Source: Odontesthes bonariensis
Taxonomy: Eukaryota > Chordata > Actinopteri > Atheriniformes > Atherinopsidae
DNA length: 64,000 bases
Reading direction: 5' to 3'
NCBI RefSeq assembly: GCF_027942865.1
Contig: NC_134527.1
Location: forward strand, 4,070,976 to 4,134,975
Positions 1 through 64,000 of the stretch are shown here, piece after piece; the first letter of the stretch is position 1, and every line of letters starts with the position of its first letter. A program made the position numbers and the translations under genes. The notes under the pieces are model-generated. The model did not search any database and was not told the origin of the DNA. It saw nothing but the letters and a program-made list of their open reading frames with translations.

Positions 1-353
1 TCTTTGCAAGATTAATTATGATGTAAAATAAAATCTGGAAATCCCAATTAATCCTCTGTTTTGGTGTCATTTGGTGAAATAAGCTGGTAAACTAGACTTA
101 CAACCACAATGTAAATGTATTAAAGGCAGCCAAAACTGACCAAATCAGGTTAAAATACCAGAAAAATCTACGTTATGTGTGTTTAATCATATTTTGAATG
201 TCACACCTTTCAAAGCATAACTCGATCCGTCCAAAAGTCAATCTTAACACAAATAAAGTTTAGTTTACCAGCTTATTTCACCAAATGTCAACAAACAGAG
301 GATTAATTGGGATTTCCAGATTTTATTTTACATCATAATTAATCTCGCAAAGA
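1..353. repeat. Foldback (long inverted repeat) element in pum3 intron
   Basis: The first ~97 bases reappear as their reverse complement at about 257-352, with only a couple of differences visible, separated by an unrelated spacer of about 160 bases. This is the layout of a MITE-type DNA transposon with long terminal inverted repeats. The left edge coincides with the window start, so the true end and any target duplication on that side cannot be seen. It lies in the intron upstream of the first visible pum3 exon and has no coding content. Confidence 0.7.
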
Positions 354-394
354 GTAAAACCTAACAGTTGCGGTGTTTGCTGCACGGTCTACAC

Positions 395-696
395 AGCAGG
401 CAGTGATATGAAGGGAGAGAAAATAGGGCCAAGCAATTGTGAGGTCTGACTTTTTCCTGGAGAACCATTTTGTGATGCAAATGTATTACTCTTTTGAACG
501 CATATTGTTTTGAGAAGCAAAATGCTTTATTTTTTAAACCCCAGCCAACTAGCCGGAACTACTTTCATCAACACCAAAACGAGGCTGGAACTCTGCTCAC
601 AGGACGCAGCAGGGGGTAAGAAGATGTTCATAAATGATGTTGCTAATATGGGATGTCATACAGCTTCATGTCAAAAGAGGCGAACTATCCCTTTAA
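395..696. mobile_element. TTAA-type MITE, copy A (left end unclear)
   Basis: The right end reads as the family terminus (aaagaggcgaactatccc) running into TTAA at 693-696. Internal sequence matches the copies at 1315 and 58932, including a segment ending in agcagggggtaagaagatg. TTAA at the tip and the inverted terminal sequence suggest a piggyBac-like non-autonomous element. The left boundary is approximate. The 80-aa ORF across it is a chance reading frame. Confidence 0.6.
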
Positions 697-789
697 GTGT
701 GCCTGTAGTTCTCTACAGGATCCAGTGTGATGCGATGCATGATTTAAAGTGAGTTTAGTCTGATATCTGCTTGTTAAACATCTGCGCAG

Positions 790-3432
790 GAGATCCTGTC
801 GTCTCTGAGCGAGGTCATCGGTAATAAGTACGGGAAGAAGGTCCTGCTGTACCTGCTGAGCCCCAGAGACCCGGCTCACCAGCTGCCGGAGATCATGAAG
901 GTGCTGGAGCAAGGAGACGGGAACGCACACAGGTAACGGCTCTGAACGTGATCTGGGTCGGTCGGCGCCGCCGGCCCTCTGAGGTCTAAAGCTTCTGTCT
1001 GCCTCCAGTAAAAAAGACGCCGCCACGCGGAGGAAGGAGCTGCTGGAGGTCGTCTCCCCCGCGCTGCTGGAGTACCTGCGCGACAACGCCGCTACCATGG
1101 TGACGGACAAGGCCACCAGCGTCGCCATCAGCGACATCTTGGCGTCGGCGTGCGGGGACCTGCGGCCCGCCATGACGGCGGTGGCTCAGCTGGCCAATCA
1201 GGAGTTGGTGCCAGGAGGGATCAAAGGCGATGTGAGCGGGTTTATGGTTTTCAAGTCCAGACGAGGGTCTGAGAAGGGCTTCATGTGGAGGAAATCTGTA
1301 CCATAAGTAGCACGTTAAAGGGACAGTTCGCCTCTTTTTACATGAAGCTGTATGACATCCCATATCAGCAACATCATTTATGAACATCTTCTTACCCCCT
1401 GCTGCGTCCTGTGAGCAGAGTTCCAGCCTCGTTTTGGTGTTGTTTGATGTTGCTGATATGGGATGTCATACAGCTTCATGTCAAAAGAGGCAAACTATCC
1501 CTTTAAGAAGCCTCCAGAACGGGTCGGAGCGTTTTTTACTGAATTGTTTGGTTGTCTCTCGCGGCAGCTTCACATGGCAGAACATCCAGCAGGACACCTG
1601 GTGCTGAAGTGGCTCATCGAGCAGGACGCCGTGTTGGCAGCGGCTGGAAAAGAAGGTTAGAAAAACACACGAACAAACGAACAAATAAACACAAACAAAC
1701 AAGCACACGCACACACGAACAAACAAACACGCACACACACGAACAAAGAAACACACACACAAACAAACACGCACACACACGAACAAAGAAACACACACAC
1801 AAACAAACACGCACACACACGAACAAACACGCACACACACGAACAAAGAAACACACACACAAACAAACACGCACACACACGAACAAAGAAACACACACAC
1901 AAACAAACACGCACACACACGAACAAAGAAACACACACACAAACAAACACGCACACACACGAACAAAGAAACACACACACAAACAAACACGCACACACAC
2001 GAACAAAGAAACACACACGAACAAACAAACACGCACACACACGAACAAAGAAACACACACACAAACAAACACGCACACACACGAACAAACAAACACGCAC
2101 ACATACGAACAAAGAAACACACACACAAACAAACACGCACACACACGAACAAACAAACACGAACAAACAAACACGCACACACACACACACAAACAAACAC
2201 ACACGAACAAACAAACACGCACACACACGAACAAACAAACAAACACGCACGCACACACACAAACTAACAAACACGCACACACATACAAACTAACAAACAC
2301 GCACACACACAAACGCACACACACACGAACTAACAAACATGCACACACACACGAACTAACAAACACGCACACACACAAACAAACACACGCACGCACACAC
2401 ACAAACAAACACGAACAAACAAACACGCACACACACACGAACTAACAAACACGCACACACACACACGAACTAACAAACACGCACACACACACGAACTAAC
2501 AAACACGCACACACACACGAACTAACAAACACGCACACACACACGAACTAACAAACACGCACACACACACGAACTAACAAACACGCACACACACACGAAC
2601 TAACAAACACGCACACACACAAACAAACACGCACACGAACAAACACGCACACACACAAACAAACACGAACAAACACGCACACACACAAACAAACAAACAC
2701 GAACAAACAAACACGCACACACACAAACAAACACGCACACACACAAACAAACACGCACAAACAAAAAACACGCACAAACAAACAAACACGCACACACACA
2801 AACAAACATGAACAAACAAACACGAACAAACAAACACGCACACACATGAACAAACAAACAAACACGCACACACACGAACAAACACGCACGCACACGCACG
2901 CACACATACAAACAAACAAACGCGAACAAACAAACACACACACACACACAAAGAAACACGAACAAACAAACACGCACGCACGCGAACAAGCACGCGAGCG
3001 AGCATGCACGCACGCACACAAACACAGAGTAAGATTCCCACAGTGTTAATGATCCAGGCTGTGCTGCGTTCAGGGCCTGTGACAGCTGGTCAGTTTTCTG
3101 CGTGTTGACGCCTGCTTTTCGCCCTCAGAGCGGTTCGGCAGGATTCTGGTGGACACGGTCGGGACGGATAAAATGCAGACCTGGTTCAAAGCCAACAGAG
3201 GCGCCATGGTGCTCTGCAGGTGCGTGTGCGTGGACGTCTGGAGTTTAAAACGCGGCTGGAGTTCCTCCTTAAAAACTTTGTGTTTTTCCGTTGTGTTCGC
3301 AGCCTTCTGAACAGCTGCGACGCGTCTGTGGCGGCGGAGGTGAAGGCGGCGCTCCGGTCCATCGAGCCGCAGCTCAGCAGCATCAGCGACAACAAAGGAG
3401 TCGAAATCCTGCTGGAGAACCTGAACAAGTAG
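790..3432 (+). CDS. pum3: Pumilio homology domain protein 3 (puf-A), last five coding exons
   Basis: Exons read from splice sites: 790-932, 1009-1231, 1568-1655, 3129-3219 and 3303-3432 (stop TAG 3430-3432). The frame is kept across all four introns, including split codons at the first, third and fourth junctions. The product is the C-terminal part of PUM3 (KIAA0020/Puf6 type), a nucleolar RNA/DNA-binding protein of ribosome biogenesis built from puf-like helical repeats. Recognisable stretches are [17 protein letters not shown], the [19 protein letters not shown] repeat and the C-terminal [14 protein letters not shown]. Upstream exons lie left of the window. The third intron is filled by a 1.4-kb minisatellite and the second carries a TTAA MITE. 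The gene runs toward kcnv2, the same convergent arrangement as in other vertebrates. Assignment rests on protein similarity from memory plus synteny. Confidence 0.93.
1315..1506. mobile_element. TTAA-type MITE, copy B, in pum3 intron 2
   Basis: A complete element bounded by TTAA at 1315-1318 and 1503-1506. The arms begin aaagggacagttcgcctc on the left and end gaggcaaactatccctt on the right, and the inverted similarity continues inward through a catacagcttcatg block. This fits a piggyBac-like non-autonomous transposon with a TTAA target duplication. It sits in the intron between pum3 exons 1009-1231 and 1568-1655. Confidence 0.75.
1656..3025. repeat. AC-rich minisatellite (40-bp and 26-bp units) filling pum3 intron 3
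   Basis: About 1.37 kb of near-pure A/C/G sequence. From about 1741 to 2000 an exact 40-bp unit recurs (gaacaaagaaacacacacac followed by aaacaaacacgcacacacac). From about 2430 to 2610 a 26-bp unit with gaactaacaaacacgc recurs. The rest is mixed smaller units ending in gcacgcacgc tracts. T is almost absent on the plus strand, so several frames on both strands stay open for 140-300 codons. These encode low-complexity Thr/His/Asn or Cys/Val repeats and are not genes. The array starts within about ten bases of the exon 1568-1655 donor. Confidence 0.97.
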
Positions 3433-4242
3433 ACGCAGGCGTTGGAACTCTTTAAGAACTCTTTAAGAACTCTTTAAGAAGCGAACACGGCCCGAATATG
3501 TTTCAGCTTTCTGTCTGCGAGGGGAAACGAGTCTTTGAGAATCTGTGGTGGAGCTTTACAGGGTCGCTTCGTTCAAGGTGTTCAGATATCCATCCAACTG
3601 GCCCGATGCCGAATTAAAAGAATTCCCCCTGCAGTGAAGTTTATAAATATATATATGTGTGTGTAAAATATCAAAGTCTGGACCATTAACAACCTAAATC
3701 CCTCAGATGAGTCCAGTCAGAGCCCAGCGGGTCGTCCTCTGGTTCAGATAGTTTTTGTATTTTGTTGTTGATCAATTTTGAATCAACTGGGGAAAAAAAA
3801 GCTCTAAAGTATAATTAATTCCATCACTCTGAACTAAACAAACAGTTATTAACCGTTATTATAACGCCTTTAAAGTTGGATCTTGACTTTTTTTTATGAA
3901 TAATTATAATTAGTATTTAAACTGTTTCTCTTTGGGATAAAAAAAAGTTTTTTTTTTTTCTTTATTTTTTAGTATTTCAGAAAACTGGCTGAAAAAATAT
4001 TTTGCAATGCTTCAATTAAAATGTAATTCAGTGTTTTTCTGAGTCTCTGTGTGACCAGTGTTGAACTCATTTATAAAAGAGGAGCGCTGTTCCATCCATC
4101 AGCTGTGATGCTTGGATCGGCTGAGCAGAAATCTACAAAGTTCCTTCTTCCCTGGGTGACACTGAGCTGGTTCCAAAGCCAGCTGAGAGGAAAAAATAAG
4201 ATCCCCAGCAGGTCTAAGGTCCAAAACACGACGTGTATATGC
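3433..4242 (+). other. Probable pum3 3' UTR and downstream sequence
   Basis: Sequence after the pum3 stop has no coding character. A triple repeat of ctctttaagaa lies just after the stop. AATTAAA-type polyadenylation hexamers occur near 3614 and 4014; the second is the more plausible transcript end, but I cannot decide. The segment from about 4020 to 4242 is unclassified. Confidence 0.4.
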
Positions 4243-4297
4243 ATATATTCCACTTTTTACTTCATGGTGACCCGACATTCTCGTCGAGAATTAATAC
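4243..4297. repeat. Left 55-bp direct repeat flanking TRIM/BED island 1
   Basis: Matches 11297-11351 in direct orientation at 51 of 55 positions (atatattccactttttactt to gagaattaatac). The two copies immediately abut the outer ends of the BED-TRIM-BED-TRIM-BED block. It is far longer than a transposon target duplication, so it may mark a tandem duplication or unequal exchange. Confidence 0.7.
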
Positions 4298-4426
4298 TAG
4301 GGCTGTGCAACGATTAAAATTTTGAATCTAATCACATGATTTCCCTGATTAATCACGATTAATCGCATTTGTACGCAAAATCCAAAAATGAATCCAAAAG
4401 TAGTGTATAGCTTTTAGCATTTAGCT

Positions 4427-4732
4427 TTATTTTAAATGTGCTGCCATATGAATGAAAGTGCCATAACATTTGTTGTGCAAACACACTTTTAACATCAGCA
4501 TCTTTCTGTAGTTTTTATGTAGAAGCCTCGCTCCACTGTCTGTTTCCTTGAATGACTTGCTGCTATCAGTTGTGTGTTTTGCCTTTAAGTGATATTTTAG
4601 ACTGGAACTACTACGCTGAGAAGACAATTCAACTTGGCAGTGTTTACAGATGACTTTGGTTCTGTCGACTCCGCCGTCTGGAAGAACTTTAACATGAAAA
4701 TGGCCGAGTAAAAGTTCCGTACCCTTCTCCAT
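4427..4732 (-). pseudogene. BED zinc-finger fragment of an hAT-type transposase
   Basis: A 101-residue ORF with a BED finger: C29, C32, H48 and H53 (C-x2-C-x15-H-x4-H). This is the DNA-binding N-terminus of ZBED/hAT transposases, which are normally several hundred residues long. Nothing of the DDE/RNase H-like core or dimerisation region follows. Identical in sequence to the copy at 34680 and different from those at 7450 and 10710 at residue 14 only (V versus F). It is most likely a transposase remnant kept by recent duplication; a domesticated small DNA-binding protein cannot be excluded. Confidence 0.6.
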
Positions 4733-4849
4733 GTTTGGTGGATCCGCCGATTACTTTCTTTTCCTGTTCCACAGCAGACAGCAGCAGACTTTTACAAAAT
4801 AAAAGCCTGTGAGCAACAGACTTTTACAATAATAAAATAAATAATAAAA

Positions 4850-4995
4850 CAGCCCCATGTACAGAGGCTATAGTCCTCGCTGCAGCCGGTTCGAGTCCCG
4901 CATCGGACGGCCCTGTGCTGCATGTTGTTCCCCCTCTCTCTGCCCCCTGCTTCCTGTCTCTCTGAACTTTCCATTAAAGGCACAAAAGCCCCAAC
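4850..4995 (+). repeat. tRNA-derived SINE (5' truncated)
   Basis: Contains a polymerase III B-box-like ggttcgagtccc, then the shared SINE body (ccctctctctgccccctgct) ending near attaaaggcacaaaagcccc. The tRNA head with A box is missing here but is present, in reverse, at 29780-29953. Further partial copies occur at about 7945-8056 and 34490-34590 at the same place within the other BED elements, so the SINE predates the duplications. Confidence 0.7.
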
Positions 4996-5056
4996 AAAAA
5001 TGTTTCTTTTAAAAATGCGTTAATGTGTATCGGCGTTAAATAACTAGCGAGTTAAC

Positions 5057-5527
5057 AGCTGCATTGATTCACTGAAACATGGTCAAACATGAATATAAAC
5101 ACAGAATATGAGACAGAAACGGAGCTTTAAAGTGAATATTTGGCCTGAGCGCCTTTATTTCAAACACAGCCTGAAGAAATGAACAAAACCAAAGTCAGCG
5201 TAACTCCAGGATTATTTTCCCATTTCCACAGTGATGAGATGTGAAAAGAGTCTGTGATAAAGGAAGGTCTGCTGACTCCTCTGCTGGGCTCCATGAAGTG
5301 GAAGAGAAACAACAACATACAGACACACCGACACCAGGATCCCACTGATGTTTAGAGCTCAGAGAAGTTTAGATTTTAATATTTCTGTGAATCAAACTCC
5401 TCATCAGCAGTGATATCCTCCATGGCTGCACAGACACAGGAAACAGCAGCAAATAAACAGCAGAACAGCAGAGACATCAACGCAACCAGCTGTCAGCCAC
5501 AAGCTGACTAAACACATTTATTTCACT
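5057..5527 (-). other. TRIM copy 1 3' UTR/flank
   Basis: Conserved downstream block shared with the other TRIM copies. It has an AATAAA-type signal within about 10 bases of the stop and a second one near 5157. A 61-codon ORF (5160-5345) starting MGSWCRCVCM recurs in all three complete copies but overlaps this UTR and looks like conserved untranslated sequence. A strong splice-acceptor-like sequence precedes ccatggaggatatcactg, so an alternative 3' exon is possible. Confidence 0.5.
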
Positions 5528-7012
5528 TTACACAAACTCTGCTGAGGATCCAGGAGAAGAATAAAGCCAGATCCCAGCACAGAGCGGCTGAGTGAATGTG
5601 GTCTGCACTCTGTGGAGGAGAGTCATGGTTCCAGAGACGCTGTAGAAGGACAGAATACCTGCTCTGTGATCCAGGTACACTCCCACTCTGGAGGCCCGGG
5701 GACCTGAGATGGAGGTTTCCATGCTGTTGTACCTAAATGTATAACTGTTTGAGTAACACTCTAATGACCAAGATTTGTCATTAGATCCAAATCCACATTC
5801 AGTCCATCCTGCTCTGCTGATGTTCTTGTATGCGACTGCTACACCAACTCCTCTCCCTCTCCACTCCACCTCCCAGTAACAACGTCCAGTCAGACTCTCT
5901 CTGCTCAGGACCTGAGACCATCCAGTGAATCTGTCTGGATGATCAGAATAAGACTGATGTGGAAACATAAAGCTCACTTTTCTGTTCCCCTCTGACAGTA
6001 ACAGCCATGTGTGTGCTGTGTTTGGATCCAGTGTGATTTCACATGAATATCTTAAGAATCCAGCTCTGCTCGTTGGTTCTGGTTCTGACAGTAAAACATC
6101 CACTTCAGCGACTCTCAGTGAGATGTTGGCCCATTCCTCTCTCAGGATGTCCTGTAGTTTATCTCTGAGCTCTGACACAGCTGCTGTCACATCCTCAAAG
6201 TGCCTCAGAGGACGGATCTGGATGCTGGATGAGTGTGTAGCCCCCCTGAGTGCTGACACTGAGGGCCAGCTGTGCAGAAACTGGCTGTGATCCTCTGTGT
6301 GTGAGAGCTGCTGCAGCTCAGCATCTTTCCTCTTCAGCTCAGTGATCTCCTGCTCCAGCTTCTCCTGAAGCTCTTTGACTCGACTCCCTTCGGCTTCCTG
6401 CTGGGATCTGATCTGCTGCTTCACATCAGAGCTTCTTTTCTGGAGGAGACGGATCAGCTGGGTGAAGGTCTTCTGGCTGTGCTCCTCTGTTTTATCAGCA
6501 GAGCGATGGATGGCCTCCAGCTGCTGCTGAAGCAGCTTCACATCTTTCTCTGCGTCCTGGATTCTCTGCTGGATCTGCTGCCGACTCCCCTCCAGCTCTC
6601 TCTGCCTCTCAGTCCTTTCTGCTGCAGCTGACACTGTGTCGTGGCCTTTATGATCCTCCATTAAGCAGAGATAACAGATGCACTTCTGATCGGTACGGCA
6701 GAAAATCTTCATCACCTCACCGTGAACAGAGCAGATGTGATCAGCAGGAGCAGCTTGGAGTCCAGTCTTCTTCAGCTGCTCCACTAAAGCAGCTAACATG
6801 GTGTTTTTCCCCAGGACAGGCCTCGGTATGAAGGTTTTCCTGCACTGAGGGCAGCTGTGGATCCCCTTCTGATCCTCTCCATCCCAGTGGGCTTTAATAC
6901 AGCTCATGCAGTAGCTGTGTCCACAGGGAATAGCCACCGGATCCTTCAGCAGATCCAGGCAGATCGAACAGGAGAAGCTTTCTCGGTCCAGCTGAACTCC
7001 TTTCTGCGCCAT
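5528..7012 (-). CDS. TRIM-family E3 ubiquitin ligase (RING, B-box2, coiled coil, PRY-SPRY), copy 1 lacking B-box1
   Basis: An intronless 494-residue protein. The RING has C15, C18, C30, H32, C35, C38, C54 and C57. A B-box2 (CSVHGEVMKIFC to DHKGHD) follows almost directly, then a coiled coil of about 110 residues rich in Q/E/K/L and a C-terminal PRY-SPRY domain (LDPNTAH; RCYWEVEW). Compared with the 558-residue sister copy, 60 residues carrying B-box1 are removed cleanly in frame after APADH. RING TRIMs of this fish TRIM16/TRIM25-like group transfer ubiquitin (or related modifiers) to targets recognised by SPRY, mostly in innate immunity, in the cytoplasm. The start is set by the ATG after the conserved upstream block and matches all copies. 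Exact orthology to a named mammalian TRIM is not supported. It lies between BED elements and reads leftward. Confidence 0.9.
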   Translation of the reverse strand: MAQKGVQLDRESFSCSICLDLLKDPVAIPCGHSYCMSCIKAHWDGEDQKGIHSCPQCRKTFIPRPVLGKNTMLAALVEQLKKTGLQAAPADHICSVHGEVMKIFCRTDQKCICYLCLMEDHKGHDTVSAAAERTERQRELEGSRQQIQQRIQDAEKDVKLLQQQLEAIHRSADKTEEHSQKTFTQLIRLLQKRSSDVKQQIRSQQEAEGSRVKELQEKLEQEITELKRKDAELQQLSHTEDHSQFLHSWPSVSALRGATHSSSIQIRPLRHFEDVTAAVSELRDKLQDILREEWANISLRVAEVDVLLSEPEPTSRAGFLRYSCEITLDPNTAHTWLLLSEGNRKVSFMFPHQSYSDHPDRFTGWSQVLSRESLTGRCYWEVEWRGRGVGVAVAYKNISRAGWTECGFGSNDKSWSLECYSNSYTFRYNSMETSISGPRASRVGVYLDHRAGILSFYSVSGTMTLLHRVQTTFTQPLCAGIWLYSSPGSSAEFV

Positions 7013-7100
7013 TTCTCCTCTCAGATCAGCGACTCAGTGAGTTTCACTTCCTGAAAGCTGAAACTTATCTGAGCTCTGAGCTATAAATCACGTGTCTGTG
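7013..7100 (-). promoter_or_regulatory. TRIM copy 1 upstream block with TATA-like and Ets/IRF-like motifs
   Basis: On the minus strand, TTTATAGCTC lies about 75 bases before the ATG. GGAAGTGAAACT (plus-strand agtttcacttcc, 7040-7051) lies about 28 bases before it. GGAANNGAAA is the Ets-IRF composite consensus and also resembles an interferon-stimulated response element half. The block is conserved at the same spacing in all TRIM copies. Function is inferred. Confidence 0.45.
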
Positions 7101-7323
7101 CAGAGAACAGAGCCTATCAGCTCCCCTCCTGTTGGTTACACCCATCATGAGCTGCAGATCTGAAGGGGAGGAAACAACAAGTGAGTCGGAGCTGATTCAC
7201 AGCAGACTTCATGGTTAAAACACGGGTCGATTCTTCTTTTAATCCCTTTGGAAAGAAGCTTCACTTTCACAGTGAATGCAGCAGAGTTTTGAGCCTGAAA
7301 AATCAGGAAGAACATTTAGAAAC

Positions 7324-8113
7324 TAGGGCCGGGCAACGATTAAAACTTTTAATCTAATTAATCACATGATTTCCCTGATTAATCACGATTAATCGCATTT
7401 GTACGCAAAACTGAATCCAAAAGTAGCGTATAGCTTTTAGCATTTAGCTTTATTTTAAATGTGCTGCCATATGAATGAAAGTGCCATAACATTTGTTGTG
7501 CAAACACACTTTTAACATCAGCATCTTTCTGTAGTTTTTATGTAGAAGCCTCGCTCCACTGTCTGTTTCCTTGAATGACTTGCTGCTATCAGTTGTGTGT
7601 TTTGCCTTTAAGTGATATTTTAGACTGGAACTACTACGCTGAGAAGACAATTCAACTTGGCAGTGTTTACAGATGACTTTGGTTCTGTCGACTCCGCCGT
7701 CTGGAAGAACTTTAAAATGAAAATGGCCGAGTAAAAGTTCCGTACCCTTCTCCATGTTTGGTGGATCCGCCGATTACTTTCTTTTCCTGTTCCGCAGCAG
7801 ACAGCAGCAGACTTTTACAAAATAAAAGCCTGTGAGCAACAGACTTTTACAAAATAAAAGCCTGTGAGTAAAAGACTTTTACAAAATAAAAGCCTGTGAG
7901 CAACAGACTTTTACAAAATAAAAGCCTGTGAGCAACAGACTTTCAAGTCCCGCATCGGACGGCCCTGTGCTGCATGTTGTTCCCCCTCTCTCTGCCCCCT
8001 GCTTCCTGTCTCTCTGAACTTTCTTATCCATTAAAGGCACAAAAGCCCCAACAAAAATGTTTCTTTTAAAAATGCGTTAATGTGTATCGGTGTTAAATAA
8101 CTAGCGAGTTAAC
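7324..8113 (-). mobile_element. BED-finger hAT-like element, copy 2
   Basis: Starts tagggccgggcaacgatt directly after the TRIM copy 1 upstream region and ends gagttaac against TRIM copy 2 3' flank. It contains the BED fragment (7450-7755), about four tandem 32-bp units of the acttttacaaaataaaagcc type (7807-7945), and a 5'-truncated SINE. Orientation and order are the same as in copy 1, so it belongs to the same duplicated unit. Confidence 0.7.
7450..7755 (-). pseudogene. BED zinc-finger transposase fragment, copy 2
   Basis: The same 101-residue ORF as at 4427-4732, with F instead of V at residue 14. BED ligands C29, C32, H48 and H53 are intact. No transposase core follows. It is identical to the copy at 10710-11015. 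Confidence 0.6.
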
Positions 8114-8588
8114 AGCTGCATTGATTCACTGAAACATGTTCAAACATGAATATAAACACAGAATATGAGACAGAAACGGAGCTTTAAAGTGAATTTTTGG
8201 CCTGAGCGCCTTTATTCTCAAACACAGCCTGAAGAAATGAACAAAACCAAAGTCAGCGTAACTCCAGGATTATTTTCCCATTTCCACAGTGATGAGATCT
8301 GAAAAGAGTCTGTGATAAAGGAAGGTCTGCTGACTCCTCTGCTGGGCTCCATGAAGTGGAAGAGAAACAACAACATACAGACACACCGACACCAGGATCC
8401 CACTGATGTTTAGAGCTCAGAGAAGTTTAGATTTTAATATTTCTGTCAATCAAACTCCTCATCAGCAGTGATATCCTCCATGGCTGCACAGACACAGGAA
8501 ACAGCAGCAAATAAACAGCAGAACAGCAGCAGAGACATCCCAGCAACCAGCTGTCAGCAACAAGCTGACTAAATACATTTATTTCACT
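8114..8588 (-). other. TRIM copy 2 3' UTR/flank
   Basis: Near-identical to 5057-5527, including the two AATAAA-type signals and the 61-codon open frame at 8218-8403. No independent gene is supported here. Confidence 0.5.
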
Positions 8589-10265
8589 TTACACAAACTC
8601 TGCTGAGTCTCCAGGAGAAGAATAAAGCCAGATCCCAGCACAGAGCGGCTGAGTGAATGTGGTCTGCACTCTGTGGAGGAGAGTCATGGTTCCAGAGACG
8701 CTGTAGAAGGACAGAATACCTGCTCTGTGATCCAGGTACACTCCCACTCTGGAGGCCCGAGGACCTGAGATGGAGGTTTCCATGCTGTTGTACCTAAATG
8801 AATAACTGCCTGAGACACAATCTAATGACCAAGATTTGTCATTAAATCCAAATCCACATTCAGTCCATCCTGCTCTGCTGATGTTCTTGTATGCGACTGC
8901 TACACCAACTCCTCTCTCTCCCATCTCCACCTCCCAGTAACAACGTCCAGTCAGACTCTCTCTGCTCAGGACCTGCCACCATCCAGTGAATCTGTCTGGA
9001 TGATCAGAATAAGACTGATTTTGTTCCATTACTGTCACTTTTCTGTTCCCCTCTGACAGTAACAGCTCTCTGTGTGCTGTGTTTGGATCCAGTGTGATTT
9101 CACATGAATATCTTAAGAATCCAGCTCTGCTCGTTGGTTTTGGTTCTGGTTCTGGTTCTGACAGTAAAACATCCACTTCAGCGACTCTCAGTGAGATGTT
9201 GGTCCATTCCTCTCTCAGGATGTCCTGTAGTTTATCTCTGAGCTCTGACACAGCTGCTGTCACATCCTCAAAGTGCCTCAGAGGACGGATCTGGATGCTG
9301 GATGAGTGTGTAGCCCCCCTGAGTGCTGCCACTGAGGGGCAGCTGTGCAGAAACTGGCTGTGATCCTCTGTGTGTGAGAGCTGCTGCAGCTCAGCATCTT
9401 TCCTCTTCAGCTCAGTGATCTCCTGCTCCAGCTTCTCCTGAAGCTCTTTGACTCGACTCCCTTCGGCTTCCTGCTGGGATCTGATCTGCTGCTTCACATC
9501 AGAGCTTCTTTTCTGGAGGAGACGGATCAGCTGGGTGAAGGTCTTCTGGCTGTGCTCCTCTGTTTTATCAGCAGACTGATGGATGGCCTCCAGCTGCTGC
9601 TGAAGCAGCTTCACATCTTTCTCTGCGTCCTGGATTCTCTGCTGGATCTGCTGCCGACTCCCCTCCAGCTCTCTCTGCCTCTCAGTCCTTTCTGCTGCAG
9701 CTGACACTGTGTCGTGGCCTTTATGATCATCCATTAAGCAGAGATAACAGATGCACTTCTGATCGGTACGGCAGAAAATCTTCATCACCTCACCGTGATC
9801 AGAGCAGATGTTCTCCTGGAGCTTGTTGGAGGGCTCCACCAGCTTGTGTTTCCTGAGTGGAGCTGAATCATAATGAGGCTGAAGGTGTTCCTCACAGTAA
9901 GAGGCCAGGCAGGATAAACAGGACTTAACGGCTTTCAGCTTCCTCCCAGAGCAGACATCACAGGCCACATCTTCAGCTCCAGCATAGCAGTGATCAGCAG
10001 GAGCAGCACGGAGTCCAGTCTTCTTCAGCTGCTCCACTAAATCAGCTAGCATGGTGTTTTTCCCCAGGACAGGCCTCGGTATGAAGGTTTTCCTGCACTG
10101 AGGGCAGCTGTGGATCCCCCTCTGATCCTCTCCATCCCAGTGGGCTTTAATACAGCTCATGCAGTAGCTGTGTCCACAGGGAATAGTCACCGGATCCTTC
10201 AGCAGATCCAGGCAGATCGAACAGGAGAAACTTTCTCGGTCCAGCTGAACTCCTTTCTGCGCCAT
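8589..10265 (-). CDS. TRIM-family E3 ubiquitin ligase (RING, B-box1, B-box2, coiled coil, PRY-SPRY), copy 2
   Basis: An intronless 558-residue protein with the full domain set. RING is C15-C57 (C3HC4). B-box1 starts at C102/C105 (ACDVCSGRKLKAVKSCLSCL). B-box2 has C154, H157, C165, D168, C173, C176, H181 and H184. A coiled coil spans about 190-305, and PRY-SPRY about 365-558 with LDPNTAH and RCYWEVEMGERG. An EPEP repeat before the PRY is two units longer than in the other copies. This is the most complete member of the local set and fits the intronless teleost TRIM16/TRIM25-like expansion associated with antiviral ubiquitin signalling (family knowledge, not shown here). It is separated from TRIM copy 1 by BED copy 2 and transcribed in the same direction. 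Several SPRY variable-loop positions differ between copies while the RING is nearly invariant. Confidence 0.93.
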   Translation of the reverse strand: MAQKGVQLDRESFSCSICLDLLKDPVTIPCGHSYCMSCIKAHWDGEDQRGIHSCPQCRKTFIPRPVLGKNTMLADLVEQLKKTGLRAAPADHCYAGAEDVACDVCSGRKLKAVKSCLSCLASYCEEHLQPHYDSAPLRKHKLVEPSNKLQENICSDHGEVMKIFCRTDQKCICYLCLMDDHKGHDTVSAAAERTERQRELEGSRQQIQQRIQDAEKDVKLLQQQLEAIHQSADKTEEHSQKTFTQLIRLLQKRSSDVKQQIRSQQEAEGSRVKELQEKLEQEITELKRKDAELQQLSHTEDHSQFLHSCPSVAALRGATHSSSIQIRPLRHFEDVTAAVSELRDKLQDILREEWTNISLRVAEVDVLLSEPEPEPKPTSRAGFLRYSCEITLDPNTAHRELLLSEGNRKVTVMEQNQSYSDHPDRFTGWWQVLSRESLTGRCYWEVEMGERGVGVAVAYKNISRAGWTECGFGFNDKSWSLDCVSGSYSFRYNSMETSISGPRASRVGVYLDHRAGILSFYSVSGTMTLLHRVQTTFTQPLCAGIWLYSSPGDSAEFV

Positions 10266-10345
10266 TTCTCCTCTCAGATCAGCGACTCAGTGAGTTTCAC
10301 TTCCTGAAAGCTGAAACTTATCTGAGCTCTGAGCTATAAATCACG
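10266..10345 (-). promoter_or_regulatory. TRIM copy 2 upstream block with Ets/IRF-like motif
   Basis: The minus-strand GGAAGTGAAACT (plus agtttcacttcc, 10293-10304) and the TTTATAGCTC TATA-like box are at the same distance from the ATG as in copies 1 and 3. The spacing puts the Ets/IRF-like motif close to the expected transcription start. Confidence 0.45.
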
Positions 10346-10576
10346 TGTCTGTGCAGAGAACAGAACCGGTCGGTTCACATTCTGTTGGTTACGCCCATCA
10401 TGAGCTGCAGATCTGAAGGGGAGGGAACAACAAGTGAGTCGGAGCTGATTCACAGCAGACTTCATGGTTAAAACACGGGTCGATTCTTCTTTTAATCCCT
10501 TTGGAAAGAAGCTTCACTTTCACAGTAAATGCAGCAGAGTTTTGAGCCTGAAAAATCAGGAAGAACATTTAGAAAC

Positions 10577-11296
10577 TAGGGCCGGGCAACGATTAAAACT
10601 TTTAATCTAATTAATCACATGATTTCCCTGATTAATCACGATTAATCGCATTTGTACGCAGAATCCAAAAATGGATACAAAAGTAGTGTATAGCTTTTAG
10701 CATTTAGCTTTATTTTAAATGTGCTGCCATATGAATGAAAGTGCCATAACATTTGTTGTGCAAACACACTTTTAACATCAGCATCTTTCTGTAGTTTTTA
10801 TGTAGAAGCCTCGCTCCACTGTCTGTTTCCTTGAATGACTTGCTGCTATCAGTTGTGTGTTTTGCCTTTAAGTGATATTTTAGACTGGAACTACTACGCT
10901 GAGAAGACAATTCAACTTGGCAGTGTTTACAGATGACTTTGGTTCTGTCGACTCCGCCGTCTGGAAGAACTTTAAAATGAAAATGGCCGAGTAAAAGTTC
11001 CGTACCCTTCTCCATGTTTGGTGGATCCGCCGATTACTTTCTTTTCCTGTTCCACAGCAGACAGCAACAGACTTTTACAAAATAAAAGCCTGTGAGCAAC
11101 AGACTTTTACAAAATAAAAGCCTATGAGCAACAGACTTTTACAAAATAAAAGCCTGTGAGCAGCAGACTTTTACAAAATAAAAGCCTGTGAGCAACAAGC
11201 CCCAAAAAATAAATTAATTAAAAACCTGCGTTAATGTGCGATAAAATGTTCATCTGCGTTAAATAATTAACGAGTTAACGAGATAATAACACCCTA
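10577..11296 (-). mobile_element. BED-finger hAT-like element, copy 3 (both ends present)
   Basis: Begins tagggccgggcaacgatt and ends aataacaccctaa, so both tips carry the inverted TAGGG. This is the only copy that retains the terminal gttaacgagataataacacc segment. It contains the BED ORF (10710-11015) and about five 32-bp minisatellite units (11060-11195), but lacks the SINE. The absence of the SINE suggests it is closest to the ancestral element. Confidence 0.65.
10710..11015 (-). pseudogene. BED zinc-finger transposase fragment, copy 3
   Basis: A 101-residue BED finger ORF identical to the 7450 copy. It ends in a stop with no downstream transposase core. Confidence 0.6.
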
Positions 11297-11351
11297 ATAT
11301 ATTCCACTTTTTACTTCGTGGGGACCCGACATTCTTGTTGAGAATTAATAC
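11297..11351. repeat. Right 55-bp direct repeat flanking TRIM/BED island 1
   Basis: Direct partner of 4243-4297 with four mismatches. Together they bracket 4298-11296 exactly. Confidence 0.7.
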
Positions 11352-12166
11352 AGAAACGAGAGGAAATGTACATTCCAGCACAGTGATTTGACTCTACTGA
11401 AAAAGTTCAAAATTAGCAGCATCAACACAAAAATATTGCAGCTTTGCGGCAGTTTTTAGCGCGCCGACATGTTTTCAGGTCTGTAAAACACTGAGGGTAA
11501 AAAAAAAACTGAGCGTCCAACTCCAGCTGCCGGCAGGTCTGGAAGCTTTTGAAGGTTTTGCTGGTTGAGAACATCACAGAAAGTTTGAAGTGAAGCAGCC
11601 AGGATACAATCAGAACGCCGACTTTCCGCTCTAATTTGATTGGTTTAACGACAACAGTGCGTTAAGGCTTTCAGCCTCTTCATCCTCCTTTTCACAGCTT
11701 CAATGCAACCAATAACATGCGGCCCGTTTCCTCGATATATTCCAGAGATATTAAACAGATTTCTGATCTTTGTAGTAGATTAGATTGATGATTTTTATTT
11801 TTGAACATGTATAAAAAAAGAAAATGTATGTAACTATTTGTACATACAAAAGAAAGAAAAAAATTAAAAATTAAATCACAAAGTACAAAACACCGGAAGG
11901 AATGGGAAGACGTACAATACTTTTTTAGTCTCCCTTTTAACTACTCTTCAGTTTGTAAATATCCTAACTACAATACACCAATATAAATATATATACACAC
12001 ACTTCCTAAATATCTAAATAAATAATCACAAAATGATGTGGATCCAAAAAGGAGGAGCCCAGCTGGCAGCTGAAGCTTTAGAGGTGACCAGATCAACAAT
12101 TTGGCACCTCCCAAAAACAGAAGGAATGCAAAGAGCTAAGGAGCACCTAAAGGCCCGCGAGACCAG
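11352..12166. other. Non-coding intergenic sequence, unclassified
   Basis: AT-rich with short homopolymers and a tatatatacacacac tract near 11990. The segment 12033-12160 has an open frame with a helix-turn-helix-like flavour (EVTRSTIWHLPK), possibly a decayed transposase fragment, but I cannot assign it. Confidence 0.3.
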
Positions 12167-12740
12167 GGCTGTGTTCGAAACCGCATACTTCTCATACTAC
12201 TCCTACTACTCATACTAACTTTGAGTTAGTATGTGAGTTTGAGTAAGGGAGAAGTTCCCGGATGCATACTAGATTCTCTGAAATGTTGGGTATGCATCAT
12301 GAGGTTACTACTCATACTCAAACTACCCAAGATGCAACGTAACGTGACGTCGCCGATCGTCATTTCCTGTCAAAACGGCAGTTTCAAGCTAGCTACAACG
12401 AGGGTAGGTTCACTTCCTGTTTTCAAAACAAAAGCACCAATTGTATCTTAATGGCTTTCCCTATGATAAAAGGCAACGGGTATTTTATTTTGTGAAAATA
12501 ACCGGAAGTGCGTTGCTCACTGCGGCTAGCTTTAGTAGCGCCGAATTCGTGGGAACAAAATAGTAAACAGCCGGTATTTTGTCAGGTTTTCAACACGTTG
12601 GGGATCTAAACGACTACTTTCTCACCTGAAATGTTTCAAATGTTGCTAAAGTTTACAGAGTTTAGAGCTTAAGAGAAATCAGCTTCAGGCCGGCTGATTT
12701 CGGCTCGGGCAGGAGCGAGATGCATTGTGGGTAAATGCAT
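12167..12740 (+). mobile_element. MITE of the ggctgtgttcgaaacc family, copy 1 (right end missing)
   Basis: Left tip ggctgtgttcgaaaccgcat and a long interior shared with copies at 18522, 20865 and 48922 (for example acaacgagggtaggttcact). The sequence diverges after gcattgtgggtaaatgcatt, so the right terminus is lost. The tips are inverted in complete copies. Superfamily is not resolved because no clear target duplication is visible. Confidence 0.7.
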
Positions 12741-14641
12741 TGGTGGAAACCCAGCAAGATGACTCGATCGTGTGAAAATGTAGAGATGTGTTCGTGCTTC
12801 TTCATTAAAGCAGAGTTTCTTCCCAAATTAATCCCAAATAATTAGGAGGAACTTCAGAATGTACTGCAGGATTAAAGCAACAGTTGCTGAGCCAAAAGAA
12901 ATGAGAAACAGAAGCAGAAGTTGGCAACACATTGCAGGGCAGCACCAGTGGATCTGAGTGATTGGGTATAAATTCAGTGACGGTAATCTGCTGTAAAGCA
13001 GCTTCAGGCTAAAGAACAGATTCCAAGCTGTAATTTCAAGTTTGCTTGCAAACACATTAAAGGTCAAAACAGTTCAGGGATTTAAATGAGGATTTCTCGC
13101 TGCCCGTCAGGAAAAAGCAGAGTTTAACTCGTTGAAACGGTTTCCCACGTGAGGTCAGGAGCTGGGAAGGTGGGCACCTGACCTCAGACCCTCCTTCATC
13201 CAACAGGCCTCTGATGAGAAACCCGAGTGGCTCTGAGCCAGAGACACAGAACGATCCACAGCCCAGATGGCGGCTCTTAAACTTCTTATTTATTTCCGTC
13301 CCGCTGTCGTCGTTCACCCCTCAGTCCTGGATTACATGCGAGCTTTGGAGCCTGATGGATGGCGTGTGAGCGGAGGGGAAGATGTTGGGGGGACACACAC
13401 GGCTTTAACATGGATTAATTTAAGTGAATAACATGCTCTGATTGAGCGTCTGAACACAAACCGACAGCTGGACGATGACGCAGTGAACAGAGGAGTTGGG
13501 GAAGTTCAACATTCTTCCTCTAAATATTTCCTGAGACTGTAATTTTGTCACGGAACATCAATTTCCACCATTAATGTTCATTTGGAGAGAGACTGTTTGG
13601 TGTTTGGTGTTGATTTCACCACTTTCTCATCAGATCTGTAACAAAAGTGAAGTTTGAGAGCCAGTTATCACTCTCACAGGCCAGGACTGCTTCATGGAAA
13701 CCGTTTACAGGGTGCTTGCTCTTTTTCCAAATTAAAATTCCAGACTTTTTTCCCCCAAGACCTTAACTGTATGTACTTGTAACTTGTGTGCCTACTGCCT
13801 ACTTCATTGGTTGAGACTGTACCAACTGTGTTTATTAGAAATGTTCATTTTTATAGGCTAGTATTCAATGAACAGATGCATTATTCACAGTAAATTATGC
13901 TTTTACCGATGAAAACGTTTCAAAACATGAAAATCACAAGTACATGAATTTCACATCAAACAAGTGTCACAAAAACTATCTATAAAAAAAAAAATGAATG
14001 GATGGATGAATGGATGTATGTAAATTCAGTCTCTTCACTCACATCTCATCCCATTAGGCTAATACAGTACGTGAGCAGTTAGTAAAATTATAGTTTTATA
14101 GCCTACCTTCCTATTTCTCATTTCACAATGCCTTTGAGCATATTTTAAAATTCTACCATACATTTATTTTCCATACTTTATTAAGACTTTCACACAAAAT
14201 TCCATACTTATTAAGACTTTCAAGACTTGCGCAAGCACCCTGTGTTTAGGTGGAAATCCCATTTCCCTCCACTGATTTCTCACATTTGGTCACAGACTCC
14301 CGTTTCTTTTCCCTTTTACGTCCCGATCCCTCTGGTAATATTCCCATTTGGTTTGCGAATGTTCTGAATTTAAGACCCCGCTGACTGGGAACAACCAACA
14401 CATTTTGCATCACCTTCCTCTTTCCATGGTTTCCACTGACAGCTCTCACATTAGGAGGCACGTTTTCACCGATTCAGCCAACAGCTGCAGAGTAATTTGC
14501 ATTTCAAGAATATATTTTATTTTGAAAAAAAAAAAAGCCAAATATTACAGCTTATTTTTCAGTATGTTACAATATTAAAAAGCCAGAATGTCCAGCAGTT
14601 AAACTAAATAGTTCTGTGATGAGTTAAGTTTTTTTTTTTTA
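12741..14641. other. Non-coding intergenic sequence between island 1 and kcnv2
   Basis: No gene, splice-consistent exon or recognised repeat was found. There is a short atggatggatgaatgg tract near 13995 and T/A homopolymers. ORFs here are short and lack codon structure. Confidence 0.3.
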
Positions 14642-14649
14642 CTAAATAA

Positions 14650-15101
14650 CAGAGATGGGACCAAGTCACATGTGCAAGTCCCAAGTAATTTTTTCTTTGG
14701 CAAGTCAAGTCAAAGTCAACTCACCTTATTATTGCAGTTTTACCTGCAGAATCTGATCTTAATAAAGTGAAAACACAAAGATATAAGTAACTGTCAGTAA
14801 ACATCATTGGCCAATGTGTCCAACCTGTCCCCCCCCGTATCATATCAAGCTAACGTTAGCTAACTACCGACTAGGCTAACAGGATAATATTAGCTAATTT
14901 GACGAGCACTTACTGGTCAGAATGGATCTTCAAATGATCAAGTTATGCTAGATGCTTAACACTCAAGTCATTCAAGTCATCGTGTCTCAAGTCAAGTGCC
15001 GAGTCTTTAACTTCCAAGTCCGAGTCGAGACTCAAGTCTTTTATTTTTTTGTCCAGTCAAGTCACAAGTCATCAAAACAGCGACTCGAGTCCCCATCTCT
15101 G
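14650..15101. mobile_element. hAT-type MITE with 8-bp target duplication
   Basis: Tips cagagatggg and ccccatctctg are inverted, with internal caagtc-rich subterminal repeats. The element is flanked on both sides by the perfect 8-bp duplication ctaaataa (14642-14649 and 15102-15109), the hAT hallmark. It has no coding capacity. Confidence 0.88.
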
Positions 15102-15109
15102 CTAAATAA

Positions 15110-16952
15110 AAGCTAAATGGGCCAAAAGTGGCGATTCCATAGATTTTGCCGGAGGAAATACATGAAATCACACACAGTAACAGCATCATGTTGGCTTTGT
15201 TTGGTCTGGTGTTGTGCCGTTTTCATTATCCCTGTTACTAAGTATGTTACGAATACCATTAATCCATCTGCTCCTTAAATAACTCTCCTCTTGGTTCTTG
15301 GATCCCATCTTTGCACTCATTACACTTCAACCAAAAGTCTTTACAGAGTCTCTACTACTCTTTTACTGCTCTCTTCTCTTTGTACCTCTGCTGTGTGGCC
15401 CCGCTCCTCACCGAGCATCTGCATTTCTGGGCTAAACTCGGTTTTTTACCCCACGTTACTGTGAACAGAGCCTGAAAAAAAAACCAAAAAAACATGGAGT
15501 GGCTTCAGAGTTACAAAAACATGAGAAAGAAAGCAGCAAAACCACAGTAGAGTCTCTCTCTGACGCTAAAGTAAAACAAATGCACACAGATATGAGACTC
15601 TGGCTAAATAATGTTCACACACAGTTTGTGGTTTGTTGCTATATTCTAATATATTAAGTTTGTTCCCGGTCGCTGGCCTGATTAATTAGCTTCACCGCAC
15701 AAGGTGATGGGATTGGTTCCTTGAGTCGTTTGCTGATTTTGAGTCCATCTTTGGAACATTACAAGTCTGAGGAGGAAATAATCAGCCTGATCAACTCGTT
15801 TTCTAACTCCTAACATGTTGTAAAATAAAAACACCTCAAGTGTTCACACAATTTGAAACCTCTGAGTAAATCTAAGTGCACGATGCCTAAAATCCCTTCG
15901 TCTCTCCCGACTTTTAAGAGAAAAAACAGCATTTTATCCGCACGACATTAAGGATTATTAGTACTTCCTCTGCTACAACTCAAAGGAGTCCGCCCCATCC
16001 ATGAATCTTATTTATTAGGTATGGCCTCTAAAGACTGAACAGTTTATTGTAAACATTACACTTTCCATGTTTTTGGGAATAATTCTTGTTTTTATTTTGA
16101 AGCAGGTCATTAAATGCAAAATGTACAACATCTGAACAACAGTTGGTACTTAATGTATCGATGTTTCCACTAAATGCAAATAAACAGAGAGAAACAGCTG
16201 TTAGAAGACTTTCTTCTGCAGGTTTCCTTCTGATTTTTTTTTTAAAGCATATTCAGCGACAGGATGTTCATCAATTAGCCTAATAATGAATTATGAGGCA
16301 TTTTGTGTATTAAGAGCAACTGATTTATATTTATAATTTAATATTTATATGTAGATAGAAGTTCCTGATTATTAATTTAGACTAAATCCATCCTCATCTC
16401 TTTATGATAATCTAAAGACATGAAAGGGAGGCAGCGCAGCCAAGAGAAACGTTACAAAAAAAGAGAGAATAGACTATTTGAAGTAAATTCATACCTACCC
16501 CCCCACACACACTGATGAACGGCAGTGGTCCCAGCATTGCGCCCTCCGACAGTCCTACACTGATGGGTCTAAAGAACTTTTAACTTTGTAGGATTCACTG
16601 CGTCACAAGCTTCATGTAAACCTGTTGCTTGTTGTCCAAGGATTCTATTAATTCTTAGGCCAAAAATATACTTGCTTTTGATTATGGACACACGTGTTTA
16701 TCCCGGCTGCCTCTTTGTTTGGAGCCGCACATTTTTGGCAGACACACAAATCGGTGAGCAGGGTCAGCCCCACTGATGCAGTCCAGCTAAAATCAGAGGT
16801 AGAGTCGGATCCTTTCTTTGGCAAACCGCAGAAGCAGTTTTTAAAAGTCAGATTGTGGGTTTAGAAAAGGTACAAAGAACGTGTTTGTAGATGAACAGAA
16901 TCCCACCATTCGACACTTTGTGCCATGAAATATCCGTCAGGAATCAGCGATT
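15110..16952 (-). other. Intergenic sequence and probable kcnv2 3' UTR
   Basis: The part next to the kcnv2 stop (about 16050-16952) is the likely 3' UTR. Minus-strand AATAAA hexamers occur at 16043-16048 and 16091-16096, and ATTAAA near 16337. I cannot tell which is used. The remainder shows no gene. Confidence 0.35.
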
Positions 16953-19900
16953 TCAGAACCCAGCCTTCGATCCGCGGTGGACTTTGAATTCCACAAAGCG
17001 ACCGCCTCCCTGCGGCGCCGGCTGCACGGCGTCGTCGCAGCACTCCGCTAACCGCTTGGCGGCCCGCTTCATGAAACGCACCTTGCCGCGGGCCCTGGTG
17101 ACCGTGGCGTACTCGTGGGACTTGAGCTTGGTGTAGTAGTCGGAGAACTTGTTGTAGAGGACGGAGATGGGCATGCCGTTCAGGATGATGCCGAAGGAGA
17201 TGCAGGCGAAGGCAAAGACGCGGCCCAGGTTCGTTTCTGGCAGCATGTCGCCATAGCCCACGGTGGAAATACTCACCTGAGGGGGAGGAAAAGATGGGAT
17301 AACACCTCATTAAGGCAGAGAAACTCATTATACGACTCCTCAAGCTCTAATTGGCGGCTCGCATTCGCATAGTAGCTTATAACAATATGGTAACAATAAC
17401 AGTACATTTTTTCAAATAACATACAGCGAATACTGCACAGTATTAAGTATTTTTATTAAGTATTAATTAAGGCTTAATGGTGTTTCCTAAAGGGGGCTCT
17501 GTTAAACCTGGCAACGCAGCCCAATTAAACCACCAGAGCACGCTAGCTCCTTTAGCCAGCGCGAGATGCAGGGACAATGGATCGGTTTTTAATTAAAAAA
17601 GGGCAAAAAACAGCACAAAAACCATGCTCATCCTGAATGTCTCACTATGATTACAACAACAAACTACAAATACAACATGAAGAAAGTCGAGGACATGCAC
17701 GCCAGCTTCCGCTCATCCCAGTATTAAAGTAAATGTGGTCTGAATTGAAAATGTATTGGCTGTGTTGTTTTTTTTGTGGGATGTTTTATGTGTAGAAATG
17801 CATATTTGCAAAAGGGGACTTTAGTATGTTGTGGTAAAAGTGGCTCTTCCCTTGATTCTGCTCTGACAATGTGGCTCTTGTGAAAACAATAATGAGTATC
17901 ACTGCTTTAAGGCATAAACTCAACGAAGCAGGACTCCCATTGGACAGCTCTGCTGCTCACAAAAAAGCATCAAGACCGACTTCCACACAGACAAAGCTGA
18001 AGACAAAGCAGCATTAAACCCCTTTGACGTAGCATTTGTGCACTCACAGCAGCCCACCACCATGCCTGAGGCATGGAGGTGAAGTTGGTGTTGTAAACGT
18101 CGTACTCCACGCTGTACACCATGGCTGAGAACATGAAGATCCCCAGGCCGATGAAGAGCAGTAAACAGCCCACCTGCGGAGACATTTCACAGCGTTTTGT
18201 ACGCTTTGTTGTATACTTTCATCTCTAGATTTTGCAAAATAGGGAAATCCAAGTGCAACATTGACATTTGGCACAAGCTGCAGAGGCAGTCCGACCTGCT
18301 GGTAGCACTGTCTCAGTGTGAAGCCGAAGGCTCTGAGGCCTGTCGAGTGACGAGCCAGCTTCAAGATCCTGAAGATTCTCATCAGACGCATGATCCTCAG
18401 AACCTGACCCACCTACAGAGGAGAAACCACAGAAGGAAAGCACGAGTTAGACCAGCGTACCAGGGAGAGACTTCTTCTCCCATCAGCTACAGTGTTGAAG
18501 AAAAAAAATAAAAATCAACTGGGCTGTGTTCGAAACCGCATACTCAGACAGTATGCAGAGCGTTTACCCACAATGCATTTCGCTCCTGCCCGAGCCGAAA
18601 TCAGCCGGCCTGAAGCTGATTTCTCTTAAAGCCATAATGTGTAATATTTCACGTTGTCTATTAACAAATTTGAGTCTTATCATTCACAAGTATTACCTCA
18701 ATCGTTATTAATTACCTCCATCACAAAAGTGCAGTGTTCTTATATTCTTTATATTCAGCATACGAATGTACATAAGAGTGTTACACTCCAATGAATGTCT
18801 CCATGTTGCTCCGCCATTTTAAAACTACGGGATTTGTAGAAGGACATGTCATCAGCTTCGCATTTTCCGTTTCCACATTGGAAACGGAAATTCCACATTG
18901 GAAACGGAAAATGCGAAGCTGATGACATGTCCTTCTACAAATCCCGTAGTTTTAAAATGGCGGAGCAACATGGAGACATTCATTGGAGTGTAACACTCTT
19001 ATGTACATTCGTATGCTGAATATAAAGAATATAAGAACACTGCACTTTTGTGATGGAGGTAATTAATAACGATTGAGGTAATACTTGTGAATGATAAGAC
19101 TCAAATTTGTTAATAGACAACGTGAAATATTACACATTATGGCTTTAAGCTCTAAACTCTGTAAACTTTAGCAACATTTGAAACATTTTCAGGTGAGAAA
19201 GTAGTCGTTTAGATCCCCAACGTGTTGAAAACCTGACAAAATACCGGCTATTTACCATTTTGTTCCCACAAATTCGGCGCTACTAAAGCTAGCTGCAGTG
19301 AGCAACGCACTTCCGGTTATTTTCACAAAATAAAATACCCGTTGCCTTTTATCATAGGGAAAGCCATTACGATACAATTGGTGCTTTTGTTTTGAAAACA
19401 GGAAGTGAACCTACCCTCGTTGTAGCTAGCTTGAAACTGTCGTTTTGACAGGAAATGGCGATCGGCGACATCACGTTACGTTGCATCTTGGGTAGTTTGA
19501 GTATGAGTAGTAACCTCATGATGCATACCCAACATTTCGGAGAATCTAGTATGCATCCGGGAACTTCTCGCTTACTCAAACTTGCATACTAACTCAAAAA
19601 GTTAGTATGAGTAGTAGGAGAAGTATGCGGTTTTGAACACAGCCTTGGTGCTTCAAACGAGACAAATTCAGCATCAGGTGATTGTGAGGTCATTATTTAT
19701 TCAACTAAAACAGGCAAAATGCAGCAGCAGTGACTGGAAAACTAAGACCACCATTACTGATTCCACAGGAATGAAGAGGAAAGCAGCAGACAGGTACATC
19801 TCAGACTCTACGGGCCTCGGTCTAGAAAAAGACTGAAGGTACAGCTTGTTTGGAAGGGTTTCAGGAGAAAGCCTCTTTTTTTTTTTTTTATCCGAACAAA

Positions 19901-22900
19901 CCACAAAGACTTCTGGAACAATGTCCTTTGGACAGACCAGACCAAAGTGGAGATGTTTGCTCAGAATGCACAGCAGCACGTTTGGAGGAAACCAAACACA
20001 GCATATCAGCACAAACACCTCACACCAGCTGTCAAGCACGGTGGTGGAGGGCTGATGATCTGGGCTGGTTCTGCAGCCACAGGACCTGGGCACCTTGTAT
20101 CGAGTCCACCATGTATACCAGATTATGTCAAATGTGAGGCCATCTGCTCAACTGTTAAAGCACGCCTGTACCCGAGCCCCGCCTCTACCTTCCCAACGCT
20201 GGCTACGGTCTCGATGTCCCCAGAGTGCAGGTGCACGCCGTCGTCCTCGAAGTGCTCCAGGATCATCTGCAGGTAGTGCGGCAGGATGGCCATGAGGTCG
20301 ACGGCGTTCAGCACGCTGCGTCCGAAACACTTGAGGTCGGGGGTGGAAACCAGGCGCAGCAGGTACTCCAGGGTGAAGAAGGTGATGCAGAAGGTCTCGA
20401 TGCTCTCGCCGTAGAACCTTCCGCTGGGCTGGCCCGAGGCCGTCTGCAACAGACACGGAACTGAAGCAGGTTTTCAGCTCGAATAACCATCTTTTTAAAT
20501 TATTTTTTTTTTAGACTTATTGGAAGCAATTTCACAGGTAGCAATGTAGCAGTACAGCACAACAGAAGCCTTCCATTCTATAATTTTTTCCCAGTTTTTT
20601 TTTTTTATCCCTCCCACTGAGAACAGTTCTAAGAATTCAATATTAACATATAAACAGTACAAGACATATACAACAAATACATGAATATGGAAAATGACAA
20701 AATAAACTAGTAAATTTAAATAAAAATAAAAAATAATAAAAAAAACAATGAAAAAAGGAAATAAATAGAAAATAAAATATAAATATATAAATATATGGGG
20801 GGCTCAGTCGTCGCAGTCAGGCAGAGATGTCAAAGATTCAATATAGTTTAAGAGAGGTCTCCAAGGCTGTGTTCGAAACCGCATACTTCTACTTCTCCTA
20901 CTTCTACTACTCATACTTACTTTTTGAGTTAGTATGCGAGTTTGAGTAAGCGAGAAGTTCCCGGATGCATACTAGATTCTCCTAAATGTTGGGTATGCAT
21001 CATGAGGTTACTACTCATACTGAAACTACCCAAGATGCAACGTAACGTGACGTTGCCGATCGTCATTTCCTGTCAAAACAGCAGTTTCAAGCTAGCTACA
21101 ACGAGGGTAGGTTCACTTCCTGTTTTCAAAACAAAAGCACCAATTGTATGGTAATGGCTTTCCCTATGATAAAAGGCAACGGGTATTTTATTTTGTGAAA
21201 ATAACCGGAAGTGCGTTGCTCACTGCGGCTAGCTTTAGTAGCGCCGAATTCGTGGGCACAAAGTTGTAAATAGCCGGTATTTTGTCAGGTTTTCAACACG
21301 TTGGGGATCTAAACGACTACTTTCTCGCCTGAAAATGTTTCAAATGTTGCTAAAGTTTACAGAGTTTAGAGCTTAAGCGAAATCGGCTTCAGGCCGGCTG
21401 ATTTCGGCTCGGGCAGGAGCGAAATGCATTGTGGGTAAACTCTGCATACTGTCTGATCGATCAGTATGCAGTATGGAAGTATGGAAGTATGTAGTATTTG
21501 GTTTCGAACACAGCCTAAGTCTTTTCAAAAGGACCTAAGGAACCATTGAGGGAAAATCTGGAATAAGCATCTATTAAAGAAAAAAAAACACACCACCACA
21601 CACCTTGTACTGCAACTCCTCCACGGTGTTGAGCGTCATGGCAACCAGGGACACCAGCACAAAGAAGGAGGACGCCACTCCCATCAGCTTGGCTGTGATG
21701 GAGGAGAACGGCTTCTCCATCAGGTTCCAGATTCTCCTACGGACCAGCCCGAAGGCCATGTGGTCGTACACCACCTCGTCCTCCTCCATCTCCAGCTGGA
21801 GGATCAGAAGATCATCACGGAGTACAAACAGGAGAAATAAGTTTACCAAAAAGACAGCTGAACACTCAAAGAACAGCAAAACTACTGAGTAATACATGCC
21901 AAAACTAAAACAACTGGTCCAACAAACTGATGGAATCAGAGCTGGAAGCAAATCTGTGCCAAGAAAAAGCTTATTTTCCTCCCCATCTGTCAAGAAGGCA
22001 GCGCGGTTTATAATGTAGGTCAGATAGACACGGGGTCAGCCAGCAGATTACAGAGGAAATCTCAGGTAGAATAAAAAACAAAACAAAACAGAACAAATGA
22101 AGCTGTGGAACGTCATTCATTTAGCTTCAAATAATAACAAATTCATTATACAGACATGTATTTATTGTATAGCGGATCCAACATAGGAACCAGGTCCCTT
22201 TAGAGCATACGTGTCAAACTCAAGCTTTGCTTGTTCCAGATTAAATGTTTAAGCAAAACTTAAGTATGTTTCCATATGAAAAGGTTCATTAAGAGAAGGA
22301 AAACATTTTTATTTTAACATAAATATCAAGGCCGGCCCACGACTTTGTCCAAGTTGTTCATTTTGGCCCTCCGTGTATTTGAGTTGGACGTCTCTGCTTT
22401 AAAGGGTCCCCAGATAAATCCGAGTGGTCCTGAGGTGAGATGAGCTCTTTAACCGGCGATGCCTCATCTATAATGTTCTTTCTGTTATGTCTCACAGGAT
22501 GTGACAAAGACCAGCAGCTTACTTTGACATGAAGAAGTCTTAAAAGCAGCGGCGGGCACAGACTTTTTGAAGAGATGGGGCGGAAAGAGGAAGAGGGAAC
22601 TTTAGCACACGTTCCCCACAGTCCTGGTCAAATCCTGCCTTCCCTCTCTGCTCCCCCTCATATCAGCCATCCACACTCCTCACTGTCCACTGGAATTGTT
22701 CCCGTTCTCTTCAAGTCTGCAGCTGTCAGTCCCTTCTTGAAAAAACCTGGTTCAAGAACCAACGATTTCAATAACCTCCGCCCCATTCCTCACCTTCCTT
22801 TCACATCCAATATCCTGGAAAAAAATGTTGCTTCCCAACTTCACTCCCATCTTACCAATAACAGCCTTTACGAACAATTCCAGTCTGGTTTCTGTCCACG

Positions 22901-25900
22901 CCACAGCACAGAAACAGCCCTTATCAAGATCACCAACGACCTCATGGTAGCTGACTTCGGTTTCATCTCCATCGATCTGAGTGCAGCCTTTGACACCATT
23001 TCTCACCCCATCCTCCTCAATAGACTCTCCTCCTTAGGCATCACCGGCACCCCCCTGCACTGGTTTCACTCCGACCACACAGGCCGCACTCAGTTCATAC
23101 AGCTCAAGTCCTTCTCCTCTCAGCCCTCCCCTGTCACTTCAGGTGTTCCCCAGGGCTCCATCCTGGGGCCCCTCCTCTTCATCATCTACCTCCTCCCACT
23201 TGGCAATATTTTCCGAAAATTTGGTATACATTTCCACTGCTTCGCGGATGACACTCAGCTCTATCTATCCAGTAAACCCGACTCCCCTCTCCCTCCCTTC
23301 TTCCTCACCCTCTGAGATTAAATCCTGGTTCACATCAAACTTCCTTAAACTCTGTGATAAAACTCCTTGTTGGCACCAAATCCATCCTTTCCAAAGTTGA
23401 CAGTTTCTCCCTCACCATAGACAGCTCCACCGTGTCCCCCTCCCCTCAGGTTAAGAGTCTGGGTGTCATCCTCGACAGCACACTTTCTTTCCACTCCCAC
23501 ATCAATAGCATTACCCGGTCTGCATATTTTCATCTACGTAACATTAATCGTCTCACTCCTCACACCACTGCTGTCCTGGTCCACAGCCTCGTCACCTCCC
23601 GCATAGATTATTGCATCTCACTCCTTTTCGGTGTCCCTCACAAATCCCTTCGTAAGCTTCAGCTGGTCCAAAACTCTGCAGCCCGCATCATCACCGGTAC
23701 CGCCTCCTTTCACCGTATCACCCCCGTCCTCCAGCAGCTTCACTGGCTCCCGGTCAAATTCAGAATTACTTTCAAAACCCTACTTTACACATTCAAGGCC
23801 ATCCACAACCTCGCCCCCCCCATATCTGTCTGATCTCCTCTCCATTGTCATCCTCCTCCTCCCTCCACCTCTCAGCACTAACTCTGGAACTCACTCCCAC
23901 CAGACATCTGCAACATCGACTCTTTACTCCTCTTCAAATCAAAACCCATCTGTTTCAAGCGGCATTCTCCCTCTAGCCTCTTTTTAACTTGTGTTATTTT
24001 ATTTATCGTGTTGTAAAGTGTCCTTGAGTGTTGAGAAAGCTTTTTTTTTTTAAATAAAATGTATTATTATTATTATGTTTTGGCTCCCAAGGGAGCACTT
24101 GAGGGCAGTTTAGCACGAGTTTTTCCACAATTGGGCCACAAGTGGAAAAACAACCTTAAAAGTAAGTTCTGAAGGGTCAAATTCCTGCCAGAACACTGTC
24201 CAAATTACGAGGTCAGGACCACTGGAGGCGTTTCAGAAGGTAAAAGATCAGCACCTAAGTACGAGTACTTAAGAGTACCCGAGTAAATATACTTGTACTG
24301 TAGGCACATTAAAAAGTGTAAAGCTCAGCAGGACTCCCACCTCTGCGATCAGCTGCTTCTGTATCTTCAGCTGCTCGTTCAGCTCGTCCTGCCTCTCCTC
24401 GAAGGAGATGCGGCAGCAGCGCTGGCTGTACTTGATTCTGACGCCCCAGTAGTGGATCTCCTCCAGGAAGTGGTGGGGACACAGCTCGTCTTTAATGCAC
24501 AGCACTCCGGTTCTGACGGAGACAGGAGAACAGGATCAAGACTTCGGTTTCAGTAGCTCGTACCGTTTCCTTTCGCAGACTTGGACCGCACCTGTAGAAG
24601 TTAAAGATGTTGTGGAAGATTTTCGGGTCTCGGTCGAAGAAGAATTCGTTGCGTTGAACGACGTAGTCGTCGCACAGGTCCAGCTTCCTGCTGTGGTCCC
24701 TGTATGTGGCCAGCTGACCGATCCGAGTCTTCGGGTACCTGGCAGCCAACCTGTAGGGCAGCAGGTACACCTGGAGAAAACAGTCAAATGCATTCATTCA
24801 TGTTAATCTGTCGTTTCAACTCATTTTAAATAGATAGTCACAACAAATAACACCAGAAAGAGTGAAAAAAATAAAATAAATCACAATAAATATTCCTCTC
24901 ATGGCCTGCAGGGGGCGACATCCACACCAGCAGATTGGAGCTGAGGCCTTCTGCAGAGCACAGCAGCTGAATGTTTGGGGTAAAGTCGTGTGAACTCACC
25001 GTCCCGCCCACATTGATGTTGAGATTTAAATGTTTGGTCGGAGATCGCAGCACGCGGGACGGAGACACCGGCAGCCGATCCTCCTCTTCCTCCCGCTCGT
25101 ACTCGGCGTAAAGATCATAGATGTCTCTGCTCAGGTCCTTCAGAGGTCGTACACAATGGGAATGAAACAGTAGGAAACAATACTTTAGATTAAATAGTCA
25201 GAAATAAGACTAAAAATGGCTGAAAACTCGGTGTAGATGCAGCCGTGATCCATTTCATTTATTTCTGTTTCATCTGAATGTTGAAGCTGATTATCTTATG
25301 ATGATGATACTTATTTAATCTTATTCGATTTTGTTGCATTTTTACTGTTCTTTTATTGTTTTTACTTCTTCTTCTCTTTATTTATTACTTGCTGTAAAGC
25401 CCTTTGGTACACCGTGAGGATTGTCTGTAGAAATAAAGAACATTTACATCTTAACCTGTTCTGACCTTGTGCTTCTAATTCCTGTTGCATCGTCCATTTG
25501 TCGCCATGTTTGCATCAAAATCGTTTTAAATAAAAGTCGATTATTCAGTCCATAACTAGTTTATCTAGTTTGCAAATCTGTTGCAAGCTCCTTAAATATG
25601 TAAATTTCATGCTTTTCTCATGCTTTTTTTCCTTTTATTTGACATGTTCCCACCGTTAAAGCCAAATAATCTGTCAATTTATTGATGATAAAGAAGAATC
25701 ACAGGTGGCAGTTTGCCCCCCTACACTGAAAAAAGTGACTTTTTGGTGAGGTAAACTCTATTAGAGTAACATGCGTTTTTAAGATTCAGTAAGAACTAGA
25801 GCTTCTTAAGTAAAATTAAACATTTTATTAACGTAATACATGAATTATGGGGGAAGAGTGAGTTTTACTTAGGTTTTCTCTTACAATTTAAATGTTTAAT

Positions 25901-26482
25901 AGTTGTATGTACATAAACCTAGAAATACTACATAAACTTTACTCTGAAAGTGTATCGTTAAAATCTACTAAGTTACTTCATAACAGCAAATACTACAGAT
26001 TCATAAAATTTACTTAAAATTTTGAGTAAAATGATGTTCCTGCCTATGAAAAACAAGTAGACTTTACTTCATTTGTTTAAATAAATATAACTTCAAACTT
26101 GGATGTAAATAAGTAAATATCTCCAAAATTGTTATGTTTTGTGGTAAGTAAAATTTACTTGATATTGCAGCATTAAATATTACTTAAAAAACCCTTTGTA
26201 AGTATTTGCACTGAAATTAAAGTAAATCTTATGAATTGTTTTATTTCAGTGTATATGTTCAGCTCAGTCAGGTTTGATTTGGCAAAATTAACGTGATGTT
26301 TGTCAAGTTTAAACCAAAAAAACTTGAGAATTTTAGATGAAAATTCCTCGTCTGACCTGCATAGAGTTCCATGGTTTGACGAACGTGCTGCTCAGGTCCA
26401 GGCGGTCGGCCGGTTCCTGGACCTCGTGAGGCTTGTAGCTGGGGAACAAACTCTTGCTGCGAGCTCTGAGGTGGGTCAACAT
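16953..26482 (-). CDS. kcnv2: Modifier (silent) voltage-gated K+ channel subunit Kv8.2, complete, nine coding exons
   Basis: Coding exons in transcript order: 26357-26482, 25000-25137, 24592-24770, 24341-24512, 21604-21795, 20189-20443, 18296-18412, 18048-18173 and 16953-17276. They join in frame to 542 residues. A T1 tetramerisation domain begins LNINVGGT. S1 lies in exon 5, S2-S3 in exon 6, and S4 ([17 protein letters not shown]) in exon 7. S5 and the pore helix are in exon 8, and the filter TVGYGD (440-445) and S6 in exon 9. S6 reads GMPISVLY, lacking the second proline of the PxP motif of conducting Kv channels, as expected for electrically silent subunits. Kv8.2 co-assembles with Kv2 subunits in photoreceptor inner segments and tunes their currents; human loss causes cone dystrophy with supernormal rod response. 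The ATG at 26482 has A at -3. Only one of eight junctions is not phase 0. Length and domain order match the family. Confidence 0.95.
18522..19644 (-). mobile_element. MITE of the ggctgtgttcgaaacc family, copy 2, split by a TTAA palindrome
   Basis: Reverse orientation relative to copy 1: tips ggctgtgttcgaaaccgcat at 18522 and its near-complement ending at 19644. Located in kcnv2 intron 6. Its internal agagcttaag site, intact in copies 1 and 3, is interrupted here by the element 18630-19144. Confidence 0.8.
18630..19144. mobile_element. Near-perfect palindromic TTAA element nested in a MITE
   Basis: Flanked by TTAA at 18626-18629 and 19145-19148. The two arms of roughly 245 bases are reverse complements with no mismatch that I could find, around a short centre near 18887. 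The tips are agccataatgtgtaatatt and its complement. The empty TTAA site is visible in sister MITE copies. The structure suggests a very recent piggyBac-like foldback insertion. Confidence 0.85.
19790..20150 (+). pseudogene. Tc1/mariner-type transposase fragment
   Basis: A frame at 19947-20100 reads [20 protein letters not shown] then [10 protein letters not shown], the central DDE-region signature of fish Tc1-like transposases. Preceding sequence in other frames is also transposase-like but shifted, with a poly-T run at about 19875. It is truncated on both sides, just before kcnv2 exon 6, and antisense to kcnv2. Confidence 0.75.
20865..21515 (+). mobile_element. MITE of the ggctgtgttcgaaacc family, copy 3 (complete)
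   Basis: Both tips are present (ggctgtgttcgaaacc and ggtttcgaacacagcc) with full-length shared interior. Lies in kcnv2 intron 5. The AT-rich stretch 20620-20800 beside it is simple sequence. Confidence 0.8.
21796..22567. other. kcnv2 intron 4, unclassified part
   Basis: No coding or recognised repeat signal. Short ORFs only. Confidence 0.3.
22568..24077 (+). mobile_element. 5'-truncated L2-like LINE with broken reverse transcriptase
   Basis: Frames at 22575-23315 and 23354-23833 carry non-LTR reverse transcriptase motifs in order: [57 protein letters not shown] and [11 protein letters not shown]. These are followed by the VKSLGVILD and LVTSRIDYC regions and a C-terminal [14 protein letters not shown] block. 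At least two frameshifts and stops break it near 23310 and 23830. The 3' end is aaataaaatg followed by a tta microsatellite, as in fish L2 elements. It is inserted antisense in kcnv2 intron 4. Endonuclease is absent. Confidence 0.85.
25138..25723. other. kcnv2 intron 1, with possible LINE 3' tail
   Basis: 25370-25450 resembles the 3' end of a fish non-LTR element (tgtaaagccctttggtacac then aaataaag). The rest is unclassified AT-rich intron. Confidence 0.35.
25724..26251. mobile_element. Tc1/mariner-type MITE in kcnv2 intron 1
   Basis: Tips cactgaaaaaa and tttcagtg are inverted and flanked by TA at 25722-25723 and 26252-26253. The interior is AT-rich with repeated taagtaaaatttactt-like motifs and no ORF. 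TA duplication fits Tc1/mariner. Confidence 0.65.
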
Positions 26483-26930
26483 GGTCTCTCACGGGGTTTG
26501 ATACGGAGACGCATCCGCACAGCTCCCGCACGCCTTCATCTCACCCGGGAAGCAAACCGGCTCACAGTGACTCATCATCCGCCAACAGATGATCTGCATG
26601 CTTAAAGTTTTAAATGCCTCTGTCTGTCTCCTCCCACCAGCTCATAACGTTACCAATCTCCTAATTTGGGATTAGAATCCCATCGTGTTAAAGCTGATGT
26701 TTTCAAACAGATTTCTGAAGATTTTAATTTACTTTAACACTCGAGTTTGAACAAAAACTCAATTTACCAGAGATGTGTAAGATGGGGCTAAAAGCATTTC
26801 CCCCTTAATATGTGACAGACCTTCACATCTAACATTTCTGCCTTAATCCAAGTGTGTGTGCACGCATGTGTGTGCACGTGGGGCTCTTCCTCCCCATGAT
26901 AACTCTGCTGCTTGGCTTAATCTCCACTTA
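26483..26930 (-). promoter_or_regulatory. kcnv2 upstream region with CRX/OTX-like sites
   Basis: Three TAATCC-type homeodomain sites lie within 450 bases of the start codon: gggattagaatccc at 26668-26681 (two opposed half-sites), taatcc at 26844-26849 and taatct at 26918-26923. CRX/OTX proteins drive photoreceptor genes through this motif and kcnv2 is a photoreceptor gene. The motif is short, so chance occurrence is possible. No clear TATA box. Confidence 0.35.
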
Positions 26931-27391
26931 TGACAGTTAAACGGGAATGATGAGTGGATGGAGCTTAACGTCCGCTCTCCCACGGTCCGACCCACTTCTT
27001 AAAGCTTCGTTTATCAGCAGCAGTTTCCAGATCAGCGGTCCGTGCACAGATTGATCCGGCCCTGAAATGTCTCCGCAGACATTCACACTTAAACTTAATG
27101 TCAGAGGGACATGAGTCTAATTCCAGACTCCAGTTAGAAGCCTTTGAACGCAGTCCTGTTTTCATTTAGCACCCAAATACTTCAAATCTGATTACCAAGA
27201 ACCTTCCGATAACACCGTTTTAATTTCTGTAAGATGCCTTCGTTTCATCTTCGCTCTTGGAACTTTTTGAATATTTCACGTTGATAAAATGCATTTAAGA
27301 ATAAATGATCTATAGAGTAGGTCGAAGCAGTGATCTCCAGTAAAACCCAGAACTTCACATCTCGACAGCATAGATGGAGACCTGAGGTCAC

Positions 27392-27830
27392 TGTTGGAGC
27401 TATTTATTCCCATCTTTCTTTACTTTGAATTTTGTTTAAATTTATTCTTGGGTTACCTTATATTTTGGGGGGTTATTTACAGAATTTATTTGAAGATTAA
27501 TAATTGTTTGTTTTTTGTTTCTTTGTTTTAAGTTGGGCAGGATAACTGTGGGTCCAGTCCCTGTAAATATAGGGACTGGTATTGGACCAGCATAGATTGG
27601 GGTGGAGCTATGTTTTTTTTTTTTTTTTTACCAGAGTAGGAGAAGCAGCAGAGAACAAAGGAATGTTGTACCTGTATCATTTGCTTGCCAACTGGAAAAT
27701 AAACCTTCAAAACGCAGTTTCAGGTATTGGACATTGGACTTCTTTTCTTTGCCTGTGTACGAAACCCAACCCCAGTCCAGTAGTGGCACGTTTCAAAGGA
27801 TGTTTGATTTGACAAACATTTGCCACTACA
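27392..27830 (+). repeat. Left LTR of the Bel/Pao element
   Basis: Starts tgttggagctatttattccc and ends tttgccactaca. I count about five substitutions plus a poly-T length change against the right LTR over ~435 bases. Contains aataaacc near 27700 as a possible polyadenylation signal. Confidence 0.9.
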
Positions 27831-28045
27831 TAAAGTAAAAAACCTGGACCTGGACCACAAAGGAATAATCCCTCATCTATGGACCCGTTGGATGTATGGA
27901 CCCGTTGGATGTATGGATCTTAAGGATTACCTTCCGACAAAGCTATTGAGCCTCTTATGAAGAAATCAAACGACTTGGTGGGTCAGGCCTAGATCAACAC
28001 GTCACTCATTCATCAAAACTGGTATGTGGCAATATTGTGCAGCTG
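27831..28045 (+). other. Bel/Pao leader, left part
   Basis: Non-coding leader between left LTR and the nested block. It ends with tgcagctg (28038-28045), the left copy of the 8-bp target duplication. A primer-binding site should lie at its start, but I cannot assign the tRNA. Confidence 0.6.
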
Positions 28046-29341
28046 CAGGGGCGGCGCCAGAGATTTTTTACTGCCAGTGCTACGGGGGAGCACGGCTTTC
28101 TACCAAGGGTGCTTTTATTATCATTATTATTTATTGCTATTATTATTATTAGCCTACCTCCAACGCAAGACAGCCTACTATAAACACATTCACTCATACT
28201 TTGCATTTAAAATGCGTATAGGCTAAACTCAATACTTCACATGTTTCCATACACTGCACGGGCCTTTTTTTAAAAAACGGCAAATGTTTGAAAGTGATAC
28301 TCCGGAGTAGATTCACCCTGGGGTCATTTGAACCGTGACATCCAGCCAAGTAGCCCACCCGCAGTTTTTCTAATCTTGGCTGAACATCAGCCGAGTTACT
28401 GAGTTATCCCGAATAGCTTAGCACAAGCGCTAATGGAACCTGGCAGTATCTCCAAAATTACCACACTAAAATCACATGCCATGACACCAAACTTCTACAG
28501 TAGTACAAATATGGTCTGTACTCACCAAACGATGCATTTGGAAGTTTGTACATAGTCCAGGAGTTTATTATTATCATCAACACAAGCCTGATAGCTTCTC
28601 TGCAGCTAAAGCTGCGTCGAGGTCACTTCCTTGATCTGGGAGCTTCAAAGTAAGATGAGGGTTGATCTACTACTGTAGACAACAAAGCAAGGCTGCTCAA
28701 TTTCTCCATTGATAAAATAATTTCACAACTCTACAACATAAAAATTCATAAAAATTCACGTAGAATATAGCATATACTTTGTTGTCTACAGTAGTAGATC
28801 AACCCTCATCTTACTTTGAAGCTCCCAGATCCCAGAAGTGACGTCGACGCAGCTTTAGCAGCAGAGAAGCTATCAGGCTTGTGTTGATAATAATAATCTC
28901 CTGGACTATGTACAAACTTCCAAATGTATCGTTTTGTGAGTACAGACCATATTTGTACTACTGTAGAAGTTTGGTGTCATGGCATGTGATTTTAGTGTGG
29001 TAATTTTGGAGATACTGCCAGGGTCCATTAGCGCTTGTACCCTTAAGGCCGCATAAGGGATAAGAACTCCTGGGTGCTGTTGATGGTATATCCCTGCTCT
29101 TCTTCTGCCTGCAACTTGAAAATAAATTGGGTCAAAGCTTATGACAGAATCGTCATTGTTTTGTGTCTAAAACAATCTGTTCGTTGATAACTTTTTTTAT
29201 TTTCTGGCTGAAATATGTTACCGCACAATAAATAATAGAGAATATAATTTAATATTTGAAAATTGGATATTTTCTTGGGGGTGCTACAGGGGTGCTATGG
29301 CTAATCCAGGGGGAGCTATAGCGCCCCCAACGCCGCCCATG
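28046..29341 (+). mobile_element. hAT-like non-autonomous element, copy A, with internal palindrome
   Basis: Left tip caggggcggcgccag; right tip ends cgccgcccatg, with subterminal gtgctac/gctatag GC-rich motifs. Between about 28425 and 29040 two arms of roughly 290 bases form an inverted repeat around 28745. No ORF of note. The right end directly abuts the TRIM upstream block at 29342. Confidence 0.7.
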
Positions 29342-29404
29342 AGCTCAGATAAGTTTCAGCTTTCAGGAAGTGAAACTCACTGAGTCGCTGATCTGAGAGG
29401 AGAA
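29342..29404 (+). promoter_or_regulatory. TRIM upstream block of the truncated copy (TATA part replaced)
   Basis: Retains ggaagtgaaact at 29366-29377 before the ATG, but everything upstream of gctcagataag, including the TATA-like box, is replaced by the hAT-like element end. Confidence 0.5.
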
Positions 29405-29698
29405 ATGGCGCAGAAAGGAGTTCAGCTGGACCCAGAAAGCTTCTCCTGTTCGATCTGCCTGGATCTGCTGAAGGATCCGGTGGCTATTCCCTGTGGACAC
29501 AGCTACTGCATGAGCTGTATTAAAGGCCACTGGGATGGAGAGGATCAGAAGGGGATCCACAGCTGCCCTCAGTGCAGGAAAACCTTCATACCGAGGCCTG
29601 TCCTGGAGAAAAACACCATGTTAGCTGCTTTAGTGGAGCAGCTGAAGAAGACTGGACTCCGTTTCTGTCTCATATTCTGTGTTTATATTCATGTTTGA
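29405..29698 (+). pseudogene. TRIM copy truncated after the RING
   Basis: 97 codons: an intact RING (C15-C57) through KKTGL, then 11 unrelated residues from 3'-flank sequence. Compared with the copy at 32299, about 1.81 kb is missing between two ctccgt hexamers (32551-32556 and 34362-34367); the junction is at 29657-29662. B-boxes, coiled coil and SPRY are gone. It could still make a RING-only peptide, but I regard it as a deletion pseudogene. Confidence 0.85.
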
Positions 29699-29779
29699 AC
29701 ATGTTTCAGTGAATCAATGCAGCTGTTAACTCGCTAGTTATTTAACGCCGATACACATTAACGCATTTTTAAAAGAAAC

Positions 29780-29953
29780 ATTTTTGTTGGGGCTTTTGTG
29801 TCTTTAATGGATAAGAAAGTTCAGAGAGACAGGAAGCAGGGGGCAGAGAGAGGGGGAACAACATGCAGCACAGGGCCGTCCGAACCGGGGCCAGCTGCAC
29901 CGAGGACTATAGCCTCTTGTACATGTGGCGCCTGCTCAACCCACTACGCCACA
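29780..29953 (-). repeat. tRNA-derived SINE with A box
   Basis: Reverse-strand SINE. Its head reads tggcgtagtgggtt, a good polymerase III A box, near 29940-29951. The B-box region is altered (ggttcgg). The body matches 4850-4995. This is the only copy here with the tRNA-like head. Confidence 0.7.
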
Positions 29954-31765
29954 GACCCCCCCTGTTTTGGCCTATTGTATCTGCAGGATTTCACTATTAA
30001 TCCGATTCTTCCGCCGATTCTTACTTCTTTTCCGCACGGAATCGCAAATGGGGGGGCCTGAACGTATTCGAAAACTCGTATTCGAAAACTAAACATGATT
30101 TTAATGGAGTCGAAAGTGGGCGTGGCCAAACTGCTCTACAGCGCCACCTAACGTGAGATGGCCCGAACCGCACATCGTAGAGATCTGAAACTCGGTATGT
30201 ACGTAGATCGCCTCAAATCAAGAACAAAGGGCAAATTTTGGCCATTTTTCATATTTACACACCTCGTAGGAAAACTTTCACGCCCCAGGGATTTTGAACT
30301 ACAGACTTCATCTTTGGTCGGTAAGCAGTTAAGGGATGGGGGAACAAAAGTTATCCGAAATCTTGAGTGTTTGAGCATGTTTAGGGGGCTTGGCCAAGCG
30401 GCGAACTTGGCGTACTCGCCAGTGTAAACGAAACGCTATAACTTTCACGTAAAAAGTTTAATCTGCACCAAACTTGGTATGAGTCATCCATGTTGGATGC
30501 ATGACGGTCCTATGTCGTCATATGCTGACGTCATCTAAGCCCCGCCCCCTCCGAACAGGAAGTCACTTTTTTTTACTTGGAAGGCTCCATCTCTGGCCAC
30601 CTTCCCCTAATCAACATGATCTTGTGTCAGAATACAGATAACAAGTTGGTCTCACTTGCTTTAAAGCACCAACAGTTTCCAGTTGAAGGCGTGGCCGTAG
30701 TGACGAGGTCTGAGTATGCACGCCGTTACCATACATTTGAAAACAAAATTCTACAGTTTTGAGCCGAGATGCACCAAACTCCCTGGGATGGATCCTAATC
30801 CGCCCCCCAACAGGTGTGCAGTCGAATTTTTGATGGGAGTGGCCTAATGCGTCCACAGCGCCCCCTAGAACATCTAAAAAATATCAGCCCCAAGCCATGC
30901 TTTCACCGACAATCATGAAACTCAGCATACCTGTGCATTTTGTCAGGACCTACAAAAAAGTGTCTTGGAGCCCTGGTCCACACCCAACAGGAAGTCCGCC
31001 ATTTTGGACCAAAGTCGCCATTTTGTCTCTTAAACAGACGTTGTATTTGAGCTCCTCCTACAGCTTTTAACTTGGGGACTTCATACTCACTGAGCAGAGT
31101 CTTGAGGCATTGAAGAGCAAAAGTTATCAAAGGTTTTTGGTTACATCACAGTATGTGGGCGTGGCTAAGCTTCAAAGTCTGACCTTTCGCCATGAAACAT
31201 CATGATGGAATAACTTCCACATGCAAGGTCAAGGGTTGATGAAACTTTCTGTGTGTCTTAACAGACCAGCTGTAATCACATTCACATCGTCTTTGCTGAC
31301 GTCACTAAGCCCCGCCCCCTTTGAACAGGACATGAGCTGTGTTTTACATTACTCCTAAATTCATGCAGGTTTAAAGCTGTGTTTGATGACATTCAACAAC
31401 ATGATGCTGAATCCTTCTCTCGCTGCTGGCTGAAGCCTGTGGGCGTGGCAGAATGGCAAATTCCAATCCCTCGCCGTTTGCATACGTTCGTTTCTAAATC
31501 TCACATGCATCATCCGATTTGCACCAAACTAGATATGAATGACCTTTGTTAACCTCTAAAGAGCCCAATAGGATTATATTGGAGTGTGACTCCAGTGCGC
31601 CCCCTATATCATGTAAACAGCTATATCTCCTTGAGACATCATCCGATCTGCACCATATTTTTTGTGCATCATTACGGAGCAGCGCTTGACACGTTGGTGT
31701 GGTACATTTCTGACGTCACTAAACCCCGCCCCCACAAAACAGGAAGTGACGGTAACTCCTGTCTG
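29954..31765. repeat. Unclassified repeat region with recurrent GC-rich modules
   Basis: A module recurs three times in direct orientation, each with a gacgtca(c/t) then a ccccgccccc core and aacaggaagt or aacaggacat (about 30525-30565, 31297-31335 and 31711-31750). Other recurring phrases are gggcgtggc, gcgccccct and gcaccaaact. No ORF exceeds about 90 codons and no known domain was found. It may be a decayed non-autonomous element or a diverged tandem array. Confidence 0.5.
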
Positions 31766-31774
31766 GAAGGTGAG

Positions 31775-31955
31775 ATAATCGGCGGATCCACCAAACATGG
31801 AGAAGGGTACGGAACTTTTACTCGGCCATTTTCATTTTAAAGTTCTTCCAGACGGTGGAGTCGACAGAACCAAAGTCATCTGTAAACACTGCCAAGTTGA
31901 ATTGTCTTCTCAGCGTAGTAGTTCCAGTCTAAAATATCACTTAAATGTGCTCTAA
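31775..31955 (+). pseudogene. Truncated BED-finger fragment
   Basis: Matches the start of the 101-residue BED ORF (MEKGTELLLG; ATG at 31799) through the first zinc-finger histidine, then breaks and runs into the TRIM copy 3 upstream region. The BED element is therefore deleted from this point to its TAGGG tip. Confidence 0.7.
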
Positions 31956-32220
31956 ATGTTCTTCCTGATTTTTCAGGCTCAAAACTCTGCTGCATTCACT
32001 GTGAAAGTGAAGCTTCTTTCCAAAGGGATTAAAAGAAGAATCGACCCGTGTTTTAACCATGAAGTCTGCTGTGACTCAGCTCCGACTCACTTCCTGCTCA
32101 CACACAGCAGCTCCGCTCGGCCCACATGTTTCCTGGTTCCCTCCCCTTCAGATCTGCAGCTGATGATGGGTGTAACCAACAGAAAGTGAACCGACCGGCT
32201 CTGTTCTCTGCACAGACACG

Positions 32221-32298
32221 TGATTTATAGCTCAGAGCTCAGATAAGTTTCAGTTTTCAGGAAGTGAAACTCACTGAGTCGCTGATCTGAGAGGAGAA
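32221..32298 (+). promoter_or_regulatory. TRIM copy 3 upstream block with TATA-like and Ets/IRF-like motifs
   Basis: gatttatagctc at 32222-32233 is TATA-like; ggaagtgaaact at 32260-32271 fits GGAANNGAAA; the ATG is at 32299. The same spacing is seen upstream of the TRIM genes at 7012 and 10265. Confidence 0.45.
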
Positions 32299-33954
32299 AT
32301 GGCGCAGAAAGGAGTTCAGCTGGACCGAGAAAGCTTCTCCTGTTCGATCTGCCTGGATCTGCTGAAGGATCCGGTGGCTATTCCCTGTGGACACAGCTAC
32401 TGCATGAGCTGTATTAAAGCCCACTGGGATGGAGAGGATCAGAAGGGGATCCACAGCTGCCCTCAGTGCAGGAAAACCTTCATACCGAGGCCTGTCCTGG
32501 GGAAAAACACCATGCTAGCTGATTTAGTGGAGCAGCTGAAGAAGACTGGACTCCGTGCTGCTCCTGCTGATCACTGCTATGCTGGAGCTGAAGATGTGGC
32601 CTGTGATGTCTGCTCTGGGAGGAAGCTGAAAGCCGTTAAGTCCTGTTTATCCTGTCCGGCCTCTTACTGTGAGGAACACCTTCAGCCTCATTATGATTCA
32701 GCTCCACTCAGGAAACACAAGCTGGTGGAGCCCTCCAAGAAGCTCCAGGAGAACATCTGCTCTGTTCACGGTGAGGTGATGAAGATTTTCTGCCGTACCG
32801 ATCAGAAGTGCATCTGTTATCTCTGCTTAATGGATGATCATAAAGGCCACGACACAGTGTCAGCTGCAGCAGAAAGGACTGAGAGGCAGAGAGAGCTGGA
32901 GGGGAGTCGGCAGCAGATCCAGCAGAGAATCCAGGACGCAGAGAAAGATGTGAAGCTGCTTCAGCAGGAGCTGGAGGCCATCCATCAGTCTGCTGATAAA
33001 ACAGAGGAGCACAGCCAGAAGATCTTCAGCCAGCTGATCCGTCTCCTCCAGAAAAGAAGCTCTGATGTGAAGCAGCAGATCAGATCCCAGCAGGAAGCCG
33101 AAGGGAGTCGAGTCAAAGAGCTTCAGGAGAAGCTGGAGCAGGAGATCACTGAGCTGAAGAGGAAAGATGCTGAGCTGCAGCAGCTCTCACACACAGAGGA
33201 TCACAGCCAGTTTCTGCACAGCTGGCCCTCAGTGGCAGCACTCAGGGGGGCTACACACTCATCCAGCATCCAGATCCGTCCTCTGAGGCACTTTGAGGAT
33301 GTGACAGCAGCTGTGTCAGAGCTCAGAGATAAACTACAGGACATCCTGAGAGAGGAATGGGCCAACATCTCACTGAGAGTCGCTGAAGTGGATGTTTTAC
33401 TGTCAGAACCAGAACCAACGAGCAGAGCTGGATTCTTAAGATATTCATGTGAAATCACACTGGATCCAAACACAGCACACAGAGATCTGTTACTGTCAGA
33501 GGGGAACAGAAAAGTGACAAGAATGAAACAGCCTCAGTCTTATTCTGATCATCCAGACAGATTCACTGGATGGTGTCAGGTCCTGAGCAGAGAGAGTCTG
33601 ACTGGACGTTGTTACTGGGAGGTGGAGATGGGAGGGAGAGTTTATGTAGCAGTCGCATACAAGAACATCAGCAGAGCAGGAGGGAGAGAATGTGCATTTG
33701 GATTTAATGACAAATCTTGGTCATTAGATTGTGACCCAAACAGTTATACATTTTGGTACAACAGCATTGAAACCTCCATCTCAGGTCCTCGGGCCTCCAG
33801 AGTGGGAGTGTACCTGGATCACAGAGCAGGTACTCTGTCCTTCTACAGCGTCTCTGGAACCATGACTCTCCTCCACAGAGTGCAGACCACATTCACTCAG
33901 CCGCTCTGTGCTGGGATTGGGCTTTATTCTGGAGCCTCAGCAGAGTTTGTGTAA
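32299..33954 (+). CDS. TRIM-family E3 ubiquitin ligase (RING, B-box1, B-box2, coiled coil, PRY-SPRY), copy 3
   Basis: A 551-residue intronless ORF with the same domain order as the 558-residue copy: RING C15-C57, B-box1 from C102, B-box2 C154-H184, coiled coil to about 305 and PRY-SPRY to the end. It ends SGASAEFV, slightly shorter than the sisters. Substitutions relative to the other copies cluster in the SPRY (for example GGRVYVAVAYKN and DPNSYTFWYN), the part that recognises targets in TRIM proteins. AATAAA lies at 33960-33965 right after the stop and again at 34327-34332. The gene lies on the opposite strand from the two TRIMs of island 1, inside a hAT-bounded block within a Bel/Pao element. 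The reading frame is intact despite that setting, which points to recent duplication or retained function. Confidence 0.92.
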   Translation: MAQKGVQLDRESFSCSICLDLLKDPVAIPCGHSYCMSCIKAHWDGEDQKGIHSCPQCRKTFIPRPVLGKNTMLADLVEQLKKTGLRAAPADHCYAGAEDVACDVCSGRKLKAVKSCLSCPASYCEEHLQPHYDSAPLRKHKLVEPSKKLQENICSVHGEVMKIFCRTDQKCICYLCLMDDHKGHDTVSAAAERTERQRELEGSRQQIQQRIQDAEKDVKLLQQELEAIHQSADKTEEHSQKIFSQLIRLLQKRSSDVKQQIRSQQEAEGSRVKELQEKLEQEITELKRKDAELQQLSHTEDHSQFLHSWPSVAALRGATHSSSIQIRPLRHFEDVTAAVSELRDKLQDILREEWANISLRVAEVDVLLSEPEPTSRAGFLRYSCEITLDPNTAHRDLLLSEGNRKVTRMKQPQSYSDHPDRFTGWCQVLSRESLTGRCYWEVEMGGRVYVAVAYKNISRAGGRECAFGFNDKSWSLDCDPNSYTFWYNSIETSISGPRASRVGVYLDHRAGTLSFYSVSGTMTLLHRVQTTFTQPLCAGIGLYSGASAEFV

Positions 33955-34429
33955 AGTGAAATAAATGTGTTTAGTCAGCTGGTTGCTGACAGCTGGTTGC
34001 TGGGATGTCTCTGCTGCTGTTCTGCTGTTTATTTGCTGCTGTTTCCTGTGTCTGTGCAGCCATGGAGGATATCACTGCTGATGAGGAGTTTGATTCACAG
34101 AAATATTAAAATCTAAACTTCTCTGAGCTCTAAACATCAGTGGGATCCTGGTGTCGGTGTGTCTGTATGTTGTTGTTTCTCTTCCACTTCATGGAGCCCA
34201 GCAGAGGAGTCAGCAGACCTTCCTTTATCACAGACTCTTTTCAGATCTCATCACTGTGGAAATGGGAAAATAATCCTGGAGTTACGCTGACTTTGGTTTT
34301 GTTCATTTGTTCAGGCTGTGTTTGAGAATAAAGGCGCTCAGGCCAAATATTCACTTTAAAGCTCCGTTTCTGTCTCATATTCTGTGTTTATATTCATGTT
34401 TGACCATGTTTCAGTGAATCAATGCAGCT
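33955..34429 (+). other. TRIM copy 3 3' UTR/flank
   Basis: Same conserved 3' block as at 5057-5527 and 8114-8588, including the 61-codon open frame (34140-34325). The splice-acceptor-like tgtttcctgtgtctgtgcag ends near 34060. Confidence 0.5.
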
Positions 34430-35101
34430 GTTAACTCGCTAGTTATTTAACGCCGATACACATTAACGCATTTTTAAAAGAAACATATTTGTTGGGGCTT
34501 TTGTGCCTTTAATGGAAAGTTCAGAGAGACAGGAAGCAGGGGGCAGAGAGAGGGGGAACAACACGCAGCACAGGGCCTTCCGATGCAGGACTTGAAAGTC
34601 TGTTGCTCACAGGCTTTTATTTTGTAAAAGTCTGCTGCTGTGGAACAGGAAAAGAAAGTAATCGGCGGATCCACCAAACATGGAGAAGGGTACGGAACTT
34701 TTACTCGGCCATTTTCATGTTAAAGTTCTTCCAGACGGCGGAGTCGACAGAACCAAAGTCATCTGTAAACACTGCCAAGTTGAATTGTCTTCTCAGCGTA
34801 GTAGTTCCAGTCTAAAATATCACTTAAAGGCAAAACACACAACTGATAGCAGCAAGTCATTCAAGGAAACAGACAGTGGAGCGAGGCTTCTACATAAAAA
34901 CTACAGAAAGATGCTGATGTTAAAAGTGTGTTTGCACAACAAATGTTATGGCACTTTCATTCATATGGCAGCACATTTAAAATAAAGCTAAATGCTAAAA
35001 GTTATACACTACTTTTGGATTCATTTTTGCGTACAATTGCGATTAATCAGGGAAATCATGTGATTAATTAGATTAAAAGTTTTAATCGTTGCCCGGCCCT
35101 A
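34430..35101 (+). mobile_element. BED-finger hAT-like element, copy 4
   Basis: Mirror arrangement of copies 1 and 2: begins gttaactcgctag at the TRIM flank, holds a partial SINE, a single 32-bp minisatellite unit and the BED ORF, and ends gcccggcccta. Confidence 0.7.
34680..34985 (+). pseudogene. BED zinc-finger transposase fragment, copy 4
   Basis: 101 residues, identical to the 4427-4732 copy including V14. BED ligands intact; no transposase core. Confidence 0.6.
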
Positions 35102-35365
35102 GTTTCTAAATGTTCTTCCTGATTTTTCAGGCTCAAAACTCTGCTGCATTTACTGTGAAAGTGAAGCTTCTTTCCAAAGGGATTAAAAGAAGAATCGACC
35201 CGTGTTTTAACCATGAAGTCTACTGTGAATCAGCTCCGACTCAATTGTTGTTCCCTCCCCTTCATATCTGCAGCTCATGATGGGTGTAACCAACAGGAGG
35301 GGAGCTGATAGGCTCTGTTATCTGCACAGACACGTGATTTATAGCTCAGAGCTCAGATAAGTTTC
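35102..35365 (+). pseudogene. TRIM upstream-region relic without a gene
   Basis: Matches the segment upstream of the TRIM ATG (from ctaaatgttcttcctgattt to gctcagataagtttc) and then switches abruptly to hAT-like copy B before the Ets/IRF-like motif and ATG. It shows that another TRIM unit once followed, as in a tandem array. Confidence 0.75.
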
Positions 35366-36111
35366 TTATGCTGCTAAAGCTGCGTCAACGTCACTTCCTT
35401 GATCTGGGAGCTTCAAAGTAAGATGAGGGTTGATCTACTACTGTAGACAACAAAGCAAGGCTGCTCAATTTCTCCAGTGATAAAATAAATTCACAACTCT
35501 GCAACATAAAAAATCATGTAGAATATAGCATATACTTTGTTGTCTACAGTAGTAGATCAACCCTCATCTTACTTTGAAGCTCCCAGATCAAGGAAGTGAC
35601 GTCGACGCAGCTTTAGCTGCAGAGAAGCTATCAGGCTTGTGTTGATAATAATAAACTCCTGGACTATGTACAAACTTCCAAATGCATCGCTTTGTGAGTA
35701 CAGACCATATTTGTACTACTGTAGAAGTTAAGTGTCATGGCATGTGATTTTAATGTGGTAATTTTGGAGATACTGCCAGAGTCTGTTAGCGCTTGTACCC
35801 TTAAGGCCGCATAAGGGATAAGAACTCCTGGGTGCTGTTGATGGTATATCTCTGCTCTTCTTCTGCCTGCAACTTGAAAATAAATTTGGTCAAAGCTTAT
35901 GACAGAATCGTCATTGTTTTGTGTCTAAAACAATCTGTTCGTTGATAAATTTTTTTATTTTCTGGCTGAAATATGTTACCGCACAATAAATAATAGAGAA
36001 TATAATTTAATGTTTTAAAATGGGATATTTTCTTGGGGGTGCTACAGGGGTGCTATGGCTAATCCAGGGGGAGCTATAGCGCCCCCTAGCGCCCCCCTGG
36101 CTCCGCCCATG
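35366..36111 (+). mobile_element. hAT-like element, copy B (left-truncated)
   Basis: Begins inside the palindrome of copy A (gctgctaaagctgcgtc) and continues to the right tip ctccgcccatg. It is followed directly by tgcagctg, the right target duplicate. High similarity to 28600-29341. Confidence 0.7.
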
Positions 36112-36345
36112 TGCAGCTGTAAAGGAAAACGGTGAAACTATTGGAGTTTAAAGACATTATTTCACTGCAAAGACTGATGGGGTGAGTTTTGATGTGTCAA
36201 ATTGAATCTTAATTGGATCAAGACGTGTGCCGAAGCGCATCAGGAAATGTTTGTTCTCAAGAATCGACCTTCTGCTTTTTGCTGTGTGTTCTCAGTCGAT
36301 TGTGCAGTTTTGGAATGATTCAGACAATTCAAAAGATCGCTAAAG

Positions 36346-37950
36346 ATGTCCGATGTAAAGAGCAAACAAGATGAGGACACTCAGCTGTCACAAGAGAAAA
36401 GAAGCATCAAATTCACACCAAAAGGTTTGGGGCTTTATATGAAAACATGTCAAGAAAAGCGGAGTTTAATATGTAAACAAGCTTCAAAGTTCATGGAGAA
36501 AATATCCGCGTTAATGAAGACACAAGAAAATGTCAAGGAAGTGTCTTCTCACTTTGCCAAGTTTATTAATTGCACTCAAGATGCAACCGAGTTACATGAA
36601 TCCTTTTCGAGTTTGCCATTGCCAGAAGAGGAAGTGAAAAGACAATCATTGTATTTTCAGTCCAAGGTGACAGCATTTTCTGATTTTATGGACAATGCAA
36701 AGATTTGGTTGCAGAAAGCAGGCGATCCGTACACTGAACAGAAAACCAATGTTGATGATGATCAAGTTGATGCAGATCTGGATGAAATAAATCCTGAGGA
36801 CAGTGTCTCTAATATTTCCAGTGTAAAGCCACGTTCAAAAGCTTCTTCACAGCAGTCTCGGGCTTCATCCACCTCTTCTGCTCGCATTAGAGCTGCGGCC
36901 GAAAAGGCAGCGCTCATGGAGCGAGTCGCTGCAGAATAAAAAACATTTGATTGAAGCTCAAGAGGAAATACTGAGTAACAAAAAGGAAAAACTGAGAAAA
37001 GGAAAGGAAAAATTAGCCTTTGAAACAGAGTTGGCAGCAACTAATGCAAAACTTCATGTTTTACAAATAAAGTCAGTTAGCTGGTTCTAAACAATCTGAT
37101 GGCATGAACTCTTATTTTGAAAGAGGCCCAAAAAAGGACACGTTCCAGTTAAACCCCTGCGCTGATGCGTTTAGATCATTTATGAATGCCTTTGAAAATG
37201 GAGTGGAAGCTAAAACTGATAGCGGGAGCGACTGTTTGCACTTTTTAGAGCAGTTCACCAGGGGACAGCCTAAAGATTTGGTGCATAGTTGTCAGCACTT
37301 CCCTCCTGAGCAAGGTTATTCCACAGCCAAATATCTTCTCGAAGAACATTTTGGAAATGAAAACAAAATTGCTTCTGCATATATGGAGAATGAGTTGGGC
37401 ACCAATTAAAGGAGATGATGTGTTAAGTCTTCAGTCATTTTCTCTTTTTCAAAGATGTTCAAATCTAACACAAATTGTTGACATGAAAGAGTTGGATTTA
37501 CCCTCAAACATGAGAATGAATGATTGTTTTGAAACTTCCATACAAATTGAGGGAAAAATGGAGAGTTGAAGCTTATGAGCTGCAAGAGCAAAATGGTCAC
37601 AGAGCATTATTCACTGATCTGGTCGCCTTTATAACAAAACAAGTGAAAATAGCATCACATCCAGTGTTTGGTAACATTCAAGAGTCACAACGTGGGAGCA
37701 ACTCTAAAGTTTCAAGTTCCACCAAGCAAAGTAAAAAAGGAAGCAGTTTTGCCACTAATGTCAGCACAGTTGCGGGAGCCAATACTCAATTAGCTGAAAA
37801 CAAGACCAAATTCCCAGTTCAACAGAGCTGTTTGTTTTGTTTAAAAAGAAATCATTCATTGGAAAACTTTATGCAGTTCAAAGCTAAAATGCATCGGGAT
37901 AAGTTGACCTTCGTTAAGAGCAAGAGGGGATTTGTTTTGGTTGTCTGAAA
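36346..37950 (+). pseudogene. Bel/Pao gag remnant
   Basis: Gag-like frames at 36346-36939, 37104-37409 and 37520-37948 are separated by frameshifts and stops. The first is Lys/Glu-rich with predicted helices; the later ones contain a CLFCLKRNHS zinc-knuckle-like start. Follows about 230 bases of leader after the nested block. Confidence 0.75.
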
Positions 37951-37983
37951 GTTGGCCACACAAGCAAAGACGGCAGGAGTCGT

Positions 37984-38703
37984 TTGGATTGCAACGTGTG
38001 TCACCAAAGGCACCCACAGGTTCTTCATATAGAGCAAAGGGAGCCAGGAGCCTCTTCAGAACAAATCCAACAGACAACAAGATCTCATGTCAACTTCTCA
38101 ACTGCAACTACTCAGACATGTGGGCATACTGGGGCCGGTCATGATGATGCTGCTGTTGTTTTTTCTATTGTTGCAGTTAAAGTTAAAAGCCAAAAGAGCA
38201 ATGAAGTTGTACAAACTTATGCATTTCTTGATCCAGGAAGTTCAGGTACATTTTGTACAGAAACCCTGGCAAAAAGACTGAAGCTAAAGGGCAAAAGGAC
38301 AAATATTCTGCTGAGAACAATGAGTCAAAATAAGATCGTTAATGTACAAGTTTTGTCTGGTTTGGAAACGAATGACTTCATGGAGCTGCCAGATGTTTTG
38401 ACTCAAAGTACCATGCCAGTTTCTACAGTGAATATTCCTCAGCAAAAGGATATTGATCAGTGGCCTTATCTAAAACCTGTTAAGCTTCACAACATTAATG
38501 CAGATGTGGAACTGCTGATAGGAACTGATGCCTCAAACGTTTTAGAGCCATGGGAGGTGATAAACAGTGTGGATGGTGGGCCCTATGCTGTAAAGACCAA
38601 AGTTGGCTGGGTCATAAATGGTCCCTTGCGCACTGTGAGTAACAGCAGAATCAAAACCGACCGTGGTGAAGTTGGTTTGAAAAAAAAAGACACCTTATTG
38701 TGA
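37984..38703 (+). pseudogene. Bel/Pao aspartic protease (A17-like) remnant
   Basis: A 239-codon open frame with FLDPGSSGTFC at the catalytic position and the downstream LLIGTDASNVLEPWE region typical of Pao proteases. The upstream and downstream frames are broken. Confidence 0.75.
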
Positions 38704-39112
38704 ATATCTGTCGAATATCCAATATCAAACCAACTTCACCACGGTCTGTAGCGGCAGCTGCAGCAGACACATTTCCAGAAAGGTACTGGCTTGATTAAAT
38801 TCATTCTGGACTTTATATCCGACCACATGAAGACCTCGGGACACTTCGGTTTGGCTTTAGGGACCCTCTACTCACTACCACGTAAGTGTTATGTTGTTTG
38901 GAGCTGTAGGAGAGGTATAAAAATAGCGTTTTGTAGCGGTGACATGATATGCCCCTCTCACTTCCAGGCTAACGACCTTTGGCTAAAAACGGTCAAATCG
39001 AAATTCTCAAAACACATCCGAATGACATGATATTGATGTCAACTCAACGTATGTACTCCCAACATCCCGTAAATTGATCTAAAGTGCATTTTACGCCGGA
39101 TTATCCCTTTAA
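38659..39112. mobile_element. Insertion with TTAA-type end and 22-bp inverted repeat
   Basis: A 22-base perfect inverted repeat (38659-38680 and 38725-38746) marks the left side. The right side ends cggattatccctttaa, a tip shared with fish TTAA MITEs. It separates the protease from the reverse transcriptase remnant. The left boundary is uncertain. Confidence 0.45.
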
Positions 39113-39687
39113 TGAAAGATCAGAGGAGAAAACTGAAATGTCCAGAGAGGATCTACACTTCATGAACATTGTTCGTAGCTCAACAAAACTTGTTGGAAAC
39201 CATTATCATATTGACTTACCTTTCAGGAGTGAAAGTGTCAGCCTACCAAATAACATCTGTGTTGCAGAACAGCGCCTCCAGAGCCTCAGGAGATTTGAAA
39301 AGGACTCTCACTACAAGGAGGAATACACTGCATGTGTAAACGACATGCTGCAACAAGGATATGTGGAAGTTGTACCAGCAGATGAGCTACTGAAAGATGA
39401 TGGAAAGGTCTGGTACATTCCTCATCATGGAGTGCATCATCCCACAAAAGGCAAGTTGAGTTGTATTTGATTGTGGATCAACTTACAAAGGAGCATCATT
39501 GAACAGCCAGCTTCTACAGGGACCTGAGCTCACAAACTCTCTTATTGGAGTTCTCATCCGATTTAGAAAAGAGCCTGTTGCACTAATGGCCGACATTGAT
39601 GCCATGTTTCACCATCTGTCAATTTTCTCCGTTTCATGTGGTGGCATCATGGTGACACTTCAAAGCCTGCACAGGAGTTCAGGATGA
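39084..39687 (+). pseudogene. Bel/Pao reverse transcriptase, N-terminal remnant
   Basis: Frames 39084-39470 and 39499-39687 carry the Pao pattern: YHIDLPF, the QRLQSLRRFEKD region, VWYIPHHGVHHPTK, then [14 protein letters not shown] stop or frameshift near 39470 and the hAT MITE at 39692 break it. Confidence 0.8.
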
Positions 39688-39691
39688 AAGT

Positions 39692-40422
39692 CAGTGGTGT
39701 CAAAAGTACACACATTTTTTACTTTAGTAGAAGTATAGATATTGCAGTTTAAAATCACTCTGGTAAAAGTTGAAGTATCAACTTGACCTCTTTACTCAAG
39801 TAAGAGTGAAAAAGTATGTGCTCCAAAACCTACTTAAAGTATAAAGTAACCTTTAAATAAAGAAATAAATAAGTTTGCATTGCATTTTCCACGAGTCATT
39901 TTTGCACCCGACTATTTCGAAAAATTCTTTGAGATAGGGCCAAGGATGAGGAAGGTCTTGTTGGTCTCCGTCTCCCGATACGCTCTCGCCTGTGTCCGAC
40001 CTTTCGCCATCTTTTTCTCAATCCCACATTGTGGCGTGGCACACGCTTCGCGCAGCTTCGTGTTTGCAGAACACCTGCTTGCTTCTGACGAATGACGATT
40101 TTCCGTGTGTCAGCACAAATTTGACGAATAGCCAAACCGATGAGTGTTTGCGTTATATGATTCATCCAATTGCACTCGTTCTCACTAGGTGTGGATGGCG
40201 CACATGACGTGAAATACATAAACATTAAACTGAAGCCAAGAGTAACGAGGCTGTTTGTTTTGACGATGTAAGGAATAGATAGTACAGAAACTCGTGTGAA
40301 AATGTAATGAGTAGAAGTCAGAAGTAGGCAGAAAAATAAGTAAAGGAGTAAAGTACAGATACCTAAAAAGTGTACTTAAGTACAGTAACAAAGTATTTGT
40401 ACTTCGTTACTTGACACCTCTG
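39692..40422. mobile_element. hAT-type MITE inserted in the reverse transcriptase
   Basis: Tips cagtggtgtcaaaagta and its near-complement ending gacacctctg. Perfect 8-bp target duplication atgaaagt at 39684-39691 and 40423-40430. Removing it restores adjacency of the flanking retrotransposon sequence, though not the reading frame. Confidence 0.9.
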
Positions 40423-40438
40423 ATGAAAGTGCATTTGT

Positions 40439-41600
40439 TTGGAGCTGTGTCTTCCCCAGTTTCCAGCTGAAGTGGTTGATACAGTCAAAAATAATTTTTA
40501 CGTGGATGACTGTTTAAAATCTGTCTCTACAGACGAAGATGCAGTGCACATTGTGAAGAGGCTGACTGATATCTGTTCTAAAGGAGGATTCACGCTTTCA
40601 AAATGGCTCTGCAACAGTCGTACAGTGCTCATGACAATTCCAGAGGAAATCAAGAATCTGGATTTGGACACAGATCAACTTCTAATTGAGAGAGCATTGG
40701 GTTTACAGTGGTGCATCGAAACAGACGAGTTCAAGTTCAAAACCTGTGCAGAACCGCCCTCAAACCAGAAGGGGCATTTTGTCTGTGGTTGGCTCACTGC
40801 ATGATCCTTTGGGAATCCTAGCTCCCTTCTGTATGCCAGCTAAGCTGTTGCTTCAAGAACTTTGTCGACAATTTGAAATGGGATGAAGTAATTCCCCATT
40901 CTCTCTCTAAGCAGTGGTGTGATTGGCTGGAGGATCTCCAGCTGATTTCAAGATTTAAAGTGAAACATTGCATCAAACCAAGTTGCATCATAAAGTCAGA
41001 CAAAGCTCAACTTCAACATTTCTGTGATGCAAGTTAAGATGGATACGGAACAGTGTCGTATTTAAAACTGGAAAAGAATAACATCTCACATGTTGCTTTC
41101 ATCCCTAGGAAACTGACAGCAGCAGTTCTTGCTGTCCAAGTGAACAAACTACTGCAAAAGGAGTTGCAAATAAAGATGGAGAAGCCTGTTTTCTGGACTG
41201 ATAGTACAACAGTACTAAAATACATCTAATGAAACCAGAAGATTTCACACCTTTGTTGCAAACAGAATTTCTGTCATACGAGAAGCTACAGATATAAACC
41301 AGTGGAGACATGTTTCCTCCAAGGACAACCCTGCAGATGATGCATCCGGAGGCATGGGAGCTGAGAAGTTCCTCAAATCCAGGAGATGGATAAATGGACC
41401 AGAATTTCTCCACAGGTCAGAAGAAGAATGGCCCAAACTGGATGTGGATCACCATGCAATTCCTGTAGACGACCCAGAGGTCAAAAGGGGCCCAACAGTG
41501 AGTGTCATTGTGAAGGAATCCCAAAATGCTACAAATTATCTGATTAATACTTTTCATCTTGGACAAAGCTTAAAACCTCTGCCTGGTTTTTAAAGCTGAA
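40439..41600 (+). pseudogene. Bel/Pao reverse transcriptase C-terminus and RNase H remnant
   Basis: FYVDDCLKS is the catalytic YxDD box. Then [16 protein letters not shown], an RNase H-like HFCDAS and VFWTDSTTVLKYI follow, with several in-frame stops and frameshifts (for example near 40804, 40886, 41037 and 41229). Confidence 0.8.
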
Positions 41601-41635
41601 AAACATCCTGGTGTTGCTGCGACAAGAGGAAAGAG

Positions 41636-42007
41636 TTGGCTGCTGCAGGCCTGAGTAAAATTAATCTGGAAAATCCAAAGAAAGAAATGGAAAAGCAAAT
41701 GGAAGGGTTTAAGATCACTCTGAAGAAAGAAAATCTGACTCCAGAAGACTTGGAAAAGGCAGAAAAAGCTATTATTCAGTATGTACAGCAGCAGAAATTT
41801 ATAACTGAAATAACTTTAATCACCAGTGGCCTCAAAGCAGTCTCCAAGAGAAGCTCTCCGAGGATACCAGCATCCAATACTGGGTCAAGTTTGTACAGAG
41901 TGGGTGGCAGATTGAGTAAAACAGCCATGCCTGTAGAAGCAAAGAATCCTGCCATTATTACGAAGGAGATGTATGTGTCTACACATTGTGTCGAATTCGT
42001 TCCATAA
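41636..42007 (+). pseudogene. Bel/Pao integrase N-terminal side remnant
   Basis: Ends with SLYRVGGRLSKTAMPVEAKN, the segment that precedes the integrase zinc domain in Pao elements. The H2C2 zinc domain and the catalytic core that should follow are missing. Confidence 0.7.
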
Positions 42008-42032
42008 GAAGTATTTTAGTCTCAGTTCTTAA

Positions 42033-42655
42033 AGGATAACTGCGGTTATTTTCAACATTAAGCCTCTTTTCTGAGTCGTCTGCAATGTTTACTGCCGTTA
42101 CCGGTATTTGCCTAATTGAGTCTTCTCAACCTGCTTCAGAACGGCAAGAACGGTGCATGTCCTAAAAGGTCCGTAAAAGCACCATAAACGTCCGTTTTCT
42201 AAATAATCAACTCACCGGAGTGGTTACTGGTGTGCACTGGTAATCCATATCACATTTCGTGGCGAAAAGTTGCTTCTGTCGTGTTTTATTTGGCAGCTCG
42301 TTCATGCTCGCACTATTTTCTTAGCAGTGGCGGAGTAATATCAACGAACATCCAGGACAAAATGTCAAATAAAACACGACAGAAGCAACTTTTCGCCACG
42401 AAATGTGATATGGATTACCAGTGCACACCAGTAACCACTCCGGTGAGTTGATTATTTTGAAAACTGACGTTTATGGTGCTTTTACGGACCTTTTTGGACA
42501 TGTGCATGACTTGCTGTTCTGAAGCAGGTTGAGATTAATCAATTAGGCAAATACCGGAGACAACAGTAAACATCAAAAAAGCGGTGAGGGGGGTTCTAAA
42601 ACATTGCAGACGACTCAGAAAAGAGGCTTAATGTTGAAAATACCGCAGTTCCCCT
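42033..42655. mobile_element. TTAA foldback element in the integrase region
   Basis: TTAA at 42029-42032 and 42656-42659. Tips aggataactgcggttatttt and aaaataccgcagttcccc are inverted. Two long internal arms around 42240-42300 and 42375-42450 are reverse complements. Confidence 0.8.
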
Positions 42656-42659
42656 TTAA

Positions 42660-43104
42660 AGAACAAGTTTTGGATGAAGGACTTCAAACTATCTTTTGTG
42701 AAATTGAAGCCATATTAAACGACAGACCCATTACCAAAGTTTCAGAGGACTCAAATGATCTTGAAGCACTCACACCTAACCATTTGTTGTTGAAAAACAA
42801 GCCAGTTTTGCCACCAGGACTGTTCGACCAAAAAGATCTTCATGTCAGAAAAAGGTGGAAACAAGTACAGTATATGGCAGAGCTGTTCTGCAAAAGATGG
42901 CTTTCTGAGTACTTACCTCTGCTGCAGGAAAGACAAAAAAAAGGGACAAGAACGAAAAGATGTCTCATTCCTGGAGATGTTGTCTTAATTGCAGACTCTA
43001 CAGCGCTAAGAGGATCATGGATGATGGCTAAAGTCTTAAGTGTAAACCAGGATGCAAAGGGCTTGGTGCGTTCTGTGAGACCAGTGTTTTGGAAAGACCT
43101 GTGA
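42660..43104 (+). pseudogene. Bel/Pao integrase C-terminal domain remnant
   Basis: Reads LQTIFCEIEAILNDRPITKV, then LTPNHLLL, then VRKRWKQVQYMAELFCKRWL and LIPGDVVLIAD, the end of Pao polyproteins. The frame is open to the stop at 43102-43104, about 120 bases before the right LTR. The upstream catalytic core is absent. Confidence 0.8.
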
Positions 43105-43226
43105 CCAAACTTATTTTGCTATTGGAAGCATCTTGAAGAAGTAACATCACCAGCAAGAATGAAGATATGTTTGAGGGAATAGTTCCTTTTCTTTAAAGTA
43201 ATTGTGATTACAATTAGGGGCCGGAG

Positions 43227-43662
43227 TGTTGGAGCTATTTATTCCCATCTTTCTTTACTTTGAATTTTGTTTAAATTTATTCTTGGGTTACTTTATATTT
43301 TGGGGGGTTATTTACAGAATTTATTTGAAGATTAATAATTGTTTGTTTTTTGTTTCTTTGTTTTAAGTTGGGCAGGATAACTGTGGGTCCAGTCCCTGTA
43401 AATATAGGGACTGGTACTGGACCAGCATAGATTGGGGTGGAGCTATGTGTTTTTTTTTTTTACCAGAGTAGGAGAAGCAGCACAGAACAAAGGAATGTTG
43501 TACCTGTATCATTTGCTTGCCAACTGGAAAATAAACCTTCAAAACGCAGTTTCAGGTATTGGACATTGGACTTCTTTTCTTTGCCTGTGTACGAAACCCA
43601 ACCCCAGTCCAGTAGTGGCACGTTTCAAAGGATGTTTGATTTGACAAACAATTGCCACTACA
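43227..43662 (+). repeat. Right LTR of the Bel/Pao element
   Basis: 436 bases, tgttggagc to gccactaca, preceded by aggggccggag as polypurine tract. Confidence 0.9.
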
Positions 43663-43666
43663 GTCA

Positions 43667-43869
43667 AGGATGTCCAAAGTTGGTCCTCGACGGCCGCTGT
43701 CCTGCAGGTTTTAGATGTCGCTTCAACACACCCGATTCAGATCAAGACCTTAACAGGCTTGTGCAGAACTTAACAATCTGTTGAAGAGATCCATTTAATC
43801 TGAATCAGGTGTGTTGAAGCAACATCTAAAACCTGCAGGACAGCGGACCTTCAGGCTGAGGGTCCAAGC
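43667..43869. mobile_element. Palindromic MITE (tcctgcaggttttagatg family)
   Basis: Two inverted halves around 43770: tgtcctgcaggttttagatg and its complement near 43820. Related to the hAT MITE at 51455. It adjoins the right LTR target duplication. Confidence 0.55.
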
Positions 43870-46800
43870 CAGGGATGGGAATTGATGAGATTTTTACGAG
43901 TCCTATTCAGTTTGATTCTGCTTATCGATTCTCATTTGGGGAAAAATGGTCGATTAGCATCAACTTTGTAAGGTCATGACTCGTTACTTCCAAACTAAAA
44001 ACCCAACAACGCTGAGGTCCACATTGGTCTATCCTGGCCTGGGTAATTGAACTCTTCCCTGCTCTGGTGAAAGGAGAAGCTGGAGGTAGAGGTGAACTGG
44101 GGGTAGTACCACCAGCTTCTGAGCCAATCAGGCTCCATCTCTCATGATTTCATCTAAATGTAATGCCTCATTTAACCTTAACTGTTACTAACAGCCAGGG
44201 CTGGACTGGGGAAATTTTTCAGGCCGGGCATTTTTAACCAAGACCAGGCCACCACCAGGTATTGAAGGGGAAAAAAATTAAGTGCGCTGTGAGAGCATGT
44301 TTTTTTTTGGTCCCTTAACCACTGTTTCCACTCACTAATACAAAATTATTATGACTTGATCAGGTGCAGTGACAATGCATCCTTGTTCATATTTCACCAA
44401 AAATCATTCCCTTCCAAACATCAAAACCAATCAGATAAAATAGATATACAGTATATAAATATCACTGCAAATATTGAATATATTTTTTTTGAATGAATGT
44501 TATTTTAAATCATTCAACAAAACTTGGATTTAAATTCTTCTTTTTGTTTGACAGTCCACAGGTCTGGCCAGTCACTACTGATGTCTACAGAGAAACAGCT
44601 AAAATGATGCATGCATCACACATCTCTCACACCCACTCACACTATTGTGATGACAATATTCACCAGCAGGACATACGCATCCCCCTCTTTACATTAACAA
44701 TCTGGGCAAAGTGAGGCTCCACTTCTATAAAGTGGAGATGCATTTAGCTGCCTTTGAATACTCTGACCTGGTGGTGGAAGCCTGGCTCCTTGTGTCTGCC
44801 CACACAGATTGGGAGCTGCCAGGGCTGCTGGTTTAAAACCAACTCCAAGTCTAGCTGCTATAAAATTAAACTAGATCATGTAGGTCAGTCAGTTTAAGTA
44901 CCTTGGCTAAAGTTATACTTTTAGACCTTTATAATAACAAAAAAGCTTTTCATCAGTTTCATCTAACGTTACAGTTATGAAATCCTTATGAACTGTGTTG
45001 ATTATATACTTACTGAATGATATTCCTTCCCCCCCACCACACACACACAAAATCCCAACACAGTGGTATGTTACAAGTTTAATTGGTTCCGTGACAGAGC
45101 TCATAAGTCAAATAGCTCGTAGTCCAATCAATATTCATCATTAAATGAATGGAAATGCCATTAATCCGTTCCATGAAATAAAAATTGACGGAATAACGGC
45201 TCTTAAAAAAACTCATATGTCGGGACTCTTAACTCAAGGTACCACTTTAAAGTGCTACAGTATATATAGCTTCATGCTAACGTGACATTAGCCTTTCATA
45301 ACTTTAGCCTACTCGTTTAGCCTAACAATTGGCAACAAAATCTCTTCTCTAAATGTACAGTCTTTAAAAACAATGAATCATTTGGAAATCACATTAAAAC
45401 TTAACTCAAAATGATGTATTCCACGAAAGTAGGTTCACTCTGACAGTGCAACACCACACTCTATGCCTGCTCCTCATTTCAAAGACGCCGCGTTTCTCAC
45501 TCATCTTTCAACGAGACTTGCCTGTCAATCAACTGGAGTGACACCTGAGGTGTCCAATCAGGTTCCAGAGGTGACCGTTCGGGAGCCGAGTCAAAAGAGC
45601 CGAGCTTCGCCCCTGGCCTGCCCCTCACCTCATTGGCCCAGGCTTCAATCAATCATGACTAAAGGGCCGATCTACCAGTTTATGCACCAATAGGAGGGTT
45701 TATATACCGTTATCCACATATTGCGTTATGTTTTAAATCTTTATTAAATTATATTTCGTAAAAAAAAAAAAAAAGCGCAGGCCAGTAAGTCATCAGGCCA
45801 GCGGGCAAATGCCCGGTATGCCTTACTATCAGTCCAGCGGTGCTAACAGCAGGTTTTACAATGAGGCAAATGGTGCTAACATGATAGGCAGTGTTTGTTA
45901 GTTACCTACAGTGTTAGCCGAGGACATGCTAACGTTGCTGGGTTCAGATTCACCAACGTTAGTCCGGAGCGGATCGAAAACGCGACATTCATTCATAATC
46001 ATTTCATCTTCCCTTTGAAATATTCACTTTGCAAGTTGCCCTGTTGTCGTCTTTTTTAGGGATGCAGGGGTGATAGTGGAAAAAAAATCCTGAACTTTTT
46101 TCCTGTTCCAACGGGGTGGGGGGCGCACAACATACTGCATATGTGACGTAGGCCTAATTTTGACACATTCAAACATTTCATAGTCTGTGTATGACCATTA
46201 TTGTCAAGTGACACATTTTAGATAATATTTTCATTTTTGCCTTATGTCTATAGTGTTATTCACAAAAACAGATCATTTCCATCTTGGTATAGCACTTAAG
46301 AGTGAAAGAAACTGGCCATGTTTGATTCTAGCTGTTTATATATAAAAAAAAAAAAAAAAAAAAGCATTCTAGGCTTGTGATGTTGCAGTATAGCTAGAAA
46401 TTGAGGTGGGTATTGAACCACAATGCAACATTTCAACACCAGAATGCATTTCTGAAAACATGGTGCATGTTGAACTTGATTTAACTCAAAGCTGCATACC
46501 CAGCAGCCATACCAAGACAGGTCAGTATGGGGCAATACTGGTCCAAAGTACAGTAACTACACTCTGTCTAAAATAGGGGAGGTGATTACCAATTAATTAA
46601 GCAACACTTTAATGAAATAACATACCTTTGTTTATAGACGACTATTGTGTAACAAATATTACACAGTGGCTGCGTTTACAAGATGGTGTTAATTCACAAT
46701 TATATGCCAATTTTTAACTCGGAATTAACGTTCATGTAAACACTTTCAGAACTGGAATTAAGTTTATTCGGAATTAAACTTTAATTCCGCTTTAAACAAT

Positions 46801-47467
46801 TCCGGTCGTTCCACGCATGCTCGTTGGGCACGCGATGACCAAGACCCAGCGACGCACTTCCAGGCAAAAAAAATGGCAGACCTCAGTGCCATTTCTTACA
46901 TGATAGATTTTGCTTTATTTAAAGAGCCCAAGTGACTATAAATGTTGTGAATACCATATATTGATGTAAAAATGCACCACGAACTGATGTAGCACAAGAA
47001 AGTTACTCCAAATCATCATTTGACCACTCGATTTTCTACTTACCCCAGCTGGGGACACTAAATTGGGGCTGAAGATTACCAGCTGTCCTGGTAGTACAGG
47101 GAGCTCCTGGAGCTTGGCGACCACGCCCCTACGTCAAATTTAGCTCGCCCAGCACGTGCATCCTCTGTCCAATCGAAATGCTTTCACATCTCCAGATGTT
47201 AATTCAGAATTAAATTAAAGTTTTTGGGTTTTTCCAAAAAAAAATAATTTTTTTTAACAGAGCCATGCTACGCCGGATTTCTGGCGCTGCGCCGGAACGC
47301 CATCACCCCTGGGGATGTGTAACCAAACTTTCGAGCGTTTGGGCCGCACCATTTTTACTGTTGGCTGTACTGGAATCGATAAGGGAATCGTTTGCAAAAC
47401 GATTCCAAGGAATTGAAACACTGGGAACTGGTTCTCAACAAGAACTGGTTTTTGATTCCCATCCCTA
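43870..47467. mobile_element. hAT-like element ends enclosing a mosaic of repeats
   Basis: Left tip cagggatgggaat and right tip attcccatcccta are inverted, with related subterminal sequence (cgattct and gattccaagg). The 3.6 kb between is a mosaic: poly-A runs near 45755 and 46340, a ttaatccgttcc-type repeat near 45060-45245, and a ttaattcggaattaa-rich repeat at 46670-47220. No ORF has recognisable coding character. No target duplication found, so the pairing of the ends is tentative. Confidence 0.4.
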
Positions 47468-47702
47468 GTTGAAGCCGACCCCAAAGCGACCCGACCTGTA
47501 CAGATATGAAGTGACCCGAACCGTACCGACAGTGGAAACGAGGCTTTGCTTCATCTGTGACCCAAACGAAGCGCCAGGGATCAGAGAGCAGTAGCATCCA
47601 GCCTGGATGGACTACAGAGCTAAAACCGAATAAACAGAATGGAGATCTTGTTGTGGAACACTGGCTGCAAATCAAAACTTCACAGATACAGAGCTTTTAA
47701 AC

Positions 47703-48645
47703 TTTAATAGTGCGTTTCCCCTTCATTGTACAAGGCTATAAAAAGTTCACAGCAACAGCACACAAACATACAAAATAGTTTTTACCAAATTCGGTTGTGG
47801 TTTTTCCTTCCTTTCTTCTTAAATACATCTGAACTCTGGTGCGATACCCAGCCAATAGCAAAAAAATTCATTTCAAGTCAATGTATACAATCTTATTTAC
47901 ACAGGAACGTTAATCAAAGTGCACTGAAGAGAGTCCTGATTGACAGTCATGTCTCTGAGGGATGAAGAATATTTACACTTTACAAATGCTGTAACCATGG
48001 CGATTCTTTTATACAGTAATAATAATACTAAGAAATGAGAAAACGGAGCATAATTCACACCAGCAGGCGGTGCAGGTAATAACAGATCAACAAAGAAAAG
48101 AAAACTTGGATATATTAGCCGTCAGAACGGGATCGTACATAAATATTCACATCTGAGCCGGTTGGAAACGAGGCTTTTGGCCACATTCTCCCAGTTTGAG
48201 CCTGAACTCTGAGCACCCGCTTACCCCGTCAAACATGATCCGCCAGGTCCAGAGAACTCCGGGCACATCCTCCAGTTTCACAGTTCAGTCCGAACACGGG
48301 AAGCCCTGCGACACGCAACCCGTTCACTTCTGCAAAAAAGATGGCGTCACACTCCTTTAAGAGCGCAAAGAAATGACGGGAAGCCATCGGTTGAAAATAA
48401 CGAAGCCCAAAAACGGAAAAACAAAAACCAAAAAACTTTGGCTGCTGAGTGAAAGAAGCCGACATAATTCACCGAAGTATTCGTGTAATAAATAACATTT
48501 CCTCTTCACCACAGATCATGACATAATGCACTTTAGAAGGCATGTGGTTGTACTGTAAGGGCTGCTGCTACGGACAACCGTTGGCATGGTAATGAGGCGG
48601 CGCCATGCGACGCAACGGGGAGAAGATCATAAAAGTAGACGGGGA
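47703..48645 (-). other. Probable vldlr 3' UTR
   Basis: Downstream of the vldlr stop on the minus strand. Free of recognised repeats, unlike its surroundings. A minus-strand ATTAAA lies at 47703-47708 as a candidate polyadenylation signal. The extent is inferred. Confidence 0.4.
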
Positions 48646-51600
48646 TCAGGATATATCATCATCTGTGCTCACTATTGAGATCTGCAGAGAGAAGAAGGAG
48701 ATGAGAGAGCTTTAAGGTTGAATTCATATGCATGCAAATGTAAAAAAAAAAAATTTGTCTTTTTGGAATTATAGAGGCTCCAGAGACCCAATTAACACGT
48801 GTCTCCGACTGTTGTTGAACCAAAGGGAGGCTTTCAGACCCATATCCTGGTCTAAACCAATCAGATAGTGAAGGGCGGGACCCCCCTCTGATTGGCCGAT
48901 GTCCAGATATTCCTGTATATGTACTTCTCCTACTTCTAACTTTGAGTTAGTATGCGAGAAGTTCCCAGATGCATACTAGATTCTCTGAAATGTTGGGTAT
49001 GCATCATGAGGTTACTACTCAATACTCAAACTACCCAAGATGCAACGTAACGTCGCCGATCGTCATTTCCTGTCAAAACGGCAGTTTCAAGCTAGCTACA
49101 ACGAGGGTAGGTTCACTTCCTGTTTTCAAAACAAAAGCACCAATTGTATGGTAATGGCTTTCCCTATGATAAAAGGCATCGGGTATCTTATTTTGTGAAA
49201 ATAACCGGAAGTGCGTTGCTCACTGCGGCTAGCTTTAGTAGCGCCGAATTCGTGGGAACAAAATTGTAAATAGCCGGTATTTTGTCAGGTTTAACACGTT
49301 GGGGATCTAAACGACTACTTTCTCACCTGAAAATGTTTCAAATGTTGCTAAAGTTTACAGAGTTTAGAGCTCAAGAGAAATCAGCTTCAGGCCGGCTGAT
49401 TTCGGCTCGGGGAGGAGCAAAATGCATTGTGGGTAAACGCTCTGCATACTGTCTGATTGATCAGTATGCAGAATGGAAGTATGTAGTATGTAGTATGCGG
49501 TTTCGAACACAGCCCATGTGTGTACGTTTGAAAACACGTGCGCTGCGGTCAGACAGAGGCTTTGGTCCATCAGATTTTGGCCATTTCTCAATACCAAGTA
49601 CGTACTTGGTGGAAGTACGGACTTCTGAGTACAGAAGTACGCTCGTTGTGCATTTGGAACGGAAGCGTACTTGATTACGTCAAAGATGTTGATGCCAAAA
49701 ATATAAAACAAAAACGATTGTTTTTTATTTTTGTTCGTTGCTGCCCGTGTGTTTAACAGCAAAGAAAAATCAAAACTTGTATAAAATATTGAAAATGGAC
49801 CGAGCTGTGCCGTCAGCTGCTGTTGGAGTTCTTTACTTTAAAGCTTTAGAGGAAGCAGTGAGGCAGAGGAGGGAGAAACGAGCCAGGATGCAGAGGAGCA
49901 GGCTAATGGCATACCTGTCAACTCCTCTGCCATCTTCGCTTGTGCCGCACTGCATTCTGGGACAGCAAGCCATCTGAAGTCTACACAGAAGCAGACTCTA
50001 TAAAATGTGCGGAGCAAGTACACATCTGGGAATGTGGAGCGTACTGTGAATTGGAACAGTACTCCGTCCTTTCGTGATGACGTTTCAGAAGTACACGAGA
50101 ACAGACAGGTACGCATATTGAGAAACAGCCGCGGATGATAAGATGAAAGGAACGAATGACAACTTCTTCGTGAAGAATGTTAAATTGAGGCCAGATTGGT
50201 CCAAAAGTCATAACGCCGGGCCCTCCATTCTCATCTTGTCACACATTGCTATGGAAACGGCAGGAAACAAACAACTCCCATGAGTCTGAGCAGAGCAGTT
50301 AATAATAATAATATTATTAATGAAAGACCCCCGTTCCTGCGACCAAGCCAACTGGGGGTTAAAAAGTAGATTGCATTATAAACTCTTGATCTGGGAAGTA
50401 AATCGTTTTATTTTTATATTTATGTTGCCTCAAAGGAAGCATTTGCTGCTCTTGGTGATTTTTTTTCTTCTTATTAAATTCATCTTGAGATGTTTTAAAG
50501 TTTAAATTTCAGCTCATTTTAAACACTTTTCAGTTAGTTATCCACCTTGTGGTATTGAGCTTCAAATAAAGGACTTTGTTGATCAGATTGTTAATCATTT
50601 ACCAGTCAATATCGCCTAAAACACAGGTAGCCATTTTTAAAAGAGTGAACCTGTGAAACTGCGGCGTTGAATGTGGTTGAAACTTTTGTGCAGAAAGTTG
50701 TTCTGGAGCCCTGAGAGGGTTAGAGCCACATCTGCTGCCAGAGGTTTGTGTCCATCTCGCGGCTCCTGGCAGGCTTAGGTTAATCTTTTTAATCAGAGCT
50801 TCTGTACACTGAGGATTAGAGGCCGCAAGGTGAGGCGGAGAGTCGAGGTCATCAACATGGAGTCGGGGAAAATGATCTGAGGTGAAAAGCCGCTCAGCTG
50901 TTCCAATATTGATCTTTTTTTCCTCTCCACTAAAGACTCCGTCCTTCAGATAAAACCAAAACGTCTTTTTTTAAACTCACCGCAGGGTAGGTGTGTCCCA
51001 CGTTGGCACCGTGCCGGGTAATGTCAATGTTGAGGTCTTCTTCTGTGGTCTTCAGGTAGACGGGGTTGTCAAAGTTCATGCTCTTCTGGTTCTTCAGCTG
51101 CCAGTTTCTCCACATCAGGTAGCCGCCTGCTGCCGCCATGGCCAGCAGCACTGCACAGAGGGACGGACAGACGGTGAGGCTCAGCAGAGAGGCAGAAAGC
51201 TCAGAACAAACGTGCACGTGTGTGTGAACACTCACAGACGGGCAGGATGGCCCAGGCAGCTGTAGACCCTCTGGCTGTGGAGTCCACCTGAATCGACGTG
51301 CTCACATTAGCATCTGAAAGACAACGTGCGCAGGTCAGCCAGACAAAACAAACCGTCACGCCATCCATCTGTTTAAGAAAAGGCTTTTAAAACATGCCGA
51401 GGACGATTAAAGGTTATTAAAAAAGGTTGGCTTGACATCCTTTAGAATCTAAAGCAGGGCTACACAAATCCGGTCCTCGAGGGCCGACGTCCTGCAGGTT
51501 TCAGATGTTTCCCCGCTTCAACACAGCTGATTCAGATGAAATGGAGTTCTTCAAAAGGTTGTTAAACCAGCTGATGAAGCATCGATCTGAATCAGGTGTG

Positions 51601-54600
51601 ATGGAGCAGGGAAACAGCCAAAACCTGCAGGACGTCGGCCCTCGAGGACCGGATTTGGGTAGCCCTGATCTAAAGCATCCTTCTAAATCTAAAGTTTAGA
51701 TGAAGGAAGATTTGAGACAGCCTCTAAAATGCTTCCGTGGAGAAGACTTCTGAAAGAAAATTGCAAGTTTGTTGACTTCCATGAACTCTTTGACACAGAA
51801 ATGTCCGATAATTTGATTGGTAAATGAAGTCAAAAGCTCCCCAACAGTGAAGAAAAGCAAGAAAATGTTAGAACAAAAGAAAAATCACAATTTAACAGCT
51901 GGCTATTTACTTTGAAAAGCCATCTTTGAAGAACTGAACTGATATTTTCTTGTAGAGATCAGACTTTCCTCTCAGACAAACAAGCTGCTGCAAATCTCAG
52001 GCTAGTGAAACATTTGAGGAAACTTCTCTGGAGACTGGATATGACCTCGGAAACAAACATTTCCCCCCCACACTGCTGCAACCGGTTGTTTGTGGAGACC
52101 AGAGCGGTTTGTGTCAGTGAGTGATGTGACTGACAAACAGCTCGGATGAAAGCAGCTTCAGAACAGGACAAAGACAGAAACTTGGGTTCAGTTCACTCAG
52201 AGCTCAAAGATGACGTAACCCTGAACTCTCAGGCACAAAACAATTGACAGGACTAAAAATTATTGCAACTTGGCTGAGGATGAACAATGTTTTTACACCC
52301 TTGACGGGTCTCCAGTCCATCACAGAGACCCCCATAAAGCCAACGTGCATGTTTCTAAAGTTCAAGGTTAAAGCTGAAGCAGTACAGTCAGTTTAAGTTG
52401 TTTTCCAGCAGGATTTGACCAAATCTACCAGGACGAATGGCAGGAAACTAAATAAATCTTCACTTTCCTTTAACGAGTTACGAGAGCACGATGGGCCTCA
52501 GCCGAGCTTTGATACAGGAACACGTTAATAAGTCCGACTCGTCCTCACAGCTGAGTACGGTGCAAAACTAAAGGGCTGGGGGGGGTGTACTTCTGTTCTC
52601 CCATAACTTCATTCTGTGTGCAGCAGCATCACATTTTAATAACGAGCTCATCTCTTCAGTGGTTTAGCTGACAGGACACTTCCCCTCTCCTGCCACCAGG
52701 TGTCGCTCCTGAACCGTACCGTCACCCGATCCCTTTAATAATGGTTCAATAAGCAGCTGAAACATTAACAGAAGGTAGAACAAACATACACAGGGGAATT
52801 TCAGAAGGCGGTAAAAAGACATCTGCTGGCAGGAGAAACTCATTTGACCTTTGCTGCCATTTAGCAACAAACAGGAACTCAACAGCAGGCTTTGAGTTTC
52901 TGATTAGAACTCCTACAAGCACTTTAATTCACTGCATTTTTCCACAGGATTAAGACAAAGTTAATAAAACACTTATTCCAGCAACTTAACCAGCCACTCA
53001 TTGTTGAAAGAACGCTTTATCCGGCACATCGGGCCCAAAATGAGAACATTTGTTGCAGGCTGCAGAGCCTGAAAGCAGGTTTAGACCCAAACTGGCAACA
53101 GGAGGAATTAACACTGAAAGTTACATTCAGAGAACCAGCTACAGTAAGAGCTGGACCTGGCTCACCGTCCAGGAGGGGAAAAGACTGAGAAAAAGCAAGA
53201 ACGGGAACTTAAGCTTTAGCATTTTATCACAAAAAAGATGAAACTTTGGAGCATGTGGAGCAGCTTGGCCCATTAAAGTCTCATCGAGCGTATGAAAGCA
53301 GCAGCATCAGGTAGTGTTAGGCTGACTGAAATGGGTCAACATGTTCACATGCATTTAAAAAGCCTCGTTTATGGTCTGACCAACTGTAAATGCATCGCAT
53401 TAAAAAGTGATAAGATTTGATGTTTAAAGCAAAGTTCAATATGATCTGAAATACTGATTCATGAATATTCATGGTCATCTTTTCTTCCTCATAAAGTTAA
53501 AATGAGAAGATTTTCTACACATTCAGCTTTAAGCTTCATGTTGGGACTCTACAGCTGAAATATGCATGTAAAAATGTGTAGCCGGCACCATTAGAAGCTT
53601 AACAGGTTAGTTATAATAGCGTCTCATTGTGCTGGGGCAGCAGGGAGGGAATCACCCTGTAGATACCCCAGGCTGCGCAACCATTTGTTACAAATTAACT
53701 TCCCCAAGATGGTTATCTGCATTGCAGCGAGGCCTGAAAGACATCTGAAGGTGTCCTTATCACAGAACAGACTGAGACAGACGCAAGGCGGCGTTACACA
53801 TGAAGCCGAGCAGGAGAAAGTAGTTCATCTGCATTCAGCACCATGGACACAAGAGGCCATCCTGCTTCTAATGATGCATTAAAGATTTCAAGCAATCTGC
53901 TGCTTTAATACAAAATATACACCTCCTGAGTCCATGGTGAAGACGAGTTGATTTTGAACAAAGCTCAGCATGCTTTAAAGTGAAACTCCACACACAGGGC
54001 AGGTGTTTTACCTTGGGGCAGCTGTATTAGAGCCTTCCTACCATCCTTTGGGGGACCTTTGGACGAAGGGTCTGTCACAGAAACAGTCAAACTTTCAACA
54101 ACAAAACTTAAGACATCAGCAGGCGTCCCATTTTCAAACCGCAAACATGCAAGCAGGCTTTCTGAGCGTAGACCAGATCTCAGGAGATCAAACCAGTAAA
54201 GCCAAGCCAGCATCCAACATGGAAGCATCTACAGGGCACAGAAGCAGCAACTGTGCTGCATGTTTTCATGAAGAAACCTTCCAATTTAACCAAAAACATG
54301 CTCAGCATTCAGGAAGAAAAGGTGCATAGAAGTTAGCATCAGCAGCACCAGGGAGCCTGGGCCTGAGAAGCAGGGAATGGGGAAAAGCTCTTTATTAAAG
54401 CCCAACAAAGAAAGAAAAGCAGTTTCTAAAGATTTTTAAAAATCAATCCAAAGAAATCAAACCTCATCTCAGTGGATGCGATGTGTGTAATTGTAGCAGC
54501 CACAGGTAACTGTATGCAGCCTTAAACAAAGCTCAGGTTTGTGTTTTTACACAGTTAAATCTTAAGACCCAGAAAAAGGGTTTAATTCAGAAATTACAAA

Positions 54601-57600
54601 GTGTTTTCATTTCTTTTATCGTCAAACTATTGAGCTGAATATTGGACTTGATAAACCCGACAATGAAGCAGCCACTGCACAGCAGGAGGGATGCAAACGA
54701 CAATCTTTGTGCAATCACGCTCTGAAAAGTAAAAGACACGCACAAAATAACATTTCAAGAAGGATCAGGAAGGCGGTTTTTGGCTCTTTTGGACGCTGAA
54801 GAAAGGAAACCGTTTAACACCGAATGCAAGATGCTGACAATTAACTTCAGTTAACCTTCAAGAACACTGGAGGAAAGCCGAATGTATTCAGTGCTGCACA
54901 GAGAGGGATTTAAAAGAACCGAGCCTGGAAACTAAAAGAGCAAACAGTCTTAATAAAAATAAATTTAAAAAAAAAGTGGGGCTGGTCATTAACGCCGTTT
55001 CAGGAAACAAACCGAGTCCCAGAAACATCTTCAGACTGAAGGAAAAGGCTCCAGTTCACCCCTGAAGTGAGGAGCTCTGCCCATTACTTCCACTAACAAG
55101 ATTAGAGTGGGTCAGGGCTGCAGACGCACAATGCTCCACGGAGCCCATTCAGCCCAAACAGGATAAATATGTTGGCTGGTGGTGAAGCCTTTGGCAACAG
55201 CTCAGCTTGTAGTGGGTGGAGGAACAGTTGTTCAACGACAGGCATTCCTTCAACTCCTCCCAAACTGTTCTCACTGTGTGTACGCATCAGAGCGGAGGGG
55301 CGTGCAAACCGAACAACACTTCCATTACAGAACAAACCTGAGTAAACACCAGCATGTGGAGGCGCTGTAGCATTCATGCTATGTTGTATGCAATGGATTA
55401 GCATCCTAAGAACTGTGAGCAGACTGAGGCCACATTTACACATAGCCGGCCGGGTATTTAGAGAAATGAATATTTCCCCCCCTCCGTTTTCAATAACAAC
55501 ATCGTGCACACAACATTGTTTTCAAAAAACTTGTCATTTACATCAACCTGCATAAATATGCCGTCAAGCGCCATAATAACTGTGCCAAACCTATTGGCGG
55601 CAGTGTAGGGAAAGGAATAAAGCCATGCAAGCCAATCAAAATACTCAGAATCGAGGACTTTCCTCATGTGAAGGAGATAACGCGAGCAAATATCACAACA
55701 AAACTGAAGGCAATAAGAGGGAAATATAGACAGTCAGTTGACACTGGACGCAGGAGCGGCCATGGAAGAGTGGTGCTCCTCTATTTTGAACTGTGCGAGC
55801 AGGTTTGGGGTGGCAAATGCAATAAGGTCAGAATCGTTTGCACAAATGTAAAAATTAGTAGAACTTTAACATCATCCATGCTAATCCTGATCAGTAGCCA
55901 AACAAACTGTAAACATAAGACGCTCGCATGATGTTAAGCATTTTCTGGCGCATAATGTGACGTTTAAGAACCTAAAACGCCGTTTCTCCCAGTTGACACA
56001 GCAACACATAACCGGCGTTATCAGAAATCTCCACTTTGGCCGGAGGTTTTAGAAATAATCGTTTTCTGTGATTAAAAACGGGGTTTTGGTGTAAATGAGA
56101 GGCCAAACTGCAGGAAAATATCTGCGTCTTCCTATCGTGTAAACGGGGCCTGAGACACGAGCTGAGGAAACGTGTACAAAAAGGAGGAGTCTGGACCCGG
56201 CTCCAGATCCCCAAACAGCCTGCGAGGTGAGTGAGAAGCAGCGAGAGGCCGTTAGATTCCTGCAGACGAGGCAGGAAATGTTTCTCAGAGCTGCGGTTTC
56301 ACTCTGCTTTCAAACCATTTAAACACTGAAAGAGTTCAAGGTTGATTTGCGTAGAGATTCCTTGACGTCAGACCTGGGAGGGCCCGTTTGAGCATCCGAC
56401 CACTCATGGATGGGGCGGTTGGGGTTCTTTCTTCTGGAGGAAAGACGGCGGCGTTATCCTCAGACTTAAAGAATAATAAAGCCTTTTCACTCCATCATTC
56501 AGACGAGCTCCAAACACTTCTGCCCCCGGACGGCCTCAAGCGTACAAACGCGTTCATTTAGCATGTAAACCCAGCCAGCCTTACTGTAGTGGGGACAGCT
56601 CTGTTAGCCAGGTTGTTATTCGCTAAATACGAAGAAGAGGAGGCTTCATAGCAGCCTGTATATGAAAAGCAAGTTTAATTAATTTAGAGGCAATCATCGA
56701 AGGTCTACACGATATTTATGGCAATCCTTTTAAATGTCCAACTTTCATTTTCATGGTTTTCTAAGTTCAGAGCTAAAAACCAAAATATGTTGCAAGTCAA
56801 ACAAACACAAATAAGTGTGTTTGCCTGCAAAAAGCATGTTTAAACTGAAACTTTTGTTCCACATAAAACCTTTTTAAACATCTTTAAACACAAAATAAAG
56901 GTTAAATTTATAGGGAACGTTACTGACGACAGTAGTTCGACAGATATTCACACAAAACAAAAGATGATAAAGCCTGTAAACCCCCAAATAAAGAAAACAG
57001 GCAGCAGAAACTGCTTCTCAACTCTTTTCTTAAGTAAGATTTGATGCGAGTCTTGGCAAAGTGAACAGGCCAACTACGCAGCCCTTTACTCAGGAGGATG
57101 GTGCTGTTCCACTACTTTGTGAATGCCGGTGTCTCGGTCTAAAGTTTGAGTCCAATTAGGAGGGTCTGTGGTGGATTCAGCTGTCAGGTCCCCATCACAC
57201 ACTGGTGCGGTTTGAACAGGCTAATCTGTGGGCGCACAAAGCAGCCGGACCGCTCAGGATCAAAACAAAGGGAGGCGTTTCTAAGCAACCTCTTTCCAGC
57301 AAAAGGGAAAGGATGAAAAACAAGGCCAGGGCTGCAGTTCAGTCTTTGTTTTTAAGAACGCCAATTAAACTGCCTTAGAATCTCGAGTCTAACACAGTAA
57401 TGAGCAAAACAATACTTCACCTAAAAGCTGAAGTCAGCTGCATGCAGATTATACTGCAGATCAATATTCTGCTTTAACGAGTTAAAGGGATAGTTCGCCT
57501 CTTTTGACATGAAGCTGTATGACATCTCATTAGCAATATCATTTATGAACAAAAGAGGCGAACTATCCCTTTAAAGAGTTCTTATTTACATCATTCATCT

Positions 57601-60600
57601 TTAAAAGCCTTTCGGCAGGAGGTGAGCTGGAGTTACAGAAATACAAAATCAAGTTATCGGACCATAACGGAGCACACTGAACCGACCACGGGCTCAGATA
57701 AAAACACTAAACAAGAGACGACCGCCTAAATTTCACCGTGAGGATAGAAAAATTGCTTTTGGTGCCAAAGCTGCACGATAAAAAAAAGTTTGGGTTCAAT
57801 TCTGATCCCTTTGTCACACTTTAAACCCGAGCAGCAGGAATGATGAGAAGATCTCAGACTAAAAGTGACAGTTACAGTCAGCGTATAACTGACAAAGTGA
57901 CCAATGAGGTCTCTGCAAACAGTTTTATGAACACCTCACAGTAAGCTGCGTCTAACTGCCCATCTTTGGCCACAGGCTGCAAACCCGCCTCTTCAGGAAA
58001 CCCTACCCAGATCTGTCCCAGCTTCTTGCGCACTTATTTGTTTCCTAAATTGTCTTCCCATTTGTCTCGGTACCCAACTTACTGCACTTACTCTAGCACT
58101 AGTTATGCTCTTAGCTGTTTGGTTTTGGAAGGAAATGCACTTATGATTTCTTGTGACCTGAAGTTCTTTTGCCTACCGATGTGGAACACACTTATTGTAA
58201 GTCGCTTTGGATAAAAGAGTCTGCAAAATGACTCTAATGTAACTGGGCAGCAAAAAGCATTTCATTGGTACTGAACAGTCCCACTGCAGCCAACTCAGTG
58301 TCCAGAAATCCACAGATGTTCACTTTAAGCAACAGAGGGCCTAAAACACTTATGTTGACCCTTGGATCGGACTCCTGCTGCAGCTCGTTGGGTTTCCACC
58401 ATCTGAGTTGGGATAGTTTTCCAGCTCTGTGTGGGAAAATCCGAGTGTGCACAGAACGAGCCAGAACAAATAGCTGCTGCCCTAAAGAGTGAAGGCTGAT
58501 TTAAAAAATAAAAAAAGGCCCATTCAGCCGTCACACCACAAACTGACACATTCCACCCAAGAGTTCAGAGGCTGGAAGACGGGCACGCACACCAAGAGAA
58601 AACAGTGAGCAGCGATTAAAGCGGGATCAAACTCAGGAACTGACAACTCGGCTGTCAGCAGCAGATGGATACTTTTACAGCTGAGAACTGAAGGCCGACT
58701 CTGTTCACAGTTGCCAAAGAGGCATCAAAGAACTGGATCCATCAGAGCGACTCAGCTACTGTTGAAGCCGTCAGACCGACGCAGATGGACAGCTGGGTTT
58801 GGGGCAGGCTTAGCGGAGAAGCAGGGGGCACAAAGCCAGTTTAATTATTTCAGATTTACTCAAGTTTCCGCCAACAGATCCAGAGAATTACTGGATCACC
58901 TGTGAACAACCAAGCTCCCTTTTGCCTTTAGTTAAAGGGATAGTTCGCCTCTTAACATGAAGCTGTATGACATCCCATATTAGCAACATCATTTCTGAAC
59001 ATCTTCTTACCCCCTGCTGCGTCCTGTGAGCAGAGTTCCAGCCTCATTTTGGCGTTGATGAAGGTAGTCCGGCTAGTTTGCTAAGGTCCCGAAAATAAAG
59101 CGTTTTGCTTCTCAAAACAATATGCGTTTAAAAGAGTAATACATTGGCATCACAAAATGGTTCTCCAGGAAAAAGTCAGACCTCACAATCACTTGGTGCT
59201 ATTTTCTCTCCCTTCGTATCATGCACACCAAAATGAGGCTGGAACTCTGCTCACAGGACGCAGCAGGGGGTAAGAAGATGTTCATAAATGTTGCTGATAT
59301 GGGATGTTATACATCTTCATGTCAATTTTACCAGTCTGAAAAACACCTGGCAGCTCAGCATCAGGTCCCAGAAATGCTCGTCCCCTGGGAGACGGCGGTA
59401 AATACCAGATGCAGCTAGTGTGAGGGGTGTAGTCCTGCAAAAACAACCTGTACTCGTTTAACTTTTGCAGTTCAGTTAACTCGGTTTGTTTGTGACGTGG
59501 GAAAAAGGGACTCGGACCCCTCAGTGATGCAGAGTCATAATGCAAAGTTCTCAGTTTCCCAAGTGGTCCTGATGTTTGGCTAATTAAAGGCAAAACAAGA
59601 ACGTGCTAATAAGCAGCAGAAAGGTTTCCTCTAATGGATGAAATCTGGGACAGGCTGCTTCTCCACACCGAGGGGAGCAACAGATAAGAAATCCTCCTCT
59701 GCACCTCCCGTTAAAAAGGTTTACAGGCACAGTCACTGGGGAGGGAGAGGCCTAAGCACCAACACTCGGATGAAAGATTTCATCTCCCTGGAGGAGCTGG
59801 AGACGTCTCAGTCTTCTCCCCGTGTGGCTACTGCGACCCTGAACTGAACTAATGACTTAAAGGGATGGATAAACTGGAACATTCTCTCTCAGCCCAGTAA
59901 AATTTAGCTTAATTCATGCCGACTCCAGCCTGCACAGCATCAGGTGTCCTAAAGAGATTCTGCAGCCCGCAGTTTCCACTTAGATTAATATAAAAACCCA
60001 AAACTGACATCTTTAAGCCGACCTACTTAAAATTAGTGAGCCATGCTTGCAGAAAAAAAAAAAAGCAGACGAATAATTGTGTCCCACTTCAAACGCTTGA
60101 TGCGTCTCCGGAGCCCGCCCTCACCTGGTCGGCAGCGCAGGCCGTCAGCAGCCAGCTCCTGCCCCTCCGGACACACACAGGTGTATTTGGGAGAATGCTT
60201 GTTGATCTGCGGCGCCGGCAGACACATGTAGCTGCAGCCTCCGTTTTCACCTTTCTCTGCGCACCAGTTGGTACCTGCACATAAAAGCCACGATGAGTTT
60301 GCCACACAAAATGGAAAATATGCGAGTTTTCTGGTAAACAATCAGAATTTCTATTCCTTCCGTCCCCTGAAACAGCCAGCTCGTACCGGGCAGCTGAATC
60401 AGCTCGTGGTAAACTATGATGTCCTGAGGGCTGTTCAGATGGTTGGCGAGCAGCACCACGTCAGACCCACTGAACTTGTTGGCACCGTAGACGGCGTTGT
60501 TTTCAACGTCCGTCCAGAAGACTCGGTCCTTTGGAAAGAAAAAAAAAAAAAAGCACGGAACGCTTCTCTTTCAGTTGTGAGACATGAAAAAGTCTCTAAT

Positions 60601-63058
60601 TTAACCTTCAAACACGGATTCTAAAGACAAAGCAGCAAACATTAAATGGTGCCTGCATGTGAATGAGCAAGCGTTAGTCAGCCTGTTGGGGTCTTATGAT
60701 GAACGAACCAATCAGAGCAGATTCCACCGTTAAAGCGCATCAGCATGACCGAATTTCATGTGTGAATCACATCAGATTCTTCTATTAAAGGTTTATTTAT
60801 TCAATTCACTTCTTGTAAGGTTCACACACATATCCTGAAACATGCCATAGTTAAAGGTCCACTAAATTAACAAAATTAAAGTTCCTTATACGTCTATTGT
60901 TACCTAAAATACACAAACTCAAACTGAGTAAAGTGAGAAAGTTGTACTTTTCAAAATCGTAATTTTTATTGAAGTTATAAAATACGTCTTTCTGATTGGA
61001 CAACAGGTCATGACGTACATTTCAGAAGACAGCGCAGAACTAGCCTGTGCGCCTACCTGAACAACGCGCTGTTGTGATTGATACTGACGTATAATTCAGT
61101 ATCTCTGGATTGAGCTCAATACAAGGGACGACAGCAGTTCCAGCAGTGAAGATTAACCGTTTATTCCACGAGGTGTCCAACCGTATTTATTTGAACCAAC
61201 CAGCGCAGGAGGCTGGGGAACAGGTGGATATGGACGGGGAGGCTGCGGGAGGAGTTGGCGCTCGTTTGGGGCACATCAATTGGTAGGCTACAACCACATT
61301 TCAATGTCGTGTCAATATCGCTCATATGTCGGGAAGGGAAATAAATACATGTTGAAACAGTGTCAATAAACGGAGTAGTGTTGGCTCTCTATAAACCATC
61401 TCATTTGTTTATGAACGTTGTCATCAGCTGAAACGGAGCCGCGGCCCAGCTGCGGAGCGCCTGCAGCCGGCGTCCCGCCGAGAGATCACGGCACCGATCC
61501 TCCCGTGGTGGTCGCTTCCAGCGGTGTTTCGGGCTCGCCGGGACCCAGTTTGGTGGCCTGTTTAGATACTAGCGACGAAAACTGTCTTTTGTAATAACCT
61601 ACGATCTACTATACGGACTACCAACTCAAATTACTTGCTACCTGCCGCGCTTTGTTATTCTGAAATGTACGTCATCATAAGTAACCTTGGTAACCCCGCG
61701 CGTTTATTTTTTGAAGGATGGAGCTTTTGGACCTGATAACAGATGAAATACCGTTTTCCAGATATTAGTACATTTTTGTAAAAATCACTATCAGAAATGT
61801 AAGGTATCTATCTGGACACATGAAAACAACTATATCACCGTTAAATTTTGTTTATTTAACTTAGTGGACCTTTAAGCTGCTATAGGCCCAGCCTGCTGGG
61901 GGGCCTCATATCACACCTTTCCTCACTTTACTCTCTTCCTCCCGTTTAATTTCTCAAATGATATTATGTAGATGTGACATTATTGTGGTCATTAACTGGC
62001 GTTTCCCTGTTCCAACAGGTATCCTTTGAATGGTGTTACAGTGGGTTTTTTTCCCCTCTTTTCTGTCTCAAACCCCAGCTGGTGGAGGCGGATGGCCACC
62101 CTTCCTGGTTCTGGTTCTGCCAGAGGTTTCTTCCTGTTCAAAGGGAGTCGTTCCTCTCCACAGTCGCCTCAGGCACGCTCAGGACGGGAGATTAGACTGA
62201 AGACAAGTTTCTGTGCAATCTGTTGGTTTCCTTAGCTGGGAAATCTTTTTTGAATTGGCTCTATATGAATTAATTGGATTATTTTGAAGTTAATTATGAT
62301 TACAATGAATTGAATTCCAATTGGACTTTATTATTTAAGTGCCTTGAGATGACATTTGTTGTATTTGGTGCTATATAAATAAAACTGAATAAAAAAAATT
62401 AATCTCTACAGAGGTAGATAGGAGAGCAGAGTCAGCATGACCCACTACACCCACTTCAGAGGCACTTTTTCCCCACATTGCAGTCTGACTCGACATTATT
62501 TTCTAGTTGTTTTTAACTGAAGCGACTTGGCAACAAACTCCGCTGCTCTGTCAAAGTTCTGATTAATAAGAAAAACTGCTCGACACAACTCTCCTACAGT
62601 CAGGTGAGAAATGTGGAAATCCTGCCAGCAGTTTGTATGAATTGCTCCTTATTTCACCGTTAATGTTCGTGAAAACGATCATGCGTCCCCAATTATTTAC
62701 ACAAGTTTCACATGGGGAAATAAACCAGTTTAAAAATAAACCAGAAGCTGGCTGTATCCCTCCATTCCATTTCAAATGTCGTTACTGATGGCATTTTAAC
62801 AAGGTTTTTGTTCCATCATGTGATGTTGACAGCAATAAAAACCCAAATGCGATTCAGTTCATCATGTCGGTCACTTAAAAAACAGAAAGAGGTGCGAGAC
62901 GAGCTGCAACTGCTGTACCTCAAAGACTGAGAGAGCAAAGGGATGAGCCAGGTAATCCTGAGACTGCAGCACCGTCTTCCTTTTGTCCCCGTTCAGGTCA
63001 ACGCTACAGAGCATGTGCAGCTTGGAGTCCACCCAGTACAACCTGCCTTTGATCAGAT
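48646..63058 (-). CDS. vldlr: Very low density lipoprotein receptor, C-terminal part (six coding exons)
   Basis: Exons in transcript order: 62919-63058 (140), 60387-60528 (142), 60125-60274 (150), 51236-51313 (78), 50981-51150 (170) and 48646-48681 (36, stop TGA 48646-48648). They join in frame. The first two encode the end of the six-bladed YWTD propeller ([40 protein letters not shown]). The third is an EGF module ([18 protein letters not shown]). Then come a short stalk, the membrane segment ([22 protein letters not shown]) and a cytoplasmic tail with the endocytic and adaptor-binding FDNPVY motif, ending STDDDIS. VLDLR binds reelin and apoE-type lipoproteins and in oviparous vertebrates takes up yolk precursors in oocytes. 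Exon sizes match the LDLR family. The ligand-binding repeats lie right of the window. The EGF and stalk exons join directly in phase 1 with no O-linked-sugar exon; see the candidate at 54012. Confidence 0.95.
48922..49514 (+). mobile_element. MITE of the ggctgtgttcgaaacc family, copy 4 (left end missing)
   Basis: Right tip ggtttcgaacacagcc-type ends at 49514; the interior matches 20865-21515. The left tip is absent. Located in the last vldlr intron. Confidence 0.75.
49576..50128. mobile_element. MITE with ggccatttctcaata ends
   Basis: Left tip ggccatttctcaata and right tip tattgagaaacagcc are inverted. The subterminal regions contain agtacg repeats. An internal open frame (49738-49977) has no recognised domain. 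Confidence 0.5.
50129..50980. other. vldlr last intron, unclassified part
   Basis: No coding or repeat signal recognised besides an aataataatattatt tract near 50300. Confidence 0.3.
51455..51667. mobile_element. hAT-type MITE with 8-bp target duplication
   Basis: Tips cagggctac and gtagccctg, inner arms aatccggtcctcgagggcc inverted. Perfect duplication atctaaag at 51447-51454 and 51668-51675. Sits in vldlr intron between EGF and stalk exons. Confidence 0.88.
51676..54011. other. vldlr long intron, part 1
   Basis: No exon consistent with the vldlr frame and no recognised repeat. Several short ORFs lack splice context. Confidence 0.3.
54012..54071 (-). CDS. vldlr: Candidate cassette exon of vldlr (phase 1 to phase 1, 20 codons)
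   Basis: A pyrimidine-containing acceptor (gactgtttctgtgacag) precedes and gtaaaac follows. The exon is 60 bases, begins and ends in phase 1, and has no stop when placed between the EGF exon and the stalk exon. It reads [20 protein letters not shown]. That is the position of the optional O-linked-sugar exon in other vertebrates. It is not Thr-rich as that exon usually is, so a chance match is quite possible. Confidence 0.3.
54072..55430. other. vldlr long intron, part 2
   Basis: No gene or classified repeat seen. Confidence 0.3.
55431..56150. mobile_element. DNA transposon relic with ggccacatttacac ends
   Basis: Left ggccacatttacacatagcc and right tatcgtgtaaacggggcc are inverted, and a 3-base tga follows each side, compatible with a PIF/Harbinger-type duplication. 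ORFs within are not transposase-like. Confidence 0.5.
56151..57481. other. vldlr long intron, part 3
   Basis: No gene or classified repeat seen. Confidence 0.3.
57482..57574. mobile_element. TTAA-type MITE, copy C (minimal, 93 bp)
   Basis: TTAA, then aagggatagttcgcctcttt, and at the other end aaagaggcgaactatccctt plus TTAA. Almost only the terminal arms remain, so it is an internally deleted member of the family at 1315. Confidence 0.8.
57925..58240 (+). repeat. 3' end of a non-LTR element
   Basis: Reads ctgcaaacccgcctcttcag early and ends taagtcgctttggataaaag then gtctgcaaaatgactctaat, the widespread 3' tail of fish LINE/SINE families. The coding frame is broken. Confidence 0.65.
58241..58931. 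other. vldlr long intron, part 4
   Basis: No gene or classified repeat seen. Confidence 0.3.
58932..59328. mobile_element. TTAA-type MITE, copy D (right tip lost)
   Basis: Starts TTAA plus aagggatagttcgcctctta. The interior matches copies A and B, and the inverted right arm is recognisable to tacatcttcatgtcaa before diverging at about 59328. Confidence 0.7.
59329..60124. other. vldlr long intron, end part
   Basis: No gene or classified repeat seen; runs to the donor of the EGF exon at 60124/60125. Confidence 0.3.
60855..61871. mobile_element. TTAA-type element with aggtccactaaatt ends
   Basis: TTAA at 60851-60854 and 61872-61875. Tips aggtccactaaattaa and ttaacttagtggacct are inverted. The interior (1 kb) has no long ORF. 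Distinct sequence from the other TTAA families here. Confidence 0.75.
61880..62402 (+). repeat. 3' end of a non-LTR element
   Basis: Contains ttcctgttcaaagggagtcg, then cctctccacagtcgcctcag, and ends tgccttgagatgacatttgt then tggtgctatataaataaaac, a common fish LINE/SINE 3' tail. Lies in vldlr intron between propeller exons. Confidence 0.6.
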
Positions 63059-64000
63059 CTGGATGGACACACGGAGAGAAACGGATGAGGAGGATTAAAG
63101 AAACGAGACGAATGAGTAAGGGAGCACAAAGCAGACAGGACAGAAATCAAAGGAAGAGATTCCAAATCAATACCTTTTTGCTAACCAGGACAATCAATTA
63201 CTTTGATGGTGCGACTGATGCGAGCACAGGGAGAACATTTGGTTTTGTGATCCTTTAAGTGTACGCTAATGTGAGGAAAAGTGTCTTAATGTTGCATTTC
63301 AATAATTAAACTATTGAAAAGTGTAAAACATTTACAAAGTTTCTGGAAAGTTTTAACTCTAAACTACAGGAAAACAGATGAACTGACAGAAACACTTTAA
63401 AGTCACTCAGTGGGGTCACATGGCACTGAAAGGATCAGATTATTGGCTAAATTACAATAAGACTGAGTGATTAATGTGTAATTGGCTTTGTTCTTAGACA
63501 TAAGTGCATATTAAATAGTCTCCGTACATCGTGTGCATGGTGGAAAAGTACAACCTTAAATGATCCAGGCATAGTGAGACAAAACAATTGCCTGGGAAAG
63601 CAGCTGCAAGATTCACACTGTTGGCTGATCCAGAGAATATGACGAAGCATGTTGAACCGACTCATGTCCAATCATACTCGGTAGAGTGCGAGTCCAACCC
63701 ATGTGAAATAAGTCATAAATACAAAATATACCCGGAAATCAAGGCTCGGTCTGTCGTACCGGGTCCAGCGCTGATATACTTCACTGGTTACCACCAATAA
63801 ATACTTTAACTTGAGATTCCTCCGGCTTGTTCTTGAGCTTCCAATGAAAGAATCGAGCCAACATTAAGTTCATGTAGACGCCTTAATCTGACTAAGAAAT
63901 TGGGTCGAATCGAGTTACTCGCAATGGGATTAAAAGTGAGATAACTCGGTTGAAAGTCAAAATAAACGTGCTTGTAGACGGTGAAGCACGTGGTGAATTA
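63059..64000. other. vldlr intron at window edge
   Basis: No exon found upstream of 63058 in the remaining sequence. 63830-64000 resembles a terminal part of a DNA transposon (catgtagacgccttaatctg), not classified. Confidence 0.35.

What the first reader, a model, noticed from the sequence alone, without database searches (positions are those of the whole stretch)
28046..36111. TRIM gene inside an 8-kb block with hAT-type ends and a perfect 8-bp target duplication, nested in a Bel/Pao leader
The outer ends of hAT-like copies A and B are an inverted pair (caggggcggcgccag and catgggcggagccag inward). They are flanked by identical tgcagctg on both sides, the duplication size of hAT elements, and the retrotransposon leader resumes cleanly outside. 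Everything between, including an intact 551-codon TRIM gene, is therefore framed like a single transposed unit. hAT transposases acting on two neighbouring element ends could move an immune gene. The alternative is a single hAT insertion later expanded by recombination with a TRIM array that also contained this element.
Basis: partly seen in the sequence, partly recalled or inferred. Interest (0 to 1): 0.85.

Follow-up and report, generated by a model that had tools for sequence, protein, structure and literature searches.

The report
Jumping-gene pair carrying a TRIM gene
In this fish-like genome an 8-kb piece of DNA with one intact immune-type (TRIM) gene sits inside a retrotransposon exactly as if the outer ends of two neighbouring hAT jumping genes had carried it there together, a way of moving genes that is described from maize.

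Summary
The block (28046-36111) starts with the intact left end of hAT copy A, ends with the intact right end of copy B, and is flanked by a perfect TGCAGCTG duplication. Four other copies of the host leader that I read are uninterrupted there; one carries exactly one TGCAGCTG. None of seven other leader copies found continues into a hAT. Of nine solo copies of this hAT family with both ends, seven have perfect 8-bp duplications. Between A and B lie two head-to-tail TRIM units, opening at promoter site P (AGCTCAGA) and closing 16 bp into the same motif. The family's left end sits at P in another TRIM array 0.7 Mb away. A and B share two variants absent from 10 of 10 other right ends; one marker 29-mer occurs only in A and B. 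Yet they differ more than the LTRs do. So A and B probably sat in a TRIM array first and their outer ends moved the block (macrotransposition, 0.6); recombination with a solo hAT is the main rival. No second block and no donor array were found.

The parts
27392..27830 (+). 5' LTR of the host Bel/Pao-type element
   Evidence: pairs with 43227-43662; 5 differences in 425 aligned sites
43227..43662 (+). 3' LTR of the host Bel/Pao-type element
28038..28045 (+). left copy of the target duplication TGCAGCTG
   Evidence: present once in the uninterrupted C6 copy
28046..29341 (+). hAT copy A, non-autonomous, full length; left end intact, right terminal repeat with a private 12-bp deletion; contains the palindromic repeat 28291-29040
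28291..29040 (.). palindromic very-high-copy repeat nested in hAT A (its right arm is shorter than in free copies)
29342..29357 (+). TRIM promoter site P as it follows A: AGCTCAGATAAGTTTC; its first 8 bases are the duplication found left of the hAT at C27:3386385
29342..32234 (+). TRIM unit u1: promoter and exon start, gene body deleted at ~29657-29662, ~1.9-kb insert 29890-31775
   Evidence: only the window itself spans the deletion junction
32299..33954 (+). intact TRIM gene of unit u2, 551 codons: RING, B-box, coiled coil, PRY/SPRY
35350..35368 (+). TRIM|B junction: site P read through to P+16 (AGCTCAGATAAGTTTC, 35350-35365), then 3 bases TTA
   Evidence: only the window itself spans it
35369..36111 (+). 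hAT copy B, left part missing, right end intact
36112..36119 (+). right copy of the target duplication TGCAGCTG
4296..11235 (-). neighbouring TRIM array (open frames 8589-10286 = n2, 5528-7033 = n1) without this hAT; nearest or joint-nearest genomic relative of parts of the block

Best explanation
A hAT element of a small non-autonomous family inserted long ago at site P in the promoter of a TRIM unit on this chromosome (duplication AGCTCAGA). Duplication of TRIM units multiplied it, so two related copies in direct orientation came to bracket two TRIM units. The inner ends decayed: A lost 12 bp of its right terminal repeat, B lost its whole left part (probably by failed gap repair that copied 16 bp of an empty promoter and then end-joined with TTA). 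The only intact pair of ends was then A-left with B-right. A hAT transposase used that pair, moved the 8,066-bp stretch as one macrotransposon, and put it into the leader of a Bel/Pao copy, making the TGCAGCTG duplication. Shown: outer ends, duplication, empty site, a hAT at P elsewhere, A-B kinship. Inferred: the order of events, the A/B arrangement in a donor array, the repair event behind B, and that the whole block moved in one step.
For: Perfect 8-bp duplication and uninterrupted homologous leaders, 4 of 4 read; 7 other leader copies stop exactly at 28045 and none continues into hAT, 28 of 28 first-look candidates scored; 8-bp duplications in solo copies: of 9 with both ends, 7 perfect, one 7/8, one none; hAT left end at TRIM site P with AGCTCAGA at C27:3386385, matching A's right flank; A and B share G at 29223 and 29323 where 10 of 10 other right ends have A, FastTree support 0.91; the G-form 29-mer occurs exactly in A and B only, while 8 of those 10 copies carry the exact A-form 29-mer; A-B difference 29/731 against LTR 5/428, Fisher p 0.006, or 0.03 with clustered changes collapsed, so A and B were probably apart before this Bel/Pao copy landed; the TRIM DNA is a whole number of units starting and ending at P.
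Against: No donor array with two hAT copies, no second block and no other TRIM-hAT right junction were found. In the palindromic part A and B share no exclusive variants, and a tree of that part does not join them; their kinship rests on two sites, of which only one was counted genome-wide. Most of the A-B excess over the LTRs lies in the palindrome (20/430), where arms may convert each other; in the right part alone it is 9/301 (12/301 in the alignment, including mismatches beside the deletion). LTR conversion could also make the host look young. A's left end is no closer to the hAT at site P than to others. One assembly only.
Confidence: 0.6

Rival explanations
1. A solo hAT first inserted in the Bel/Pao leader. 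Later a circle (or gap-repair copy) of two TRIM units carrying a decayed hAT at P recombined with it by homology, splitting it into A (left Bel-derived, right TRIM-derived) and B (left TRIM-derived, right Bel-derived).
For: The TRIM content is what a two-unit circle opened at P would give; a single decayed TRIM hAT would account for both inner junctions; duplications with changed block order put down to circular DNA are described in human (PMC7450558, abstract and outline), and circular hAT forms that reintegrate in insects (PMC2803484, abstract and outline); the hAT at C27:3386385 has lost its right half at the palindrome, so breaks there happen; the palindromic parts of A and B do not group together.
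Against: It needs more steps; no solo hAT in any of 7 other leader copies; the exclusive A-B right-end variants then require the Bel hAT to have come from the same TRIM hAT lineage.
Confidence: 0.25
2. Alternative transposition during replication made a Composite Insertion as in maize: A with its downstream TRIM flank and B's right part were re-replicated and joined at the TRIM|B junction by end joining.
For: Maize Composite Insertions have transposon termini with 8-bp duplications around two donor segments joined by end joining or by homology (PMC4270019, passages); the TTA join fits.
Against: It leaves unexplained why the join falls 16 bp from P, where A's own junction is.
Confidence: 0.07
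3. One hAT insertion in Bel/Pao that grew later in place, B being a copy of A.
For: A and B share exclusive variants.
Against: A-B divergence exceeds LTR divergence (with the caveats given); A's right flank is the TRIM site P that carries a hAT elsewhere.
Confidence: 0.05
4. Assembly error joining repeats.
For: Both inner junctions are unique in the assembly and lie in repeats.
Against: No N in the window; a chance misjoin would hardly leave a perfect duplication against an empty site with A and B carrying private shared variants. Reads could not be examined.
Confidence: 0.03

Closest known systems
Ac/Ds macrotransposons and alternative transposition in maize (PMC4270019 and PMC3744419, passages read; Huang and Dooner 2008 seen only as cited there, not held)
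   Same: termini of two linked hAT elements act together, 8-bp duplication at the new site, intervening host DNA carried or duplicated
   Different: here a natural event in an animal genome, non-autonomous elements with decayed inner ends, cargo is an intact TRIM gene, target is a retrotransposon leader
Segmental duplication through circular DNA (PMC7450558, abstract and outline read)
   Same: changed order of duplicated blocks, as a circle opened elsewhere would give
   Different: [quoted passage not shown] here there are transposon ends and a target duplication
Teratorn, a piggyBac-herpesvirus composite in medaka (PMC10175614, part of the abstract and a reference passage seen)
   Same: large cargo joined to a DNA transposon in a teleost
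   Different: piggyBac and a virus, not hAT ends and a host TRIM gene

Membership tests
hAT transposon, non-autonomous | 8-bp target duplication | tested here: met
   of 9 solo copies with both ends 7 are 8/8, one 7/8, one none; block 8/8
hAT transposon, non-autonomous | short inverted terminal repeats CAGGGGCGG.../...CCGCCCATG | tested here: met
   that CAGGGGCGG ends are hAT-like is recalled, not from a call
hAT transposon, non-autonomous | mobilised by a hAT transposase with the same ends | not tested
   no search for an autonomous partner was sent
hAT macrotransposon | two linked elements whose outer ends form a proper inverted pair | tested here: met
hAT macrotransposon | outer ends flanked by one target duplication at a site empty elsewhere | tested here: met
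hAT macrotransposon | same block, or its donor, known at another site | tested here: not met
   no other TRIM|B or A|TRIM junction; only the left half of a hAT at P in one array
hAT macrotransposon | excision or presence/absence among individuals | not testable with these tools
   one assembly
Composite Insertion by re-replication | two donor-flank segments joined inside the insertion | tested here: inconclusive
   TTA join at 35366-35368; its position is better explained otherwise
Bel/Pao LTR element (host) | LTR pair and Pao-type domains | tested here: met
   LTRs; Peptidase_A17 5e-07 in one short frame and DUF5641 4e-16, both above cut-off; DUF1758 1.6e-4, 21.8 bits against a cut-off of 22
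Bel/Pao LTR element (host) | reverse transcriptase domain | tested here: not met
   no match in the 11 separate frames of the host tried (3, 8); the frames are broken, so this says little
TRIM gene | RING, B-box, coiled coil, PRY/SPRY in one open frame | tested here: met
finTRIM subfamily | placement in a fish TRIM tree | not tested
   the label would be recalled only

The most novel reading that the evidence does not exclude
The block is a natural vertebrate macrotransposon that carries a complete immune-type gene and still has intact outer ends, so that TRIM genes in this lineage are dispersed by paired hAT ends and the block is polymorphic or mobile today.
Probability: 0.3. Interest if true: 0.75.

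Novelty: new variant of a known kind. Interest (0 to 1): 0.58.

Why it matters
TRIM families expand fast in fish, mostly told as tandem duplication (recalled). A base-precise case in which paired hAT ends relocate a whole intact TRIM gene would give a second route, and its traces (outer duplication, damaged inner ends, the same promoter site P) can be searched for in any long-read fish genome.

Tried and rejected
The palindromic part of A and B was tried for kinship: no A-B-exclusive site, and A falls with free copies of the repeat. The 10-bp length difference there looks like a tandem unit and was given no weight. The first 68-76 bp of 19 left ends, A included, did not tie A to the hAT at site P. 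About 220 kb read around the window held no further hAT left or right end of this family, only one free palindromic repeat, a 74% TRIM relative and pieces of a dispersed repeat. Seven library searches returned lists; six of them bore on hAT blocks, TRIM genes or macrotransposition, and no listed title or abstract start that I saw describes a hAT block carrying a TRIM gene; that is a reading of listings only. (circular DNA) served the rival. The searches for the right-hand leader (36100-36350), for the second marker (29323) and for the A-form 29-mer did not complete; four leaders were read instead, and exact forms were counted in fetched copies.

Rows dropped: of 19 loci examined, seven (L032, L041, L042, L043, L045, L046, L050) gave no right part in the stretch fetched and two (L048, L049) only a 61-base match without a right end; the other 10 are the right ends compared, one of which (L035) gave no left end. 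Of 20 other left ends, flanks of 18 were read. The 23/720 figure collapses clustered changes and drops mismatches beside the 12-bp deletion, by hand. The Fisher test used 5/428 for the LTRs, entered by hand; one search counts 5/425.

Full report
What is there. A Bel/Pao-type element with 439- and 436-bp LTRs (27392-27830, 43227-43662; 5 differences in 425 sites) is interrupted in its leader by an 8,066-bp block, 28046-36111, flanked by TGCAGCTG on both sides. The host label rests on Pao-type domains in short frames; no reverse transcriptase was matched in the frames tried.

The ends. A (28046-29341) is a full-length non-autonomous hAT; B (35369-36111) lacks the left ~555 bp. Genome search gave 20 other left ends of this family; I read the flanks of 18. 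Nine of the loci read hold both ends: seven have perfect 8-bp duplications, one 7/8, one none. Ends and duplication size are therefore established here, not assumed. A's right terminal repeat has a 12-bp deletion that none of 10 other right ends shows.

The empty site. Seven other copies of the leader match up to exactly base 28045 and stop; none continues into hAT (28 of 28 first-look candidates scored). I read four, 161 bases each: all run through the site. One (C6) has a single TGCAGCTG, three have TGCAAGCTG; one of the three (C29) leaves the alignment about 50 bases further on. The duplication is thus a true target duplication.

The cargo. 29342-35365 is two head-to-tail TRIM units. It starts at promoter site P (AGCTCAGATAAG...) and ends 16 bp into the same motif, so it is a whole number of units. 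Unit u1 lost most of its gene and holds a ~1.9-kb insert; only the window itself spans its deletion junction (40 of 1107 candidates scored). Unit u2 holds an intact 551-codon gene with RING, B-box, coiled coil and PRY/SPRY. The minus-strand array at 4296-11235 of the same window is among its nearest relatives: the 166 bases before B are 97% identical to n1 against 93% or less over that length elsewhere, though shorter matches of 116 bases reach 97% at four other C27 places; u1's 3' part is 99% identical to the DNA behind n2 against 97% or less elsewhere; for u1's promoter and exon start n1 ties at 99% with C27:3368899. Unit u2 differs from n2 at 49 of 2349 sites and from n1 at 58 of 2165.

hAT at site P elsewhere. 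At C27:3386385, in another TRIM array 0.7 Mb away, the left end of the same hAT family sits exactly at P...TATAGCTCAG|AGCTCAGA|CAGGGGCGG. That is the missing other side of A's right junction, CCCATG|AGCTCAGATAAG. It is 1 of the 18 left ends whose flanks I read. This copy has only the left part; it runs into a palindromic repeat that is complete on its right side, and then into DNA without match to the block. I infer one old insertion at P that was copied with TRIM units. Neither inner junction of the block is spanned anywhere else (40 of 390 candidates scored, 40 of 199); the lists are capped, but a spanning copy should have outscored the rows shown.

Kinship and age of A and B. In the right ~300 bp A and B share G at 29223 and 29323 where 10 of 10 other copies have A. 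A 29-mer with the first of these occurs in the whole genome only in A and B, while the other form is exact in 8 of the 10. The second marker could not be counted genome-wide. In the palindromic part they share nothing exclusive and do not group. They differ at 29 of 731 sites against 5 of 428 between the LTRs (p 0.006; 0.03 with clusters collapsed); most of the excess lies in the palindrome (20 of 430), the right part has 9 of 301. So they are related but probably parted before this Bel/Pao copy landed. The TRIM units differ by about 1-8% by region, which fits A and B having been duplicated with them.

Mechanism. The simplest history is: insertion at P, duplication with TRIM units, decay of the inner ends, and use of the outer pair A-left and B-right by a hAT transposase. 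B's left junction (TRIM contiguous through P to P+16, then TTA, then the palindrome) cannot come from the insertion at P by a simple deletion; I read it as failed gap repair from an empty promoter. Recombination of a TRIM circle with a solo hAT gives the same picture with more steps; it needs the solo hAT to be of the same private lineage, and no such allele was seen. I give 0.6 to macrotransposition and 0.25 to recombination.

Against known systems. Maize Ac/Ds shows that ends of two linked hAT elements can act together and that large host segments are carried or copied between 8-bp duplications (passages of PMC3744419, and PMC4270019). What differs is the animal setting, the intact TRIM cargo, and decayed inner ends that leave only the outer pair. 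I found no donor and no second block, so this is a strong single case, not yet a system.

Noticed in passing
28291-29040 and L003-L008: A palindromic repeat of roughly 880 bp in free copies, nested in the hAT, is itself extremely abundant (2624 first-look candidates, 40 scored); the hAT at site P in L032 seems to have been broken inside it.
   Followed up: partly
4296-11235 (-): Second TRIM array; gene pairs u2-n2, u2-n1 and n1-n2 give dN above dS (0.026/0.012, 0.036/0.020, 0.032/0.018; small counts), a hint of diversifying selection.
   Followed up: partly
L032 4028-4840: An ~810-bp insertion in a TRIM promoter, flanked by a 17-bp duplication, next to the hAT at site P.
   Followed up: no
27387-27391 and 43663-43667: GTCAC / GTCAA beside the two LTRs, 4 of 5 bases alike: likely target duplication of the Bel/Pao copy.
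   Followed up: no
29657-29662: u1's gene deletion joins exon to 3' region at about 6 shared bases; only the window spans it.
   Followed up: partly
22533-23315 (+): Open frame with a reverse transcriptase domain (RVT_1, 6e-24), outside the block.
   Followed up: no
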